The notes under the pieces: generated by a model
What the model saw: the letters and a program-made list of their open reading frames with translations, nothing else
The model's database searches: none
Told to the model about the DNA's origin: nothing
Shown: positions 1 to 64,000 of the stretch, one piece after another
Numbering within the stretch: position 1 is the first letter of the stretch
Layout: each line of letters begins with the position of its first letter
NCBI RefSeq assembly: GCF_004361855.1
Contig: NZ_SNWQ01000015.1
Span: 124,001 to 188,000, forward strand
Direction: 5' to 3'
Source of the DNA: Kribbella caucasensis
Lineage (GTDB): Bacteria; Actinomycetota; Actinomycetes; Propionibacteriales; Kribbellaceae
Length of the DNA: 64,000 nt
Program-made: the position numbers and the translations under genes

Positions 1-5
1 ACGAC

Positions 6-467
6 GTGGCACGCACCGGCTTCGTCCGGATCGGTGACGCCGAACGCGACCAGGCGGTCTCCCTGCTCAGCGACCACTTCGTCGCCGGCCGGCTGACCCA
101 GGAGGAGTTCGAAGAACGCAGCGGCCTGGCAACCCGCGCCCGGTACGCCGACGACCTGACCCCGCTGTTCGACGACCTACCGGACGGCCAAGACGATCCG
201 CGCACCTGGTCCCCCGGCTCGCCGGCCTGGTCGCCCGCGTGGTCACACGGACGGTCGCGGGGACCCCGCTCCGGCCCGCCACGCTTCCGGCAAGGCCCAC
301 CGCCACCGTTCTTCTTCCTGGCCCCACTCCTGATGCTCGGCCTGGTAGCCGCCGTCGTCATGACCGCCCCCTGGCTCCTCTGGATCCTCTTCTGGGTAGC
401 CCTCTTCGGCGGTAAATGGCAGCACCGCCACCACTACCAACACCACCGCAACCACACCCGAGCATGA
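6..467 (+). CDS. DUF1707 membrane protein
   Basis: The first 60 residues match the DUF1707 pattern common at the N terminus of small actinobacterial membrane proteins (RIGDAERD, then a helix ending LTQEEFEER). A Pro/Ser/Arg-rich linker of about 40 residues follows, then one or two hydrophobic segments near residues 100-135 and a His-rich tail. The molecular role of DUF1707 proteins is not established. The GTG at base 6 is the first usable start, but the window begins five bases earlier, so the true start could lie outside. It ends just before a strong hairpin and faces a small gene on the other strand. Confidence 0.75.
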   Translation: MARTGFVRIGDAERDQAVSLLSDHFVAGRLTQEEFEERSGLATRARYADDLTPLFDDLPDGQDDPRTWSPGSPAWSPAWSHGRSRGPRSGPPRFRQGPPPPFFFLAPLLMLGLVAAVVMTAPWLLWILFWVALFGGKWQHRHHYQHHRNHTRA

Positions 468-496
468 CCCTCAGCGTCCGCTGACCGCTCAACCCA

Positions 497-526
497 GCGC
501 ACCCAGGACCCGAGTCCTGGGTGCGC
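497..526. terminator. Bidirectional intrinsic terminator
   Basis: A perfect 13-bp stem (497-509 with 514-526) closes on a 4-base loop between two convergent genes (6-467 on plus, 563-754 on minus). There is no long T-tract, as is usual in high-GC actinobacteria. Confidence 0.75.
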
Positions 527-562
527 GGGTGTGCTGGCGTGGGGTTCCGGCCGACGCCGCGG

Positions 563-754
563 TCAAACGCCGTGCTCGTTACCCTGCTTGCGCTGGCGGC
601 CGGCGAAATTCCCTGTGACCTTTCCCTTCGGACTGACGACCTGGTCACCCTTCATGCCGCCGCCCGAACCGGCAGCGCGCTTGGCCTTGCGCCCCGGCAT
701 CCAGCCACCGTTCTCCGGATCCTGCCCCTTGTACTTGCCCTTTCCCCATGCCAT
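563..754 (-). CDS. Small basic hypothetical protein, 63 aa
   Basis: A Gly/Lys-rich 63-residue protein beginning MAWGKGKYKGQDPENGGW, with no membrane segment and a strongly positive charge. The start is supported by a GGAGG ribosome binding site about 10 bases upstream of the ATG. It lies 84 bases downstream of the RHS toxin gene on the same strand, where a polymorphic-toxin immunity gene would be expected. However, immunity proteins are usually acidic and larger, so I do not assign that role. I do not recognise the family. The good ribosome binding site and clean terminator placement argue that it is a real gene. Confidence 0.65.
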   Translation of the reverse strand: MAWGKGKYKGQDPENGGWMPGRKAKRAAGSGGGMKGDQVVSPKGKVTGNFAGRQRKQGNEHGV

Positions 755-838
755 CGCTTCACCCCTCCAGAGGTAATACCGCGAGTAGGCCTCTCAAACT
801 ACAACCGCACAAGGTCTCACCCAGCGCCTCTGACCGGA

Positions 839-3800
839 TTACCTCCACCAGCAAGCGCGGTAAGTCGTGATGCGGCAATAGCTGTTCGCGGCGCGCTTCG
901 CTCTGCTGTAGACGGTGCTGCGATACGGGCGACTGCGTCGCCAGATCTTGTATCCGAATCTCCGGAACTTGGGGCGGAGATAGCCGAAGAACCTCTTCTG
1001 GCCGCCCCACCAATCCTTCCTGCCGTTCCAGGCGTCTTGGATTCCCAGGATGTTGCCGGTCACGGCCGAGGCGCAGTTGAGCTTGCCCTTACAACCTCCG
1101 CCGATGGCCTTCCAGAGGCTCTTGGACTTCTGCGCCTTACGAGCGATCCGCACCGCTTTGATCGACTTGCCCAAGGGAAGAAGCGCCAAGAAGTCCAGGC
1201 CCCAACGGTCGTTCCGCCAATGCCAGCGGACATATTCATTGCCGGCTCGGCAGAGCTTCCAGCACCACCTCTTGCCGTCAAGGTCGACCTGGTTGATCGG
1301 ATCCGTCGGATAGGCGTAGGCGTTGGCGCCACCATCGTCGACCGGGTCGGTGCTGCTGAACAGGCCGGACGCGGAGTTGTACAGCCGTGCCCCCATCAGG
1401 ATCAGGTCGGCACCCGACGTCGCGCGCTGCTTGGCACCGAGCCAGCCGTAGGTGATCACTCCGGTGTCAGCGATGGTCTGGGCACTTCCGTATTCGTCGA
1501 AGCTGTTCCATCCGCCCATCGTGGTCGCCGGCCGCCCGTCGGCCGGCAACTCGATGGTGCTGACCACATCCCCGTGCGTGTTCGCCAGGGTCAAGCGGCC
1601 CTTCCCCGCTTGATCGACTGTCAGCGACAGATCGTCGCCAATCAGTTCGGCGTAGCGGGTGGTGTTGGTGCCTTCGGTGACCCAAGTCGGGTTGTCGGTG
1701 GTGTCGGCGTAGTGCCGCACCTTTTGGCTGGACCCTGAAGAATCGGTCACCGTCTCGACCGAGCGGCGGTCCAGGGTGTCGAGGGTGAAGGTTGTGGTGG
1801 AGCCGCCCTGGGTGATGGAGCGGGCCAGGTCATTGTCGTAATACCCCAGGGTGATGTCGCCGTCGGCCGGTTTGGGGGCATCCGAGGCCGGCAGTGTGGT
1901 GGTGCGGCCGAGAGCGTCGTACGTGTAGGTGCCGACGCCGTTCGCCCCGGTGACCGGCCTGTCCGCGGTGTCGAACGCCCGGGAGATCGTCGTGGCACCG
2001 GAGGTGGAGCAGGCGCCGTCGGCAGCCGCGGGAGCAGTGGACTTGGTCAGGCGGTTGTCGTTGCCGTCGAAGCCGTACGTCCGGGTGACGCAACCGGGAG
2101 CCTGGGTCGGATCGGTGACGTCCACGCCGGTGGTTGCGGCGGTGCGGTCTTGGACCTGGGTCAGGCGGCCGATGCTGTCGTACGCGTAGGAGCGGTTGTA
2201 ACCGATTGCGTCTCCAGGAGTGTCGCCGGTGGAGCCGGTAAAGGCGGTGCCGTCGGGGGTCCATTCGTGTGTGACCTGGCCGCTTACGTCGTTCTCGAGG
2301 GACCAGGAGAGCCAGGGCCCGTCGGGATCGACTGTGGTGGAGCCGTCCTCGTTCAGCGTCGTGATCTGGCCGGTGTAGCGGAGGCCGGTGGGTTCGCCGA
2401 CGTTGTCGAGGTCGTTGTGCTGGGTGATACCGCCCGGCAGTTTCTGCACGGTCATCGCACCGCCCGCATCGTAGGCGCCTGTCGACGACCAGGTGGAGCC
2501 TGCGGTGGTTACCTCGACCTTGGTGGGTAGACCCCGGTGCTCGGCCTTTCCGGCGGCGTCGGTGCCGTCGTACGTGTAGCGGGTTGAGCCGTTGGAGTCG
2601 GTGACCGTGGCTACCGATCCGGCGGCGTCGTAGACCGTTGTGGTTGGTTGCTCGCCGAAAGGCTGGTAGGTGGTGGCACGCCCCCAGGTGTCGAAGCCAG
2701 TGGTGACAGTCGTCGTCGTGTTGTCGGCTGCCTTGGCCGTGACGGCCGTGGCTTGACCGGTCGTGGAGTCGTAGGTGGTGGTCTTCTCTGTGTTCGGGTT
2801 CGAGCTGGAGACGCCGAGGACCGTGGTCTTGGTGGTCTGCGGGCGGCCGTCCAGTAGGTACGTCGTGGCCAGGGTACGGGTGACCGAGGCGGAGGTTTCG
2901 ACGACGGTCTTGGGGGCGAGCAGGTAGGTGAAGTTGCTCGTCGTCGTGGTTGGCAGCGGCGGGGTTGCGCCGGTGCTCGAGGCCGGGACCGCGGCCGGGT
3001 AGGTCCTGCAGATCAGGCCGGCCCATTGGGGCTTGGCGCCGCACTCCGGGATCACTGAGTTGGCGGCGGTGGTGTAGTAGACGGTCTTCGTCGTGCCCGC
3101 GTCCGCGCCGCTGGAGTTCGGCTGACGGGTGTCGATGACGCGTCCCTCGGCGTCGTACCGGCTGATCTTGACGCTGTCGCCGGTGGTCTCGTTGCGTGGT
3201 CCGGCCGGATTCGCGTCGGTGATGACTCGGCCGGCCAGGCCGAGCGCCCAGCCGGAAGGGTCACCGCTGACCGGCGGGTCGTAGTCGGTGAGGGTGCGGG
3301 AGATGACCTGGTCGGTCCCGGCACCGGGATCGAAGGCCGAGGTGGTCTCCGTCGTCGGCAACCGGTACGGCAGCGTCGTGTCGGGGTTGATCCCGGCGTT
3401 CGGCGCGAACTCGTCGAAGTCGAAGTGGGTGTGGGTGCGGACCCATCGCACGCTGCCGTCCTTCAAAGTGGCGAACCGCGACGGGCCGTAGGTGTCGGTG
3501 ACGAGCGTCCCGGCCGGCGTGACGACGGTACCGGCGGCGTTCTTGACGTCGGCGTTGTAGACCGACACCGAGGCGAGCTGGTCCACCGCCGCACCCGCCG
3601 GAAGCGACTCGTCGATCACCGAGCGCAGAGCACGCTCGTCGAGCTCGCGGACCACGTTGCCTTGCTCGTTGTAATCGGTTGAGGTGTATTGCCAGTCACC
3701 AGCGCCGTACTTCGCGGCGTTGACCGTATAGCCGGCCGCATCGGTGTACTGCAGATCGGCGTACTGCCAGTCGTCAGCAGTCGGCGTACCGGCGACCGGG

Positions 3801-6800
3801 TGGTCCGGTCCGAACACGCCGAACCCGAACGCGGGTGCCGCCTTCTGGTTCCAGCGCGCCACCGAGGTGGTCGAGAGATCCGGAAGACCCGCACCCGACA
3901 GCGGTACGTCGTACACGAACCTCGCCAACGTCGCCATACCACCGGCCGGATCACCTGCTGGGCGATCGCGCTTCACCGTGTCGAGCTTCTCCCGCTGATC
4001 GACCGTCACGTAGTTGAGCTGGTACGGGACCTGCCCGGCCGGCTTCACCGACGTCAGGTGGTTCGCCGAGTTGTAGGTGTACTCCGTGGACAGGTTCGAC
4101 CGCGGATCGGTCACCTTGGTCAGGAGAGCATTGACGTCATAGGTGTAGGCAGCGACCTTGATCGAGTCCATCGCGGCACCACCGGCCTTGTCCGGGTTGT
4201 AGATGTCGAGCCACGCTTCGCTCAACCGCACACGGGTCGCGCCGATCGTCGTGTACACGAATCGCAGCGCACGGCATCCGGCGTTCATGCCGGTCAGCGG
4301 TGGCTTGGTCGGGTCGTACGCGGCGCAGGTGACACCCGGCGGCGCCGGCGACAGGATCCGAACCACCCGGCCGTCGCCGTCATAGGCGAATGTGGTCTTG
4401 GCCGCGATCCCAGGCTCGGCGATCGTCTCCGGCCGGAACAACGTCGGCGCCGAGGTGGTCGGTGCGGCGGCCGCCTTCCAGGTCGTGACGGCGCCGTCGT
4501 CCTCGGTGTAGGACAGCATCGTCGACGCCCCGGTCCCGGACACGGTCAGCTTCGATCCGTCCAGCTCGGTGTCCTCGTCCGCCGGAACCCAGGCGCCGAG
4601 TTCGAACGCGGCACCCGCACGCCGCAGTCCCGACGGAGACTCGAAGATCAGGCTCGTGCCGTCGCCGTCGACCAGCGCGATCGTGCCGTCGACCTTCGTG
4701 GAGTCGACCACCTGCATGCCCGCGGCACCCGCCTCCGCGCCGTCGAACTGGGCGACCCAGCCCTGACCGAACGCGCCGTCGATGTTGTTGGTCGGCCCCG
4801 CGTACGTCGAGTGCGACCGCGAGATCGACAGGTCACCGGTGTACCCCGGCACCGAGACATCGGTGGCGTCGGTGTTGAACTCACCGGTCCACAGCGCTAC
4901 CTGTCCGGGCCCGGCCGCGGCAGTCGGGAAACCGTTGCCGAAGGCATGCGGTAGCCGCTGGATCGTGGTGTTCGGAGTCTGCGACCAGGTGCACTGGGTC
5001 GACGAGGTGTAGGTGAAGCAGACCTGTACGTCGAGCAGAACCGGAACCCTGTCGTTCAGTGTCGTCGGCTGCATCCCGGCCGTGTTGGGATCGGAGTCGA
5101 GGAAAGCGTCGACCTTCGCGCTGTTGGCATCCCACAGCGTGGAGACACTGACTCCACCGGCGCCCTTGTCGTTGACGGTGAGAGCAGTGGCGTGCTCGTT
5201 CCAGCCCACCGTGTCGTCGGCGTTGCCGTAGCCCGAGACGCGCCAGCGAACGTGGGCCGCCACCGAACTGGACTGCCCCTTGGGCGGACCGGAGGCGGCG
5301 ATCCGGACCGTGCTGGTCGTCGTGGTCCGCGGGTTCGCGACCGGCGAGGTCATCCCGGAGCCACCCCAGCCGAAACTGTGCGTCCGGGCGCTCGACAGCC
5401 GGCCGGCGGGCGTCTCCGCGACCGCGCTGATCACGTGCAGGCCGGCGACCGACTGGGGAATGGTCACGGTCGTCTTGGCGATCGCCGGATCGGTCGACTG
5501 GCGGATCTTGATCCGCCCTGCTTCACCGCCTTCGTCGTAGTTAGGGTACGGCTGGCCGTCGACGGTGACTCGGATGTAGCCGGGTGCCGAGTATCCGGTG
5601 CCGGTCGCACTGATCGTGCAGGTCACGTCGGTGGCCGGTTCGCTGTCCTGCCAGGTGCCGTCCTGGTACGGCGGCGGGCAGTCGATCGTCGGCGGTGCCG
5701 CAGGCTGACTGCCGATCCTCAGAGCCGTCCAGTCGGTCCACGGGCTGTCGACCCGGCCGTCGTTGGTCTTGGCCCGGATGTAGATCTGAGTGTTCTCCGG
5801 CAGATCCGAACTGGGTCGGCAGCCGGCCTCCGTGCCCGAGGCATAGACCGACGAGGTGCAGGTCGCCTTCAGCGTGTTCGGCCCGACGGTCGCGCTGTCG
5901 TGGAACTCGTAGACGTACTTGACGGTGTTGCCATCCGGGTCGGTCGCCTTCGTCTTCACCCACGGCCGGAGGTTTGGGGAGTAGATCGTGCCGAAGAAGA
6001 CCTCACCGATCGGGCGATAGGCGATCGCCTCGCTCGGGTTGACCTTGGCCGGCGTTGCCGGGGGACGGTTCCAGGTGAGGGAGATGTAGGGATCGGCGGG
6101 GCCCTCGGTGGAGTAGAACCGTTTCCACGAGTTCGCATCCGCCTCGTTCGCGGCCTTCAGCGCGACTCCCGCTGTCGGGTAGGTGACATCTGACCAGAAC
6201 CGCGCCAGGCCGGTCATCGGGATGTAGATCCGGTCGGCTGCGCAGGCGCTCGAGAAGCCCTTCGCGGCCGACACCGAACCCCACACCTGGATGCTCGTGG
6301 TCGGCTGCGCGGTCCACCGCGTCGAGGTGGTCGCTGGATTCGCCGAATGCACGTTGACCACCGTCGGCGTACACGTCACCGAGCCGTACTGCATCAGTGA
6401 CAGGTGCGCCGAGACGATGTCCTTGCCGATGAACGGCGCGGTCGGGAAGTTCAGGAACGACCGCTCCGTGACCGTCCCGTTCTTACCGACCCGCAGATCC
6501 ACCGTCGACGACAGGTCCGACGTGAAACCACTTTGGACGAAGGTGTCGAACGTCGCCATCACCGGCGTGTTCGCGTACGTCGGGTCCACCGTCACCGGGA
6601 ACACCCGCGTCGGGTCCAGCAACCACTTCGCGTCCGGAGCGATCACCAAGGTCGCCTTGCCAGGCGACACCTTTTCCACGGTTACGTTCACCGCGGCCTT
6701 GTGCGAAGGCTCACCAGTGACCCCGTCGATCGCGGCGTCCCACATGAAACCGATCGGGATCCGCGACCGCACCACGTTCTTCGCGTCGACGAACTCGATC

Positions 6801-7501
6801 GTGCCGTCCTTGAGCTGCCGCGGCGTCAAACCCTTGGTACGCAAGGGGATCCGCCACACGGGCGCCGCAGCCGGCCGATGCTTGAGGATGAAGTCGTTCT
6901 CGAAACCGTTGCGGCGGGCATCCAAGACAAGGTCTACACCCGGCTGTACGTCGGCGTACGTCGCCTTGGTCCCGTCGAGGGTCGGCTCGGGCAGCTTCCA
7001 GGGCGAGATCCACTCCACTCGCTGGCCCGCGCCGGTATCGGACGACGCGAACACCTGCCCGGTCGCCGCATTGCGTTTGCCCAGCTGCAGGCCACGTTGG
7101 TGACCGCGCGGCGCAACCGAACCGTCGATCCCCTTCTGCAAAGTCAGGTCGATGTCCTGCCATCCGCCCGAAGCGGTCTTGAACCGGATCGGCGCAGCAT
7201 GCGCGTCTGTGGTCATCGTGCCGTCCGGGTTCGACCAGGTGGTCGAGGTCTCGGTCCGCATCGACTCGACCTCGACCCGGCTGCCCTGCGACCGCGCCGT
7301 CACCGACGCCGACAGGACATCCGGACGCGAAACCACCTTCGGTTCCGCGGGTTTCGGGTCGGCCGACGGGACGGCGGCCTCGGCCGGGTCAGTGTGGTTC
7401 GCCTCAATCCCGGCTATTAGCAGAGCCAACGAGACCACCGCAGCGGTGAATCTCGGGAACTTCTGCAGGCGGGCACGCTGCGATCGATCCAGGACGAACA
7501 C
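839..7501 (-). CDS. Secreted RHS/YD-repeat polymorphic toxin
   Basis: A 2220-residue protein. A hydrophobic segment near residues 20-35 followed by an Ala-rich stretch fits Sec export. A DNRLRE-type domain lies near residues 318-480. Many YD repeats follow (for example RSYAYDSIGRLTQV and YTYDALGRTTTL), then the RHS-associated core ending RLYNSASGLFSSTDP, the hallmark that precedes a variable toxic tip. The tip is the last 143 residues and is extremely cationic (about 36 Lys/Arg against 5 Asp/Glu), with six Cys and many Trp. I recognise no toxin family in it. RHS shells are known to encapsulate and release such tips. The GTG at 7501 is preferred to a TTG six bases earlier because a GGGGG motif sits six bases before it. 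No obvious immunity gene follows. Confidence 0.9.
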   Translation of the reverse strand: MFVLDRSQRARLQKFPRFTAAVVSLALLIAGIEANHTDPAEAAVPSADPKPAEPKVVSRPDVLSASVTARSQGSRVEVESMRTETSTTWSNPDGTMTTDAHAAPIRFKTASGGWQDIDLTLQKGIDGSVAPRGHQRGLQLGKRNAATGQVFASSDTGAGQRVEWISPWKLPEPTLDGTKATYADVQPGVDLVLDARRNGFENDFILKHRPAAAPVWRIPLRTKGLTPRQLKDGTIEFVDAKNVVRSRIPIGFMWDAAIDGVTGEPSHKAAVNVTVEKVSPGKATLVIAPDAKWLLDPTRVFPVTVDPTYANTPVMATFDTFVQSGFTSDLSSTVDLRVGKNGTVTERSFLNFPTAPFIGKDIVSAHLSLMQYGSVTCTPTVVNVHSANPATTSTRWTAQPTTSIQVWGSVSAAKGFSSACAADRIYIPMTGLARFWSDVTYPTAGVALKAANEADANSWKRFYSTEGPADPYISLTWNRPPATPAKVNPSEAIAYRPIGEVFFGTIYSPNLRPWVKTKATDPDGNTVKYVYEFHDSATVGPNTLKATCTSSVYASGTEAGCRPSSDLPENTQIYIRAKTNDGRVDSPWTDWTALRIGSQPAAPPTIDCPPPYQDGTWQDSEPATDVTCTISATGTGYSAPGYIRVTVDGQPYPNYDEGGEAGRIKIRQSTDPAIAKTTVTIPQSVAGLHVISAVAETPAGRLSSARTHSFGWGGSGMTSPVANPRTTTTSTVRIAASGPPKGQSSSVAAHVRWRVSGYGNADDTVGWNEHATALTVNDKGAGGVSVSTLWDANSAKVDAFLDSDPNTAGMQPTTLNDRVPVLLDVQVCFTYTSSTQCTWSQTPNTTIQRLPHAFGNGFPTAAAGPGQVALWTGEFNTDATDVSVPGYTGDLSISRSHSTYAGPTNNIDGAFGQGWVAQFDGAEAGAAGMQVVDSTKVDGTIALVDGDGTSLIFESPSGLRRAGAAFELGAWVPADEDTELDGSKLTVSGTGASTMLSYTEDDGAVTTWKAAAAPTTSAPTLFRPETIAEPGIAAKTTFAYDGDGRVVRILSPAPPGVTCAAYDPTKPPLTGMNAGCRALRFVYTTIGATRVRLSEAWLDIYNPDKAGGAAMDSIKVAAYTYDVNALLTKVTDPRSNLSTEYTYNSANHLTSVKPAGQVPYQLNYVTVDQREKLDTVKRDRPAGDPAGGMATLARFVYDVPLSGAGLPDLSTTSVARWNQKAAPAFGFGVFGPDHPVAGTPTADDWQYADLQYTDAAGYTVNAAKYGAGDWQYTSTDYNEQGNVVRELDERALRSVIDESLPAGAAVDQLASVSVYNADVKNAAGTVVTPAGTLVTDTYGPSRFATLKDGSVRWVRTHTHFDFDEFAPNAGINPDTTLPYRLPTTETTSAFDPGAGTDQVISRTLTDYDPPVSGDPSGWALGLAGRVITDANPAGPRNETTGDSVKISRYDAEGRVIDTRQPNSSGADAGTTKTVYYTTAANSVIPECGAKPQWAGLICRTYPAAVPASSTGATPPLPTTTTSNFTYLLAPKTVVETSASVTRTLATTYLLDGRPQTTKTTVLGVSSSNPNTEKTTTYDSTTGQATAVTAKAADNTTTTVTTGFDTWGRATTYQPFGEQPTTTVYDAAGSVATVTDSNGSTRYTYDGTDAAGKAEHRGLPTKVEVTTAGSTWSSTGAYDAGGAMTVQKLPGGITQHNDLDNVGEPTGLRYTGQITTLNEDGSTTVDPDGPWLSWSLENDVSGQVTHEWTPDGTAFTGSTGDTPGDAIGYNRSYAYDSIGRLTQVQDRTAATTGVDVTDPTQAPGCVTRTYGFDGNDNRLTKSTAPAAADGACSTSGATTISRAFDTADRPVTGANGVGTYTYDALGRTTTLPASDAPKPADGDITLGYYDNDLARSITQGGSTTTFTLDTLDRRSVETVTDSSGSSQKVRHYADTTDNPTWVTEGTNTTRYAELIGDDLSLTVDQAGKGRLTLANTHGDVVSTIELPADGRPATTMGGWNSFDEYGSAQTIADTGVITYGWLGAKQRATSGADLILMGARLYNSASGLFSSTDPVDDGGANAYAYPTDPINQVDLDGKRWCWKLCRAGNEYVRWHWRNDRWGLDFLALLPLGKSIKAVRIARKAQKSKSLWKAIGGGCKGKLNCASAVTGNILGIQDAWNGRKDWWGGQKRFFGYLRPKFRRFGYKIWRRSRPYRSTVYSRAKRAANSYCRITTYRACWWR

Positions 7502-7614
7502 TGGCAACCCCCAAGGGCCTCACGCCGACCGGGGCGACTTCGACGACCGGGACAGATCGTCGAGCGGGTCAGCGACCCAACCATCGCCTACCCGGCCGTG
7601 CTCGTTACCCAAAC

Positions 7615-7628
7615 TGCAACTAGTTGCA
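7615..7628. promoter_or_regulatory. 14-bp palindrome in divergent intergenic region
   Basis: TGCAACTAGTTGCA is a perfect palindrome in the 306-base gap between the divergent RHS toxin and lipoprotein hydrolase genes. It is a plausible operator for either gene. Apart from this, the gap holds no gene that I can support. Confidence 0.35.
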
Positions 7629-7807
7629 ACCGAGCTTGACTTTCGGCCTTGGACTCCGGTTCCGCAGCGAGTCCGTCCGCCGCCGGACCACTCCCGGCCA
7701 GTGGCTCTCCGGCGTCCGCTTGGACCCGAGTCAGCACTTCACCGCATAGCGCGGTGTAGGGGATCCTGGTCCGGCTCACATTTGCTATAGCGCGCTTGGA
7801 GGCGTTC

Positions 7808-8581
7808 GTGCTGAATGTCGGTCGGTCCGCGGTACTCGTCCTCCTCCTCGCGCTCGGAATGGCCGGATGCGGGTCCGGGTCAGATCCAGCCGAGCCGGCA
7901 CCGACGTCGCCGACCTCGCCGACAACACCCAGCTCGGCCGGGATGCTGGCTGCGTGCACGCCCGAGGGCGCGAAGGCGTTCACTGCACCTGTTGCCGGCG
8001 GCACCGCGGTCAGCGGCCTGCAGCTGGGGGACGCCGCCCGGGCCGTCGTGTTGTCCTACGAGTGGGGCGGATCGCCCTGCGACTGGTTCGAAGTCGCAAC
8101 CGAGCTTGTCGCCCGCGGCTACCGGGTCGCACTGTGGGAATACGGCACCCTGACCGGCTTGGATCGAATCAAGGAACTGCAGGCCGTCGTGGACCAGGTC
8201 CGGGACGCCGGCGCGACCGAGGTTGTGCTGGCCGGCGGCTCGGTCGGCGGCTGCGTATCCATGATCGGCGGCTCCATGATCACCCCGGCAGTCTCCGGTG
8301 TCGTGGTGTTGAGCTGCGCTTCCTGGTACGACGTACAGCACCGGTTGCCGACCACGCCGCTGGCCGCCAAGCTCCGGTTGCCGACGCTATATCTAGCCGG
8401 TGACGGCGACACCCTGCCGGTCTCCGAGGTACGCAAGGACTTCGCCGCCATACCAGCCAAGGACAAGAAGCTGGTCATCGTCGCGGACTCCTCCGCCCAC
8501 GGCGTCGAGCTCCTCTCCAATACCGAGGCAGCGGCCACGAAACCAGCCCTGTTCGCCTTCCTGGACCGAGTCAGCCGCTGA
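7808..8581 (+). CDS. Lipoprotein alpha/beta-hydrolase
   Basis: The N terminus is a lipoprotein signal peptide with a lipobox ending GMAGC, then a Thr/Ser/Pro linker and an alpha/beta-hydrolase fold. The nucleophile elbow reads GGSVGG, with a candidate acid in AGDGDTLP and a candidate His in SSAHGVE, so the triad looks complete. It should be tethered to the outer face of the membrane. The substrate is unknown. The start is set at GTG 7808, with GGAGG five bases upstream. An in-frame TTG at 7796 overlaps that ribosome binding site and is less likely. The protein is 257 residues. It is transcribed away from the RHS toxin gene. Confidence 0.82.
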   Translation: MLNVGRSAVLVLLLALGMAGCGSGSDPAEPAPTSPTSPTTPSSAGMLAACTPEGAKAFTAPVAGGTAVSGLQLGDAARAVVLSYEWGGSPCDWFEVATELVARGYRVALWEYGTLTGLDRIKELQAVVDQVRDAGATEVVLAGGSVGGCVSMIGGSMITPAVSGVVVLSCASWYDVQHRLPTTPLAAKLRLPTLYLAGDGDTLPVSEVRKDFAAIPAKDKKLVIVADSSAHGVELLSNTEAAATKPALFAFLDRVSR

Positions 8582-8590
8582 CCAACGACA

Positions 8591-8755
8591 TGCCCACGAA
8601 GCTGGCTCGGCGGCGACGTCCCGATGTGGTGGTGCCACGCCGATGCATCCACGACGCGAACCTGGATCGAGCGCGCCGGTCTCGTGGTGGAGCAAGAAGA
8701 ATTCATTCCCGAAAGCCCCAGCGGCCACACCCTTCTCTGGGCCAGCCGAGCCTGA
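8591..8755 (+). pseudogene. 3' remnant of a SAM methyltransferase
   Basis: One frame, open without a start codon, translates to a stretch containing VPMWWCHADAST, then AGLVVEQEEFIPE and GHTLLWASRA before a TGA at 8753-8755. This resembles the C-terminal end of actinobacterial class I SAM-dependent methyltransferases (the WWSHADA...GH.LFWA pattern). Only about the last 50 codons survive. The 5' part is absent, because the preceding DNA is the end of the lipoprotein hydrolase. It is the first of two damaged genes immediately outside the tRNA-derived repeat at 9368. Confidence 0.6.
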
Positions 8756-8812
8756 GGCGCCTCCGCATCGGGACTATCGCATCGCGGTCAAACGCCCGAT
8801 AGGATCCGACGC

Positions 8813-9314
8813 GTGGATGATGCTCCTAGCTTGGCGACTTGGCTGGGCCGGCTGCAGGAAGCGTCCTTCAGCCAGGCCGGGCAGGCGGTGCGCAAGGCGT
8901 ACCCGCCGGAGCGGCGGATGACCGGACTACAGCTGGCCGAGTACCTGGGGCGCCGAACATATGCGCTCGCGTCCTCCACCCCGGCCCGACGGCCGTGCGC
9001 ACGCCGCACCGACGCTGTTCTCGGTATACGCGGAGGCGTTCTGGCTCCCCACGGTCGGCGGGGCGACCCGGCTCCGCAACGTACAGGCCCATCCGTGGCT
9101 CGCGCTGTCCGTACTCGAGGGCGAGCACGACACCCACGCCGCGGTGCTCACCGAAGGCCCGGCCGAGGTGCTGACGACGGTCCCGGCGTACGTCCAGGAC
9201 GTCACCGAGCTGCGCAACGGCGGCGGCAGCCTCGACTGGGCAGCGGCCTGGCTGCGATTGACCCCGCAGCGGCTATTCAGCTTCGCCGAGCGCTCCTGGC
9301 AGGAATCCTCGTAG
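8813..9314 (+). pseudogene. Frameshifted PPOX-class flavin enzyme
   Basis: The N-terminal part (from GTG 8813) carries MTGLQLAEYLGRRTYALASS. The remainder is in another frame and reads PDGRAHAAPTLFSVYAEAFW and onward to QESS. Together they match a pyridoxamine-5'-phosphate-oxidase-like split-barrel protein. Removing one C from the CCCC run at 8979-8982 restores the family motif STRPDGRAH, so a single-base insertion explains the break. It is either a true frameshift mutation or a base-calling error. Repaired, the protein would be about 166 residues, a normal length for the family. It would bind FMN or F420, but the substrate is unknown. Confidence 0.7.
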
Positions 9315-9367
9315 AACACGCGCTAGCACGGCCCGTCCAACACCGGCCGGAGTAACACAATCACAGC

Positions 9368-9411
9368 GGTGGGGCGGGTGGGACTCGAACCCACGACCCA
9401 GGGATTATGAG
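9368..9411. repeat. Orphan 44-bp tRNA 3'-half repeat (att-like)
   Basis: These 44 bases are identical and in the same orientation to 15905-15948, the part of the minus-strand tRNA(CAU) gene from anticodon loop to 3' end. The match stops inside the anticodon loop, a typical crossover region for tyrosine integrases. Bases beyond 9411 read like an unrelated, degenerate tRNA 5' half. I read this as the distal attachment site left by an integrated element. Confidence 0.75.
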
Positions 9412-9809
9412 AGCCATGGCAACCTCACCACTGGACGACTTGAGACTCCAGTAATGCGGGTTCTCATCTCATCTGCCCTCATCGCCAACTCTCTTTGACC
9501 CCATTTCGCGTCACGACTCGCGTCACGCGCGACCGCTCGCAGGAGGTCAGTGACACTCCCCCTCGGCCGGGCTGGCCGGCGCCGGATCCAAACCGTAGCC
9601 ATCGCCTTACAAGTCCGCTGCTGCACACCGACTCCGCTGTCTACAGGCCACAGACTGACCCAACGGCTGTCTGGGCTGCCATCTCTGGCATGTTCTGACT
9701 CCGGTTCATTGACAGATCCATTGACAGAGTTGTGGCTTGGGCAACATTGCGCCACGCGGGCGATCGCCGGCGCGGTCTGCGTCGGCGATCGCTTGTAGGT
9801 TCGCTCCGG
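9412..9809. other. Gene-free stretch with tRNA-like start
   Basis: I see no supportable gene in these 398 bases. Read on the minus strand, the first ~40 bases contain a D-arm-like GTCCAGTGGTGAGG joined to the tRNA 3'-half repeat, forming a chimeric pseudo-tRNA. A 10-base motif CATTGACAGA occurs twice, 14 bases apart, near 9703-9726. Confidence 0.4.
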
Positions 9810-10118
9810 TCAGGCTGGCCGGATAGCTGTGTGGTCGCGGCGGCGCTGTACGCCGAGGGTGACGCCCAGTCCGGCGCCGGCGAGGGCGATTCCGCCGAAG
9901 GCGCCGAGTGCGATCGAGGTGGCTTCCAGACCGTCGTCGTCAACAGTCTGGACAACCGGACTTGGCTCCGGCTTGACGTCGGCTGAGGCCGGTGCGGCCA
10001 TCACTGTGAGGGCGAGGCCGGCGCCCGCGCCCACTGCCAGCCGGATCAGCTTGGTCGCCATCGAGTTCGGTGTGGGAGATGTGGTCTTGGTTGCGTTCTT
10101 CGTGCTGTGTACAGACAT
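9810..10118 (-). CDS. Small exported membrane-anchored protein
   Basis: A 102-residue protein. A Thr/Ser-rich basic N terminus is followed by a signal-peptide-like segment ending MAAPASA (residues 40-46), an acidic Pro-rich ectodomain, a second hydrophobic helix near residues 67-90 and a terminal QRRR stop-transfer. It therefore looks like a small surface protein anchored by its C terminus. There is no LPXTG sortase signal. A GGAG lies about 10 bases before the ATG; Met20 is an alternative start. It is divergent from the BTAD-STAND-WD40 regulator and could be one of its targets. No family was recognised. Confidence 0.65.
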   Translation of the reverse strand: MSVHSTKNATKTTSPTPNSMATKLIRLAVGAGAGLALTVMAAPASADVKPEPSPVVQTVDDDGLEATSIALGAFGGIALAGAGLGVTLGVQRRRDHTAIRPA

Positions 10119-10210
10119 GACTGCTGCGCTCCTCTTGAGCGTCAAGGCGGGACTTCCTGTGCCGGTAGTCCGGGTACGCCTGACGGTCGGTGATCCCTTT
10201 GTCGCGCGCA

Positions 10211-10255
10211 GCGGTAACACGGCGACAAACGGCGGTGTCACGGCGGTAACGCGGC
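10211..10255. promoter_or_regulatory. Direct repeats upstream of SARP-type regulator
   Basis: GCGGTAACACGGC (10211-10223) recurs as GCGGTAACGCGGC (10243-10255), exactly 32 bases apart, about three helical turns. CGGCG cores at 10220, 10230 and 10241 add a 10-11 base periodicity. SARP/BTAD regulators classically bind direct repeats with ~11-bp spacing, so this is a candidate autoregulatory or target site. Confidence 0.4.
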
Positions 10256-10292
10256 CCTTGACCACGTGTGGTGACAGGTCGAGAGTCGAGAT

Positions 10293-13200
10293 GTGGGTAT
10301 CGCCGTTCTCGGCCCGCTCACGATCGAGGGGGAAGAAACAGTTCTCGGACGACGTGATCGCGTCGTGCTCGCCGCTCTCGCCGTACACCCAGGAGAGGTA
10401 GTCAGCGCGGAGGCACTCGCCGACGTGCTCTGGGACGACCAGCCACCGGCGACCTGGTCCAAGGTCGTGCAGGGCTGCGTGGTCCGGCTCCGCAAGCTGC
10501 TCGGCAGCCACACGATCGAGACCACGCCGCTGGGCTACCGGCTCGCCGTGCCGCTGGACGACATCGACGCCCAACGCTTCGAGCGCGCGGTCGGCCGTGC
10601 CCGTGAGTTGCTGGCCGCCGACGACCCGGAGCGGGCCGCGTTGGTGCTCGCTGATGCGCTGACGTTGTGGCGCGGCCGGCCGCTGATCGAGCTGGACGGG
10701 TGGGATCCGGGGCGGATCGAGGCGGCCCGGTTGACCGAGCTGCGCGAGACCGCGGAGGAGCTGTACGTGGATTCGGCGCTGCGCTCTGGCCAGCACGACC
10801 GGGTGCTGGCCAAAGCGCGGACGTTGGTGGCGGAGGCGCCGCTGCGGGAGCGGCGGTGGATCCTGCTTGCCACGGCGCAGTACCAGTCCGGCCGGCAGGC
10901 CGAGGCGCTGCGGACGTTGCGTCAGCTGCGCGACGTGCTGAGTCGTGAGCTCGGCCTGGATCCGGGGCCCGAGATCGACGTGCTGGAGCAGGCGATCCTG
11001 CATCAAGACCCCTCGCTGGTGGTGGCGAGTGCGTTGCCGGAGCCGAGTCCGGTCTGCCCGTACCGGGGTCTGCAGCCGTACGACGTGGACGACGCAGCCG
11101 AGTTCTTCGGCCGGGATGCCGACGTCGCGGCCGGCCTGCGGAAGCTCGCCGACACCTCGGTGCTGGCGGTGGTCGGCCCGTCTGGGTGCGGCAAGTCGTC
11201 GCTGGTGCGCGCCGGTGTCGCCGCCGCACTGCGGCGCGACGGGATGACCGTCGTGGTGATGACGCCCGGCGTGCACCCGGTCGCCACGTTTGCCACCGTG
11301 ATGCCCGGCCGGGGCTCGCCGCCGGCGTGCGTTGTGGACCAGTGCGAGGAGGTCTTCTCGCTGTGCCAGGACCCCTCCGAGCGCGCGGCGTTCCTGACCG
11401 CGCTGACGGCACACGCTGCCGTGGCGCCACTGATCTTGTCGTTCCGCGCGGATCGGATGGCCAACGTCTCCTCGCACCAGGGGTTCGCACGCCTGGTGGC
11501 CGACGGGATGTACGTGCTGGCGGCCATGACCGAACCGGACCTGCGGTCCGCGATCGAGGAACCGGCCCGGCTGGCGTCGCTCGTGGTCGAGCCAGGGCTG
11601 GTCGACGTGCTGGTCACCGAGATCGCCGGCCAACCCGGCGCGCTGCCGCTGATGTCGCACGCACTCGCCGAGACCTGGCAGCGCCGCGAGGGCCGCACCC
11701 TCACCGTGGCCGGCTACCGCGACACGGGCGGGATCCGTGGTGCCGTGGCGCAGTCGGCCGAACGGGCCTACGAGCGGGTCCCGGCCGAGCAGCGCTCGGT
11801 GTTGCGCGACCTGTTGCTGCGTCTGGTCACGCCCGGCCCGGAAGGCGAGCCGGTTCGTAGCCGGCTGCCCAGACGTCTGGTCGTCACCAGCCCTGCGAAC
11901 GATGCGATGATCGACCTGTTGGTCGACGCTCGGCTGGTGACCAGCGACGACGGAGCGGTCGAGCTCGCCCACGAGTCACTCGCCCGGGCCTGGCCCCGGC
12001 TGCGCGGGTGGCTCGACGACGACCTCGAAGGCCAACGCGTCCTGCACCACCTGGCGGTCGCCGCCGACTCCTGGGACGGTCTCGGCCGCCCGGACAGCGA
12101 GCTGTACCGCGGCGTACGCCTGGCCAAGGCCCTGGACTGGCAGGACAACAGTCAGCCCACGCTGACCGCCACCGAGCGGAACTTCCTCGCCGCGAGCAAG
12201 CGGCTCTCCGAGGCCGAGCTGCATGCCGCCGAGGACATCGCCCGGCGCCAGATCCGGGTCAATCGACGCCTCAGCGCCGCATTGAGCACGGCGGCCGTGC
12301 TCCTCGCCGGTGCACTCATCGCCGGCCTGGTCGCCGTCAACCAGGCCGAACGCGCCGACCAGCAGGCAACAGCAGCCCAGCGGGCTGCGACCAGCGAGCT
12401 CGCACGTCGGGTCGGGACTCGAGCGCTCCTCACCGAAGGCATCAGCCACTCGCTGCTGCTCGCGGCGCACGGGGCGCGCCTGGACGATTCCGCGGAGACC
12501 CGCGCCAACCTGCTCGCGGCGGTGAGCAAGCGCCCGCTGCTGGTCCGGTCGTTCCCTGGCCGCGGCGACGATGTGGAAGGTATTTCGGTATCCCCTGACG
12601 GGCGCCGGATCGTCTCCGGTGACGACGACGCGCGGTTCCACCTGTACGACGCCGGCACCGGCCGCGTGCTCAAGACCGTCGTCCTTGGACCGGACCTGGA
12701 GGCGCCGGTGTACGGCGAAGCCCACTTCAGCCCGGACGGCAGGTTCGTCGTCGCATCGGCGATCTACCCGCCGTATGCGCCCCCACCGCCTGACCAGCCG
12801 CTCCTTCGACTGTTGGACGCGGAGACGCTCGAGGAGGTGTCGCCGCCGCTCGCGTTCCCGAGCACGAAGAAGCTCACGCGCCATGGGTTGGCGTTCAGCG
12901 CCGATGCGCGGTACCTCGCGGCCTCATTCCAGGAAGGCACCGACAACGCTCCGGCGGCGAGGTCCGCTCCGAGCTTCGCCCTCGTGTGGGACCTCAAGGC
13001 GACCGACCGCCTCCCTCGCAGAGTGAACCTGCCGATGTGGATTCAGGGCATCGCTCTCAGTCCGGACGGCCGCATTCTGTACAGCATGCAGCCACTCACG
13101 GCGTACGACGTCGCCACGGGGGCACAGCTTTGGCGGCGCCCGGATCTCACCGGCTTTATGCGCATCGACGTCACCCGTGACGGCAAGCTGATCGCTCTTC

Positions 13201-14564
13201 AACTGTTCAACAAGGATTACACGGACGGGAGCGTGATCGGACTTGTCGACGCGCGCACAGGCAGGACGGTCAGGCTGCTGCCCGACCACATCGACGAGCC
13301 GCGCGCACTGGCCTTCTCTCGTGACGGCACCGTGCTCGGCTCCGTCTCGCACAACGGCGAGGCCATCGTCTGGGACGCTGCCACCGGCCGACCCCGCCAA
13401 CGGATCAAGTCGTTCGAGATCTTGTGGGGGGTCGACTTCAGTCCGGACGGCCGGACGTTGTACACCGGCGGCGACGAGGGCATCGTCCGGGCCTACGATC
13501 TGTCCGGACAGCAGCGGTACCTGCAGGGCAGCCAGCCGATGCCCGCGCGCACGTACGCGCATGTCCTCGCATCGAGAGACGGCAGGCGAACGGCCTACAT
13601 CTGGAGCGACGCCGCGACCGCGTGGATGAGTTTCGCCGACTCGACCACCGGCGCTCGCAGCGCACCCGTGCGACTGGACATCGATCCGGTGAGGTCCCTG
13701 GCTACCTGGCATCCGGACAGCCGTCACTTCGCCGCCGTCGACCGGGCGGGTGTCATCGCGATCATCGACTCCGTGACGAACCGGGTGATCGTGCGGCGCC
13801 AGGTCGTCGAGAAGGAAATCGAGTCGATCGCGTATGTCGAGCGCGGGAACCGCATCGCAGTCACCGACACCGACCGCTGGACGACCATGCTCGACGCGCG
13901 CGGGCTGCGGCCTAGCGGCTCGGCCATCGATGTCGGAGGGGACACCAAGTGGTTTGACTGGCCGGGTCAGTACTGTTGCGCTGCGGTGTCGCCGGATGGG
14001 CAGCAAATGGTCCTGTTCGAGCATTCCCCGGACGCCGCCAAGGCACAATGGCGCGTCATCCGCGTCGCGACCGGCGAGGTCGTCGCAGACGGCGAGGTGA
14101 TCCTCAACTTGTTCGACGCGTCGTTCTCACCAGACGGCCGCAGGATCGCCGTCACCGGGGTCGGCGGCGAGCTCGTGGTCATCGATGTGGCAGCCGGAGC
14201 CGAGCTGCGCGCACCGACGACCGGCCACGGCGGCAATGGTGAGTTCGTCCGGTTCTCGCCGGACGGCACGAGGATCGTGTCGGGAGCGTCGGATGGCACC
14301 GTGAGCCTGTGGGACACCCACACCCTCGACCTCCTCGGCACCGTCACGACAGCAACCGGCAGCGAACCCGCCCTCGTCTCACCGACCTTCACCCAGGGCA
14401 ACGACATCGTGACCATCGCCGCGTACGACGGGAACGCATACCGGTGGGACACACGCATCGATCGGTTGATGGACTTCGCCTGCAGCATGGCCGGTCGCAA
14501 CCTCACCGATGAGGAGTGGACGCAGGCTTTCGGCAATCGTCCCTACGAGAAGACCTGCCCGTGA
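10293..14564 (+). CDS. AfsR-like BTAD / STAND / WD40 transmembrane regulator
   Basis: A 1423-residue protein. Residues 1-90 form an OmpR-type winged helix and about 95-243 a bacterial transcriptional activation (BTAD) domain, together the SARP module. CPYRGLQPYD (255-264) opens an nSTAND1-type NTPase with P-loop GPSGCGKS (295-302) and a Walker-B-like VVDQCEE. One hydrophobic helix lies near residues 660-680, and the remaining ~700 residues are WD40-like repeats (recurring SPDGR blocks). Topology suggests DNA binding and NTPase in the cytoplasm and a propeller outside the membrane, unlike soluble AfsR. It starts at GTG 10293. The downstream gene content is degraded, so no target operon is obvious except the divergent small exported protein. 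Confidence 0.85.
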   Translation: MGIAVLGPLTIEGEETVLGRRDRVVLAALAVHPGEVVSAEALADVLWDDQPPATWSKVVQGCVVRLRKLLGSHTIETTPLGYRLAVPLDDIDAQRFERAVGRARELLAADDPERAALVLADALTLWRGRPLIELDGWDPGRIEAARLTELRETAEELYVDSALRSGQHDRVLAKARTLVAEAPLRERRWILLATAQYQSGRQAEALRTLRQLRDVLSRELGLDPGPEIDVLEQAILHQDPSLVVASALPEPSPVCPYRGLQPYDVDDAAEFFGRDADVAAGLRKLADTSVLAVVGPSGCGKSSLVRAGVAAALRRDGMTVVVMTPGVHPVATFATVMPGRGSPPACVVDQCEEVFSLCQDPSERAAFLTALTAHAAVAPLILSFRADRMANVSSHQGFARLVADGMYVLAAMTEPDLRSAIEEPARLASLVVEPGLVDVLVTEIAGQPGALPLMSHALAETWQRREGRTLTVAGYRDTGGIRGAVAQSAERAYERVPAEQRSVLRDLLLRLVTPGPEGEPVRSRLPRRLVVTSPANDAMIDLLVDARLVTSDDGAVELAHESLARAWPRLRGWLDDDLEGQRVLHHLAVAADSWDGLGRPDSELYRGVRLAKALDWQDNSQPTLTATERNFLAASKRLSEAELHAAEDIARRQIRVNRRLSAALSTAAVLLAGALIAGLVAVNQAERADQQATAAQRAATSELARRVGTRALLTEGISHSLLLAAHGARLDDSAETRANLLAAVSKRPLLVRSFPGRGDDVEGISVSPDGRRIVSGDDDARFHLYDAGTGRVLKTVVLGPDLEAPVYGEAHFSPDGRFVVASAIYPPYAPPPPDQPLLRLLDAETLEEVSPPLAFPSTKKLTRHGLAFSADARYLAASFQEGTDNAPAARSAPSFALVWDLKATDRLPRRVNLPMWIQGIALSPDGRILYSMQPLTAYDVATGAQLWRRPDLTGFMRIDVTRDGKLIALQLFNKDYTDGSVIGLVDARTGRTVRLLPDHIDEPRALAFSRDGTVLGSVSHNGEAIVWDAATGRPRQRIKSFEILWGVDFSPDGRTLYTGGDEGIVRAYDLSGQQRYLQGSQPMPARTYAHVLASRDGRRTAYIWSDAATAWMSFADSTTGARSAPVRLDIDPVRSLATWHPDSRHFAAVDRAGVIAIIDSVTNRVIVRRQVVEKEIESIAYVERGNRIAVTDTDRWTTMLDARGLRPSGSAIDVGGDTKWFDWPGQYCCAAVSPDGQQMVLFEHSPDAAKAQWRVIRVATGEVVADGEVILNLFDASFSPDGRRIAVTGVGGELVVIDVAAGAELRAPTTGHGGNGEFVRFSPDGTRIVSGASDGTVSLWDTHTLDLLGTVTTATGSEPALVSPTFTQGNDIVTIAAYDGNAYRWDTRIDRLMDFACSMAGRNLTDEEWTQAFGNRPYEKTCP

Positions 14565-14710
14565 CCCGCCGGGTGAAGCGGTGCCGCGGTTGTTACTCGA
14601 CACGGGAGGTGTTGAACGCGCACGAGAGACCGACAGCGACAACGGCGAGTGATTCGGGGTCGCGCCAGACAGTGCCGCCGAGCTTTCTCGATCGCATCGC
14701 GAGGCGGGCC

Positions 14711-14785
14711 GCTTCGTCGTGATCGAACCGACGACCTTCTCATTACGAGGAAGACTTTCAGCGTTGCAGACGCCCTCTACCAGCG
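14711..14785 (-). other. Decayed tRNA-like sequence
   Basis: Read on the minus strand, the order is a D-arm-like GCTGGTAGAG (14775-14784), an anticodon region containing CTCGTAA, and a T-arm GGTCGTCGGTTCGAT with one stem mismatch. No acceptor stem or proper anticodon stem can be formed, so it is not a functional tRNA. It is the second tRNA fragment inside the 44-bp-repeat segment and may be a scar of an older integration. Confidence 0.4.
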
Positions 14786-14788
14786 TCT

Positions 14789-15250
14789 TTGCTGACACAG
14801 CCGCCCGCACCACGGGCCGATTCCACCATGGGCTTCCAGGATTTCGCACCACGTGTGGCACCACGCGGGACGCCATCTCCAGTAGCTCTGGCAAGTCGGC
14901 TCTTGCCGGACCATCGCGGTTCGCCGGTTTCCTGGAGCCACCACTGGGTCTGGGGTGGCGGCCGCGGGAGCCGTCCGATCTTGAACTCAACCGCATGGCA
15001 CCATGCCTGGCTCTCGGTCGGCCACGCTGCCGGAGTAGATCCCGACAACTACCGCGTCTGGATCCACGAAGGCCCGGAAGCGACCGCGCCGGCCACGGTC
15101 GGCCACACGATCGCCTTGACCAACTGGAGCCTCTACGCACTGCCGCAGCGCAACCTCGAAGGGGTCCTCGCGCACGAGGTGGCGCACCACTTGGCCCAGC
15201 CACAGAGGGTCTCGCTGCTCGGCCAGGGCAGCCAGCTCGGCCTCAGTTGA
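14789..15250 (+). pseudogene. Truncated HEXXH peptidase fragment
   Basis: The 3' half of this open frame encodes a stretch ending [13 protein letters not shown], where HEVAH is a zinc-peptidase HEXXH motif. It is preceded by YRVWIHEGPEATAPATVG and [11 protein letters not shown], resembling the catalytic start of M48-type membrane proteases. The frame stops about 15 residues after the motif, so the third zinc ligand and all transmembrane helices are missing. The first ~45 residues have no recognisable similarity and are probably read-in sequence. I treat it as a gene remnant. Confidence 0.5.
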
Positions 15251-15284
15251 CTCGCAGGTCGGGCTGTCGGGGCAGAATCAACGT

Positions 15285-15764
15285 GTGAAGAAACCTGAGG
15301 CCGACCCCGTCGTCGCGCGCAACCGCAAGGCTGCCCACGACTACCATCTGGGCGAGTCCTGGGAGGCCGGGATCGTGCTGCAGGGTCCGGAGGTGAAGGC
15401 ACTCCGCGCCGGGCGGGCGTCCCTGGTCGGCGGCTTCGCCGCTATCGAGGACCGGGAGATCTGGCTGCACGGCGTGCACATCCCGCAGTACTCCCAGGCC
15501 CGCTGGTTCAACGACGGCTCACGCCGCAAGCGGAAGCTGCTGCTGCACCGTGCCCAGATCGACAAGATCGAACGCAAGGTCAACGAGAGCGGGCTGACGA
15601 TCGTCCCGGTGACCCTCTACTTCAAGGATGGTCGCGCGAAGGTCGAGATCGCCCTGGCCCGCGGCAAGAAGACCTGGGACAAGCGGCACGCGCTCGCCGA
15701 GCGCGAGGCAAGCCGAGAGGCCGAGCGTGCGGTCAGCCGCCGACGCAAGGGTCGCCCGGACTGA
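15285..15764 (+). CDS. smpB: SsrA-binding protein SmpB
   Basis: A 159-residue protein matching SmpB over its full length: [18 protein letters not shown], then [46 protein letters not shown] and a basic Arg-rich tail. SmpB binds tmRNA and delivers it to stalled ribosomes for trans-translation. It starts at GTG 15285. Unusually, no ssrA (tmRNA) gene fits in the 140 bases between it and the tRNA, and ftsEX are not upstream. It lies inside the 44-bp-repeat segment. It could be the sole copy displaced by a rearrangement, or a second copy carried by the element. Confidence 0.9.
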
Positions 15765-15903
15765 TCAGCGGTGCGTACGATCGCGCCCATGAGGCCGTGG
15801 AGCTCCAGTACACGGTTCGAGACTAGGTGCCCCCACCTCCAAATTCGCGCGTGCGTCACCCGAGCGGCACGGCCGCGTACAAGTCAGCACTTGCCCGATC
15901 TTG

Positions 15904-15980
15904 TGGTGGGGCGGGTGGGACTCGAACCCACGACCCAGGGATTATGAGTCCCCTGCTCTAACCGGCTGAGCTACCGCCCC
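15904..15980 (-). tRNA. tRNA with CAT anticodon (Met or Ile2)
   Basis: Read on the minus strand: acceptor GGGGCGG pairing with CCGCCCC, D-arm GCTC...GAGC, anticodon loop CTCATAA, T-arm GTGGGTTCGAGTCCCAC, discriminator A and an encoded CCA (15904-15906). The CAT anticodon marks elongator tRNA-Met or the lysidine-modified tRNA-Ile2; I cannot tell which. It is not initiator-type because the acceptor starts with a paired G. Its 3' half is duplicated at 9368. Confidence 0.93.
15905..15948. repeat. 44-bp direct repeat within tRNA (att-like)
   Basis: The tRNA-internal partner of the orphan copy at 9368-9411. The two are identical for 44 bases and diverge immediately on both sides. Confidence 0.8.
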
Positions 15981-16066
15981 GGGCGTCTGCGGATCGCGAC
16001 GCGTTGTCGGGAGATGGTATCCGGGTGGGGGTGGGACTGGGTGGGGTGGGCTGGGAGGATGGTGGG

Positions 16067-16588
16067 GTGAGACTTCGTCGTGTAGCGGTGCCGGGTGAGG
16101 TGGTTGAGGCGGTGCGGGTGGCCGCTGGGGGGCGGGAGGACATCCTGGCGTCGGTGCAGTTGGCTGATGGGAGCTGGGTCGCGGGGTCGCGGGCGGCTGT
16201 GTATCTGCCGGAGGGTGACAAGTTGCGGCGGGTCGGGTGGGAGGCGATAGAGCGGGCCGCGTGGGACTCCGAGGCGTCGGTGTTGCGGGTGTACGAGACG
16301 ACCGCGTTCGGGACGCCGTTGCGGAGTACCGAGCTGGCGGTGGACGACCCGGGGCGCTTCGGACAGTTGCTGCGCGAACGCGTGGACGCGAGTGTGCTGG
16401 TGCAGCGTCACGTACCCCTGGTCGGGAAGAAGGGTGTGCGCATCGTGGGGCGGCGGAATCCGGCGGATCGGGACGCGCCGGTGACGTGGAACTTCGTTCT
16501 GGACAAGGGATTAGAGCCCGATCGGCCGGGGTTGATCGAACAGGCCGAGATGGCGCTGAAGGCGGTCCGGGACGAGTTCGGCATCTGA
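16067..16588 (+). CDS. Conserved actinobacterial hypothetical protein
   Basis: A 173-residue soluble protein beginning RLRRVAVPGEVVEAVRVA and containing a WEAIERAAWDSEASVLRVYE block, a pattern I associate with an uncharacterised actinobacterial family of about 170 residues. GTG 16067 is chosen because GGGAGGA lies about eight bases upstream. The open frame extends 21 codons further upstream, but that stretch is Gly/Val-rich and overlaps the tRNA flank. No catalytic motif or membrane helix is visible. It sits between two tRNA genes. Confidence 0.75.
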   Translation: MRLRRVAVPGEVVEAVRVAAGGREDILASVQLADGSWVAGSRAAVYLPEGDKLRRVGWEAIERAAWDSEASVLRVYETTAFGTPLRSTELAVDDPGRFGQLLRERVDASVLVQRHVPLVGKKGVRIVGRRNPADRDAPVTWNFVLDKGLEPDRPGLIEQAEMALKAVRDEFGI

Positions 16589-16634
16589 GCCGGAAGCGAT
16601 CCCAGTGGCCGGTCTGCAGGCGGGAATCCCGTTT

Positions 16635-16662
16635 TTGTAGTTCGGCGCGGGCCTGCTAACCT
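16635..16662 (+). promoter_or_regulatory. Candidate tRNA-Asn promoter
   Basis: TTGTAG (16635-16640) and TAACCT (16657-16662) are separated by 16 bases and lie 44 bases before the tRNA-Asn gene. They are a reasonable match to housekeeping -35 and -10 elements. Confidence 0.4.
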
Positions 16663-16706
16663 AATCCGGTCCTCAGGGATCCGGGGGGGGCACGAAACAC
16701 CACTGA

Positions 16707-16779
16707 TCCCGCGTAGCTCAATTGGCAGAGCAGCCGGCTGTTAACCGGCAGGTTACTGGTTCGAGTCCAGTCGCGGGAG
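16707..16779 (+). tRNA. tRNA-Asn (GTT)
   Basis: Acceptor TCCCGCG pairs with CGCGGGA, the D-arm is GCTC...GAGC, the anticodon loop CTGTTAA gives anticodon GTT, the T-arm is ACTGGTTCGAGTCCAGT and the discriminator is G. CCA is not encoded. Confidence 0.95.
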
Positions 16780-16940
16780 CAAACCAACGAAGCCGGTTCG
16801 GAACTACGAACCGGCTCTTTTCATGCCCGGCCACGCTGCGGTGTCCCACCGACCCCATGTGTCCGGCCGTACTGCGGTGTCCGGCGGGCCCGGGCGGATC
16901 GGCCGGGCCCGCGGACGCGGAGTACTGGTTGGTCCAAAGG

Positions 16941-17087
16941 TCAGTTGTTGCGGTTGTCCTTCCGGCGTTCCAGGGCTCGCTGGATGCGGTGCTGCGGTTG
17001 ACCCGTCAGCTTGGCGATCAGGGGCACGCGGAACTTGTACGCCGCGACGGCGCCCACCACGAGCACGAGCAGGATGAACCAGCCCAT
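16941..17087 (-). CDS. Small membrane protein, 48 aa
   Basis: A 48-residue protein starting MGWFILLVLVVGAVAAYKF, a single N-terminal transmembrane helix, then a basic cytoplasmic tail (HRIQRALERRKDN). AAGGGA sits about eight bases before the ATG, and the frame shows the codon bias of its neighbours. It is just downstream of the sigma-factor gene on the same strand. Function unknown. The length, helix placement and ribosome binding site support a real short gene. Confidence 0.6.
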   Translation of the reverse strand: MGWFILLVLVVGAVAAYKFRVPLIAKLTGQPQHRIQRALERRKDNRNN

Positions 17088-17187
17088 CGGAGTTCCCTTC
17101 AGTCGGACCTGCATCCATCATCCCCCGCCCGCGGTAACAACCACTCAGTCAAACCCCTGAGCGCCCCCTGGTTTCGCGGCACCGAGC

Positions 17188-18069
17188 TCAGGCCACGTAG
17201 TCACTCAGAGTGCGGAGGCAGCGTTTTCGGAGCGCGCGGAGAGCGTCAGCCTCCAGAACGCGGACCCGATCGAGCGGAAGACGCAACAAGCCGGCCGTCT
17301 CCTCCAGGGTCGAGGGCGTGGTGTCGTGCAGGCCATAGCGGTACCGCAGAACGTCCTGCTGGTCGTCCTCGAGGAACTCCAGCTGGTGGTTGAGATCGCG
17401 GCGCAGCGCGGCTCGGTACGTGAGGGTCTCGTCGTCGACAGGCTGGTCGGCGTCGATCGGGTCGAGGGTCTCGGGGCGAAGCCGCCAGGCCCGGGCGCGT
17501 TCGACCCGGGCGACCGTGAGGGACGCGCCGGCGGCGATCTCGGACGTCGTGGGTTCGCGGCCGAGGCGTTGGGTCAGGTCGTGGTGGACGGTCGCGACCC
17601 GGCCGGCGTCGGCGTACGCCTGGGCGGGCATTCGGACCAGCCGGGAACGGTCGGAGATCGCCCTGCCGATCGACTGGCGGATCCACCAGATCGCGTACGT
17701 CGAGAAGCGGTGGCCGAGCTTGTGGTCGAAGCGCTCGACCGCACGCATCAGGCCGAGATTGCCCTCCTGGATCAGGTCGAGCAGGGACAGCCCCTTCCCT
17801 GTGTAGCGCTTGGCGAGCGAGACGACCAGCCGAAGGTTGCCCTCGATCAGCCGGCGGCGGGCCGCCTCCCCCAGCTGGGCGACGGCGCGAAGGTCGGCCC
17901 GGTCGGCCAGTGCTGCAGCTCCCAGCCGGTCCGTGGCCAGCAGTCCGGCTTCGATCCAGTACGAGAGTTCGTTGACCTCCTCCAGGGTCAGTAGGTCGTG
18001 CCGTCCGATGTCGCGCAGGTAGGCGACGAAGGCGGAGATGTCCGCGGGTTCGCAATCCAGGTCGGCCAT
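17188..18069 (-). CDS. Group 2 (HrdB-like) sigma-70 factor
   Basis: A 293-residue sigma factor lacking a long region 1.1. Region 1.2 is near DISAFVAYLRDIGRHDLL. Regions 2.1-2.4 are RLVVSLAKRYTGKGLSLLDL, IQEGNLGLMRAVERFD and YAIWWIRQSIGRAISD, which contain the -10 recognition helix. Region 3 follows, and region 4 has a recognition helix near TLEETAGLLRLPLDRV. These directly resemble principal sigma factors but are shorter, which fits a nonessential group 2 factor that redirects RNA polymerase to housekeeping-like promoters under stress or stationary phase. GAGGGG is five bases from the ATG. It lies just downstream of dnaG on the same strand, separated by 166 bases that must contain its promoter. 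Confidence 0.88.
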   Translation of the reverse strand: MADLDCEPADISAFVAYLRDIGRHDLLTLEEVNELSYWIEAGLLATDRLGAAALADRADLRAVAQLGEAARRRLIEGNLRLVVSLAKRYTGKGLSLLDLIQEGNLGLMRAVERFDHKLGHRFSTYAIWWIRQSIGRAISDRSRLVRMPAQAYADAGRVATVHHDLTQRLGREPTTSEIAAGASLTVARVERARAWRLRPETLDPIDADQPVDDETLTYRAALRRDLNHQLEFLEDDQQDVLRYRYGLHDTTPSTLEETAGLLRLPLDRVRVLEADALRALRKRCLRTLSDYVA

Positions 18070-18235
18070 GGTTCCCCTCTACTTCCTTGTGAAGGGATGG
18101 TGCCGTGAAAACCCGCGCCGGAACGGACCGATTTCAGATCGGTGGACAACTACCCCAGGCGACTGGCCAGTAACAGAGAGTCTGTGGATGACGCGACAGC
18201 CGACAGCCCGAACAGCTGTATGCTCCCCCCAAAAC

Positions 18236-20149
18236 TCAGAGCGCGCCGGAGATCGCCTTCTCGCGGAGCTCAGCCCGATAGCGTTCCAACGCGATCAGCT
18301 CACCGAACATCCGGTTGTAATCGTCGGTCCGGTCGATCGGGTTGGTGCGCTGAAGCTTGGACTTGAGGTCGGCGATCCGGCGCAGGCAGGTGAGTTCCTG
18401 CAGGCGGGCCAGCAGCGCGCGGGCGTACGTCTCGTCGGGGTCGCGGCCCAGTCGCAGCGGGTCGACCGCCAGCGCGCTGACCACCGCGGCCGCCGGATCG
18501 TTGCCCATGGCATCGCGAACGGCGACCACCCACGCCTCGCCCGGCGCGGCGGTCACCGGCCCGCCGGCCTTGGCCATCGCGGCCCGGACCGCGGCCAGCC
18601 ACGGATGAGTGAAGTCCTGGTCGTCGAGCTCCTCAAAAGCGGCGCCGACCAGAGAAGGATGCTGCATCGCGACCTTCAGCACGTCCCACTCGATCGTGAA
18701 CCGCTGATCCCGCGGCGACGGCAGATCAACCCTCGGCGGCGGCGCAGCAGCCTCGCCCTGGGCGGCAGCAGCAACCACCACAGGTCCACGCTCAGCAGGT
18801 CCACGCTCAGCAGGACGCGAGGCCGCCCGATGCACCTCCGACCGCACCTGCTCGACATCCATCCCGAGATGCCCGGCCAGCTCCCGGGTGAAGGCGTCCA
18901 CCTTCGACCGGTCACGAATGCTGATCACCAGCCGGGCCGCGTCGCGCAGCGCGTCGATCCGCGTGTCGGCCCGGTCCAGGTCGTACTTCGTCAGCACGTT
19001 CCCCAGCACGAACCGGTACAGCGGCACCCGTCGCCCGATCAGCTCGCGGACCGCCGCGTCGCCCTTCTGCAGCCGCACATCGCACGGGTCGAGCCCGTCC
19101 GGTTCGACCGCCACATACGTCTGCGACGCGAACGCCTGATCCCCCTGGAACGCCTTCAGCGCCGCCCGCTGACCCGCCTCGTCCCCGTCGAAGGTGAAGA
19201 TCACCTCGCCCCGGAACTGATCATGGTCGAGCAGCAACTGCCGCAGTACCCGCGCGTGGTCCTCGCCGAACGACGTCCCACACGTCGCGACAGCGGTCTG
19301 TACGCCGGCCAGGTGGCAGGCCATCACATCGGTATAGCCCTCGACCACGACGGCCTGCCGCCCCTTGGCGATCTCCCGGCGGGCCAGATCCACGCCGTAC
19401 AGGACCTTGGACTTCTTGTAGATCGGCGTTTCCCCCGTGTTGAGGTACTTCGCCTCGATCCGGTCGTCGTCGAAGATCCGCCGGGCACCGAAGCCGATCA
19501 CGTCACCGCTGGCGTCCCGGATCGGCCACATCAGCCGGCCACGGAACCGGTCGTACAACCCCCGCTGACCGTCGGCGGCCAACCCCGACGCGACCAGCTC
19601 GGCATTGTTGAACCCGCGACCGCGCAGATGCGCGACCAGTTGCTCACCACCCCGCGGCGAGAACCCGACCCCGAAGTGCGAAGCCGCGTCCCGATCGAAA
19701 CCGCGCTTGTCCAGGAACTGCCGACCCAGCATCGCGTCGGACGATTCGAAGAGCAGTGACGCATAGAACTCCGCCGCCACCTTGTGCGCCTCGACCAGCC
19801 GCGGCCGTTGGTTGCTCTGCGATCGAGGCATCGGCGCGCCGGACTCGTCGTACCGGAGCTGGACGCCGACCTTCGCGGCCAGCGTCTCGACGGCCTCGTG
19901 GAAGGTGATCTGATCGATCTTCTGGATGAAGTCGATGACGTCGCCGCCCTCTTGGCAGCCGAAGCAGTAGAAGAAACCGCGCGCCGGGGTGACGTTGAAC
20001 GACGGCGACTTCTCGTCGTGGAACGGGCAGAGTCCTTTCAGCGATCCGCCACCGGCGTTCTTCAAGGTCACATAGGAGCCGACGATGTCGTCGATCCGGG
20101 CCCGTTCGCGAACGAGCGCGATGTCCTCTTCCTTGATCCGGCCTGCCAC
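18236..20149 (-). CDS. dnaG: DNA primase DnaG
   Basis: A 637-residue primase. The CHC2 zinc finger has C41, H44, C62 and C65 (CPFHDEKSPSF, then FFYCFGC). The N-terminal catalytic core contains EAKYLNTGETPIYKKS, the TOPRIM acidic motifs are in VVVEGYTDVMACH and TFDGDEAGQ, and a DnaB-binding-type C-terminal domain follows residue ~450. It synthesises RNA primers at the replication fork. The linker near residues 425-460 is Pro/Ala-rich with a short duplicated PAERG block, within normal variation. The dgt gene is nearby, an arrangement common in actinobacteria, although here a reductase and a regulator lie between them. Confidence 0.97.
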   Translation of the reverse strand: MAGRIKEEDIALVRERARIDDIVGSYVTLKNAGGGSLKGLCPFHDEKSPSFNVTPARGFFYCFGCQEGGDVIDFIQKIDQITFHEAVETLAAKVGVQLRYDESGAPMPRSQSNQRPRLVEAHKVAAEFYASLLFESSDAMLGRQFLDKRGFDRDAASHFGVGFSPRGGEQLVAHLRGRGFNNAELVASGLAADGQRGLYDRFRGRLMWPIRDASGDVIGFGARRIFDDDRIEAKYLNTGETPIYKKSKVLYGVDLARREIAKGRQAVVVEGYTDVMACHLAGVQTAVATCGTSFGEDHARVLRQLLLDHDQFRGEVIFTFDGDEAGQRAALKAFQGDQAFASQTYVAVEPDGLDPCDVRLQKGDAAVRELIGRRVPLYRFVLGNVLTKYDLDRADTRIDALRDAARLVISIRDRSKVDAFTRELAGHLGMDVEQVRSEVHRAASRPAERGPAERGPVVVAAAAQGEAAAPPPRVDLPSPRDQRFTIEWDVLKVAMQHPSLVGAAFEELDDQDFTHPWLAAVRAAMAKAGGPVTAAPGEAWVVAVRDAMGNDPAAAVVSALAVDPLRLGRDPDETYARALLARLQELTCLRRIADLKSKLQRTNPIDRTDDYNRMFGELIALERYRAELREKAISGAL

Positions 20150-20186
20150 GTCGTGAGTCTACGGTGATCCAGGACCCGGCCGGACC

Positions 20187-21428
20187 TCAGACCTCCGCCA
20201 GCTCCACCCCGGGGTCGGCCAGCCGCGCCGGATCCACCGTCCGGCCGGACCGGATCAGCTCCTGTACGCCGTCGATCGCGCCCCACGTGTTGACGTGCAT
20301 CCCGGCGAGCACGTGGTTCTCGTCGTCCAGCCAGAAGGCCAGGTACGCCCCCGATCCGGGATCACCGCGAAGGACCACCTGGTACGACGTGCCGCGCGGG
20401 ACGTCACCGGCGTACTCCATGCCCAGGTCGTACTGGTCGGTGAAGAAGAACGGGATCGAGTCGTACTGCACGTCCTGGCCGAGCATCGCCTTCGCTGCCG
20501 CCACGCCACTGTCCTTCGCGTTCTGCCAGTGCTCGACGCGAACGAAGCGGCCGAACAGCGGGTGATCCCACCGGGCGATGTCTCCCGCCGCGAACACGTT
20601 CGCCACCGAGCTCTGCAGATGGGACCCGGTCACGATCCCGGCGCCGTCCTCCCGGGCGGCGACCTCGATCCCGGCCGCCTCGGCGAGCTCGGTGTTCGGA
20701 TGCACACCGACGCCGACGATCACCAGCTCCGCGGGCACCACCTCGCCCGTCGACGTCCGCACACCGGTCACGTGATCCGAACCCTCGAATGCCTCGACGC
20801 CGGTCTCGAAGAGCAGCCGTACGCCGTGCTGACGGTGGAGCTCCGCGAACAACTCGCCGACCTGCTCCCCCAGCACCCCCGCGAGCGCGGTCGACTGCGG
20901 CTCGATCACGGTCACCTCGCAGCCTCGTTCGCGCGCGGCCGACCCTGCTTCGAGTCCGATCCATCCGGCGCCGACCACGACCACTCGCGGCTTCGCGGCA
21001 TACGCGTCGGTCAGCGCCTGCGACTCACCAGCCGTCCGCAGGTAGTGGATCCCCGGCAGGTCACCACCCGGTACGTCGAGCCGGCGGACCCGCGATCCGG
21101 TGGCGATCAGGAGTTCGTCGTACCCGACTGTCGAACCGTCGTCGAGGGTCACCGTGTGGGCCGACGGGTCGAGCGCGGTCGCCGTCGTGCCGAGGCGAAG
21201 CTCGATCGAGTTGTCCTCGTACCACTGCCGGTCGTGTAACTGCGTGACCCCGGTCTGGTCCTTGCCAAGCAGCACGCCCTTGGACAACGGTGGTCGCTCG
21301 TACGGCAACTCGTTCTCGGCGCCGATCAGCACGATCTCGCCGGTGAAACCTTCCGAACGCAATGTCTCCGCGGCAGTCGCCCCGGCAAGACTCGCTCCGA
21401 CGATTACGATCCGCTGTGCATCGCTCAT
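20187..21428 (-). CDS. FAD-dependent ferredoxin/rubredoxin-type reductase
   Basis: A 413-residue pyridine-nucleotide disulfide-type flavoprotein. The FAD-binding GASLAGATAAE is at the N terminus, followed by ELPYERPPLSKGVL, the NAD(P)H-binding VVVGAGWIGLEAGSAARE, and FAAGDIARW. The C-terminal Reductase_C-like domain contains the conserved AFWLDDENHVLAGM. This group transfers electrons from NAD(P)H to ferredoxins of P450 or dioxygenase systems, but no such partner is nearby. The start at ATG 21428 fits the family and lacks a ribosome binding site. TACTGT seven bases upstream (minus strand) could be a -10 for a leaderless mRNA. The open frame continues through the adjacent palindrome, but that extension is not protein-like. 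Confidence 0.9.
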   Translation of the reverse strand: MSDAQRIVIVGASLAGATAAETLRSEGFTGEIVLIGAENELPYERPPLSKGVLLGKDQTGVTQLHDRQWYEDNSIELRLGTTATALDPSAHTVTLDDGSTVGYDELLIATGSRVRRLDVPGGDLPGIHYLRTAGESQALTDAYAAKPRVVVVGAGWIGLEAGSAARERGCEVTVIEPQSTALAGVLGEQVGELFAELHRQHGVRLLFETGVEAFEGSDHVTGVRTSTGEVVPAELVIVGVGVHPNTELAEAAGIEVAAREDGAGIVTGSHLQSSVANVFAAGDIARWDHPLFGRFVRVEHWQNAKDSGVAAAKAMLGQDVQYDSIPFFFTDQYDLGMEYAGDVPRGTSYQVVLRGDPGSGAYLAFWLDDENHVLAGMHVNTWGAIDGVQELIRSGRTVDPARLADPGVELAEV

Positions 21429-21439
21429 AAGGGACACAG

Positions 21440-21605
21440 TAGGACACCTCTGCTGATCCCATGCAGTCGCGAGCAGGTGCCCGGCGGAGTGCATCGGTGT
21501 GCTGGAGTAGGGGTCGCGATGCGGAGCATCGTGGCCCATGCTCCAGTGCGGCGAGGCGCCCGCCGGGTGCCGCGCAGCACGCATGGGATCAGCAGAGGTG
21601 TCCTA
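21440..21605. repeat. 166-bp interrupted palindrome (MITE-like or cruciform)
   Basis: Perfect 25-base inverted termini (21440-21464 with 21581-21605) enclose arms that remain imperfectly complementary to the centre, with matching blocks CCCGGCGG, CTGGAG and CGATGC in both arms and a central GATGCGGAGCATC. It fills nearly the whole gap between the divergent reductase and GntR genes. No target-site duplication is obvious. Confidence 0.75.
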
Positions 21606-21622
21606 AGTGCTGGGGAGGCTGT

Positions 21623-22333
21623 ATGCGGGTGGGGCCGGCGTTGGAGGAGCGCATCGTCGAGGTGATCCATGAGCGGGGGCTGGTGCCGGGGATGACGATG
21701 CCGACCGAGCCGCAGCTGATGGAACTGCTCGGCGCGAGCCGGAACAGCGTGCGGGAAGCGATCCGCGCTCTGCAGGCGCTCGGCATCGTGGAGATCCGGC
21801 ACGGCTACGGCACCTTCGTCGGGGAGGCGTCGCTGACCGGGTTGTCGACCTCGCTCGCGTTCCGGGTCCGGTCCCGCGCGGCCGACGGGGTGCGCGCGAT
21901 CCAGGACCTGGTCGAGGTCCGGGAACTCCTCGAGACCGGTCTGATCGGACGAGTCGCCGCGGACGGGGTGAGCGCGACGCGACTCGACGAGCTGGACCGA
22001 CTGATCGCGGCGATGGGCGACGACAAGGGTGCCGACCGGGCGTTCCACGCGCTGCTGTACGACGGCTGCGGCAACGAACTGGTGCTCCAGCTGATCGGGC
22101 TGTTCTGGGACACCTACCACGACGTCGAACATGTGCTCGGCGAACCGGTCGAGCGGACCGAGGCGATCGTCGCCAACCACCGCCGGATCGTCGCAGCCCT
22201 CCGCGATCGCGACGCCGACGCGGCCGAGGAAGCGATGCGCCGCCACTTCGACGACGTTCGCCGGCGGATCGCTCAGGCAGCCCTCATCAACGGAGCGTCA
22301 GCCGACGAGCTGGGTGTGCCAGGCCTGGGCTGA
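21623..22333 (+). CDS. GntR-family regulator, FCD subfamily
   Basis: A 236-residue regulator. Residues 1-70 form a GntR winged helix (LEERIVEVIHERG, then PTEPQLMELLGASRNSVREA and GYGTFV), followed by a helical FCD effector domain with candidate metal-site histidines (DRAFHALLYD, the NHRRIVAAL segment and a final MRRHFDD). FCD regulators respond to sugar acids and other small carboxylates. The GGGGAGG-ATG spacing supports the start. It is divergent from the reductase across the 166-bp palindrome, so the two may share control. Its 3' end overlaps that of dgt by 36 bases. Confidence 0.88.
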   Translation: MRVGPALEERIVEVIHERGLVPGMTMPTEPQLMELLGASRNSVREAIRALQALGIVEIRHGYGTFVGEASLTGLSTSLAFRVRSRAADGVRAIQDLVEVRELLETGLIGRVAADGVSATRLDELDRLIAAMGDDKGADRAFHALLYDGCGNELVLQLIGLFWDTYHDVEHVLGEPVERTEAIVANHRRIVAALRDRDADAAEEAMRRHFDDVRRRIAQAALINGASADELGVPGLG

Positions 22334-23581
22334 CGGATCCGTCAGCGACGCAACCTGGTCGATGATCACGCGAAGCCGCGCATCGTCGTCCGCCGCCTGC
22401 GCGAAGTCGGCCGCGAACGGCACGTCGAGGCCGCGCGGCGCGATCTTGACCAGCGCTTCGACCAGTTCGGTGAGCAGCTCGCGCTGGATCGCGCGCCGCT
22501 TCTGCCGGGCCGGCGAGTTCAGCACGTGGTACATACCGATGCCCTTCAGCAGTGCGATCTCGGTCCGGACTCCGGGCGGGACCACCAGATCGGCGTCGTA
22601 CCGCACCAGGCGGCTCCGGCCGAATCGGGCATGCGTGGCCTGCTCGGCCGCCGTACAGAACCTGCCGATCAGCTCACTGGTCAGGTCCTTCAACCCAGCG
22701 AGCGCCCGCCGGCTGTCGTCGAACGGACCACTCGGCCAGTACGCCAGAGAGGTCAGCCGCCGCCACCCCTCGTCCAGATCGTCATCGGTCGCTGTCGGCA
22801 GATAGACCTGCCGCACGGTCTCCCAGTACGGCGCGCGCTCGGCGCCGACCTGATCGAGATCGATGCTGTGCGCAACGATCCCGTCCTCCACGTCGTGCAC
22901 CGAGTAGGCCACGTCGTCGGCGAAGTCCATCACCTGCGCCTCGAGACACCGCCGATCCCCAGCAGCCACGCCTGACGCCACGCCCGGACCAACGCCCGCA
23001 GACACGCCGTTGCGCAGCCAGCCGAACACCTCGAGATCGTCCGCGTAAACGCCGAACTTCCGCTCTCCATCGCGGCGCGGCCACGGGTACTTCGTCGCGG
23101 CATCCAGCGTGGCTCGGCTGAGGTTGAGGCCGGCACTCCGCCCATCCGGATCGAACGTCTTCGACTCCAGCCGGGTCAGCAGTCGCAGGGTCTGCGCATT
23201 GCCCTCGAACCCGCCGATACCGGCCGCCAACTGGTCGAGCGCGCGCTCGCCGTTGTGCCCGAACGGCGGGTGACCGAGATCGTGCGCCAGGCACGCCGCG
23301 TCGACAATGTCGGGATCGCAGCCGAGTGTGCTGGCCAGCTCCCGGCCGATCTGCGCGACCTCCAGGCTGTGAGTCAGCCGGTTCCGGACGAAGTCGTCGC
23401 TGCCGGCGGTGACCACCTGTGTCTTAGCCGCGAGCCGGCGTAACGCCGCACTGTGCAGGACGCGCGCGCGATCGCGAGCGAACGCCGTCCGCCCCGGCCG
23501 CTTCACCGGTTCCGCGACCCACCGCTCCGCGTCGTGCTCGTCATATCCCACGCGCCCGACATTACTGCCCGCGACCGACAC
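22298..23581 (-). CDS. dgt: Deoxyguanosinetriphosphate triphosphohydrolase-like protein
   Basis: A 427-residue HD-domain protein: RNRLTHSLEVAQIG supplies the first metal His, CLAHDLGHPPFGHNGE the HD pair, and MDFADDVAYSVHDVEDG the distal Asp. It matches the dGTPase family that hydrolyses dNTPs to deoxynucleosides and triphosphate. The start is uncertain: GTG 23581 is the longest, but GTG at the codon for VGYDEHDAERW, ten residues in, is equally plausible. Its converging overlap with the GntR gene is short. Confidence 0.9.
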   Translation of the reverse strand: MSVAGSNVGRVGYDEHDAERWVAEPVKRPGRTAFARDRARVLHSAALRRLAAKTQVVTAGSDDFVRNRLTHSLEVAQIGRELASTLGCDPDIVDAACLAHDLGHPPFGHNGERALDQLAAGIGGFEGNAQTLRLLTRLESKTFDPDGRSAGLNLSRATLDAATKYPWPRRDGERKFGVYADDLEVFGWLRNGVSAGVGPGVASGVAAGDRRCLEAQVMDFADDVAYSVHDVEDGIVAHSIDLDQVGAERAPYWETVRQVYLPTATDDDLDEGWRRLTSLAYWPSGPFDDSRRALAGLKDLTSELIGRFCTAAEQATHARFGRSRLVRYDADLVVPPGVRTEIALLKGIGMYHVLNSPARQKRRAIQRELLTELVEALVKIAPRGLDVPFAADFAQAADDDARLRVIIDQVASLTDPSAQAWHTQLVG

Positions 23582-23590
23582 TTCCCTGAA

Positions 23591-23650
23591 CGTCCGAAGA
23601 ACCGTGGGCTATGACTTCACAGTGGGCTATGACCCACGGTTCTTCGGACG
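23591..23650. terminator. Long stem-loop terminator
   Basis: An 18-bp perfect inverted repeat (23591-23608 with 23633-23650) with a 24-base loop lies just downstream of the minus-strand NTF2-like gene and just upstream of dgt. The loop side also repeats GTGGGCTATGAC twice. Confidence 0.65.
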
Positions 23651-23662
23651 CAAGCTGTCAGA

Positions 23663-24115
23663 TCAGCCCCAGCCGCCCTGGACCATGGTCTGGAACTTCC
23701 AGTTGCCGTCGACCTTCAGCAGCAGATCGCCGTACCGGATCGGCTGGGTGAACCCGTCGTACGTCATGGTGCCGTCGCTGATCACGAACACCAGGCTGGC
23801 GGACAGGAAGTGCGGCGTCCGCGTGGTCTCCAGCTTCACGTCACCGCCGCCGCCCATCACCTGTTCCATCTGCGCCAGGTACGCCGAACGGTCGAGCTGC
23901 TCCGCCTTCCCCTGACCCTTCCCGTCGTCGGTCACCTCGTTGAGCGGGAAAACCGCCAGCTCGGCCATCCCCTCGTAGTCCAGCGCCGCCGCCAGCGCGT
24001 CGTACCGCTCGAACCAAGCCAGCACACTCGCCACCTCGGCGTCGCTCGGCACGAACCCCGTCGTCCCCGGCATCGTCTCGCTCAAGCCCACTCCTCCACA
24101 CGCTCGATCGGTCAA
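23663..24115 (-). CDS. NTF2/SnoaL-like protein
   Basis: A 150-residue protein with the cone-shaped alpha/beta fold pattern: an N-terminal helix pair (VASVLAWFERYDALAAALDY, then MAELAVFPLNEV) followed by strands FLSASLVFVISDGTMTYDG and DLLLKVDGNWKFQTM. These families include DUF4440 and SnoaL enzymes with varied small-molecule roles. No catalytic residues can be assigned. The first ~14 residues look non-native, and a later start is possible. It is probably a single-gene unit ending at the stem-loop. Confidence 0.7.
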   Translation of the reverse strand: MTDRACGGVGLSETMPGTTGFVPSDAEVASVLAWFERYDALAAALDYEGMAELAVFPLNEVTDDGKGQGKAEQLDRSAYLAQMEQVMGGGGDVKLETTRTPHFLSASLVFVISDGTMTYDGFTQPIRYGDLLLKVDGNWKFQTMVQGGWG

Positions 24116-24175
24116 ACTTCGTACAGTGTACCCAGTTTAACCGCGCACGCAAACCCTTCATTCCCAACGAGGTTT

Positions 24176-24817
24176 TCAAGCCATGCAGTACCGGAGCCAG
24201 ACGACTCCACCGTCGAACACCTCGGTGTTCGCCAACTTCAACTCGAGCCGCTCGGCAAACGACCCGTACCACCGCTGGCCCGACCCGACGACCACCGGAT
24301 GAACCAGCAGGCACAGCTCATCGATCAGACCAAGCTCCAGCAGTACGCCGACCAGCGTCCCGCCGCTGTCGACCCGAACCACCCGGGCGCCCCGCGCCGC
24401 ACCAAGCCGCTCCAGCACCTCGGCCAGATCGACCTGGTTGTATCCGGTGATCAGCTCCGCAGTCGTGCTGTCGGGCGGCCGGTCCGGCGTCTGATCGGCA
24501 TACAGAGCAAGCACATCCGACCAATGCCCCAACCGCCGCAGCCGGTCCCACTCCCGCACCCGGGCACGACTGTCGACGACCGCGAGCAGCGGCCCGGCCT
24601 CACGCGGTCCGGGCTGTGGCGCAGCCCGGACCGCCGCCTCCTGGGCCAGGATCGTGTCCGCGCCGACCAGCGTCACGTCCTCCTGCCACAACGTCGCCAG
24701 CGCATAGAACCGGGCCAGGTCCACCGGGAATCCAGTCGTCGCACCATCAACCGAAACGGCTACCTGAGCCACCACATGAGGCCGCACACCACAGACCGTA
24801 GACACGACCACCGACAT
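24176..24817 (-). CDS. RibD C-terminal/DHFR-like reductase
   Basis: A 213-residue protein with the RibD C-terminal reductase pattern: VVAQVAVSVDGATTG at the N terminus, VTLVGADTILAQ, then RVVRVDSGGTLVGVLLELG and LIDELCLLVHPVVVGSGQRW. The family uses NADPH to reduce riboflavin or folate-like intermediates; stand-alone copies like this often have unknown substrates. The start may be GTG or ATG within the first 12 codons. There is no clear ribosome binding site before ATG 24817. Confidence 0.8.
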   Translation of the reverse strand: MSVVVSTVCGVRPHVVAQVAVSVDGATTGFPVDLARFYALATLWQEDVTLVGADTILAQEAAVRAAPQPGPREAGPLLAVVDSRARVREWDRLRRLGHWSDVLALYADQTPDRPPDSTTAELITGYNQVDLAEVLERLGAARGARVVRVDSGGTLVGVLLELGLIDELCLLVHPVVVGSGQRWYGSFAERLELKLANTEVFDGGVVWLRYCMA

Positions 24818-24851
24818 TTATGACATTCCGGCCCAGTTCCGCTGGGGACCG

Positions 24852-24914
24852 TGAACAACATCGCGGGAGCTCGGACAGCTTGTTTAGGTGTCCGCGGTCC
24901 CGCGATGTTGTTCA
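24852..24914. terminator. Stem-loop terminator
   Basis: A 17-bp perfect inverted repeat (24852-24868 with 24898-24914) with a nested 6-bp stem (24872-24877 with 24889-24894) lies downstream of the minus-strand TetR gene. Confidence 0.65.
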
Positions 24915-24981
24915 AGGCCCCGGGCCGGGCATGCCGCCCGAGCCGACCGCGGCACCCGACGCGAACGGTGGTGGCTCAGGC

Positions 24982-25617
24982 TCACCAGGGCAGCGGCGCC
25001 TCGGGGGTTGCGGCGGACTCCAGACGGGAGCGGATGAGCTGACGGGTCTGCGTGTAGATGACGTCGTGATCGTCGCGCAGGAGTGAGGCCAGGTTGGCGG
25101 CGTCGTAGTACGCGTTCAGCTCGACGGCGAGGTCGGCGGGGTCGGCGTCCAGCTCTCCGGCACTGACCGCCTCGGCGACGGTCTGCTCCAGCAGGCCGAT
25201 CCACTCGCGGTAGACCGTCGCCAACATCTCGCGCACTGCACCCGGCCGGGAGCCGAACTCGTGCGACGTCTTCGCGAAGAAACAGCCGCCCGGAAAAACC
25301 CGCCGCTGGGAGTAGTCCAGCCAGTTCTCAGTCATCGCCCAGACCCGCCCGAGACCAGGCTCGACCGCGAGCGCCGGTTGGACGACGGCGTCGGCGTAGA
25401 TCCGGCGGGCCGCGCGGATGGTCGCGAGCTGCAACTCCTCCTTCGACCCGAAGTGCGCGAACAGCCCGCTCTTGCTGATCTCCAGCTCCTTGGCCAGCCG
25501 GCCGATCGAGAGCCCTTCCAGCCCGTCGACCGAGGCGATGTCGACCGCACGGCGCAGTACGGCCCGCCGGGTGTTGTCACCCCGGACCAGCCGCCCGTCG
25601 ACCCGCGTCGTCGTCAT
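24982..25617 (-). CDS. TetR-family repressor
   Basis: A 211-residue TetR protein. The N-terminal helix-turn-helix spans roughly residues 15-62 (LRRAVDIASVDGLEGLSIGR, then LEISKSGLFAHFGSKEEL). The ligand domain resembles the C-terminal fold of TetR_C_16-like members (FPGGCFFAKTSHEF). It is divergent from the TIGR03086 gene, and a 28-bp dyad in the shared spacer is the likely operator. It probably represses the two-gene operon at 25725-27157 and itself. Confidence 0.85.
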   Translation of the reverse strand: MTTTRVDGRLVRGDNTRRAVLRRAVDIASVDGLEGLSIGRLAKELEISKSGLFAHFGSKEELQLATIRAARRIYADAVVQPALAVEPGLGRVWAMTENWLDYSQRRVFPGGCFFAKTSHEFGSRPGAVREMLATVYREWIGLLEQTVAEAVSAGELDADPADLAVELNAYYDAANLASLLRDDHDVIYTQTRQLIRSRLESAATPEAPLPW

Positions 25618-25669
25618 CGCACCTCCTCGGTCCGCTGATCTTAATGCCGTTGACGGACCCGCACCTGTA

Positions 25670-25697
25670 AACTAATAATACGATCGTTCGGTTAGTT
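25670..25697. promoter_or_regulatory. Probable TetR operator (28-bp dyad)
   Basis: AACTAA (25670-25675) and TTAGTT (25692-25697) share an exact dyad centre with the inner palindrome ACGATCGT (25680-25687). The site lies 27 bases before the plus-strand start codon and 52 bases from the TetR start. Confidence 0.6.
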
Positions 25698-25724
25698 ATC
25701 TAGTCCAGAGGAGCCGACCACCCC

Positions 25725-26303
25725 ATGAGCGACCCACGCCCACTCGACCGCGCCGCCACCGAGCTCTGCGGGATCGCCGTCGCAGCGGTCGATCCGGACC
25801 AACTGGACCTGCCGACCCCGTGCAGCGAATGGTCGCTTGGCGAACTGATCGCGCACCTGGTCGCGGAGAACCGCGGCTTCGCGGCCGCCTCGTTCGCCCT
25901 GCCCGGTTCGGTCGGCCGACGCGTCTGGCAGCCGGGACCGCCCGACGAGACCGCGCTGAAGAACTACCCCGAGTCGGCCGACGAGGTCATCCGCGCGTTC
26001 GCCGCCGCGGACCTGCTCGACCGGTCGATCGAGGTACGCGAGTTCGGCGTGTTCCCCGGCCGCGCCGCGGTCGCGATGCACTTCCTCGACAACCTCGCGC
26101 ACGCCTGGGACGTGGCCCGCTCGATCGGTCTCCCCGACCCGATCCCGGCCGACCTCGCCGAGGCCGCGCTGCCGATCGCCGCCCAGATCCCCGCGGACCG
26201 CCCAGCCGGTGGCGCCTTCGCAGCCATCGTCCCAACCAACTCGAATCCCACCGACCGCTTCCTCGGCCTGCTCGGCCGCAACCCGCAATGGAGTGCACGA
26301 TGA
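25725..26303 (+). CDS. TIGR03086 family (mycothiol/DinB-like) protein
   Basis: A 192-residue protein with the TIGR03086/MDMPI N-terminal pattern: LDLPTPCSEWSLGELIAHLV near residue 30, LDRSIEVREFG, and the metal-type AMHFLDNLAHAWDVA motif with His around residues 120-130. Relatives are DinB-fold proteins, some acting as mycothiol-dependent isomerases or transferases. The exact reaction is unknown. Its stop overlaps the ATG of the following hydrolase (ATGA), so the two are translationally coupled and likely under the divergent TetR. Confidence 0.85.
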   Translation: MSDPRPLDRAATELCGIAVAAVDPDQLDLPTPCSEWSLGELIAHLVAENRGFAAASFALPGSVGRRVWQPGPPDETALKNYPESADEVIRAFAAADLLDRSIEVREFGVFPGRAAVAMHFLDNLAHAWDVARSIGLPDPIPADLAEAALPIAAQIPADRPAGGAFAAIVPTNSNPTDRFLGLLGRNPQWSAR

Positions 26304-27157
26304 TCGCCGAGGTAGTCCGCGCGGGCCTGAAACTGCTTCCGCCGAGGGTCGCCGGGCGGGTCGCGTTCGAGTTGTGGCGGCGGCCGCTCAAGCGCGGCAG
26401 GGTGCGTGAGAGTGAGCGGGCGATCCACGAGTCCGCCCGGGTGGAGGTGATCGGCAACGTCGTCACGTACGCCTGGGGTGACGGCCGCCGCCCGGTGCTG
26501 CTCGTCCACGGCTGGCGTTCGCGCGCCTCGCGGTACCACGCGTTCGTGGCGCGCCTGCTCGCACTCGGCTACAGCCCCGTCTCGTACGACGCTCCCGGGC
26601 ACGGCGACACCCCAGGACCGGCCGGCACGATCCTCGATCACCAGCGCATCATCCAGGCCCTCGGTGACCGGCACGGCCCGTTCGAAGGGGTGATCGCGCA
26701 CTCCCTGGGCGTCCCCTTCGCCCTGTACGCCGTACGCGAGGGGGTCTCCGCCGGACGAATTGTCGCGATCAGTGGGGTCGCGGAGTTCGGCTACCTGGTC
26801 GATGCGTTCTGCCGGGAACTCGGACTCGGGGCCGAGGCGAACCAGGCGCTCCGGCGGGCGATCGAGGCCGGCCTGTTCCAGCGCGACGACCAGATCTGGG
26901 CGAAGTACTCCGTGGCCGCCGGTGAGGTCGACCTACTGGTGATCCACAACGACGAGGACGATGTCGTGGATCCGGCCCAGGCGTCGGCCCTGCTCGCGGG
27001 GTACGGGCCGAGGGCGCACTTCAAGCAGACGAACGGCCTCGGTCATCGCCGGATCATGGTCGATCCAGCAGTGATCACCGAGGCCGTCACGTTCCTCAGT
27101 CACACAGAAGACGCGAGGGACTCAGATGTCGCGGAACGTCTCGATCTGGGCGCCTAG
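26300..27157 (+). CDS. Alpha/beta-hydrolase
   Basis: A 285-residue alpha/beta-hydrolase. The oxyanion-type LLVHGWRSRAS is followed by the nucleophile elbow AHSLGVPF, candidate acid in HNDEDDVVD and His in GLGHRRIM, so the triad appears complete. It has no signal peptide. It overlaps the upstream TIGR03086 gene by four bases. Its 3' end overlaps the convergent murA-like gene by 36 bases. The substrate is unknown. Confidence 0.85.
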   Translation: MIAEVVRAGLKLLPPRVAGRVAFELWRRPLKRGRVRESERAIHESARVEVIGNVVTYAWGDGRRPVLLVHGWRSRASRYHAFVARLLALGYSPVSYDAPGHGDTPGPAGTILDHQRIIQALGDRHGPFEGVIAHSLGVPFALYAVREGVSAGRIVAISGVAEFGYLVDAFCRELGLGAEANQALRRAIEAGLFQRDDQIWAKYSVAAGEVDLLVIHNDEDDVVDPAQASALLAGYGPRAHFKQTNGLGHRRIMVDPAVITEAVTFLSHTEDARDSDVAERLDLGA

Positions 27158-28648
27158 CGAGTTGAGGCGGGTGGCCAGGTCCTCATAGCCGCGGTTGATC
27201 ACGTAGACGCTGCGCAGTACAGAGGTGCCCTTCGCGGCCATCATCGCGATCAGCGTGACGACGGCCGGGCGGAGCGCCGGCGGGCACATGATCTCGGCGC
27301 CGGACCAGTGCGTCGGGCCCTCGACCATCACCCGGTGCGGGTCGAGCAGCTTGACCCGGCCGCCGAGCTTGTTCAGGTCGGTCAGGTAGATCGCCCGGTT
27401 CTCGTAGACCCAGTCGTGGATCAGCGTCTGACCGGTCGCCGACGCCGCGATCACCGCGAAGAACGGCAGGTTGTCGATGTTCAGGCCCGGGAACGGCATC
27501 GGGTGGATCTTGTCGATCGGTGCGTGCAGCGTCGACGGCCGCGTGGTCAGGTCGACCAGCCGGGTCCGGCCGTTCTCGGCCAGGTACTCCGCCGAGCGGC
27601 TGTAGTCCAGCCCCATCTCCTCCAGCAGCGCCAGCTCGATCTCCAGGAACTCGACCGGCGCCCGCCGGATCGTGACCTCTGAGCCGGTCACGATCGCCGC
27701 GGTCAGCAAGCTCATCGCCTCGATCGGGTCCTCCGAGGGCGCGTAGTCGACGTCGACATCGATCTCGGCCTTGCCGTGCACGGTCAGCGTGGTGCTGCCG
27801 ACGCCGTCGATCTTCACGCCGAGCAGGTCGAGGTAGAAGCACAGATCCTGGACCATGTAGTTCGAGCTGGCGTTGCGGATCACGGTGACGCCGTCGTGCC
27901 GGGCCGCGGCCATGATCGCGTTCTCGGTCACGGTGTCGCCTCGCTCGGTCAGCACGATCGGCTTGCCCGGGCTGATCGCCCGGTTCACCATCGCGTGGTA
28001 CTCGCCGCCGGTCGCCTTCACGTCCAGGCCGAACGGGCGCAGCGCCGACATGTGCGGCTCGACCGTCCGGGTGCCGAGGTCGCAGCCACCGGCGTACGGG
28101 AGCTGGAAGGTGTCCTCGCGGTGCAGCAGCGGGCCGAGGAACATGATGATCGACCGGGTACGCCGGGCCGCCTCGGCATCCATCGCGGCCAGGTTCAGGT
28201 GGGCGGGCGGCACGATCTCCAGGTCGCCGGCGTCGTTCAGCCAGGTGGTCCGGACGCCGATCGAGTTGAGCACCTCGAGCAGCCGGTTGACCTCTTCGAT
28301 CCGGGCCACCTTGCGCAGCGTGGTCCGGCCCTTGTTCAGCAGGCTGGCGCACAGCAGCGCGACGCCGGCGTTCTTGCTGGACTTCACGTCGATCGAACCG
28401 GACAACCGGCGGCCACCGGCGACACGGAGGTGGACCGGACCGCCACCGAGAGAGACAATTTCGGAATCGAGCGCTTCGCCGATCCGGGCGAGCATCTCGA
28501 GAGTGAGGTTCTGATGACCCTTTTCGATCCTGTTCACCGCACTCTGGCTGGTGCCCAGCACATCGGCGAGCTGGGTCTGGGTCCAGCCACGGTGCTTGCG
28601 GGCGTCCCGGATGAGATTGCCGATCCGGCTCAGGTAGTCGTCAGTCAT
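27122..28648 (-). CDS. HTH-MurA fusion (enolpyruvyl transferase)
   Basis: A 508-residue protein. Residues 5-62 form an XRE-type helix-turn-helix (LIRDARKHRGWTQTQLADVL, then SQSAVNRIEKG). Residues ~70-508 match UDP-GlcNAc 1-carboxyvinyltransferase: SSKNAG (K92/N93), the mobile-loop YAGGCDLGTRTVEPH with Cys189 at the MurA active-site cysteine position, and NIDNLPFFAVIAASATGQ. MurA makes the first committed peptidoglycan precursor. The added DNA-binding domain and a palindrome over the promoter suggest an enzyme that also represses its own gene. HTH-bearing MurA paralogues occur in actinobacteria; whether this copy is the housekeeping one is unknown. A probable leaderless start follows TAAGGT by seven bases. 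Confidence 0.88.
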   Translation of the reverse strand: MTDDYLSRIGNLIRDARKHRGWTQTQLADVLGTSQSAVNRIEKGHQNLTLEMLARIGEALDSEIVSLGGGPVHLRVAGGRRLSGSIDVKSSKNAGVALLCASLLNKGRTTLRKVARIEEVNRLLEVLNSIGVRTTWLNDAGDLEIVPPAHLNLAAMDAEAARRTRSIIMFLGPLLHREDTFQLPYAGGCDLGTRTVEPHMSALRPFGLDVKATGGEYHAMVNRAISPGKPIVLTERGDTVTENAIMAAARHDGVTVIRNASSNYMVQDLCFYLDLLGVKIDGVGSTTLTVHGKAEIDVDVDYAPSEDPIEAMSLLTAAIVTGSEVTIRRAPVEFLEIELALLEEMGLDYSRSAEYLAENGRTRLVDLTTRPSTLHAPIDKIHPMPFPGLNIDNLPFFAVIAASATGQTLIHDWVYENRAIYLTDLNKLGGRVKLLDPHRVMVEGPTHWSGAEIMCPPALRPAVVTLIAMMAAKGTSVLRSVYVINRGYEDLATRLNSLGAQIETFRDI

Positions 28649-28659
28649 GCGCGGGACCT

Positions 28660-28677
28660 TATCTCACATGTGAGATA
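28660..28677. promoter_or_regulatory. 18-bp palindromic operator of HTH-MurA gene
   Basis: TATCTCACATGTGAGATA is a perfect palindrome whose gene-proximal edge lies 11 bases upstream of the minus-strand start codon and overlaps the candidate -10 TAAGGT. The position is ideal for repression by the protein's own helix-turn-helix domain. Confidence 0.7.
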
Positions 28678-28800
28678 CCTCTGGATCGACCCGCCGGTCA
28701 GAGCGTAGCGAATGTCACCACCGCCCGACCGGCCACCCCCATCGGAACCCGAGCCCCCTACAGTTAGCGCCACCCCGCCCGCCGCGAGAGGATCCAGCAG

Positions 28801-30012
28801 ATGGCCGAGGACGTCGACACCTCCACGGTGGTGACCGAGTTCGAGGCGGAGTCGTGGCCGCTGGAGGCCGCGGCCGAGAGCCTGGCCCAGGTGATCGACG
28901 GCTTCCAGAACGGCGATACCCGGCCGCTGGTGATCGGCGACGGCGACCAGCCGGTCCTGGTGGTGCTGGCCATCGCCGACCTGGCCGACTTCCGCGCGAG
29001 GATCGCGGACCTGCTCGCCAGCCCGGTGGACGCCGGCTGGTTGCGCTACTACCTGCGCTCCAGCTTCGACATGAGCTCGGAGAAGCTGATCGAGCTGCTC
29101 GGCGTGGACACCGACCACGGGCTCAGCTCGCTGGCCAGCCAGGTCACCGTCGAACAAGCGGCCGTGCTGCTGCCGGATCACCTGCGCCGGACCGAGGCGG
29201 GCGGCAATCCGTTGATGCTGATCGGTGACGGCATGCTCGCGACGGCCGCGCTGATCGCGTTCCCGGCGTTCTCGGTGCTGCTCGCGATGGAGGAGAGCAA
29301 GGCCGAGGAACACCACGTGCACGACGAGGACGAGAAGCCGACCACGCCGCTCGAGGTGCTGGCCGAGCAGCTCGGCCCGGTGTCGACCCAGATCGTCGCG
29401 CAGATCAACGCGGGCCGCGAGCCCGGGCTGCCACGGTACGACCTGCACTTCGAGGACGACCTGATCGAGCACCTGAAGGATCTCGAGCAGCGTGCTCAGA
29501 AGGCTCCCGGAGGCGGTGCGCACGACGAGCTGGGCAACCTGTTGCACTCGTTCGACCAGATGCGCAGCGGACTGCTGACCGAAGAGGACGAACCCGAGGA
29601 AGCGCCGTACGTCGAGGTCGAGGACCTGGCGGCCGCGATGCCGGACATGCGGGACAGCTTCCGGGACGGTGCGGACGACCCGTACCTGGTCGGCTTCGAG
29701 GGTCAGCCGCTGGCCGGGCTGATCTCGTACGACCTCTACCTGGAACTGCAGCAGATCTCCGTCGACATGAACGGGACCGACGAGGCGCCGGTGCTGCCGC
29801 TGCCGAAGCCGGAGTGGGAGAGCGGGCCGGAGTTGCTGCCGTTCGACGCGGCCGTCGAGGTGTGCGGGGCGGTCTGCGAGGACATCAAGGGCGGCGAGGG
29901 CTCGATGCTGTTCATCGCCGACGAGGAGGGCGAGCCCGAACTCGTGCTCGCCCCGCTCGTCTGGTTGTGGGCCTACGTCGACTACCTGGACCTCGAGTCG
30001 GCCGAGATTTAG
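28801..30012 (+). CDS. Acidic protein with four Phd/YefM-like modules
   Basis: A 403-residue, strongly acidic soluble protein of no family I recognise. I see four repeats of a helix-then-strand pattern typical of Phd/YefM antitoxins, at residues ~20-72 (PLVIGDGDQPVLVVL), ~116-164 (NPLMLIGDGMLATAAL), ~270-320 (PYLVGFEGQPLAGLI) and ~347-399 (SMLFIADEEGEPELVL). Between modules 2 and 3 is an acidic His-containing linker. No toxin-like gene is adjacent. The ribosome binding site GAGAGG precedes ATG 28801. The next gene, YciI-like, converges and overlaps by four bases. The role is unknown. The repeat reading is inference from sequence pattern. Confidence 0.6.
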   Translation: MAEDVDTSTVVTEFEAESWPLEAAAESLAQVIDGFQNGDTRPLVIGDGDQPVLVVLAIADLADFRARIADLLASPVDAGWLRYYLRSSFDMSSEKLIELLGVDTDHGLSSLASQVTVEQAAVLLPDHLRRTEAGGNPLMLIGDGMLATAALIAFPAFSVLLAMEESKAEEHHVHDEDEKPTTPLEVLAEQLGPVSTQIVAQINAGREPGLPRYDLHFEDDLIEHLKDLEQRAQKAPGGGAHDELGNLLHSFDQMRSGLLTEEDEPEEAPYVEVEDLAAAMPDMRDSFRDGADDPYLVGFEGQPLAGLISYDLYLELQQISVDMNGTDEAPVLPLPKPEWESGPELLPFDAAVEVCGAVCEDIKGGEGSMLFIADEEGEPELVLAPLVWLWAYVDYLDLESAEI

Positions 30013-30281
30013 CTCAGCGGGAAGAGCTGCTTCCACTCCTTGAGGGTGGCGATCTCGTAGACGTCTTCCGGGGTGTACGGGTCCTTGGCGAGGATGTCGC
30101 GCAGCTCGGCCTCGTCGGCGACGTCGTAGATCAGCAGCGCGCCGGTCTCGTCCCCGAACGGGCCGGCCGCGACGAGCTTGCCGGCCTCCTTCAGCGAGGT
30201 CAGGTACTCGCGATGCGCCGGGCGCACCGCGAGCCGGCGTTCGTTGTTCTTGAAAGTCAGCTGCAGGGCAAAGATGGCCAT
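30009..30281 (-). CDS. YciI-like protein
   Basis: A 90-residue ferredoxin-like-fold protein: MAIFALQLTF at the start, then the family's HREYLTSLKEAGKLVAAGPF and TGALLIYDVADEAELRDIL, and a terminal VYEIATLKEW. The conserved His-Asp pair of YciI is partly present (His39 region). YciI proteins are small dimeric enzymes with unclear substrates. The start at 30281 matches the family length; the longer frame is not conserved-looking. Confidence 0.85.
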   Translation of the reverse strand: MAIFALQLTFKNNERRLAVRPAHREYLTSLKEAGKLVAAGPFGDETGALLIYDVADEAELRDILAKDPYTPEDVYEIATLKEWKQLFPLS

Positions 30282-30488
30282 GCCAGAAACCCTATCGGAT
30301 GGCTGGATTTCCGTTGCAGACAAGAAGATTTGGTGCGGGAAGGGAGTCACGAGCCGCCACAGCGGCTGGTTCGAGTCAGACCCGAAAGTCGACGAGTGAT
30401 CGCCCTTCCCGCTCGGATATCTTGACCGGCGAATCAGCCCAATGCAAGGGGTTGGTCAAGACAATTTATCCGGTCCGTTGCATTCGGT

Positions 30489-30519
30489 GACGCTTCGTGA
30501 TCGAACCCTCGGAAGCGTC
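30489..30519 (-). terminator. Stem-loop downstream of ppdK
   Basis: GACGCTTC (30489-30496) pairs with GAAGCGTC (30512-30519) around a 15-base loop, 57 bases past the ppdK stop. The rest of the 30282-30575 gap contains no gene that I can support. Confidence 0.45.
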
Positions 30520-30575
30520 CATGAGCCGGCCGGTACGGTTGTACAGACCGTCACTCACGAGCATTGTCAAGGGCC

Positions 30576-33242
30576 CTACTCCACCGCCGCACGCCCCGCT
30601 TCAAGCCTGGCCACCGGGACGCGGAAGGGTGAGCAGGAGACGTAGTCCAGGCCTACCTCGTGGAAGAAGTGGATGCTGTCGGGATCGCCGCCGTGTTCGC
30701 CACAGATGCCGAGTTTGAGGTCGGGGCGGGTGGCCCGACCGCGTTCGGCTCCGGTCCGAACCAGGGCACCGACACCCTCGCGGTCGATCGACTCGAACGG
30801 CGAGACGGCGAAGATGCCCTTCTCCAGGTAGCGGCCGAAGAACGAGCCCTCCACGTCGTCCCGGCTGAAGCCCCAGGTGGTCTGGGTCAGGTCGTTGGTA
30901 CCGAAGGAGAAGAACTCGGCCGCCTCGGCGATCTGGTCCGCGGTCACCGCGGCCCGCGGCAGCTCGATCATCGTCCCGATCGGCACCTTCCATTCGACCC
31001 CTTCCTGCGCGACGACCTCGGCGAGCACCTGCTCGACCTCGTCGCGGGCGAGCTGCAACTCCTGTACCGCGCCGACCAGCGGGATCATGATCTCCGGCCG
31101 CGGATCCCGGCCCTGCTTCTTCAGCTCGGCCGCAGCGGACGCGATCGCGCGCACCTGCATCGCGAACAGGCCCGGGATGACCAGGCCGAGGCGGACGCCA
31201 CGCAGGCCGAGCATCGGGTTCTCCTCGTGCAGCCGCTCGACCGCGGCCAGCAGCACCTCGTCCCGGCCCGGGTCCTGGCCGCGTTCCTTCGCGAGTGCGA
31301 CCTTGACCGCGAGGTCCTCCATCGACGGCAGGAACTCGTGCAGCGGCGGGTCGATCAACCGGATCGTCACCGGCAGCCCGTCCATCGCATCGAGCAACTC
31401 CAGGAAGTCCCCACGCTGCAACGGCTCCAGCTCGGCCAGCGCCGCCTCGCGATCCGCGTCGTTGTCGGCCAGGATCAGCCGCTCGACCGACTCCCGCCGC
31501 TCGCCCAGGAACATGTGCTCGGTCCGGCACAGCCCGATCCCCTCGGCACCGAACCGCCGCGCCCGGGCAGCATCGTCTGCTGTGTCAGCATTCGTCCGTA
31601 CGCCGAGCCGCCGGACCTCGTCGGCACGGGTGATCAACCGATGGACCGAGGCCACCAGTTCGTCACCCGCATCGGGCGCGAGCGTTCCCTCGAAGTACTG
31701 CACCACGGGGGAAGGCACGACCGGGACCTCGCCACGGAACACCTCGCCCGTGGTCCCGTCGATCGAGATCACCTCGCCGGCGCCGATCGTCGTACCGTTC
31801 ACCTTGATCGTCTGGGCGCTGACGCTGACGTCGAGTTCCTCGGCGCCACAGACGCACGTCTTGCCCATCCCGCGCGCCACGACGGCCGCGTGTGAGGTCT
31901 TGCCGCCGCGGCTGGTCAGGATGCCCTGGGCCGCGATCATGCCGTGCAGGTCGTCCGGGTTCGTCTCGCGCCGGACCAGGATGACCTTCTCGCCCTTGTC
32001 GGCCGCCTCGACCGCGGCGGCGGAGGTGAAGACGACCTTGCCGGAAGCCGCGCCCGGGGAGGCGCCGATGGCCTTGGTGATCCGCTCCTTGGCCGCGTCC
32101 GCGTCGAACCGCGGGAACATCAGCTGGGCCAGCTGTGCGCCGTTGACCCGCTGCAGCGCCTCTTCGGCGGAGATGACGCCCTCGTCGATCAGGCTGGTCG
32201 CGATCCGGAACGCGGCGGCCGCGGTCCGCTTGCCGACCCGGGTCTGCAGCATCCAGAGCTTGCCGCGTTCGACGGTGAACTCGATGTCGCACAGGTCGCG
32301 GTAGTGGCCTTCGAGTTTGGTCATGATCGCCATCAGATCGTCGTACGACGTCTTGTCGATCGTCTCCAGGTCGGCCAGCGGGACCGTGTTGCGGATGCCG
32401 GCCACCACGTCCTCGCCCTGCGCGTTCTGCAGGTAGTCGCCGTACACGCCGGGCTGACCGGTGGCAGGGTCACGGGTGAAGGCGACGCCGGTGCCGGAGT
32501 CCATCCCGAGGTTGCCGAACACCATCGAGCAGATGTTCACCGCGGTGCCGAGGTCTTTCGCGATCCGCTCCTGCCGGCGGTAGAGGATGGCGCGTTCGGA
32601 GTTCCAGGAGCCGAAGACGGCCTCGATCGCCAGGTCCATCTGCTTGCGCGGGTCCTGCGGGAACTCGCGACCGGTGTGCTCCAGCACGCTCGCCTTGAAC
32701 GTCTCCACCAGCCGCTTGAGGTCGTCGGCGTCCAGGTCGAGGTCGTTCGTGGTCCCCTTGGCCTGCTTGGCCTGCTCGAGCGCGTCGTCGAAGACTTCAC
32801 CGTCCATGTCGAGCACGGTCTTGCCGAACATCTGGATCAGCCGGCGGTACGCGTCCCAGGCGAACCGCGGGTTGCCGGAGTGATGCGCGAGCCCGTTCAC
32901 CGAGTCGTCGTTGAGGCCGACGTTGAGCACCGTCTCCATCATGCCGGGCATCGACGCGGCGGCTCCGGATCGGACCGAGACCAGCAGTGGATCGTCCGCC
33001 TGACCGAGCTTCTTGCCCATCTTCTGCTGCAGTACGTCGACGTGGTGGTCGATCTCGTCGGCCAGCTCGGGTGGCACCGAGCCGGTCTGGAGGAACACCC
33101 GGCAGGCGTCGGTGGAGATGGTGAAACCGGGTGGCACCGGCAGCCCGAGATTGGTCATCTCGGCGAGGTTGGCCCCCTTGCCGCCGAGCAGTTCCTTCAT
33201 CTCCTTGTTGCCTTCGGCGAAGTCGTAGACGAGTTTCGGCAC
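30576..33242 (-). CDS. ppdK: Pyruvate, phosphate dikinase
   Basis: An 888-residue enzyme with the full PPDK order: N-terminal ATP-grasp domain (GGKGANLAEMTNLGLPVPPG), the central phosphohistidine domain with catalytic His in SRGGKTSHAAVVARGMGK, and the C-terminal PEP/pyruvate barrel (LCRTEHMFLGERR, EIMIPLVGAVQEL, SFGTNDLTQTTWG, with the active-site Cys in KLGICGEHGGDP). It interconverts pyruvate + ATP + Pi and PEP + AMP + PPi, serving gluconeogenic or glycolytic flux. GTG 33242 is preferred because GGGAG lies five bases upstream; a GTG six bases earlier overlaps it. It is apparently monocistronic. Confidence 0.97.
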   Translation of the reverse strand: MPKLVYDFAEGNKEMKELLGGKGANLAEMTNLGLPVPPGFTISTDACRVFLQTGSVPPELADEIDHHVDVLQQKMGKKLGQADDPLLVSVRSGAAASMPGMMETVLNVGLNDDSVNGLAHHSGNPRFAWDAYRRLIQMFGKTVLDMDGEVFDDALEQAKQAKGTTNDLDLDADDLKRLVETFKASVLEHTGREFPQDPRKQMDLAIEAVFGSWNSERAILYRRQERIAKDLGTAVNICSMVFGNLGMDSGTGVAFTRDPATGQPGVYGDYLQNAQGEDVVAGIRNTVPLADLETIDKTSYDDLMAIMTKLEGHYRDLCDIEFTVERGKLWMLQTRVGKRTAAAAFRIATSLIDEGVISAEEALQRVNGAQLAQLMFPRFDADAAKERITKAIGASPGAASGKVVFTSAAAVEAADKGEKVILVRRETNPDDLHGMIAAQGILTSRGGKTSHAAVVARGMGKTCVCGAEELDVSVSAQTIKVNGTTIGAGEVISIDGTTGEVFRGEVPVVPSPVVQYFEGTLAPDAGDELVASVHRLITRADEVRRLGVRTNADTADDAARARRFGAEGIGLCRTEHMFLGERRESVERLILADNDADREAALAELEPLQRGDFLELLDAMDGLPVTIRLIDPPLHEFLPSMEDLAVKVALAKERGQDPGRDEVLLAAVERLHEENPMLGLRGVRLGLVIPGLFAMQVRAIASAAAELKKQGRDPRPEIMIPLVGAVQELQLARDEVEQVLAEVVAQEGVEWKVPIGTMIELPRAAVTADQIAEAAEFFSFGTNDLTQTTWGFSRDDVEGSFFGRYLEKGIFAVSPFESIDREGVGALVRTGAERGRATRPDLKLGICGEHGGDPDSIHFFHEVGLDYVSCSPFRVPVARLEAGRAAVE

Positions 33243-33340
33243 AGTCACTCCCTGATGGTTTGGGCGGTGCTCCGAGGCGCGGCGTGATGACCGCTCGGCC
33301 CTTCGACTCCGGTGGCGCGGGCGTCTTTTCAGGGTAAGTC

Positions 33341-33367
33341 AAAAAACCAGTCCAGTTGACCACTGGT
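33341..33367 (-). terminator. Rho-independent terminator with T-tract
   Basis: On the minus strand ACCAGT (33367-33362) pairs with ACTGGT (33351-33346) and is followed by six T residues. It lies downstream of the VWA gene, before ppdK. Together with the hairpin at 33468-33509 it isolates the two transcripts. The 33243-33544 gap otherwise holds no gene. Confidence 0.6.
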
Positions 33368-33467
33368 CTCACTCTGCGGAGGTGACGCTGCCCACACCTT
33401 CAGGGCCGGAAAAGCCTTACCTGGTTGACAACGCGAGACATTCGCCGCATTCACCGAGGAAAACGAG

Positions 33468-33509
33468 AGGCGGGGAGTAACCCACCTTCGAGATGGGTAC
33501 TCCCCGCCT
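33468..33509 (-). terminator. Strong hairpin terminator of VWA operon
   Basis: AGGCGGGGAGT (33468-33478) pairs perfectly with ACTCCCCGCCT (33499-33509), and the stem extends across a one-base bulge. It begins 35 bases past the VWA stop codon. Confidence 0.7.
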
Positions 33510-33544
33510 GTGGCCTGTCCGTCCAGAGCTGTGGACTGTCCGTC

Positions 33545-35506
33545 TCAGAGCTTGCGACGGGTCCTCAGGTAGTCGCCGACGACGGCCGCGCCGAGGCCGT
33601 CCGGGTCGGGTGCCAGCACCCGGCCGCCGCTGCGCCGGGCGAGCAGATCGACGAACGCCTCCAGCCGCGGATCGTCGCCGAGCCGGAACACGGTCAGCGA
33701 GGCGCCGAGCTTGGCCAGCCGGTCTACCTCGAAGATCGTCTTGCGCAGCGTCGCCGGTTCGGGCGGGTACGAGAACTCGGCTGTGCCGTCCGGTTCCAGG
33801 TGAGCGGTCGGCTCCCCGTCGGTGACCATCAGGACGACGGGCTGCGCGTCCGGGTGCCGGCGGAGATGACGTCCCGCGAGGAGCAACGCGTGATGGGCAT
33901 TGGTGCCCTGCTCCCAGGTGCCTTCCAGACCGATGAGTTGCGGCAGTTCGACCACCCCGGCGTACCGGCCGAAGGTGATCAACTGGAGGGCGTCGTTGCG
34001 GTAGCGGGTGGAGATGAGTTGGTGCAGCGCGAGCGCCGTCCGCTTCATCGGGAGCCAGCGTCCCTCCTGGACCATCGACCAGGAGGTGTCCACCAGCAAC
34101 GCGACCGCGGCTCGCGCCCGGTGTTCGGTCTCGGCAACCTCGACGTCGGACACGTCCAGCTTCACCGAACCACCTTCGCGCCCGGCGGTTCGCAGTACTG
34201 CGTTGTTCACGGTCCGCGGTACGTCCCAGGGCTGGGTGTCGCCGAACTGCCATGGACGACTCGAGCCACTGGGCTCCCCGGCGGCTCCGGCGGACGCCGA
34301 ATCACGTTCACCCGACTGGCCGCGCGCGGCCCGCAGTACGTCGGAGAGCGCGGTCTGGCCGAGTTGCCGCAGGGCCTTCGGGGAGAGACGCAGTGTTCCG
34401 TCGGGAGCGCGTTCGAGCAGACCTTGATTGCGGAGCTCGCGTTCGAGCTCGGTCAGCCGGCGGGCGTCGACGGTCGCCTCGTCGCCGAGTTGGCGGGTGA
34501 GCGCGTCGAGGTCGATGTCCTCCAACCGGGCGCCCGGATACGACTGGGCGAGCTGCTCGGCGAGCGCGTCCAGCTCGGCCAGGTCGGACATCGCGCGGGC
34601 GCCCTCGGCCAGACCGAGCGGGTCGTCACCACTCATCCGCTCCGAGGAGTACCAGTCCTCCCCCGGCCGCAACGACTGCAGTTGCGCGTCCAGCTGGGCC
34701 AGCTGTTGCGCGAGCTGCGGACTGCCGAACGCTTGCTGCGCGAGCCCGGCCAACTCGTCCCTCTGCTCCGGCGTCATCGAGTTCAGCATCCGCTGCGCGG
34801 CCGCGGCCCGCCTCGCCAGTACGTCGATCAGCTCGTCGACGTTGCGCGGGTTCTCCGGGAAGAACTCGCCGTGCTTGGCCATGAACTGCTCGAACAACTG
34901 GTCGACGTCCGGCCGGCCCTGCGCGTGCGCGGCGAGCAATGCGTTGAGGTCGGCGAGCATCTCGTTGATCCGCTCGACGTCCTCGGGCGTCGTGTTCTGC
35001 AGCGCCTCCTTCATCCCCTCGAAGCGCGACCCGAGCAACTCGCGGCCGAGCAGCTCACGGATCTCCTCGTACTTCTGCCGCGCCTCTGAGGACTGCCAGT
35101 CGTACGACGCCAGCTCCCGCACCGCGGCCGCCGTACCCGAGGGCAGCGCGTCGAGCTGGGCCTCCCGGAATCGGGCGTCGTCGGACGGGTTCGGGAACAG
35201 CTCGTGCCGCTCCGCCTCAAGGGCTTCGTCGAGCAGCCGCTGCACGTCCCGCAGGGTGCCTTCGAGGTTGTGCCGCTGCTGGATCTCGCGACGGCGTTCC
35301 CACATCCGCCGGGTCAGATCGTCGAGCCCCTGGGTGTTCCGGGTCCCGCGCCGGAGTAGCTCCTCCAACGCGGACCGCGGCGACGACCCGGCCATCACAT
35401 CCCGGCCGATCTCGTCCAGGGCGTCCCGCAGATCCACCGGCGGCGCCAGCGGATCCGGCCCCTCGTGCCAGGGTCCGTACGACCAGCCTTCCGGTATGAC
35501 GGACAC
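33545..35506 (-). CDS. VWA-domain partner of MoxR-type ATPase
   Basis: A 653-residue protein. The C-terminal ~200 residues form a von Willebrand A domain with a MIDAS motif: VALLVDTSWSM (DxSxS variant DTSWS), the Thr in EQGTNAHHAL and the Asp in MVTDGEPTAH. The N-terminal 400 residues are helical and Gln/Glu/Arg-rich, likely a scaffold. VWA proteins of this kind work with MoxR/ChlI AAA+ ATPases to remodel protein targets. The start at GTG 35506 lies one base after the TGA of the ATPase gene, so the two are translationally coupled. The target is unknown. Confidence 0.85.
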   Translation of the reverse strand: MSVIPEGWSYGPWHEGPDPLAPPVDLRDALDEIGRDVMAGSSPRSALEELLRRGTRNTQGLDDLTRRMWERRREIQQRHNLEGTLRDVQRLLDEALEAERHELFPNPSDDARFREAQLDALPSGTAAAVRELASYDWQSSEARQKYEEIRELLGRELLGSRFEGMKEALQNTTPEDVERINEMLADLNALLAAHAQGRPDVDQLFEQFMAKHGEFFPENPRNVDELIDVLARRAAAAQRMLNSMTPEQRDELAGLAQQAFGSPQLAQQLAQLDAQLQSLRPGEDWYSSERMSGDDPLGLAEGARAMSDLAELDALAEQLAQSYPGARLEDIDLDALTRQLGDEATVDARRLTELERELRNQGLLERAPDGTLRLSPKALRQLGQTALSDVLRAARGQSGERDSASAGAAGEPSGSSRPWQFGDTQPWDVPRTVNNAVLRTAGREGGSVKLDVSDVEVAETEHRARAAVALLVDTSWSMVQEGRWLPMKRTALALHQLISTRYRNDALQLITFGRYAGVVELPQLIGLEGTWEQGTNAHHALLLAGRHLRRHPDAQPVVLMVTDGEPTAHLEPDGTAEFSYPPEPATLRKTIFEVDRLAKLGASLTVFRLGDDPRLEAFVDLLARRSGGRVLAPDPDGLGAAVVGDYLRTRRKL

Positions 35507-35507
35507 G

Positions 35508-36905
35508 TCAGACTCCGTAAACCGTTGACTCGTCGTCGGCGTCCTTGGCCAGCCGTTTGGACAGGTACAAGGCCTCCAGCGCCAACTCGACCGCCGCCGC
35601 GATCCGGCCCGGCGAATCGTCGGGCTCCGCTCCCGCGCGGGCCGCCACGTCATGCAGCAACGGCAGCTCGGGAAGTGCAGCCAGTACCTCGCGGCCGGGC
35701 ACCCGCTCACCGGTCGTCACAAGGTGGCCGTCGGCAACGGCTTGCACCAGCGGGCTGAGGTCCAACCCGGCGAACCGTTCGCGTGCGGTGTCCGCGATCG
35801 ACCGGCGCAGCAGGTACTCCAGCAGCTCGGTCTCACGGCCCTCTTCACCTGGCTCGAACTCCAGCTTGCCCCGCAGTACGGCGGGAACCGCGTCGAGATC
35901 GACCGGTCGGGCCACGGCCGGCTCCTCACCGGTGATCGCGCTCCGCCTCAACGCAGCGGCGGCCACAGTCTCGGCCGCGGCGACGGCGAATCGGGCAGAG
36001 ACACCCGACCGCTGGTCGATCGCGGTCGACTCCCGAAGATGCCGGACGAATCGCGCGAGCACCTCGAGCAGCGGCTCACCGACCTCGGCGGTCAGGTGCG
36101 CCTCCTGCCGGACGACGTCCACCTCGGCGTCGACGTCCAGCGGGTAGTGCGTCCGGACCTCGGCGCCGAATCGGTCCTTCAGCGGAGTGATGATGCGGCC
36201 GCGGTTGGTGTAGTCCTCCGGGTTGGCCGTTGCCACCAGCAACACGTCCAGCGGCAGCCGGAGGGTGTAGCCGCGGACCTGGATGTCGCGCTCCTCCATC
36301 ACGTTGAGCAGCGCGACCTGGATCCGCTCGGCCAGGTCGGGCAGCTCGTTGATCGCGACGATCCCGCGGTGCGCCCGCGGGACCAGGCCGAAATGGATGG
36401 TCTCCGGATCACCGAGGCTGCGGCCCTCGGCGACCTTGACCGGGTCGACGTCGCCGATCAGGTCGCCGACCGACGTGTCCGGGGTAGCGAGCTTCTCGGC
36501 GTACCGGAGGCTGCGGTGCAGCCAGGTCACCGGCAGGTCGTCGCCGAGCTCGGCAGCGCGACGCCTCGACTCGGGGGTGATCGGGTCGAGCGGGTGCTCG
36601 GGCAGCTCCGCTCCCTCGATCACCGGGGTCCACTCGTCGAGCAACCCGAGCAGGGTGCGGAGCAGCCGGGTCTTGCCCTGGCCGCGCTCGCCGAGCAGTA
36701 CTACGTCGTGCCCCGCGAGCAGGGCACGCTCCAGCTGGGGAATAACAGTCCGGGAGAATCCGACGATGCCGGGCCAGGGGTCGCGGCCGGCCCGCAACTC
36801 GGTCAGCAGGTTTTCGCGGATCTCGGCCTTGATCGAACGGGGAAGGTAGCCGGCGGCCCGGAGCTCGCCGGCCTTCCGGGGAAGTTCAGCAGGTGCACTG
36901 GTCAC
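35508..36905 (-). CDS. MoxR/ChlI-type AAA+ ATPase
   Basis: A 465-residue AAA+ protein. Walker A is GERGQGKT, a VDPVKVAEGRSLGDPETIHF stretch is typical of magnesium-chelatase-like subunits, Walker B is GIVAINELPDLAE, and sensor 1 is LLVATANPEDYTN. It resembles a conserved actinobacterial ATPase whose members begin MTS.AELPR..GELRA, which favours GTG 36905 over the earlier TTG 36938. There is no good ribosome binding site at either. It acts with the adjacent VWA protein as a chaperone-like remodelling pair. It is unlikely to be a true magnesium chelatase, since no bacteriochlorophyll or cobalt-chelatase genes are present. Confidence 0.88.
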   Translation of the reverse strand: MTSAPAELPRKAGELRAAGYLPRSIKAEIRENLLTELRAGRDPWPGIVGFSRTVIPQLERALLAGHDVVLLGERGQGKTRLLRTLLGLLDEWTPVIEGAELPEHPLDPITPESRRRAAELGDDLPVTWLHRSLRYAEKLATPDTSVGDLIGDVDPVKVAEGRSLGDPETIHFGLVPRAHRGIVAINELPDLAERIQVALLNVMEERDIQVRGYTLRLPLDVLLVATANPEDYTNRGRIITPLKDRFGAEVRTHYPLDVDAEVDVVRQEAHLTAEVGEPLLEVLARFVRHLRESTAIDQRSGVSARFAVAAAETVAAAALRRSAITGEEPAVARPVDLDAVPAVLRGKLEFEPGEEGRETELLEYLLRRSIADTARERFAGLDLSPLVQAVADGHLVTTGERVPGREVLAALPELPLLHDVAARAGAEPDDSPGRIAAAVELALEALYLSKRLAKDADDESTVYGV

Positions 36906-36950
36906 CCTGACGACGTTAGCTCGCCAACCCCAATCCAAAACCCTGGTATC

Positions 36951-37655
36951 TCAATCTTCGGCGCTACCGAGATAGGTATGCAGCAGGGCGGCGCCGTGGA
37001 GCATGGCCCTGGTACGGCGGTCGTGGGCTGCCCGTCGTTCGGCGACGGCGGCACGGAGGGCCTCGGTGCTGCCGGTGCGGCGGAGTCCGTCGAGGACCGG
37101 CCTGATCTGGTCGAACCCGTACCGGCCCTGGCGGAGCATGTTGATGATTCGGGCGTCCCGGATCTGCAGGGGCGAGTAGCGGCGGTAGTTCGTCCCCCGC
37201 TCCCGCGTCGGGGTCAACAGACCGGCCGACTCCCAGACCCGCAGCGCCGACGTCCGGATCCCCAGCTGGCGGGCCAGCTCACCGACCAGCAGTGCAGGGC
37301 CGGCGAGTGGTTCGGAGTCGAGGAACTGTTCCGCCGCGGCGCCGAGGGCCTCGCTCGCAGCATCAGTGGCCAGCCGTTGTTCGTGAAGCGCCGCATGACT
37401 CGCATCGACCGCGCGTAGCGCGAGCGCCTGATCCCCGTCGTGCACAGCCCGCATGATCGTGGTCGCGTCCACCGGCCCGAACCCCGGCGCCAGCGCACGA
37501 TAGGTGAGCAAGGCCTCCAGGTGCCGCTGGTCGTACTGCCGGTACCCGCTCTCCGACCGTGGCGCGGGCGGCAGCACGCCGGCCGCCTCGTAGTTGCGCA
37601 CCAGCTGGGTCGACACCCCGGCCCGCCGGGCCAGATCCACCGGCCGCAACCCCAT
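36951..37655 (-). CDS. Double-MerR regulator
   Basis: A 234-residue protein containing two MerR-type winged helices in tandem. The first is near residues 1-70 (VDLARRAGVSTQLVRNYEAA, then GYRQYDQRHLEALL). The second is near residues 115-185 (VGELARQLGIRTSALRVWES, then NYRRYSPLQIRDARI). MerR proteins normally have one such domain and dimerise, so this may be an intramolecular pseudo-dimer. No effector-binding domain is evident. It begins three bases after the stop of the upstream serine hydrolase on the same strand, so the two form an operon. Confidence 0.85.
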   Translation of the reverse strand: MGLRPVDLARRAGVSTQLVRNYEAAGVLPPAPRSESGYRQYDQRHLEALLTYRALAPGFGPVDATTIMRAVHDGDQALALRAVDASHAALHEQRLATDAASEALGAAAEQFLDSEPLAGPALLVGELARQLGIRTSALRVWESAGLLTPTRERGTNYRRYSPLQIRDARIINMLRQGRYGFDQIRPVLDGLRRTGSTEALRAAVAERRAAHDRRTRAMLHGAALLHTYLGSAED

Positions 37656-37658
37656 CCG

Positions 37659-38942
37659 TCAGTCCTGAATGCGCGGGGTGACCCGCCCCGCGGCGAACAG
37701 GTACTCCGGGGTGAAAGTGACCGGCGACCAAGGGACTACCTCGGAGCTGCGGACGACGAAGTGGTTCCCGTCCAACGGCTCGGTGGGATGGAGCTCGTAC
37801 TCGACCACTGGCTCTTCCGCGAAAGCGAGACGATCACCGGTCGCCTCCTGGGCGAGGATCAGCTTGCCGTCGCGCCGGAGCACCTCCATCGCGATGCCGG
37901 TCCGCTCGTACCGCCCGAGGTGCTCATCGCCCACTTCGGCCTCGACGGGTTGCGGGGATGCCGGTACTCCGACTCCGACGTATTCGGTGAAGACCTCGGA
38001 GACGAGCGCGTCGAACAGGGCCTCGCCGTTGCCCGAGTTCGTCAGCAGGCAGACCGCGAGCCTGGCCTCGGGATCGATCCGGAGGAATGAGAGTTGCGAG
38101 ATCGTGCCGCCGTCGTGGCCGAACAACTTGCGGCCCGACCAGTCGTACAACCGCCAGGCCAGCCCGATATCCGTGACGCCGCCGTTCCGGTCCGGGTATG
38201 CGACCTGTGGCTCCCGCATGCGTGCGTACCGGTCGTCGTCCAGGTGGAGTCGCGCGAACCGCAGCAGGTCGGACGCGCTCTGCGTGATCAGCCCGGCCGG
38301 ACCGAGACTGCGTGGGAGCTGCCAAGTGGTCACCGGCGATCCGTCGCTGCCGAGGTGGCCGAGCGCCGCGCGATGCAGGATCGCCTCCTCCGCCAGCGTC
38401 ACGGTCGACTTCAACCCGAGCGGTTCGATCAGCCGGGCCCGGAGGGATTCGTCCCAGGTCGGGCCGTCGAGTACCTCGATGATCCGGCCGAGCAGGACGA
38501 ATCCGGCGTTGCAGTAGGAGTACGCCGTACCCGGCTCGAACAACCGCTCCACGTCGGCCAGCAGCCCGACGTACTTCCGGAGGCAGTCGTTGCCGCGACC
38601 GGTGTCGGTGAACACGTCGCCGTCGATGCCACTGGTGTGGGTGAGCAGGTGCCGGACCGTGATCCGGCCGCCGATCGGTGCTTCGGGCAACAACTTGACC
38701 ACCGGGTCGTCGAGCGCCAGCCGGCCTTCCTCGGCCAACTGGACGATCATCGACGCGGTCCATGCCTTGGTGATCGACCCGACCTGGAACACCGAGTCGG
38801 CGGTCACCTCGACGCCGGTCCCCCGGTTCAACACGCCGTACGGGGCGATGGTCTCGTTGCCGTCCGCCCAGATCCCGAGCACGGCGCCCGGTACTCCGGC
38901 CCCGGCGGCGAGCTCGGACAAGCGGGCGGTCCAATCAGCCAT
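37659..38942 (-). CDS. Beta-lactamase-family serine hydrolase
   Basis: A 427-residue class C beta-lactamase/DD-peptidase-like protein. It has the SxxK motif SITK (in FQVGSITKAWTAS), the YxN motif YCN (in AYSYCNAGFVLLG), a third motif near HDGG (LFGHDGGTISQLSF), and a C-terminal lipocalin-like tail. No signal peptide is seen, so it is probably cytoplasmic and acts as an esterase or peptidase. The start is set at ATG 38942, which fits family length. It is cotranscribed with the double-MerR regulator. Confidence 0.85.
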   Translation of the reverse strand: MADWTARLSELAAGAGVPGAVLGIWADGNETIAPYGVLNRGTGVEVTADSVFQVGSITKAWTASMIVQLAEEGRLALDDPVVKLLPEAPIGGRITVRHLLTHTSGIDGDVFTDTGRGNDCLRKYVGLLADVERLFEPGTAYSYCNAGFVLLGRIIEVLDGPTWDESLRARLIEPLGLKSTVTLAEEAILHRAALGHLGSDGSPVTTWQLPRSLGPAGLITQSASDLLRFARLHLDDDRYARMREPQVAYPDRNGGVTDIGLAWRLYDWSGRKLFGHDGGTISQLSFLRIDPEARLAVCLLTNSGNGEALFDALVSEVFTEYVGVGVPASPQPVEAEVGDEHLGRYERTGIAMEVLRRDGKLILAQEATGDRLAFAEEPVVEYELHPTEPLDGNHFVVRSSEVVPWSPVTFTPEYLFAAGRVTPRIQD

Positions 38943-38952
38943 GGAGGCCAAC

Positions 38953-39663
38953 TTACTTGGCTCGCATCAACTCCAGCAGAGCGGCCTTGATCGCCTCGCG
39001 GGCCGCGTCCTCGTCCAGGCCCAACTGCTGCAGCACCTGGGCAGCCACGCCGCCCGGATGGTGGTAGAGCGACAACAGCAGGTGTTCGGTGCCGATGTAG
39101 TTGTGGCCGAGACCCAGGGCTTCGTCCAGCGTGTACTTCAATACGCTCACCGCACGCGGGGTCATCGGCAGTACTATGTCGTCGCCGGGCCGCTGGTCTG
39201 CCGAACCGTCCGGCGCGATCGCGTGCACGGCGTCCGCGACGGCCTGCTCGCTGAGCCCTCGGTCGACGAGGACCTTGGCCGCGACCCCCTCGGGCTGGGT
39301 GTAGAGCGCGAGCAGCAGGTGCTCGGTGCCGACGAACGCGTGGTTGTGGTCACGGGCAACCCCAGGGGCGGCTTCCATGACCGCCCTGGTCCGGGCCGTG
39401 AAGCGCTCGAACGACGGCTTGGCTGTATCCGCGAACCGCTTGTGTGCGGCCTGTTTGCTGACGCCGAGCACGCCGCTGATCTCTACCCACGACTTGCCCG
39501 CACCCCGGGCCTGGTCGACGAAATACCCAAGGGCCGCGTCCGAGGTCGCGGTCAAATCACTGATCGTGCTGGCTGCGGTGCCCAGTTGATCGAGCGCGTC
39601 GTCGCTGCCCGCGTCCTCGCGAATGGTGTCGATGAGTTGCTGAAGATCAGGTCCAGGAGTCAT
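38953..39663 (-). CDS. HTH plus double Clp-N repeat protein
   Basis: A 236-residue protein. The N-terminal ~75 residues include a helix-turn-helix-like VEISGVLGVSKQAAHKRF. Two Clp-N (ClpA/C N-domain) repeats follow, at HAFVGTEHLLLALYTQPEGV and HNYIGTEHLLLSLYHHPGGV. Clp-N repeats bind substrates or adaptors of ClpC. Here they are detached from any ATPase, so the protein may be a regulator that senses Clp substrates. Start 39663 lies three bases from a 19-bp palindrome, and a second copy sits 28 bases further on, a classic autoregulation layout. Confidence 0.85.
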   Translation of the reverse strand: MTPGPDLQQLIDTIREDAGSDDALDQLGTAASTISDLTATSDAALGYFVDQARGAGKSWVEISGVLGVSKQAAHKRFADTAKPSFERFTARTRAVMEAAPGVARDHNHAFVGTEHLLLALYTQPEGVAAKVLVDRGLSEQAVADAVHAIAPDGSADQRPGDDIVLPMTPRAVSVLKYTLDEALGLGHNYIGTEHLLLSLYHHPGGVAAQVLQQLGLDEDAAREAIKAALLELMRAK

Positions 39664-39665
39664 GC

Positions 39666-39712
39666 CGTCAACCCTAGGTTGACGACATGGTCTCGTCAAC
39701 CCTGAGTTGACG
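39666..39712. promoter_or_regulatory. Tandem 19-bp palindromic operators
   Basis: CGTCAACCCTAGGTTGACG (39666-39684) and CGTCAACCCTGAGTTGACG (39694-39712) are near-identical inverted repeats with centres 28 bases apart. They lie between the HTH/Clp-N gene and mug. The HTH domain of the Clp-N protein is the obvious candidate ligand. Confidence 0.75.
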
Positions 39713-39737
39713 AAGGCAGAAGCTCTACCCTTCCCGC

Positions 39738-40247
39738 ATGCAGGAGTTGGCGGATGTGGTCGGGTCGGGGCTGCGGGTTCTGTTCTGCGGGATCAACCCG
39801 GGGCTGCTGTCGGCCGAGACCGGGCACCACTTCGCACGGCCGGGGAATCGGTTCTGGCCGGCATTGCATCTGTCCGGGTTCACGCCGCGGCAACTGAAGC
39901 CGGCGGAGCAGAGTGAGTTGCTGGACCTCGGACTGGGGATCACGAACGTGGTGGATCGTCCGACCGCGCAGGCCGGGGAGTTGAGCCGGTCCGAGTTCGC
40001 GGCGGGTGGCGAGAATCTGGTGAAGAAGGTGCTCGCCTACGAACCCGTTTGGCTCGCGGTTGTCGGCGTCACGGCGTACCGGGCGGCGTTCAACCTGCCG
40101 AAGGCCGTGATGGGCCGGCAGGAACGCACGATCGGCCCGACCCGGGTCTGGATCCTCCCGAACCCGAGCGGGCTGAACGCGCACTACACACTGCCCAAAC
40201 TGACGGCCGCATTCGCCGAACTACGAGCGGCTAGCTCAATGCCTTGA
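39738..40247 (+). CDS. mug: Mismatch-specific uracil DNA glycosylase (Mug)
   Basis: A 169-residue protein with the Mug family motifs: FCGINPGL near the N terminus (catalytic Asn in GINPG), HFARPGNRFWPALH, LGITNVVDRPTAQA, and the C-terminal NPSGLNAHY. It excises uracil or ethenocytosine from G:U-type mismatches. It is divergent from the Clp-N gene, so it may share the tandem operators. Its 3' end overlaps the convergent hydrolase by 17 bases. Confidence 0.92.
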   Translation: MQELADVVGSGLRVLFCGINPGLLSAETGHHFARPGNRFWPALHLSGFTPRQLKPAEQSELLDLGLGITNVVDRPTAQAGELSRSEFAAGGENLVKKVLAYEPVWLAVVGVTAYRAAFNLPKAVMGRQERTIGPTRVWILPNPSGLNAHYTLPKLTAAFAELRAASSMP

Positions 40248-40935
40248 GGATGAGGTCGGCGACGGCGTCCGGATGCGAGACCGCGACCGAGTGCGAGCCT
40301 TCGACCTCGACGATCGTGCCGCCGGCGCGCTCGGCCATGAACCGCTGCGCCTCCGGGTGGATCGCGTTGTCCTGGGTGGCGACCAGCGTCCACGACGGCA
40401 ACTTCTTCCAGCCCGGCTCGACCGCCAACTTCTCCTCCAGACCGGCCACCGCGATCGGGCGCTGCGCGACCGCCAGCACCCGGGTCACCTCGGCCGGCAG
40501 GTCGGCCGCGAAGACCTCCGGGTACGCCGCCGGATCCAGGCGGACCTCCGGCGCCTCGGTCCCGTCCGCCAGCGGGTAGAGCGACGGGCGGATCGCGTCA
40601 CCGAAAGGCGTCGCCGGGAAGTTCGCGGAAATGCTCGCCAGGCTCTCCCCGGCATCCGGGATGAACGCGGCCACGTGAACCAGGCCGGCCACGTTGTCCA
40701 GACCCAGGGTGGCTGCGTTGATCACGGCCCCGCCGTACGAGTGGCCGACGAGCAGGACCGGCCCCTCGATCTGGCGGACCGCGGAAGCGACGTACGCCGC
40801 GTCGGCGGTCAGGCCACGCAACGGGTTCGGGATCGCCGCGACGGTGACGCCGGCCTTCTGCAGGCGGTCGATCACGCCGTTCCAGCTGGCCGCGTCAGCG
40901 AAAGCGCCGTGGACGAGGACGACGGTGGTGTTCAT
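40231..40935 (-). CDS. Alpha/beta-hydrolase
   Basis: A 234-residue alpha/beta-hydrolase: oxyanion HGAFADAASW, nucleophile elbow GHSYGGAV, acid in TQDNAIHPEAQRF, and His in GSHSVAVSHPD. It resembles small esterase/haloperoxidase-like proteins without signal peptides. A GGAGGAG ribosome binding site lies about eight bases before the ATG. It follows the HSL-type hydrolase by 30 bases and is presumably controlled by the TetR at 42026. Confidence 0.88.
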   Translation of the reverse strand: MNTTVVLVHGAFADAASWNGVIDRLQKAGVTVAAIPNPLRGLTADAAYVASAVRQIEGPVLLVGHSYGGAVINAATLGLDNVAGLVHVAAFIPDAGESLASISANFPATPFGDAIRPSLYPLADGTEAPEVRLDPAAYPEVFAADLPAEVTRVLAVAQRPIAVAGLEEKLAVEPGWKKLPSWTLVATQDNAIHPEAQRFMAERAGGTIVEVEGSHSVAVSHPDAVADLILKALS

Positions 40936-40965
40936 GAAAGTACTCCTCCTATATAGGTGAGAGAT

Positions 40966-41895
40966 TCAGGCGAGTGCGGACTTGAGGGTGCGGATGGCCA
41001 GGTCGATCGCGGCGGTCGCGGCGTGGGTGTCGCGGAGGGCGTCGAGCATCACGAAGTCGTGGATGATGCCGCCGAACCGGACAGCCGTGACGGCGACCCC
41101 GGCCTCGCGGAGCTTGGCCGCATACGCCTCGCCTTCGTCGCGCAGTACGTCGGCTTCGGCGGTGATCACCAGTGCGGTCGGCAAGCCGGTCAGCTGCTCA
41201 GTGGTCGCGCGTAGCGGGGACGCCGTGATCTGGTTCCGCTCGGCCTCGTCGGTCGTGTACTGGTCCCAGAACCACTGCATCCCGTCGAGCCGCAGGAAGT
41301 AGCCCTCGGCGAACTCGCGGTACGAGGCGGTGTCGAAGGACGCGTCTGTGACCGGGTAGAACAGCACCTGCTGGCGGAAGGTCACGTCACCGCGCTCCTT
41401 CGCGAGCAACGTCACCGCGGCGGCCATGTTGCCGCCGACCGAGTCGCCCGCGACGGCCAGCCGGCTCGCGTCCAGGCCGTGGTCGTTGCCCGAGGCCACG
41501 ATCCAGCGGGCGACGGCGTAGTTCTGCTCCAGCGCGTGCGGGTACCGGTGCTCCGGCGAGAGGTCGTACTCCGGGAAGACCACGGCCGCACCGGCGCCGA
41601 CGGCCAGTTCGCGGACCAGCCGGTCGTGGGTGTGGGCGTTGCCGAAGACCCAGCCGGCGCCGTGGATGTAGAGGATCACCGGCAGCACCCCGGTCGAGCC
41701 GGCCGGGCGGACCATCCGGGCCTTGGTGCCGTCGGCCGCGGTCACCCACTCCTCGTCGATCTCGAGCTTCGGGTAGTCGGTGGTCTGCACCTCGTCGACC
41801 AGTTTGCGTCCCTCCGCGGGGTCCAGCTGGAACAGGAACGGCGGGGTCGCGGTCGCGTCGGCGAAGGCCTGGGCGGCGGGTTCCAGAACAGTCAT
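40966..41895 (-). CDS. HSL-family alpha/beta-hydrolase
   Basis: A 309-residue hormone-sensitive-lipase-type esterase: the HGGG-like oxyanion HGAGW, nucleophile elbow GDSVGGN, acid in AEADVLRDEGEAY and His in GGIIHDFVMLDA. It hydrolyses short acyl esters. The ATG at 41895 has GGAGGAG at the right distance, and the longer frame runs into the operators. It is divergent from the TetR gene, with two operators in between, and followed by a second hydrolase. Confidence 0.92.
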   Translation of the reverse strand: MTVLEPAAQAFADATATPPFLFQLDPAEGRKLVDEVQTTDYPKLEIDEEWVTAADGTKARMVRPAGSTGVLPVILYIHGAGWVFGNAHTHDRLVRELAVGAGAAVVFPEYDLSPEHRYPHALEQNYAVARWIVASGNDHGLDASRLAVAGDSVGGNMAAAVTLLAKERGDVTFRQQVLFYPVTDASFDTASYREFAEGYFLRLDGMQWFWDQYTTDEAERNQITASPLRATTEQLTGLPTALVITAEADVLRDEGEAYAAKLREAGVAVTAVRFGGIIHDFVMLDALRDTHAATAAIDLAIRTLKSALA

Positions 41896-41926
41896 CGAAC
41901 TCTCCTCCAAGAAGTCGGAATCGGGA

Positions 41927-41978
41927 GAGAACGAGCGTTCTCCCTCGTTGTCCGCTACTCTAGAGAACGATGGTTCTC
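41927..41978. promoter_or_regulatory. Paired TetR operators
   Basis: GAGAACGAGCGTTCTC (41927-41942) and GAGAACGATGGTTCTC (41963-41978) are dyads 36 bases apart, between the divergent TetR and HSL hydrolase genes. Both face the hydrolase promoter. Confidence 0.75.
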
Positions 41979-42025
41979 CACGCAAGCGCAGGCCGGGTGA
42001 CCGGGATCACCCGAGGAGGTTGGAC

Positions 42026-42598
42026 ATGGCAATCGACACTGCGACCGCACAGCAGCAGGTCCTGGACGCGGCCGACAGGTTGTTCTACGAGCGCGGCGTC
42101 CAGGCCGTCGGGATGGACGCGATCCGAGCGGCGTCCGGCGTCTCGCTCAAGCGGCTTTACCAGCTGTTCCCGTCGAAGGACAAGCTGATCGAGGCGTACC
42201 TCGCGGGCCGCAACCGGCAATGGGAGCAGATGCTGCAGGAACACCTCGACGCCGCGACCGAGCCGCGCGAGCGGATCCTCGCCGTCTTCGACTTCCTCTC
42301 CGCCTGGTTCACCCAGCGCGACTTCCGCGGCTGCGCTTTCATCAACTCCTTCGGCGAACTCGGCGCGATCTCGCCCCGCGTCGCCGAACTCGCCAAGCAG
42401 CACAAGGCCGGCTTCCGGCAGGCCCTCACCGACCTCGCCCAGACCGCCGGCGCGGCCGACCCCGACCAGCTCGCCGACCACCTCATCCTGCTCAGCGAAG
42501 GCGCCATCACCACGTCCGCCATCTCCGGCTCCCCGAAACCGGCCGAGCGCGCCCGCGAGGCCGCCGTACTCCTGATGCGGGTCTCGCTACCGACCTGA
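42026..42598 (+). CDS. TetR-family repressor
   Basis: A 190-residue TetR protein: helix-turn-helix within the first 55 residues (AADRLFYERGVQAVGMDAIR, then GVSLKRLYQLFPSKDKL) and a helical ligand domain with RGCAFINSFGEL. Such regulators often control hydrolase or oxidoreductase operons for reactive or xenobiotic substrates. GAGGAGG supports ATG 42026. The two operators upstream suggest that it controls itself and the two hydrolases on the other strand. It converges with the LigD polymerase gene. Confidence 0.88.
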   Translation: MAIDTATAQQQVLDAADRLFYERGVQAVGMDAIRAASGVSLKRLYQLFPSKDKLIEAYLAGRNRQWEQMLQEHLDAATEPRERILAVFDFLSAWFTQRDFRGCAFINSFGELGAISPRVAELAKQHKAGFRQALTDLAQTAGAADPDQLADHLILLSEGAITTSAISGSPKPAERAREAAVLLMRVSLPT

Positions 42599-42601
42599 CC
42601 G

Positions 42602-43573
42602 TCAGCCCTCCTCGGCGGCGGTCCGGCGGGCTCGGGCTCGGCGTTTGCCTTCGTGCATGGCGACCACTCGGGCGATGGGGATCGCTCGGCCTTCCTCGAG
42701 CAGGTCGTCCGGCAGTGACTGAGGAGCCGGCAGTTGGGCGGCCCAACGATCTGCGCTGCCCAGCAAACCCGGCGTGTTGCGCACGGTGAAGTCACGTGGA
42801 GCTACCCGGTCGAGGTCGTCCCAGCCGACCGGGAACGACACCGGAGTACCAGGGCGGACGCGCGGGCTGTAGGCCGCGACCACCGTGGCGCCTCCGGATC
42901 GGGTCGAGTCGACGAAGACCTTCCCGCCGCGCTCCTCCTTGATGTACGCGGTCGTCGCGACCGCCGGGTCGATTCGCTCGGCTCGCGCCGCGACAGCCCG
43001 GGTCGCCGCGGCCGCGTCTTCGATCGACACGCTCTCGTCGATCGGCACGAACACATGCACGCCTTTCGCGCCACTCGTCTTGACCGCGCCCTCCAGGCCG
43101 GCTTCGGTCAGCGCCTGCCGGACCAGAAACGCCGCCTGCACCGCCATCCCGAACGTCTCCCCCTCCGGCGGATCGAGGTCGAAGACGAGCTGAGTGACCC
43201 GATCCCAGCGGTCGGCGCGCATCAGCGTCGGGTGGTACTCGACCGCGCGCTGGTTGGCGAACCACAGCAGCGTCCGCCGATCGTCGCACAGCGCGTACGA
43301 CACCTCCCGCTTCGACGCCTCGGCCCATACCGTCGCCGTCTTGACCCACTCAGGCGTGTATTTCGGGACGTTCTTCTGCATGAACGGTTCCTGCCCTGGG
43401 CGGACCCGGATCACCGACAACGGCCGGTTCCGCAGCCCGGGCAGCATCCGCTCGTGCACCGCGTCCAGGTAGTCCACCAGGTCCCGCTTGGTCGCCTCGG
43501 CGCCGTCGAACAACGGCTGGTCGAGGTTCGTCAGCGGTACTCCGTCACGCGTCTCGTCCGGCTTGCTCGCCAT
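42602..43573 (-). CDS. LigD-type polymerase (primase-polymerase) domain
   Basis: A 323-residue stand-alone LigD polymerase domain: EATKRDLVDYLDAVHERMLP at the start, QKNVPKYTPEWV, the metal-binding VFDLDPPEGE with the catalytic DLD pair, KTSGAKGVHVFVP, and a third acidic residue near FVDSTRSGG. These AEP-family enzymes fill gaps with ribonucleotides during non-homologous end joining. No ligase, nuclease domain or Ku gene is adjacent. The gene overlaps the SelA-like gene by 29 bases at the end of the sugar-transporter operon, an odd location for a repair enzyme. Confidence 0.9.
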   Translation of the reverse strand: MASKPDETRDGVPLTNLDQPLFDGAEATKRDLVDYLDAVHERMLPGLRNRPLSVIRVRPGQEPFMQKNVPKYTPEWVKTATVWAEASKREVSYALCDDRRTLLWFANQRAVEYHPTLMRADRWDRVTQLVFDLDPPEGETFGMAVQAAFLVRQALTEAGLEGAVKTSGAKGVHVFVPIDESVSIEDAAAATRAVAARAERIDPAVATTAYIKEERGGKVFVDSTRSGGATVVAAYSPRVRPGTPVSFPVGWDDLDRVAPRDFTVRNTPGLLGSADRWAAQLPAPQSLPDDLLEEGRAIPIARVVAMHEGKRRARARRTAAEEG

Positions 43574-44648
43574 GTCGGGAGCCTGTCAGGTAACCAAGCA
43601 AAGCGTCCAGCACCACGTCGGGCTCACCCGGCTCGAGTGTCTGCGGGTTGAGCGCGATCGCCTCCTCGCCGACCACGCCGACCGCGATCCGCGGGTCGCC
43701 GTCCCACAGCGCTGCGACCAGCTCATCCCGGGTCCAACCACTCTCCGCCGTCAACCAGACGATCGCCCGGCCGTGCGGCTGTCCGGCCTCACTCGGATAC
43801 CCCCGCTCGGCAACGACACCCGGCAGCCCGCGCAACCCATTCACCCAGCCCGCGACGATCCGCTCGTACCCGGCCAGCAGCGCGTCCTCGTCTTGCTCCA
43901 ACGTCCACTCGACCGCCGCGAGCAGGCCGAGCAGTTCCTCCTTGCCGACCTTCATCCCACGACCGATCTCCTGGTTCGGCGAACCATGGGCGCGGCAACC
44001 TTCCACGATCCGGCGACTCCCGAGCACCAGCCCACTCGACTGCGGCCCCCGCAACCCCTTGCCCCCGCTGAAGATCACCGCATCAGCAGCGAGCTCCACG
44101 GTGAACCGCCACAACGAAGCGACCGGCGGGATCTGCGCCGCCGCATCAACGATCACCGGTACGCCGTACTCCCGGGCGACCGGGATCACCTCCTCCACCG
44201 GCAACGCGCCGGCGGCGTAATGCGCTCCCGCAAACCAAAGAACGCACACCGGCCGCTTCTCGAGAGCCAGCTCCAACTCGTCGACCGACGGCCCGACCTC
44301 GACGATCCGGGCCCCGGTCAATCGAGCGGCATAGTCGTATCCGTTGCGCTGACTCGCGAACGTCACCACATCAGCCGATGCCGGAAACGCCTGCCTCGCG
44401 TCCGTAGTACAGGCTGCGACGGTCAGTGTGATCCCGGCCGCCGCGCCGGAGGTCACGTACGCCGCCTCGTTGCCGGTCAGCTCCGCCAGTCGCTCGCCCA
44501 CCCGCGCGTGAAGCTCGGGCAGATCGACGAAGTGCGCGGCCGCGTCGGCCATCGCCTTCAACGCGGGCGGCGCGATCAGCGACCCGCCGAGCGCGGTCAA
44601 CGTCGCGGACGCGTTGATCACCGGACGAACGCCGAGCGGGTTGGTCAT
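43545..44648 (-). CDS. SelA-like PLP enzyme
   Basis: A 367-residue PLP-dependent enzyme of the SelA / D-glucosaminate-6-phosphate ammonia-lyase type: VINASATLTALGGSLIAP at the N terminus, YVTSGAAAGITLTVAACT around the cofactor phosphate site, VIVDAAAQIPPV, and the likely Schiff-base lysine in FSGGKGLRGPQSSGLV. True SelA is longer, and no selD/selC context is present, so an ammonia-lyase or transaminase role on a sugar acid is more plausible. That fits the transporter and esterases upstream. It overlaps neighbours on both sides (4 and 29 bases). Confidence 0.82.
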   Translation of the reverse strand: MTNPLGVRPVINASATLTALGGSLIAPPALKAMADAAAHFVDLPELHARVGERLAELTGNEAAYVTSGAAAGITLTVAACTTDARQAFPASADVVTFASQRNGYDYAARLTGARIVEVGPSVDELELALEKRPVCVLWFAGAHYAAGALPVEEVIPVAREYGVPVIVDAAAQIPPVASLWRFTVELAADAVIFSGGKGLRGPQSSGLVLGSRRIVEGCRAHGSPNQEIGRGMKVGKEELLGLLAAVEWTLEQDEDALLAGYERIVAGWVNGLRGLPGVVAERGYPSEAGQPHGRAIVWLTAESGWTRDELVAALWDGDPRIAVGVVGEEAIALNPQTLEPGEPDVVLDALLGYLTGSRHGEQAGRDA

Positions 44649-45493
44649 GGCCGTACAAAGCGTGACATCGGCGGCACACCGAAGCGATCAGCCAGCCAGG
44701 CATCCAGGGCGTCGTTGTCGGTCCCGTCCAGATGAGTGACCTGGTAGACCTCGGAAGCCGGCAACGCCTCGATCAGCGGGGCGAACCAGTCGGCATCGTC
44801 CGCCGCGACCAGCGTCGGCGCGGAGACCGCCGACGCGTGCCGCACCGGATCGAAGAACGACAACGTCTTCAACACTTGCTCTTCAACGGCACCAGCACGC
44901 AAGTGATCGTTGAGCTCCTCCAACGGATAGAGGCTCGACCGCAGCCGCGCCTCCATCGCCCGGTAGAACAGCAACTCCGACAGCCGCACGGCACCGAATC
45001 CGGGCCGCCGCGCCGCTGTCAGCAACGCCAGGTCGTCACCACTCACCGCAACCCGCGCCGGATCGACCTCCGCCAACCCGAACAGGAACTCCGCCGCCCG
45101 CAGACAGTCCGCCACGATGCCCCGATAGATGTACGACGCGGGTTCGTCGATCCCGAGCGTCAGCAACCCCGGATACGCGGCCGCGAACGATTCGTCGGCC
45201 AACCGCTGTCCCCGGTGCATCACCCCGAAAACGACGTACCGCGACCGGTCGTTCGGATGCGGCACGTGGTTCACACTCCCGTACCGCGGTGTCATCAGCA
45301 GCGCCGGGAACGGACCAGGACCACTCGGGATGCTGAGATGCCCGAACACCCGGTACGGCCCGGAACTGGTGAGCCGCACGGTGTACGAAACCGACTCCGC
45401 CGTCGACCGCTCCGCCACCGACTCCAGCACCGCCCGCGCCGGTACGACGGCCAACTCGTCGTCGACGGCCGCCCAATAACTCTCGAAGTCCAT
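44645..45493 (-). CDS. Degenerate acetyl-xylan-esterase-like paralogue
   Basis: A 282-residue protein aligned in order with the neighbouring esterase (45497-46423): FDSYWAA-type N terminus, PFPALLMTPRYGSVNH, AYPGLLTLGIDE, YIYRGIVADCLRA. At the nucleophile elbow it has VSGDDLALL where the intact paralogue has GSSQGG, so the catalytic serine is lost. The His region (THLDGTDND instead of PHCAHHAG) is also altered. It looks like a pseudo-enzyme kept in frame, perhaps a binding or regulatory subunit. It overlaps the SelA-like gene by four bases and follows the intact esterase by three. Confidence 0.78.
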   Translation of the reverse strand: MDFESYWAAVDDELAVVPARAVLESVAERSTAESVSYTVRLTSSGPYRVFGHLSIPSGPGPFPALLMTPRYGSVNHVPHPNDRSRYVVFGVMHRGQRLADESFAAAYPGLLTLGIDEPASYIYRGIVADCLRAAEFLFGLAEVDPARVAVSGDDLALLTAARRPGFGAVRLSELLFYRAMEARLRSSLYPLEELNDHLRAGAVEEQVLKTLSFFDPVRHASAVSAPTLVAADDADWFAPLIEALPASEVYQVTHLDGTDNDALDAWLADRFGVPPMSRFVRP

Positions 45494-45496
45494 ACG

Positions 45497-46423
45497 TCAC
45501 CGTCCCGGCTTCAGGTGATCGGCAAGGAAGTCCTCAACAATTCGCATCACGTCCGGCAACCCGGCGTGATGCGCACAGTGTGGAAAGGTGTGCAGTTGCT
45601 TCTCGCAACGAAGTGCGCGATGGACGGCGAACCCCGTCTCCGGCGGGCAAACGTCGTCCTCCAGCCCGAGGTAGAGCAACGTCGGCGCCTGCACCCTCGG
45701 CGCGAAGTTCAGCCCGTCGTAGTACGCGACCGTCTCGCGGACTCGATCGGCGTCCTTCGGATGCGCCCGCAGGTACTCGTTGATCTCCTCGTACGGATAC
45801 GAACGAGTCAGCGTCGGCGCAGTCATGATCCCGCACAAGTACGGCGCACCGGCCGCCACGCAAGCAATGACGTCCGGCCGCAGAGCCGCCGTACTGAGCC
45901 CAAGCCCACCACCCTGACTCGACCCCTGCAGCCCGATCCGTTCCGCATCCACCTCCGGCCGATCGAGCAGTACGTCGACCGCGCGGACCACATCGAGGTA
46001 GAACCCGCGATACCCGTACGTGTGGTGGTCGACGATGTTGTGCGTCAGCAGTCCCGGATACCCGGGGTTGAACACGTCGTTCGACCTCAGCTTGCCCCGC
46101 GGCGCGACCGCCAGCGCGGCGTACCCGAGCTCCGACCACTCCTTCGGGACAGTCGGCTCGGAGATGTACCCCGGGATGGTGACCAGTGCCGGGTACGGCG
46201 CCGGCAGGCCGCGGGGAACCGTGTACCACCCGGCGATCCGCAGTCCGCCGTAACTGGTGTACCGCAGGTCGTAGACGATCACCTTGTCGGTCGACAGCGC
46301 AGGCAGCTCGGTGAGTACGGGATCCAACGGATACGTCGCGCACTCCGCCAGACCCGCAGCCCAGAACTCGTCGAAGTCGGCCGGCAGCTCCACCTCGACG
46401 ACGGCGTTCTCGGGGTCTCTCAA
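45497..46423 (-). CDS. Acetyl-xylan-esterase-like hydrolase
   Basis: A 308-residue alpha/beta-hydrolase of the AXE1/cephalosporin-C-deacetylase family: FDEFWAAGL near the start, PYPALVTIPGY, APRGKLRSNDVFNPGY, nucleophile elbow LQGSSQGGGLGL, acid in YLGLEDDVCPPETG and His in CAHHAGLPD. It deacetylates sugars or oligosaccharides; there is no signal peptide, so it acts on imported substrate. It overlaps the ATPase gene by four bases (ATGA), coupling it to the transporter. Its paralogue downstream lacks the triad. Confidence 0.9.
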   Translation of the reverse strand: MRDPENAVVEVELPADFDEFWAAGLAECATYPLDPVLTELPALSTDKVIVYDLRYTSYGGLRIAGWYTVPRGLPAPYPALVTIPGYISEPTVPKEWSELGYAALAVAPRGKLRSNDVFNPGYPGLLTHNIVDHHTYGYRGFYLDVVRAVDVLLDRPEVDAERIGLQGSSQGGGLGLSTAALRPDVIACVAAGAPYLCGIMTAPTLTRSYPYEEINEYLRAHPKDADRVRETVAYYDGLNFAPRVQAPTLLYLGLEDDVCPPETGFAVHRALRCEKQLHTFPHCAHHAGLPDVMRIVEDFLADHLKPGR

Positions 46424-47556
46424 GGGCGTTCCTCCCGAGTCGGTGCCTGCAGGGCTTGACCATCGGAGGCGTTGAACAGGTGCAGCCGATCCTGGTTGAA
46501 GCCGACGTGGACCGTGCTGTCGTAGCCCAACCGGAACGGCGTCGGCACGCGCGCCTTGACCAACTCGCCGTCGAGCCGGACCGTCACGAGTACGTCGGGC
46601 CCGAGCGGCTCGGCGACGAACACCTTGCCCGGCCGATACCCCGGCAACGGGGTCTGCGACAGCGACACGTCCTCGGGCCGGACCCCGAGAACGACCTTCC
46701 CGTCAGCCGGCCCCTCGCCGCCGTACAAGGTCACTTCCTGCGACAGTGCTTGATTCCTTCCCCGCCCCACCGCCCCGGTCGCCGTACTGCGGAACATGCG
46801 GACCCCATCGACGTCCTGCAACTCACCGGTGACGAAGTTCATCGGCGGCGATCCCATGAACGAAGCCACGAAGCGGTTAGCCGGTCGTTCGTAGATCTCC
46901 TCGGGCGTCGCGCACTGCTGGACGACGCCGTCGCGCATCACCGCGATCCGGTCCGACATCGTCATCGCCTCGACCTGGTCGTGGGTCACGTAGATGAAGG
47001 TCCGGGCCACGTCCACGTGCAGCCGCTTGATCTCAGCCCGCATCAGCACCCGCAACTGGGCGTCCAGGTTGGACAGCGGTTCGTCCAGCAGGTACGCCCC
47101 GGCCTCGCGGACGATCGCCCGGCCGAGCGCGACCCGTTGCCGCTGGCCGCCGGAGAGTTCGCGCGGTTTGCGGTCGAGCAGGTCCTCGATGTCGAGCGTC
47201 CGGGCCGCCTTCAGCACCTGCTCGGCGATCGTTGCCTTCGGCACCCGCATCATCTTGAGCGCGAAACCGATGTTCTGCCCGACCGTCTTGTGCGGGTAGA
47301 GCGCGTAGCTCTGGAACACCATCGCCACGTCCCGCTTGTTCGCCGGCAGCCAGCTGACCGGCTTGCCGTCGAAGTAGATGTCACCGCCGGTGGCCCGTTC
47401 CAGGCCGCAGATCATCCGCAGCGTGGTCGACTTGCCGCAGCCCGACGGGCCGACCAGGGTGAGGAACTCGCGGTCCTCGACGGTCAGGTTCAGGTCCTTG
47501 ACGACCGTCTTGCCGCCGAAGGACTTGGTGATGCCTTCCAATCGCACTTCAGCCAT
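46420..47556 (-). CDS. Sugar ABC transporter ATP-binding protein (MsmK/UgpC type)
   Basis: A 378-residue ATPase: Walker A GPSGCGKST, Q-loop VFQSYALYPHKTV, signature LSGGQRQRVALGRAIV, Walker B YLLDEPLSNLD, H-loop VTHDQ, then a C-terminal TOBE/regulatory domain (KVVLGVRPEDVSL). It energises import with the two permeases and the binding protein upstream. It follows the second permease by three bases. Confidence 0.95.
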   Translation of the reverse strand: MAEVRLEGITKSFGGKTVVKDLNLTVEDREFLTLVGPSGCGKSTTLRMICGLERATGGDIYFDGKPVSWLPANKRDVAMVFQSYALYPHKTVGQNIGFALKMMRVPKATIAEQVLKAARTLDIEDLLDRKPRELSGGQRQRVALGRAIVREAGAYLLDEPLSNLDAQLRVLMRAEIKRLHVDVARTFIYVTHDQVEAMTMSDRIAVMRDGVVQQCATPEEIYERPANRFVASFMGSPPMNFVTGELQDVDGVRMFRSTATGAVGRGRNQALSQEVTLYGGEGPADGKVVLGVRPEDVSLSQTPLPGYRPGKVFVAEPLGPDVLVTVRLDGELVKARVPTPFRLGYDSTVHVGFNQDRLHLFNASDGQALQAPTREERP

Positions 47557-47559
47557 CTG

Positions 47560-48447
47560 TCAGCCCTTCACGGATCCGGCGGCCATCCCCTGGACGAGCT
47601 TGCGCTGGAAGATCAGCGCCAGCAGCAGGGGCGGGACGACCGCGAGCACTCCGGCGGCGGCCATCACGGTGAACTGGGTGTTGAAATCGGTGGCGAAGTT
47701 CGCCGCCACCACGGGAATCGTCTTCGCCGCCTTCGTACTGGTCAGGAACAGCGCGAACATGAACTCGTTCCACGCGGTCATGAACGCGAACACCCCGGCT
47801 GCTACCAGTCCGGGTGCGGCGACCGGCAGGAACACCGACCACATCGTCCGGAACCAGCCGCACCGGTCGACCCGGGCCGCCTCCTCCAGTTCGCGCGGCA
47901 CCGACCGGAAGAAGTCCTTCAGGATCCAGATCGTGATCGGCAACGCGAATGTGGTGTAGGACAGGATCAGCGCGAGGTACGTGTCCAGCAACCCGAACGA
48001 CCGCATCAGCAGGTAGAACGGGATGATGATCGCGATCCCCGGCACCATCCGGGTGATCAGGTAGAGCACCAGCAACACCTGGCTGCCCTTGAACTTCAAC
48101 CGCGAGAACGAGTACGCCGCGAACGTGGCCAGCGCCAGATTCAGTACCGCCGTACAGGTCGCCACGATCAGGCTGTTCCGCAGCGAGTACGGCGTTTCCT
48201 CGTTCGCGCGACCGCCGACCAGAGCCTGCGACTCACTCGGATTGACGAAGCCGAGGTAGTTCTCCAGCGTCGGGCTGGACGGGATCCAGTGCGGCGGCAC
48301 CGAGATCGCGTCCACCTCGTGCATGAAGCTCATCGCCACGATCCAGTAGAACGGCAGCACCAGATAGAGCGCGAACCCGATCGCCAGCACATACAACACG
48401 ATCTTCTTCCACGGAATCCGGTACCGGAGTGGGACTTTGACGGTCAT
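47560..48447 (-). CDS. Sugar ABC transporter permease (MalG type)
   Basis: A 295-residue inner-membrane permease with about six helices. The EAA loop reads VPRELEEAARVDRCGWFRTM, with the conserved Gly in the expected place. It overlaps the preceding permease gene by four bases (ATGA). It pairs with the MalF-type permease to form the channel. Confidence 0.93.
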   Translation of the reverse strand: MTVKVPLRYRIPWKKIVLYVLAIGFALYLVLPFYWIVAMSFMHEVDAISVPPHWIPSSPTLENYLGFVNPSESQALVGGRANEETPYSLRNSLIVATCTAVLNLALATFAAYSFSRLKFKGSQVLLVLYLITRMVPGIAIIIPFYLLMRSFGLLDTYLALILSYTTFALPITIWILKDFFRSVPRELEEAARVDRCGWFRTMWSVFLPVAAPGLVAAGVFAFMTAWNEFMFALFLTSTKAAKTIPVVAANFATDFNTQFTVMAAAGVLAVVPPLLLALIFQRKLVQGMAAGSVKG

Positions 48448-49349
48448 ACCTCAAAATTTCCTTTCCGGTAGAGGAGGCCGATGTAGCCGATCGAGATCAG
48501 CAACGTGATCGCGGTGATCACCCAGGCGTAGGCGCTGCCGAGACCGAAGTCGGTGAAGGTGAGCACGGTCTGTACGTCGAGCAGCGCGATCGTGGTAGTC
48601 GCGTCACCCGGACCGCCGCCGGTCAGCACGTAGATCGTGTCGAACGCCCGGAACGCGTTCATCGTCTCCAGGATCAGCACGATCAGCAGTGGATGCAGCA
48701 ACCACGGCAGGGCGACCTGGCCGAATCGCTGGAAGGCGCCGGCCCGGTCCACCTTCGCGGCGTCGTACAGCTCGGACGGGATCGTCGACAGCCCGGCCAG
48801 CAGGATGATCACCGAGAACGGCAACGTGTTCCACACCTGCGCCATCGCGGTGAAGAAGAACGCGCCGGTCCCCGAGGTCAGCCAGGCGTGGTAGGTGTCG
48901 ATCAGCCCGAGCTGGCTGAGCAGGCCGTTCAGCGCACCGGTCTTGGCGTCGAAGATCGTCCGCCACATCAGCCCGTTCACCACCCCCGGCATTGCCCAGG
49001 GCAACAAAGCCAGGCTGAGCAGCAGACCGCGGCCGCGGAACCTTTCGTTCAGCACGAGCGCGAGTATCAGCGCCAGCACGACTGTGAAGCCGAGTACGAC
49101 GAGCACGAACAGCGCTGACACCCTCAGCGCGGAGAGGAACGCGTCGTCGGTGAGCAACGACCGGTAGTTCTCCAGGCCGATGAATCGCTTGGCCCGTGGG
49201 CGTTTGAGGTTGTTGCGTTGCAGGCTGACCCAGAACGAGTAGACGATCGGATAGGCGACCAGCAGCGCGATCACGATCATCGCCGGGGCGTTCAGCGCGT
49301 ACGCCTTGGCGGTGTCGCTCCACGGTCGCCGGGCCTCGATCACACTCAT
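48444..49349 (-). CDS. Sugar ABC transporter permease (MalF type)
   Basis: A 301-residue permease with six predicted helices. The EAA loop is IPSELYDAAKVDRAGAFQRF, diverged in the first residues but with the Ala-x-Val-Asp-x-Ala-Gly core. It starts two bases after the binding-protein stop and overlaps the second permease. Confidence 0.93.
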   Translation of the reverse strand: MSVIEARRPWSDTAKAYALNAPAMIVIALLVAYPIVYSFWVSLQRNNLKRPRAKRFIGLENYRSLLTDDAFLSALRVSALFVLVVLGFTVVLALILALVLNERFRGRGLLLSLALLPWAMPGVVNGLMWRTIFDAKTGALNGLLSQLGLIDTYHAWLTSGTGAFFFTAMAQVWNTLPFSVIILLAGLSTIPSELYDAAKVDRAGAFQRFGQVALPWLLHPLLIVLILETMNAFRAFDTIYVLTGGGPGDATTTIALLDVQTVLTFTDFGLGSAYAWVITAITLLISIGYIGLLYRKGNFEV

Positions 49350-49351
49350 CC

Positions 49352-50683
49352 TCAGGAGAACTTCTTCTTCAGCGTGGTGGCCGTCTGCTCCAGGCTCGCG
49401 ACCGCCGCGGACGGTGTGGTCTGGTTGCTCAGCACCTGCTGGACGACCTTGTGCAGCTCGGCCTCGAACTCGGTGTACCAGGGCACGGTCAGCACGTTCC
49501 GCGGCCGCGCGATCTCGGCCAGCTTCGCGTAGACGACCGGATCGGCGAACTTCTTCAGCGAGGCGGTGACCTCCGGGTCGGCGGCCATCGACTTGTAGGC
49601 GAACCCGAGACCGCGCTGCATGAACCAGAACTTCGCCGTATAAGGCTTCTTGTCCGCATCGAGGCCACCGAGGTACGTCACCAGCTTGAACGCGTTGTCC
49701 TTCACGTCGGTGTCCTGCGCGAGCGCGTACATCCGGGTGTTGCTGACCGTCCCGTGCACCCCTCCGTCCAGGCTGGGGATGAGGGCCAGCTTGATCATGC
49801 CGGCCGCCTTCGACTTGGCCGGGTCGTTGTAGTCGCGGGCGGCGTACCGGGCACCGATGGTGTACGCGTACCGCTCGGCCTTCATCGCGTTGTCGACCGG
49901 GACCGGCAGCAACTGCAGGGATGCGGGGTCGAGCACCTTCGACTTGTTCGCCGCCTGCTGCAACCAGGCGAAGACGTCCTTCACCACGGTGTCGGTCGAG
50001 TTCATGATGGGTGCCTGGTCGGTGCCGAAGAAGTTGCCGTTGCTACCGTGCACGAGCGCCCAGACCCAGGACCACCAGGTGTCGGACAACTGCGCGGGCA
50101 GACCGATCGGGTACTCCAGGATGCCGGCGTTCTTGATCTTCAGCGCCTGCGCCTCCAGCTCTTCCAGGCTGGCCGGCGGCTTGGTGATCCCGGCCTTGGC
50201 GAGGATCCCCGCGTTGTAGGTCAGGGAGTTCGAGTCGGTGTAGTAGGGCAGGCCGTACTTCTTGCCCTGGTACGTCATCGCCTCCGCGTTGCCCGGGAAG
50301 ATCCCGGCGTACACGTCGTCCACCCCGGCCATCCCGTCGAGCGGCTGGAGGTAACCACCCTCGACCCAGGCGGCCAGCGAGTCGTCGTACACGTAGAGCG
50401 CGTCGGGACCACCGCCGCCGGTGAACTCGGCGACGACCTTCTGCACGTACTGCGCGCTGGTGATCGGCGTGTAGTCGACCTTGATCGAGTTCTGCTGGCG
50501 GAAGCGGTCCAGGTTCTGCTGGACCAGGTTGGCCTCGTAGTCCCAGCCCTCGAACTTCACCGTGCCGTCGCTCGCGCCGCCGGCGTCGTCACCGGAGGAG
50601 CAGGCGGACAGCAGCGACGAGGTGACGGGCAGGGACGCGCCGAGGGCGGCGTACTTCAGGATCTGGCGGCGGTTGAGCTCCAT
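49352..50683 (-). CDS. Tat-exported solute-binding lipoprotein
   Basis: A 443-residue extracellular binding protein of the sugar (MalE/UgpB-like) family. The N terminus carries a twin-arginine motif (NRRQILKY) and a lipobox ending LLSAC, so it is folded before export and then lipidated. The body has the two-domain hallmark segments FTGGGGPDALYVYDDSLAA and KKYGLPYYTDSNSLTYN. AAGGGAA lies before ATG 50683. It lies 11 bases downstream of a regulator gene on the same strand. The substrate is probably an acetylated oligosaccharide or sugar acid, inferred from the esterases and SelA-like enzyme downstream. Confidence 0.93.
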   Translation of the reverse strand: MELNRRQILKYAALGASLPVTSSLLSACSSGDDAGGASDGTVKFEGWDYEANLVQQNLDRFRQQNSIKVDYTPITSAQYVQKVVAEFTGGGGPDALYVYDDSLAAWVEGGYLQPLDGMAGVDDVYAGIFPGNAEAMTYQGKKYGLPYYTDSNSLTYNAGILAKAGITKPPASLEELEAQALKIKNAGILEYPIGLPAQLSDTWWSWVWALVHGSNGNFFGTDQAPIMNSTDTVVKDVFAWLQQAANKSKVLDPASLQLLPVPVDNAMKAERYAYTIGARYAARDYNDPAKSKAAGMIKLALIPSLDGGVHGTVSNTRMYALAQDTDVKDNAFKLVTYLGGLDADKKPYTAKFWFMQRGLGFAYKSMAADPEVTASLKKFADPVVYAKLAEIARPRNVLTVPWYTEFEAELHKVVQQVLSNQTTPSAAVASLEQTATTLKKKFS

Positions 50684-50694
50684 GGGGGTTCCCT

Positions 50695-51999
50695 TCAAAG
50701 CTTCGTGCGCTGTAACGCTTGGGCGATGCGCAGTCGGTAAAGACGCGTGGGGCGTCCTTTCGGGTGGTGCTGTGCGGTTCCCTCGGCGCTCACGAGGCCT
50801 CCTGCGTCGAGGGTGCGGATCAGCCGGCGCCCGCTCTGACCCGTGATGCCGAGGGAGTCGGCGAGCTCCCCGGGTGAGACCGTGCGACCTTCCAGCCGCT
50901 GTTCGAGCGCGGCGAGCTTCGAGACGGTGGCCGCGCTCAGACCGACGGTCTTGGCGAGGTCCTCGAGCTCGGCGCCGTGCTCGCGGTAGGAGAAGGCGAG
51001 CGCGTCGCGGACCGGGCCCATCGGCCCGATGATCAGGCCGCTGTCCTCGATCAGATAGCCGCACGCCTCGTCCTCCAGCTCCGCCCGGGCGGCGGCCTGC
51101 TCGGCCAGCAGCACGCAGTTCCGGGCGGACACCCCGACGCCGAACCCCGCGGAGACCTGTACGCCGAGGGTGCGCGCCGCCTCGGCGAGCGCGGGGACGG
51201 CGACCCAGCTGCGGGTGACGCGTTCGAACAGGGCCTTGTGGGCGAAGACCACGACACCGCGCCGGCCGCGATCCTCGATCCAGGCCCCGGCGAACTCGGG
51301 GGTGTTCAGCAACAGGTTCATCAGGCCGACCCTGGTCCGGTCTTCGTCGCCCGATCGGGACACCAGGAAGACACCGGCCGCGAACCGCAGTCCGCTGGCC
51401 TGTTCGGACTCGATCCGCAGCGCGAGCTCGTGCAGCTCGGTCCGGATCGTGGTCGGCACCGGCATCCCGCTCATCAGCGGGATCACGCCGGTCAACTGCT
51501 CCCGGACCGCGGCCCGGACGCTGATCATGTAGCTCTGGCCACCGAACCGCTCGTACGCCGACCGGTGGAACTCGGCGATCTCCTCGACCGTCTGGATGGG
51601 CGAGTACGGCAGGCAGTCGATCTGGTTCTGGTCGAGCTCGAGCGCGGTGGCGACGGCTTCGACGGCGTCCATCGGGAACGTGTCGATGCTGACCGGGGTC
51701 GCGCCCCAGCCCCGCTCCTGCGCGCGGTAGAACGCGAGCAACAGGTCGAGCGCCGCCGGCCTGATCACCCCGACCGGCAGACCGGGTGGCAACAGCTCCC
51801 GGCTGGCGGTGTACGGCACCGGACCGGCGAGGAAGCCGTCCACCCGGGTCGTCCGGAGGAACTCGGCCACCTTGGCGTGGATCTCGTCCTCGGTGTCGTA
51901 GCTGACCCATTCCAGGTCGACTCCACCCAGCGTGCTCGCGGCCTCGCCGAACAGCTCCCGGTGGGTCGAATGGGTCACGACCCCGATCACAATCGCCAC
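50695..51999 (-). CDS. Operon regulator with C-terminal HTH
   Basis: A 434-residue protein not matching a named regulator that I know. The N-terminal ~110 residues look Rossmann-like (MAIVIGVVTHSTHRELFG, then FLAGPVPYTASRELLPPGLP). The centre has a degenerate GGDEF-like stretch (RRGVVVFAHKALFERVTR, then GVQVSAGFGVGVSARNC). The C-terminal ~75 residues form a winged helix (LSAATVSKLAALEQRLEGR, then LADSLGITGQSGRRLIRTL). GTG 51999 has AGGTAGG upstream. It is the first gene of the transporter operon, so it probably senses the imported sugar. A CGAACC palindrome lies 15 bases upstream of the gene. Confidence 0.7.
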   Translation of the reverse strand: MAIVIGVVTHSTHRELFGEAASTLGGVDLEWVSYDTEDEIHAKVAEFLRTTRVDGFLAGPVPYTASRELLPPGLPVGVIRPAALDLLLAFYRAQERGWGATPVSIDTFPMDAVEAVATALELDQNQIDCLPYSPIQTVEEIAEFHRSAYERFGGQSYMISVRAAVREQLTGVIPLMSGMPVPTTIRTELHELALRIESEQASGLRFAAGVFLVSRSGDEDRTRVGLMNLLLNTPEFAGAWIEDRGRRGVVVFAHKALFERVTRSWVAVPALAEAARTLGVQVSAGFGVGVSARNCVLLAEQAAARAELEDEACGYLIEDSGLIIGPMGPVRDALAFSYREHGAELEDLAKTVGLSAATVSKLAALEQRLEGRTVSPGELADSLGITGQSGRRLIRTLDAGGLVSAEGTAQHHPKGRPTRLYRLRIAQALQRTKL

Positions 52000-52014
52000 G
52001 GCACCTACCTTTTA

Positions 52015-52027
52015 CGAACCAGGTTCG
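52015..52027. promoter_or_regulatory. Palindrome upstream of sugar operon
   Basis: CGAACCAGGTTCG is a 13-bp palindrome around a single A, 15 bases before the regulator start. A related half-site CTGGTTCCG lies at 52044-52052. It is a candidate operator for the operon's own regulator. Confidence 0.55.
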
Positions 52028-52126
52028 GAAGTGATTCGTATATCTGGTTCCGACAAAGGTGGACCCAGTCCACCGGTGCGGTCAAGCGATCAGGCGAAAC
52101 TTATTTCGCGCGACATGGCGGGAATC

Positions 52127-53248
52127 TCAGCCGCCGGAGACGCCGATCTCTGCGTCGGCCAGGTCGGTGTTCAGACCGTCGGTGTCGTCCAGCCAGCCTT
52201 GCGGCAGGACGATGTGGTCGCGCGGGGAACCCTGCCGGCCGCGCGGCGCCCCGAGCTCGGCCACGGGGAACGGCGCGGTCGGGTCGAGCTGGGTGAGCAG
52301 TTCGTCCAGCCGGGCGAGCGAGTCGACCATGCCGAGAGCCGCGCGGAGCTCGCCGCCGGCCGGGAAACCCTTCAAATACCAGGGAACGTGCTTGCGGAAG
52401 TCGCGCAGCCCGCGCGACTCCCCCATCAGATCGGCCAGCAACTCGCCGTGCCGCCGCATCACCACGGTCACCTCGCCCAGGGTCGGCAGGTTCAGCGCCT
52501 CACCGCCCGCGAACGCGACCGCCAGATCCCGGAACAACCACGGCCGCCCGAGGCAGCCGCGACCGACGATGACCCCGGCGCACCCCGTCTCTTCGACCAT
52601 CCGGAGTGCGTCGGCCGCCTCCCAGATATCGCCGTTGCCCAGCACCGGGATGCTGACGTGGTCGACGAGTTCGGCGATCTTGGACCAGTCGGCCTGGCCC
52701 GAGTACGCCTGCGCCGCGGTCCGTCCGTGCAGCCCGATCGCGGCCGCGCCGGACTCCTCGGCGATCCGGCCCGCATCCAGGTACGTCTGGTGACTGCTGT
52801 CGATCCCGATCCGGGTCTTCATGGTCACGGGTACGTCGTACGGGCCGGCCGCCTTGACCGCCGCCCTGAGGATCGCGCCGAGTAGATTCCGCTTCCAGGG
52901 AAGGGCTGCGCCACCACCCTTGCGAGTCACCTTCGGCACCGGACAACCGAAGTTGAGGTCGATGTGCGCCACGCCGTACTGGTCGCAAAGCACCTCGACG
53001 GCGCGGCCGATGTAGACCGGGTCGACGCCGTAAAGCTGGACCGAGCGGACCGTCTCACGCTCGTCGAAGGTGAGCATGTCGAGGCTCTTCTGATCGCCTT
53101 CGACGATGCCGCGCGAGGTGATCATCTCGCACACGTACAGGCCGGCGCCCTGTTCCGCACACAGCCGCCGGTACGCCGCGTTGGTGATCCCCGCCATCGG
53201 CGCGAGCACCACCGGCGTGTCGATCGTGAGGTTGCCTAGCTTGAGCAT
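52127..53248 (-). CDS. dus: tRNA-dihydrouridine synthase
   Basis: A 373-residue DusB-like FMN enzyme: PMAGITNAAYRRLCAEQGAG, the catalytic-Cys motif LNFGCPVPKVTRKGGGAAL, KTRIGIDSSHQTYL, GNGDIWEAADAL and VIVGRGCLGRPW. It reduces uridines in the tRNA D-loop. It is the last gene of the glyS-lipoprotein-dus run, starting two bases after the preceding stop. Confidence 0.95.
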   Translation of the reverse strand: MLKLGNLTIDTPVVLAPMAGITNAAYRRLCAEQGAGLYVCEMITSRGIVEGDQKSLDMLTFDERETVRSVQLYGVDPVYIGRAVEVLCDQYGVAHIDLNFGCPVPKVTRKGGGAALPWKRNLLGAILRAAVKAAGPYDVPVTMKTRIGIDSSHQTYLDAGRIAEESGAAAIGLHGRTAAQAYSGQADWSKIAELVDHVSIPVLGNGDIWEAADALRMVEETGCAGVIVGRGCLGRPWLFRDLAVAFAGGEALNLPTLGEVTVVMRRHGELLADLMGESRGLRDFRKHVPWYLKGFPAGGELRAALGMVDSLARLDELLTQLDPTAPFPVAELGAPRGRQGSPRDHIVLPQGWLDDTDGLNTDLADAEIGVSGG

Positions 53249-53250
53249 TC

Positions 53251-53901
53251 TTAAGCCTTGGCGACCAGGACTTGCCCGTTGCCCGAGATCCGCGCGCGAT
53301 ACGGCTCGACCGCGTTGCCCACGGTCGTCACGTCGCAGGCGATGCCCTCGGAGGTGTGCTTCACCACGGTCACATCATCCATCGTGCAGGTCACGTTCGC
53401 CGCGCCGGCCGCCGCCCGCAGTACGGCGTCGACGACCTTCGCCTTGACGATCGCGACCGACTCGGAGGTGAACTTGTACGTCGCGCTGTACTGCTTCGCC
53501 TCTATCGTCAGCGTGCCGGAATACGACTTGCCCGCATACGTCACCGTGCAGGTGAGGTTGTGCGTCCCGGGCTTCTCCGCGTCGTCGATGCCCGGGCAGG
53601 TCACCTTCGTGGTCGCTGCCTTGCCGGCGGCGATCTGGGCCCGCTCCGAGATCGCGAACCGGATCCGCTGGGCCAGCGGGGCATCGCTGTCCGGCGCGCC
53701 GGTCACGGTCGGCGTCGGCCACGGCTTGGACGGCGTCGGCAGCGGGGTCAACGTAGGGGTCGAAGCGGTCGGCAACGGACCACCCGTGGTCGCGGGCGCG
53801 GACGGCGTGGGCGTGCTGCCGGCCTCCGGCGGTTCGTCGGAGCACCCGGCGAACAGCAGCAACGAGGCAGCGGCAGCCCCCATAACCGTCCACTTGGTCA
53901 T
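53251..53901 (-). CDS. Secreted lipoprotein, DUF4333-like
   Basis: A 216-residue lipoprotein: signal peptide with a lipobox ending FAGC, a Thr/Pro-rich linker of ~55 residues, then a repeated beta pattern with paired Cys (KVTCPGIDDAEKPGTHNLTC and NVTCTMDDVTVVKHTSEGIAC) resembling DUF4333 domains of actinobacterial lipoproteins. Function unknown; the domain is thought to be surface-exposed. It lies between glyS and dus with two-base gaps, so it is co-transcribed despite having no obvious functional tie. Confidence 0.8.
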   Translation of the reverse strand: MTKWTVMGAAAASLLLFAGCSDEPPEAGSTPTPSAPATTGGPLPTASTPTLTPLPTPSKPWPTPTVTGAPDSDAPLAQRIRFAISERAQIAAGKAATTKVTCPGIDDAEKPGTHNLTCTVTYAGKSYSGTLTIEAKQYSATYKFTSESVAIVKAKVVDAVLRAAAGAANVTCTMDDVTVVKHTSEGIACDVTTVGNAVEPYRARISGNGQVLVAKA

Positions 53902-53903
53902 CG

Positions 53904-55289
53904 TCAGCAGCCCACCAGGTGCTGGGCCAGGTAGCCGGTCACCTCGGTCAACGCGACCCGCTCCTGCTTCATCGAGTCCCGCTCGCGGATCGTCACGGCC
54001 TGGTCGTCCAGGGTGTCGAAGTCCACGGTGATGCAGTACGGCGTACCGATCTCGTCCTGCCGGCGGTAGCGGCGGCCGATCGCGCCGGCGTCGTCGAAGT
54101 CGACGTTCCAGTTGTTTCGCAGCTCGGCGGCCAGGTCCTTGGCCTTCGGGGACAGCTCGGCATTCCGGGACAGCGGCAGCACGGCCGCCTTGACCGGCGC
54201 GAGGCGCGGGTCGAACCGCAGTACGGTCCGCTTGTCCACGCCGCCCTTCGCGTTCGGCGCCTCGTCCTCGGTGTAGGCGTCGAGCAGGAAGGCGAGCACG
54301 TTGCGGGTCAGGCCGGCCGCCGGCTCGATCACGTACGGAGTCCAGCGCTCGCCCTTCTCCTGGTCGAAGTAGGACAGGTCGGCGCCGGAGTGCTTGGAGT
54401 GGGTGGACAGGTCGAAGTCGGTCCGGTTCGCGATCCCCTCGAGTTCGTCGAACTCCTTGCCGCCGAAGTTGAACTTGTACTCGATGTCGACGGTGCGCTT
54501 CGAGTAGTGGCTCAGCTTCTCCTTCGGGTGCTCGTAGAACCGCATGTTGTCCGGGTTCAGGCCGAGGCCGACGTACCAGTCCCAGCGGGCCTTCAGCCAG
54601 TACTCGTGCCACTCCTCGTCGGAGCCGGGTACGACGAAGAACTCCATCTCCATCTGCTCGAACTCACGGGTGCGGAAGATGAAGTTGCCCGGGGTGATCT
54701 CGTTGCGGAAGCTCTTGCCCACCTGGGCGATGCCGAACGGCGGCTTCTTCCGCGCGGTGCCCATCACGTTGGCGAAGTTGATGAAGATGCCCTGCGCGGT
54801 CTCCGGGCGCAGGTAGTGCAGGCCCTCCTCGGACTCCACCGGGCCGAGGTAGGTCTTGAGCAGCCCGTTGAACATCCGCGGCTCGGTGAAGGTGCCCTTG
54901 TTCCCGCAGTTCGGGCAGGCGATCTCGGCCAGCTTGACGTCGTCGGCGTCCTTGTTCTTCCGCCGGGCGAAGTCCTCGCGGAGGTGGTCATCGCGGAACC
55001 GCTTGTGACACGACTGGCACTCGGTCAGCGGGTCGACGAACTCGGACAGATGGCCGGACGCCTCCCACACCTTGGTCGGCAGGATCACCGACGAGTCCAG
55101 CCCGACCACGTCGTCCCGGCTCGTCACCATCGACCGCCACCACTGGGTCCGCACGTTGTTCTTCAGCTCGACGCCGAGCGGTCCGTAGTCCCACGCCGAC
55201 TTGGTACCGCCGTAGATCTCGCCGCACGGGTACACGAAGCCCCTTCGCTTGCTGAGGCTGACGACGGCATCGACGGTATCCACGGGCAC
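53904..55289 (-). CDS. glyS: Glycyl-tRNA synthetase (dimeric type)
   Basis: A 461-residue class II synthetase: [16 protein letters not shown] at the N terminus, motif 1 near [16 protein letters not shown], the CxxC pairs CQSC and CPNC (zinc ribbon), motif 2 [20 protein letters not shown], and motif 3 [14 protein letters not shown]. It charges tRNA-Gly. GTG 55289 is preferred over the upstream frame because GGAG lies seven bases before it. It is the first gene of a three-gene operon. Confidence 0.96.
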
Positions 55290-55379
55290 TTTTAGACTCC
55301 AGTTACTGACACTTGGTGGTACGGGAAGGGTCCAGGCTAGCGGGCCGACCTGGCCTGCGTCGCATCCGAACACTGCCTG

Positions 55380-55673
55380 CTACGGAAGGTTGACGGCCTC
55401 GAGCGAGTCGTACGCCGTCGGCTCGTCGATCGCCTCGGACAGCAACGGCACCGCGGCCATTTTCACCTCGTACGGCGACAAGGCCCGACGGTAGCTGCCG
55501 ATGTTCTCCCACTCCATACTCAACGCCAGGAGTTCGGGATCGTCCGCGTTCCGCCCGGTCCGCGCGGCCACGAACCCCCGCTGCCGCGACAACACCTCGA
55601 CCGCCGTCTCCAGCCGCTGCACGAACTCGACCTGAGCCGCAGCCGCGACCTTGAACCTGATCACCACAAACAC
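55380..55673 (-). CDS. Antibiotic biosynthesis monooxygenase (ABM) domain protein
   Basis: A 97-residue ferredoxin-like ABM protein: VFVVIRFKVAAA, then VEFVQRLETAVEVLSRQRGF and LALSMEWENIGSYRRAL. ABM proteins are small dimeric oxygenases or haem-degrading relatives. No haem-ligand or catalytic residue can be confirmed. The start at GTG 55673 trims an unconserved N-terminal extension. It lies upstream of glyS on the same strand. Confidence 0.8.
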   Translation of the reverse strand: MFVVIRFKVAAAAQVEFVQRLETAVEVLSRQRGFVAARTGRNADDPELLALSMEWENIGSYRRALSPYEVKMAAVPLLSEAIDEPTAYDSLEAVNLP

Positions 55674-55723
55674 GCCCGCAAGCGTACGACGTCCCCTACC
55701 ACCCACCCCGCCCGGGCACAGGC

Positions 55724-56521
55724 TCACCGCTCTCGTCGCTCAGGCCAGCCTGTGGGATGAGTGGGAATGTTCGGACGGCTGAAGGGCATCCGCGCCGCAT
55801 AACCCACACGTTCCCCAGCCACCTGCCCACCGCTCCCACGCTCGCCAGCCCCACGCTCACCGGCCCTCCGCTCCACGGCCCCACGCTCGCCGGTGCCGCC
55901 TTGCTCGCGCGTGCGTTGCCCGGTGATTCCCGCTTGCAGTGGACGGGACGACGAGAGTGGGCGCTGTCCGGTCCAGGCCTGCGCGATCGCCCGCTTGGTG
56001 TCGAGCTCCGCCTGACGCTCGGCCTGACTACCACCCTCCCCCGGCGCCCGATCACCGAACCGGTTGAGCCCCGGCTGCCGATCCGCCGGGTGCCGCCCCA
56101 GTCGCGCACAGACGTGTTCATACACGTTGCCCGTGCCCTGCCGCGGCTTGATCGCCAACAACTCCCGCCGAGGCCGCCCACCCGCCCCATCCGGCCCCAA
56201 CTCCCGAAACACCAACCGATGCTCAGGCCGCCGCTGCGGATCCCCCTGCACATAAGCCGTCACACAATCCCGCAGATCCCCCTTCCCCGCCTCATACCCC
56301 AACGCATGATGCCCGTCGGTCTGCCCGTCGGCGAGTTGCTTGATCACCCGCAGGACCTCCAACCGCAACGCGGCAACCTGTCCGCCGGGATGTCGGCGAG
56401 CATCGGCAGCCAGGCGGCGCAGGTCCTCCACGAACTTGTCCGACAGCACCAGCTCGTAGCCGGTTTGGCCAGACCGACGGACCGCCGGCAGACCCGACCA
56501 GTCGCCGGGGAGCAAGGTCAT
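55724..56521 (-). CDS. RelE/ParE-like toxin with long C-terminal tail
   Basis: A 265-residue protein. Residues ~20-130 fit a RelE/HigB-type mRNA-interferase fold: YELVLSDKFVEDLRRLAAD, LEVLRVIKQLADG, then HHALGYEAGKGDLRDCVTAY and HRLVFREL. The last ~110 residues are low-complexity, rich in Arg/Gly/Glu with GERGA-type repeats, and are not part of the usual toxin. Its ATG overlaps the stop of the upstream antitoxin gene (ATGA), the classic toxin-antitoxin layout. The toxin fold is inferred from pattern and context, not from confirmed catalytic residues. Confidence 0.65.
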   Translation of the reverse strand: MTLLPGDWSGLPAVRRSGQTGYELVLSDKFVEDLRRLAADARRHPGGQVAALRLEVLRVIKQLADGQTDGHHALGYEAGKGDLRDCVTAYVQGDPQRRPEHRLVFRELGPDGAGGRPRRELLAIKPRQGTGNVYEHVCARLGRHPADRQPGLNRFGDRAPGEGGSQAERQAELDTKRAIAQAWTGQRPLSSSRPLQAGITGQRTREQGGTGERGAVERRAGERGAGERGSGGQVAGERVGYAARMPFSRPNIPTHPTGWPERRER

Positions 56522-57012
56522 GACTCCCCGCGTTCCTCCCGGCGGAGGATCTCCAGCTCCTCCACCGCCTCAGGACCGAGCAGGCCGGCGATCTCATCCA
56601 GATCGAACGGTCTGCTGTCCGGTAGGGGTTCGGTGGCGTAGGTGCGGCGGGTGGGGTCGTCGGGGACTCCGGGTGGGGGCTCGTCGTCGCCGCGGAGCTG
56701 GCGGTACTGGGATGTGGTGAGGACAACCGCCTCGGGCGTGGTCGGGTCGATCCCGCAGACCACGGGAGTGCCGGGCTGACTCGAGTCGATCAGGGTGGGC
56801 AGGCGGCCCGCGAGGGTCGTTGGAGTGAGCACGGTGGAGTCGAAGCTGAACTTCCGCTCCCCACCGAGATCCTCGAACTCGTCGTACGTGAGCATGACCG
56901 CCTCAGGCTCCCGGTCGCCGAAGCTGAACGCATGCGTGCGCCCCGCGCGGAACCTCGCCAGGACGGCAGGCAGCTCGGCGCGAACATCGTCAACGGAGGG
57001 CAAACCGGTCAT
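56518..57012 (-). CDS. Phd/YefM-like antitoxin, double module
   Basis: A 164-residue acidic protein with two Phd-like halves: residues ~4-50 (LPSVDDVRAELPAVLARFRA, then PEAVMLTYDEFEDLGG) and ~65-105 (GTPVVCGIDPTTPEAVVLTT), then an acidic C-terminal tail that would be the toxin-binding part. It should repress its own promoter and neutralise the overlapping RelE-like toxin. ATG 57012 is chosen because the earlier frame looks non-native; the ribosome binding site is weak. It shares its module pattern with the four-module protein at 28801. Confidence 0.75.
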   Translation of the reverse strand: MTGLPSVDDVRAELPAVLARFRAGRTHAFSFGDREPEAVMLTYDEFEDLGGERKFSFDSTVLTPTTLAGRLPTLIDSSQPGTPVVCGIDPTTPEAVVLTTSQYRQLRGDDEPPPGVPDDPTRRTYATEPLPDSRPFDLDEIAGLLGPEAVEELEILRREERGES

Positions 57013-57098
57013 GCCAGAAAGGTATCCGTTTCGGGTCCGATGGCGCCGCGAGTTGTCCACAGGGTCACGGCGGTTCGGCGTACTGGAACAATGGCGGT

Positions 57099-57407
57099 AT
57101 GAGTTCCTCCAGCGGCCAGCCGGCCAGTCCGCTCCGGCAGCGGATCACCAAGCTCAGCCACCCGTATGTGGCCAAGCTGCACACCATGCCCAAGCTGACC
57201 CTGCCCGGCATCACGCTGGTCCTGGCCCTGGTCGGCGTCTTCGCCCCGGTCGCGGCCGCCGTCCCCGCCCTGCTCCTGCTCGCGCTGCTGCTGGCCTGGC
57301 TCGGCTTCCTCTCCTGGCCCGTCGTCACCAGCGGCCAACGCGCCATCCGGGTCTTCGCCGTCCTGGTGATCATCCTCTACGCCATCTCCCGCATCGCCGG
57401 CAGCTGA
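57099..57407 (+). CDS. DUF6703-like small membrane protein
   Basis: A 102-residue protein. A soluble N terminus (residues 1-30, basic) is followed by two hydrophobic helices near residues 35-75 and a third near 83-99. It resembles the actinobacterial DUF6703 group, whose function is unknown. It is transcribed away from the toxin-antitoxin pair and converges with the YibE/F gene. Confidence 0.7.
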   Translation: MSSSSGQPASPLRQRITKLSHPYVAKLHTMPKLTLPGITLVLALVGVFAPVAAAVPALLLLALLLAWLGFLSWPVVTSGQRAIRVFAVLVIILYAISRIAGS

Positions 57408-57413
57408 ACCCAA

Positions 57414-57453
57414 GCTGCAACCCTGCCCATTGATCGGGGAGGGTTTCTGCAGC
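57414..57453. terminator. Bidirectional hairpin terminator
   Basis: GCTGCAACCCT (57414-57424) pairs with AGGGTTTCTGCAGC (57440-57453), with a short bulge, between the convergent genes ending at 57407 and 57560. Confidence 0.5.
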
Positions 57454-57559
57454 AACTGGGGTGGGTTTTCCCACCGGAGCGCGCAATTTCTCTCCCCAGA
57501 CCACTGGGACGCGGATGGCATGGCGGGCTGGCGGCGTTCCGGGCAACGGCCGAGTCGGT

Positions 57560-58861
57560 CTAGCTGCTCGCCGCTTCGCCCACCAGGTGCTCCTGTTCAC
57601 CAACCAGTTCCCGAGACCGATCCGCCACCGCCATCGCCGCAAGCGCGGTCGTCAAGGGGACGGCCGCGATGATCCCCAAACTCCCGACCAGCCCGCGAAC
57701 GACCTCCATCGCCACGATCTCGGTGGTGACGATGTAGCCGGCTCCTACCCCGCTGAGCGCGAAGGTCATCAGGACCGGCAGGGCCGCGCCGGCGTAGGCG
57801 AGTACGAGGGTGTTCACCACCGACGCCACGTGCGCCCGGCCGATCCGCAGCCCAGCCCCGAACAGCTCGGCCCGGCTCGCTGACGGATTGGCCGCAGACA
57901 GCTCCCAGACCGCGCTCGCCTGCGTCACCGTCACATCGTCGAGAACTCCCAGCGCACCGATCACGATGCCGGCCACGAGCAACCCAGCCACATCGAGGTC
58001 GGGGACGAAACCCTTCACCTGCGAGGCGCCATCGGCTGCCAGCCCGGTCAGGTCGCCGACCTTCACGAACGCCCAGCCGAGAAAGGCAGTGAGACCGAGC
58101 GCCGCTATCGTCCCCGCGAGAGCGACCGAGGATTGCGCGTTGATGCCATGGGTCATGAACAGCGCAACGACCATGATCAGCGAGCCGCCGACCACCGACA
58201 CGAGCAGGGGATTCTCGCCTCTGAGAATGGCCGGCAGGATGAACTGGGTCAGCGTCAGCGCGGTCAGGCCGAGCGCGACGAGGGCCGCGATCCCACGCCA
58301 TCGCGACAGCACCACGACGGCGACAGCGAACATCCCGGCCAGCAGGAGCAGCGACCGGCTCCGGTCATGGTCGACGTACTCGTACTTCTGCGCGATCGGC
58401 TGGCCCTCCTGCAGGCCGAGCAGCACCCGATCGCCGAGCTCGACCGGACTCGCCGCCTGGCCGGGCTTCGGCACCTTGACCGGCGCCTCGAGGCCCTTGT
58501 CGGGACCTGAGTTGAGTTTGACCGTGGCCTGATTGCAGTCCTCTTTGGAACACGGGACCAGCTTGGTCACCGTGCCGCTCGCTCCGGCCTGCTGTGGCGC
58601 GTCCACCTTCAAATCGCCACTGGGCCACAGGACGATCAGCGCGACCACGGCCGCCATGATGAGCGGGATCAGGAAGGCGGCGACGACGATGCGGACACGG
58701 CGGGCGACGATTGCGTCACTGTCCACTACCGAGGTGTCGACGACGTGGTCGCCGTGACCATGGCCGTGACCGTGACCATGGCCGTGGCCGGTGGGAATTG
58801 GGAGGCGGCGCTTGCTGTTCGGCTTGGTGTCGGCTCGCCTGCGCCCTGCATGCCTCGGCAT
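57560..58861 (-). CDS. YibE/F-like membrane protein with His-rich N terminus
   Basis: A 433-residue membrane protein of the YibE/F family. The N-terminal ~40 residues contain a (GH)n tract (HGHGHGHGHGD), a candidate zinc-binding region, followed by a transmembrane helix, a Cys-containing beta domain (CSKEDC) and seven further helices with the family's FVPDLDVAGLLVAGIVIGAL motif. YibE/F is a permease-like family of unknown substrate. It is divergent from znuA across a 52-base spacer containing a Zur-type site, so a metal-related role is likely. Start 58861 has GGGAG eight bases upstream. Confidence 0.82.
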   Translation of the reverse strand: MPRHAGRRRADTKPNSKRRLPIPTGHGHGHGHGHGHGDHVVDTSVVDSDAIVARRVRIVVAAFLIPLIMAAVVALIVLWPSGDLKVDAPQQAGASGTVTKLVPCSKEDCNQATVKLNSGPDKGLEAPVKVPKPGQAASPVELGDRVLLGLQEGQPIAQKYEYVDHDRSRSLLLLAGMFAVAVVVLSRWRGIAALVALGLTALTLTQFILPAILRGENPLLVSVVGGSLIMVVALFMTHGINAQSSVALAGTIAALGLTAFLGWAFVKVGDLTGLAADGASQVKGFVPDLDVAGLLVAGIVIGALGVLDDVTVTQASAVWELSAANPSASRAELFGAGLRIGRAHVASVVNTLVLAYAGAALPVLMTFALSGVGAGYIVTTEIVAMEVVRGLVGSLGIIAAVPLTTALAAMAVADRSRELVGEQEHLVGEAASS

Positions 58862-58877
58862 CGATCAACTCCCTGTT

Positions 58878-58914
58878 TTGACAACCACTTCCATCTAAAT
58901 GAAAATGGTTGTCA
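58878..58914 (+). promoter_or_regulatory. Zur-controlled leaderless promoter
   Basis: TTGACA (58878-58883), a 17-bp spacer and GAAAAT (58901-58906) place the transcription start near the A of ATG 58914, implying a leaderless mRNA. TGAAAATGGTTGTCA (58900-58914) matches the actinobacterial Zur box pattern TGAAAATnATTTTCA and overlaps the -10. A wider dyad TGACAACCA...TGGTTGTCA (58879-58887 with 58906-58914) could also regulate the divergent YibE/F gene. Confidence 0.7.
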
Positions 58915-59897
58915 TGAGATCTAGTCTTCGTGCGGTTACCGCCGGTCTGGCCGCTCTTGCCGTACTCACTCTGGCAGGTTGCGGAAGCGACGATGCAGGC
59001 GGCTCCAGTGGTGGTGGCGACAAGCTGGACGTGGTCGTTTCGTTCTATCCGCTCGAGTTCATCGCCAAGTCCGTGGGTGGCGATGCGGTGAATGTGACGA
59101 CACTGACGGCGCCGGGCGTCGAGCCGCACGACCTGGAGCTGACCCCGAAACAGGTCGGCAGCATCGCCGAGGCCAAGCTGGTGATCTTCGAGAAGAGCCT
59201 GCAGCCCGCCGTCGACGAGGCCGTCGCGCAGAACGCGAAGGACAAGAGCTTCGACGTCTCCTCGGCGGCTCAGCTCGAGGACACCGGCGCCAACTTCGAG
59301 GAGCATGAGGAGGGCGAGGGCCACGCGGACGAGAGCACGACTCCCTCGGTCACGCCCGCATCCTTCTCCGAGGACGCACTCGATCCGCACTTCTGGCTGG
59401 ACCCGGTCCGCTACGCGGCCGTAGTACAGGCCGTCACGGACAAGCTGGTCGAGGTCGACTCCGCGCACGCAGACGGTTACAAGGAGCGCGCGCAGACGCT
59501 GATCGGTGAGGTCAACAAGCTCGACGGCGAGTTCAAGACCGGGCTGGCGGACTGCAAACTGAAGACGTTCGTGACGAGTCACGAGGCGTTCGCGTACCTG
59601 GCGAAGCGGTACGGTCTGCAGATGGTCGGGATCGCGGGCTTCACCCCGGACGCCGAGCCGACCCCGCAGCGGATCAAGGAGGTCCAGGACATCGTGCGCA
59701 AGCAGCACGTCACCACGATCTTCTACGAAGAGCTGGTCAGCCCGAAGGTGGCCGAGTCGATCGCCCGGGACGTCGGCGTCAAGACCGCGGTACTCAGCCC
59801 GATCGAGGGGCTGTCGGACGCGAACTCCAAGGAGACCTGGCTCACCCTGATGCAGGAGAACCTGGCCGAGCTGAAGAAGGCGAACAGCTGCGCGTGA
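58914..59897 (+). CDS. znuA: Zinc ABC transporter binding lipoprotein
   Basis: A 327-residue cluster-9 (metal) binding protein: signal peptide with a lipobox ending TLAGC, the first zinc His in GVEPHDLELTPKQV, a His/Glu-rich loop (EEHEEGEGHADE) typical of ZnuA, the second His in DPHFWLDPVRYA, the third in TSHEAFAYLA and the C-terminal acidic ligand near FYEELVSPKVAES. It captures extracellular zinc for ZnuCB. ATG 58914 is favoured over 58899, whose extra residues would overlap the Zur box and -10. Confidence 0.93.
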   Translation: MRSSLRAVTAGLAALAVLTLAGCGSDDAGGSSGGGDKLDVVVSFYPLEFIAKSVGGDAVNVTTLTAPGVEPHDLELTPKQVGSIAEAKLVIFEKSLQPAVDEAVAQNAKDKSFDVSSAAQLEDTGANFEEHEEGEGHADESTTPSVTPASFSEDALDPHFWLDPVRYAAVVQAVTDKLVEVDSAHADGYKERAQTLIGEVNKLDGEFKTGLADCKLKTFVTSHEAFAYLAKRYGLQMVGIAGFTPDAEPTPQRIKEVQDIVRKQHVTTIFYEELVSPKVAESIARDVGVKTAVLSPIEGLSDANSKETWLTLMQENLAELKKANSCA

Positions 59898-60652
59898 CAC
59901 CCCTCGAGCCTCCCACCGCTCCCAAGGCCGTCCAGGTCGCCGATCTCTCGGTCGACTTGGGCGGTCGACTGGTGCTCCGCGGCGTCGACCTGCAAATCCG
60001 TCAGGGTGAGGTCCTCGCCGTGCTCGGCACCAACGGCTCCGGGAAGTCGACCCTGATCCGGACGATGGTGGGGTTGCTGCCGGCCGCGCGCGGTCAGGTG
60101 AAGCTGTTCGGTACGCCGGTGCCGAAGTTCCGCCAGTGGGATCGGGTGGGGTACGTACCGCAGCGGATCACCGCAGCGGGCGGGGTACCGGCGACCGTGG
60201 CCGAAGTGGTGTCGTCCGGTCTGCTGTCGAAGCGGCGGTTGTTCCGTCCGCTCCGAGCCGAACAGCGGGCGGCGATCGACCACGCGCTGGAGGTCGTCGA
60301 CATGGCCGACCAGCGCAAGGACGCCGTCGCCGAGTTGTCTGGTGGGCAGCAGCAGCGGGTCTTGATCGCGCGGGCGCTGGTGTCCGACCCGGACCTGCTG
60401 ATCCTGGACGAGCCGACCGCAGGTGTCGACCAGGCCAGCCAGGCCGTCTTCAGCGAGGCGATCCGGGAGCGGGTCGCCCGCGGGACCACGGTGGTGATGG
60501 TCAGCCACGACCTCGGGCCGATGGACGCGCTGATCGACCGTTCGGTGGTACTGCGCCGCGGCCGGATCGTGTACGACGGTCCGCCGCATGCCTCGCAGAC
60601 GCACGCACACGTCCATCCCCATGTCGCGGATGAGCCGGGGTGGCTGTCGTGA
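59894..60652 (+). CDS. znuC: Zinc ABC transporter ATPase
   Basis: A 252-residue ATPase: Walker A GTNGSGKST, Q-loop GYVPQRITAAGGVPATVAEV, signature LSGGQQQRVLIARALV, Walker B LLILDEPTAGVD and the H-loop in MVSHDLG. The C-terminal His-rich tail (HASQTHAHVHPH) may bind zinc. Its GTG overlaps the znuA stop, and its own stop overlaps the znuB start. Confidence 0.95.
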   Translation: MTPLEPPTAPKAVQVADLSVDLGGRLVLRGVDLQIRQGEVLAVLGTNGSGKSTLIRTMVGLLPAARGQVKLFGTPVPKFRQWDRVGYVPQRITAAGGVPATVAEVVSSGLLSKRRLFRPLRAEQRAAIDHALEVVDMADQRKDAVAELSGGQQQRVLIARALVSDPDLLILDEPTAGVDQASQAVFSEAIRERVARGTTVVMVSHDLGPMDALIDRSVVLRRGRIVYDGPPHASQTHAHVHPHVADEPGWLS

Positions 60653-61653
60653 CGATGTTCGAGCTGGAGTTCATGCAGCGGGCGTTGATCGCCGGACTGC
60701 TCACTGGCCTCACCGCGCCCGCGATCGGGACGTACCTGGTCCAGCGCCGGCTGTCCCTGATGGGTGACGGTATCGGCCATATCGCGATCACCGGTGTCGC
60801 CCTCGGCCTGCTCACCGGGACCGCGCCCGCGCTGACCGCCGTACTGGTCGCCATCGTCGGCGCCACCGCGATCGAACTGGTCCGAGCCCGTGGCAAGGCG
60901 AGTGGTGACGTCGCTCTCGCGCTGCTGTTCTACGGCGGTATCGCCGGTGGTGTGCTGCTCATCGGCCTGGCCGGACAGGGCGCTGCGACGTTGAACACCT
61001 ACCTGTTCGGCTCGCTGACCACGGTCTCCCCGAGCGACCTGTACGCCGTGGTGGCGCTGGCCGTCGCCGTACTGGTGTTCGCGATCGGTCTCGGGCCGCA
61101 ACTGTTCGCCGTCTGCCAGGACGAGGAGTTCGCGCGAGTCACAGGTCTGCGAGTTCAGATGCTCAACCTGCTCATCGCAGTACTGGCCGCGGTGACCGTG
61201 ACGTTGGCCATGCGGACCGTCGGGTTGCTGCTGGTCAGCGCGTTGATGGTGGTGCCGGTCGCGACGGCGCAGCAGGTCACGCGTTCCTTCCGTAGTACGT
61301 TCGCGACTGCTTGTGCGATCGGGGTGATCGCCTGCCTCGCCGGCATCGTCACGTCGTACAACGCCGACGTCGCCCCGGGCGCCACCATCGTCGTACTGGC
61401 CCTGGCCGGCTTCGTGGTGGCGGCGACCGCCGGAGCCCTCGTACGGCGACGCCGTGGCGTCCGCGCGCCGCTGCCCGACGAGGAGCCCGAGGTCGACGTA
61501 CCGGAGCCGGCGCCGCATGTGGTCAGCGCCGGGCACCCCCACGCACACACCGCCGACTGCGGTCACCCGAAGGTCGAACACGGCGACCACGTCGACTACG
61601 TGCACGACGGACACCTGCACGCGGCGCACGGGGATCACTGGGACGAGCACTGA
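60649..61653 (+). CDS. znuB: Zinc ABC transporter permease
   Basis: A 334-residue ABC-3 family permease with about eight helices (RRLSLMGDGIGHIAITGVAL, then RTVGLLLVSALMVVPVATAQ). The C-terminal ~55 residues are exceptionally His/Asp-rich (HPHAHTADCGHPKVEHGDH), a probable zinc sensor or buffer. GTG 60649 overlaps the znuC stop. The zur gene follows 65 bases downstream. Confidence 0.93.
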   Translation: MTMFELEFMQRALIAGLLTGLTAPAIGTYLVQRRLSLMGDGIGHIAITGVALGLLTGTAPALTAVLVAIVGATAIELVRARGKASGDVALALLFYGGIAGGVLLIGLAGQGAATLNTYLFGSLTTVSPSDLYAVVALAVAVLVFAIGLGPQLFAVCQDEEFARVTGLRVQMLNLLIAVLAAVTVTLAMRTVGLLLVSALMVVPVATAQQVTRSFRSTFATACAIGVIACLAGIVTSYNADVAPGATIVVLALAGFVVAATAGALVRRRRGVRAPLPDEEPEVDVPEPAPHVVSAGHPHAHTADCGHPKVEHGDHVDYVHDGHLHAAHGDHWDEH

Positions 61654-61718
61654 TTTGTCAGCCAATGAGAGAATGGCGAGTTGCCGGGGAAAACGGTGAC
61701 CGGATGACAGGAGGCACG

Positions 61719-62114
61719 GTGGCCATCGGAACACGCTCGACCCGTCAGCGCGCAGCGGTCGCATCCGCGCTCGACAATATCGATGACTTCCGGACAGCAC
61801 AGGAGATCCACCAGGAGCTCCGGTCCGCGGGCGAGGCCGTCGGCCTGACCACCGTTTACCGGACCCTGCAGGCCCTCGCCGACTCGCGTGAGGTGGACGT
61901 ACTCCGCACCACGGACGGCGAGACGGCGTACCGGCGCTGCTCGAAGGGTCACCACCACCACCTGGTCTGCCGCAACTGCGGCCGCACCGTCGAGGTCGAG
62001 GGCCCGGCCGTCGAGCGCTGGGCCGACAAGGTCGCCGCCGAGCACGGGTACGCCGACATCAGCCACACCCTGGAGATCTTCGGCACCTGCAAGGACTGCC
62101 AGACCACCTCCTGA
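61719..62114 (+). CDS. zur: Zinc uptake regulator (Fur family)
   Basis: A 131-residue Fur-family repressor: DNA-binding helix with GLTTVYRTLQAL, a regulatory metal site around YRRCSKGHHHHLVCRNCGRTVEV, and a terminal CKDC structural Cys pair. Linkage to znuABC and the Zur-type box indicates zinc rather than iron. GTG 61719 is chosen because AGGAGG lies five bases before it; ATG 61704 is the alternative. Confidence 0.9.
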   Translation: MAIGTRSTRQRAAVASALDNIDDFRTAQEIHQELRSAGEAVGLTTVYRTLQALADSREVDVLRTTDGETAYRRCSKGHHHHLVCRNCGRTVEVEGPAVERWADKVAAEHGYADISHTLEIFGTCKDCQTTS

Positions 62115-62161
62115 CTGAGCCTCCCGGGTGAGCCTCCCGTGTGAGGCGGATCACCTTTGCC

Positions 62162-62177
62162 TTTGAGCGCGCTCTAA
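62162..62177. promoter_or_regulatory. MerR-type operator
   Basis: TTTGAGCGCGCTCTAA contains the perfect core GAGCGCGCTC and sits between TTTGCC (-35-like) and TACCGT (-10-like). This fits the dyads of MerR regulators linked to aldo-keto reductases. Confidence 0.55.
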
Positions 62178-62194
62178 CCCGTACCGTCGAAGAC

Positions 62195-62662
62195 ATGACC
62201 ACCGCCGCGGAACGCCTCGACGCGCTCGCCGGGTTCTTCGAGAACCAGGCGCCGGTCGCACCTGAGCTGATCCGGCTGCTCGACCTGCCGCCGGATCTGC
62301 CGGACGAGCTGACCATCGCCGAGATCGCCGACTTCACCGGCCTGACCGCACACACCCTCCGGTACTACGAACGTATCGGTCTGCTCCAGGTCGGGCGGGA
62401 CGCGGCCGGGTATCGGCGGTACGACCGGCAGGCGCTGGCCCGGATCGTGTTCATCACCAGGCTGCGGCTGTCGGACATGCCGATCAGCACGATCACCCAC
62501 TACTTAGAACTGGTCCGGCAGGGCGATGCGACCGCGCCGCAGCGGTTGGCCCTGATGCAGGAGCACCGGGCCAGGATCCAGCGCCGGCTGCGCGAACTGC
62601 AGGCGGCCCTCGCGGTGACCGACTACAAGATCACCACGTACGGCGGCAACGCCACTCCGTAA
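62195..62662 (+). CDS. MerR-family regulator
   Basis: A 155-residue MerR protein: helix-turn-helix in LTIAEIADFTGLTAHTLRYY, wing near GLLQVGRDAAGYRRYDRQ, then the dimerisation coiled coil (LALMQEHRARIQRRLRELQ). No effector-binding Cys cluster is present, so it is not a heavy-metal sensor. It likely activates the aldo-keto reductase downstream and its own promoter via the dyad at 62162. Confidence 0.88.
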   Translation: MTTAAERLDALAGFFENQAPVAPELIRLLDLPPDLPDELTIAEIADFTGLTAHTLRYYERIGLLQVGRDAAGYRRYDRQALARIVFITRLRLSDMPISTITHYLELVRQGDATAPQRLALMQEHRARIQRRLRELQAALAVTDYKITTYGGNATP

Positions 62663-62740
62663 TCCACCTTCGTTCCCAAGCCGGTCGTCGTTGTGCGCGC
62701 GGCCGGCGGGCGGAGCCATGTCTACTTGGGAGATTTGAGC

Positions 62741-63721
62741 ATGAAACTCGGCAGCACCGGTCTCGACGTCAGCCGGCTCGGACTCGGTTGTATGGGGATG
62801 TCACAGTCCTACGGCGCGTCCGACGAGAGCGAGTCGATCGCGACCATCCACCGCGCCCTCGACCTCGGGATCACATTCCTCGACACGGCTGACCTGTACG
62901 GCGCCGGCGCGAACGAGCAACTCGTCGGCAAGGCGATCCGTGACCGCCGGGACGAGGTGGTCCTGGCCACCAAGTTCGGCATCGTGATGGAGCCTTCGAC
63001 GTACAAGCTCATCCGGGTGGACGGCTCACCTGGATATGTGCGTTCTGCGGTTGACGCTTCGCTGGAACGGCTGGGGGTGGATCACATCGACCTGTACTAC
63101 CAGCATCGGGCCGACCCCGGCGTACCGATCGAGGAGACGGTCGGGGTGATGGCCGAGCTGGTCGCGGCCGGGAAGGTGAAGTATCTGGGGTTGTCGGAGG
63201 CGTCGGCGGAGACGATTCGGCGGGCGCACGCGGTGCATCCGATCTCGGCGGTGCAGACCGAGTGGTCGCTGTTCAGCCGCGACATCGAGGACGAGGTGCT
63301 GCCGGTCTGCCGTTCGCTGGGGATCGGGGTGGTGCCGTACTCACCGCTGGGTCGCGGTCTGCTCACGGGGACGGTCGCGCGGACGGATGACCTTGCGGAG
63401 AACGACTTCCGGCGTACGCTGCCCCGGTTCGACGCGGAGAACTTCGACGCGAATCTGACGGTCGTCGACCGGATACGGGAGGTCGCCGCGCGGTACGACG
63501 CGACGGCCGGGCAGGTCGCGCTTGCGTGGCTGCTTGCTCAGGGCAACGATGTGGCGCCGATCCCGGGGACCAAGCGGCGGCGATACCTGGAGGAGAACCA
63601 CGCTGCCCTCGACCTCGAGCTGTCGGCGGACGATCTTGCCGCGCTGTCGGCGCTGAAGCCGGCCGGCGCGCGCTACCCCGACATGACCTGGGTCAACCGC
63701 GATACGGCGCAGGTCAGCTGA
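62741..63721 (+). CDS. Aldo/keto reductase
   Basis: A 326-residue AKR barrel: catalytic tetrad Asp/Tyr in FLDTADLYG, Lys in VLATKFG and His in YYQHRADPG, with the NADPH-binding [13 protein letters not shown]. It resembles AKR11/12-type reductases of aldehydes and sugars. The start at ATG 62741 has GGGAG upstream. It follows the MerR gene by 78 bases. It overlaps the convergent metallo-hydrolase by eight bases. Confidence 0.93.
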
Positions 63722-64000
63722 TGTGACCGGCCTCGGCGACGATTGTGGTGGTGTCGCCGTGGCCGGTGTGGACGACGGTGCCGGGCGGGAGGGTGAGCAG
63801 GCGGTCGCGGATCGACTTGAGGATGGTCGGTTTGTCGCTGTACGAGCGGCCGGTCGCGCCCGGGCCGCCGTGGAAGAGGGTGTCGCCGGTGAAGACGGCC
63901 TCGAGCTCCTCCGCATACAGGCAGGTGGAGCCGGGGCTGTGGCCTGGGGTGTGGATCGCTTTTAGTGCCGTCCCGGCGACTTCGAAGGTGGTGCCGTCGG
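63714..64000 (-). CDS. Metallo-beta-lactamase-fold hydrolase (partial)
   Basis: The C-terminal part, read on the minus strand, runs off the window's right end. It contains [11 protein letters not shown], the third-metal-ligand-type [17 protein letters not shown] and a terminal [11 protein letters not shown] with the last His. This is the glyoxalase-II-like branch of the MBL fold, hydrolysing thioesters or other substrates. The N-terminal HxHxDH motif must lie beyond 64000. Confidence 0.85.

Follow-up and report, generated by a model that had tools for sequence, protein, structure and literature searches.

The window analyzed here is a 64-kb stretch of Kribbella caucasensis DNA, positions 124001-188000 of contig C15 in genome G000. 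Within it lies a segment that ends, on one side, in an intact tRNA-Met(CAU) gene on the minus strand (15904-15980; ARAGORN, Rfam 73.5 bits) and, on the other, in an orphan copy of the 3' half of that gene. A repeat search returned a direct pair, 9368-9418 and 15905-15955, with 94% identity over 51 nt and a spacing of 6537 bp. The first 44 nt of this pair are identical (44/44) and in the same orientation, the minus-strand orphan at 9368-9411 matching 15905-15948 within the intact gene, and the repeat runs from the 3' end of the tRNA through the anticodon and into the anticodon loop. This agrees with an earlier note on the same DNA, which had described the 3' half of a tRNA(CAU) gene as duplicated about 6.5 kb away, exact for 44 bases and ending in the anticodon loop. 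The exact 44-bp match is far beyond chance; the single other direct pair reported in 9300-16000 was 38 nt long, 76% identical and inside the regulator gene described below. We read the intact tRNA-Met gene as the target and as the intact end (attL), and the orphan as attR.

Beyond the orphan end lies a PNPOx-like (pyridoxamine-oxidase-like) gene region on the plus strand (8799-9336; PF01243, E value 2.7e-6, ORF 8961-9314), which served as an anchor for comparisons. Inside the segment, the ORF adjoining the orphan (9405-9755) had no Pfam match, and an ORF on the minus strand (9810-10118) encodes a small cargo protein that is possibly secreted or wall-anchored, with an LPXTG-anchor match below the cut-off (E value 0.031). 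The largest cargo gene (10293-14564, plus strand) encodes a 1423-amino-acid, AfsR/SARP-like regulator with BTAD, nSTAND1 and WD40 domains (PF03704, E value 1.3e-35; PF20703, E value 3.4e-104; PF00400), and the SARP models score far under their cut-offs. It had been called a giant transmembrane regulator in the earlier note; the transmembrane stretch was seen by eye only. An 88% identical block of this gene exists in G017, distant from the tRNA-Met of that genome.

The earlier note had also counted two gene or tRNA fragments among the cargo. These are probably a minus-strand fragment of the 3' end of tRNA-Thr(CGT) (14722-14749, 28/28 identical), found with a library of tRNA 3' ends, and a fragment of an M48 peptidase gene on the plus strand at about 14956-15220 (PF01435, E value 7.7e-4, just under the cut-off), between the tRNA-Thr orphan and smpB. 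Adjoining the tRNA-Thr orphan, a stretch at 14750-14884 aligned with the arms at tRNA-Thr fragments in G020 and falls within an 84% DNA match (14708-14964) to contig C1 of that genome. G020:C1 contains a fuller version of the arrangement, namely an intact tRNA-Thr(CGT), an smpB gene of the kind described here, a 45/45 orphan 3.5 kb away and the same arm sequence, and it shares with the window the DNA over 14708-14964 and again over 15080-15818. Judged from these features, the segment is a composite, with a second attachment-site remnant, of tRNA-Thr type, sitting inside an island bounded by tRNA-Met.

The smpB gene itself (15285-15764, plus strand; PF01668) is preceded by a putative core promoter at 15269-15284, with AGAAT at 15274-15278. 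It lies between the M48 fragment and the intact tRNA-Met gene, and no terminal inverted repeats of at least 20 nt around it were found in 9300-16000. The absence of an integrase, to which the earlier note had drawn attention, was borne out when the HMM search for remnants that it had proposed was run: no PF00589 domain was found on contig C15 (E value ≤0.001), and the integrase family that uses tRNA-Met in relatives had no match within the 64-kb window (E value ≤1), so that neither profile nor family searches revealed an integrase remnant in the window.

The tRNA-Met locus in other Kribbella genomes

The neighbourhood of tRNA-Met was read in 20 of the 37 other Kribbella genomes searched (loci L081-L100), reaching no further than about 16 kb 3' of the tRNA in most of them and 4.4 kb in G020. 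Orphan 3' halves of tRNA-Met were found 3' of the tRNA in six genomes (G007, G011, G016, G018, G021 and G024); in G020 they lie on contigs other than that of the tRNA. The sequence adjoining the window's orphan, 9412-9531, recurs beside the orphans of all seven and of G050, and the likeness extends about 120 bp beyond the repeat in G018, G020, G007 and G050, as expected of a conserved element end (att arm). In G011, G021 and G024 the tRNA is accompanied by a tyrosine integrase whose C-terminal part is a GntR domain (PF00589 and PF00392); it begins at a distance of 104 bp from the 3' end of the tRNA. Thus a full integrase was found at 3/20 tRNA-Met loci, and fragments at 6/20, located at -82 to -106 in G002, G009, G010 and G013 and weak in G018 (E value 0.006) and G014 (E value 0.085). 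In G024 the distance from tRNA to orphan is 37 kb, and the intervening genes include the integrase, a TrwC-type relaxase with helicase, a type IV coupling protein, a Prim-Pol and an M48 peptidase. By gene content this is a conjugative element, and the M48 fragment of the window is 65-71% identical to residues 162-249 of its M48 protein.

It is mainly because of these shared arms and of the integrases, whole or partial, at a fixed distance in relatives that we favor insertion at the tRNA 3' end, as the earlier note had proposed. The orphan might instead be the relic of a tandem duplication of tRNA-Met, since a tRNA fragment alone remains and the window holds no integrase, but the repeat halts in the anticodon loop and is followed there by an arm common to the orphans of other species, and relatives carry integrases at the matching position. 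We consider a tandem duplication very improbable.

An empty site for this very segment, which the earlier note had suggested seeking in related genomes, was not found. A search of 38 genomes with the left flank (7520-9367) gave no PNPOx match directly beside a tRNA-Met of known position. The distance from PNPOx to tRNA-Met is 6.6 kb in the window as against 54.6 kb in G024, 57.1 kb in G009 (where the match covers 170 bp only) and 67.4 kb in G021, all three matches, like that of the window, lying 3' of tRNA-Met; the stretch between the two therefore varies greatly in size. Since PNPOx lies 17-19 kb further out than the orphan in G024 and G021, it is an anchor and not a direct flank, while in G050 it directly adjoins the conserved arm, where the tRNA fragment is shortened. 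Two likenesses of outer flanks were rejected as proof of an empty site. The outer flank of G007 resembles the sequence directly after the tRNA in G005, G012 and G023, which have no orphan in the stretch read, but G007 also has an integrase fragment about 0.4 kb past its orphan, so that tandem accretion may have occurred. The outer flank of G016 resembles the arm between tRNA and integrase in G002 and G010, and because these two hold integrase fragments the likeness is not to an empty site. A flanking gene of cluster c14 starts 3.3-5.2 kb from the tRNA in G005, G012 and G023, 4.5 kb from it in G016, whose segment is 2.6 kb, and 13.6 kb from it in G007, whose segment is 8.8 kb. Against a simple insertion picture, dnaG is found 5' of the tRNA in the window and in G020 and G024 but 3' of it at 10/20 of the relatives' loci (it is outside the stretch read in eight), indicating that the region has also been rearranged. 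Taken together, the flank comparisons are consistent with insertion, though without a clean empty site.

The earlier note had named one pattern that would speak against insertion, smpB beside this tRNA without the repeat in most relatives. None of the 20 tRNA-Met stretches (0/20) shows the smpB gene of the window. It is about 21 kb from tRNA-Met in G006; in G045 the distance is 4.7 kb and the orientation is opposite; in G020, if contigs C15 and C9 are joined as we assumed, it is probably in the same island as tRNA-Met.

The segment shares with islands made by tyrosine integrases the insertion at a tRNA 3' end, the rebuilt tRNA and the direct repeat, and differs in lacking the integrase gene that is present in relatives. 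With the G024 conjugative element it has in common the target tRNA, the distal arm and a related M48 gene, but not the integrase, relaxase or coupling protein. A cis-mobilizable element (CIME), as defined in PMC5704250, keeps attL and attR and has lost its integration and transfer genes. The segment, which occupies a site that related conjugative elements use, likewise retains both ends, with the exact repeat, the intact tRNA on one side and the orphan with the shared arm on the other, and its integration genes are gone. Its transfer genes appear to be gone as well, judging by ten proteins of the G024 element (TrwC, TraG, Prim-Pol, integrase, M48 and five others), of which only M48 matches the 64 kb (E value ≤1e-4). 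Unlike a CIME, it is composite, since it also holds the remnant of attachment at another tRNA. Its parentage in an integrative conjugative or mobilizable element (ICE/IME) is suggested by the shared arm and the M48 fragment, and no intact close parent was seen. The most fitting interpretation of the segment is a decayed, CIME-like remnant that has lost its integrase.

Alternatively, it could be a minimal cassette that is still mobile, attL and attR sufficing when an incoming element supplies integrase in trans. The exactness of the repeats would fit this, as would the recurrence at tRNA-Met of tRNA-plus-repeat segments with no match to the integrase family (those of G016 and G007) and the 3.5-kb segment at tRNA-Thr on G020:C1, which carries smpB and has an integrase piece just outside. 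However, the window's genome contains no close copy of the family integrase (best match 30% identity), a ctctgacctg motif seen next to integrase-bearing elements is missing, by eye, at the tRNA-proximal end, and the internal tRNA-Thr fragment is degraded. We therefore regard continued mobility as improbable and retain the reading as a decayed remnant.

A second SmpB gene in the genus and its changing neighbourhoods

The smpB gene listed as cargo in the earlier note is indeed a member of the SmpB family, but it is not the canonical gene. It scores 199.3 bits against a cut-off of 130 with the NCBIfam equivalog model, and a further score, 172.1 bits against 119.1, was likewise over its cut-off. 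The canonical smpB of this genome, at G000:C3:245399, comes after ftsE and ftsX and is followed by ssrA at a distance of 0.8 kb. The gene in the window is thus a second SmpB, which we call SmpB2 (smpB2). It was found in 38/38 Kribbella genomes searched, with two copies in G020 and G041 and a decayed extra piece in G021 and G051. Outside the genus, two SmpB genes were present in only 3/109 other genomes of the order, all three from one genus.

SmpB2 is 50.6-61.1% identical to the canonical SmpB of the genus, and ten positions consistently differ between 31 SmpB2 and 62 canonical sequences. Compared with the SmpB of trans-translation, SmpB2 is alike in its equivalog score and in its GKKxxDKR tail; it differs in being a second copy away from ssrA, in sequence identity, in the ten residues and in its varying location. 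The median dN/dS of smpB2 was 0.125 (325 pairs), which indicates purifying selection. In a tree with an arbitrary midpoint root and rough, unsettled bootstrap values, smpB2 forms one clade with a gene of a Nocardioidaceae assembly (support 100/99), whose fetched stretch contains no ftsX or ssrA. In 37/38 Kribbella genomes a tmRNA match exceeded the cut-off; the matches listed include one such per genome, and most of the weaker ones among them are the size of a tRNA. No separate tmRNA partner for smpB2 was recognised among the matches listed for the 38 genomes. Searches for an outside source were also made: all 67 phage records (67/67) were below 60% identity, and just 1/65 plasmid records reached 60-80%, so that a phage or plasmid origin was rejected, no close source being present among these records. 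No report of a second SmpB of this kind was found in the available text of openly licensed literature on paralogues of SmpB, duplicate smpB genes and islands in Kribbella, including PMC2635970.

The contexts of smpB2 were read in the 38 genomes, giving 40 copies (the outside assemblies L189 and L192 were excluded). These fell into 15 context groups when two shared genes were required and 18 when three were required, numbers that depend on this threshold and on the custom GC-position filter with which the genes were called. What the context groups have in common is in essence the ORF with about 16 bp upstream of it, and AGAAT occurs at most 16 nt from the start in 37/40 copies. This short shared upstream sequence suggests a leaderless transcript and a portable unit.

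A tRNA gene or an orphan 3' fragment was located within 10 kb of 26/40 smpB2 copies, compared with 1/40 control windows (p = 6e-10), the controls being fixed coordinates (0.5, 3.5, 6 and 7 Mb) on the first contig of ten genomes and not random draws. Within 2.5 kb the counts were 13/40 and 0/40, and by context group the 10-kb count was 11/18 (p = 1.4e-6 against the 1/40 controls). Leaving aside two tRNA-Asn genes and the tRNA array of G020:C1, the tRNAs concerned are those for Arg(CCT), Arg(ACG), Arg(TCT), Thr(CGT), Met(CAT) and Lys(TTT). Neither a tRNA nor a fragment lies within 10 kb of the remaining 14/40 copies, which include those of G001, G008 and G016 and one from K. catacumbae; in G008 and G016 there are only tRNA-His and tRNA-Ala, further away than this, and in G001 and G021, also among the 14, a contig end is less than 10 kb away on at least one side. 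When the ten G024-element proteins were compared with about 10 kb on each side, a match to any of them was present around 5/40 copies (G000, G003, G020 copy b, G022 and G042) as against 0/40 controls, and the integrase matched near only 2/40.

Evidence for recent movement came from G000, G018 and G020, in which smpB2 DNA is 94.5-95.4% identical as against 87.6-90.3% for ftsX. These pairs gave the three largest residuals of 300, core identity being judged by ftsX and canonical smpB in 25 genomes only. The excess is consistent with recent transfer of smpB2. Many smpB2 sequences group as canonical smpB does, in a tree whose bootstrap is unsettled and whose root is arbitrary, suggesting that many copies have long been in place. 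This partial tracking, together with the finding that 20/40 copies are in two semi-stable neighbourhoods, at tRNA-Arg(CCT) and tRNA-Arg(ACG) (three shared genes required), is what might be expected if smpB2 were a plain ancestral duplicate whose locus had been broken up by unrelated insertions and rearrangements near tRNA hotspots. The occurrence of copies near six kinds of tRNA, the extra and decayed copies and the identity outliers, which suggest transfer, all argue against such a history, which we think unlikely, if somewhat less so than continued mobility of the window segment. SmpB2 is universally kept and under purifying selection but nomadic, and its carriers are most likely tRNA-targeted elements; such carriage is the best-supported cause of its changes of address.

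Origin of the segment and significance of smpB2

Our overall reading, to which we assign a probability of about 0.8, is that the segment 9368-15948 was left by tRNA-targeted integrative elements, as a composite and decayed remnant, and that smpB2 has been carried between islands by such elements and kept by selection. What the sequences show directly is the repeats, the arms in common, the integrase of relatives, the second tRNA fragment and smpB2 in every genome searched with varying neighbours; we infer both the order of events and the role of elements in moving the gene. The first step would have been insertion of a conjugative element, bearing a GntR-fused tyrosine integrase, into the 3' end of tRNA-Met(CAU), by which the tRNA would have been restored and a copy of 44 bp would have arisen at the distal boundary. 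The integrase and transfer genes would then have been lost by deletion and recombination, which would also have brought in a piece of a related element formerly at tRNA-Thr(CGT), carrying smpB2 with its own core promoter within 16 bp. Movement of smpB2 from island to island on such elements, with selection keeping the gene, would account for its presence in all 38 genomes at varying addresses.

The vinyl chloride islands of Dehalococcoides (PMC3146451) integrate at ssrA. The likeness to the present case lies in integration at a tRNA-like gene, the canonical smpB of Kribbella being closely followed by ssrA; the difference is that in the window an smpB copy is itself in the island and the target is tRNA-Met. 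A bolder reading, which we offer as tentative and consider doubtful, is that SmpB2 serves in ribosome rescue, entered the genus on tRNA-targeted conjugative elements and has since become indispensable to it, islands supplying new copies as old ones decay. Its capture might have begun at ssrA, a tRNA-like integration site, near smpB.

The island remnant in itself is ordinary, and the surprising part is the pattern of smpB2. Here a gene of translation quality control is present in 38/38 genomes with only its core promoter constant, in many surroundings and often at tRNA attachment sites. This raises the question of why one genus has two SmpB proteins with one recognisable tmRNA, and it cautions against automatically taking a core-looking gene next to a tRNA for the housekeeping copy. 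It makes smpB2 a testable case of a mobile-element gene becoming universally kept. If the host does depend on it, smpB2 would be a functionally fixed gene without a fixed address, of which each genome must retain one copy.

Flanks of the island

Left of the island, the ORF at 839-7507 (2222 aa) looks, by eye, like an RHS-repeat protein, and the 159 bp at 24-182 resemble DNA found 2-9 kb from smpB2, the second SmpB gene, in five genomes with the tRNA-Arg(CCT) context. Near position 9000, the frame of the pyridoxamine-oxidase-like PNPOx gene (8799-9336) appears unlike that of its counterpart in another Kribbella genome, G050, and this difference would reflect a pseudogene or a sequencing error in either of the two genomes. 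Across 16052-20149 and the corresponding regions of relatives, tRNA-Met, a sigma-factor-like gene and dnaG (the latter two identified by eye) occur in a species-dependent order. Because the order varies between species, this region has been inverted or otherwise rearranged.

tRNA genes and fragments near smpB2 in other genomes

An unusual array of 13 tRNA genes in approximately 5 kb was present in G020 (G020:C1:219001-239000, L063), 2.5-8 kb from that genome's second smpB2 copy. In G018, smpB2 on contig C3 (L064, L147, L278) is surrounded by several tRNA-Lys(TTT) 3' fragments spaced 5-10 kb apart, a series resembling elements inserted in tandem.

The ssrA locus

In the window's own genome, an integrase gene (PF00589) directly adjoins ssrA on G000:C3 (both within L061:8611-10238), so ssrA probably holds an element as well.
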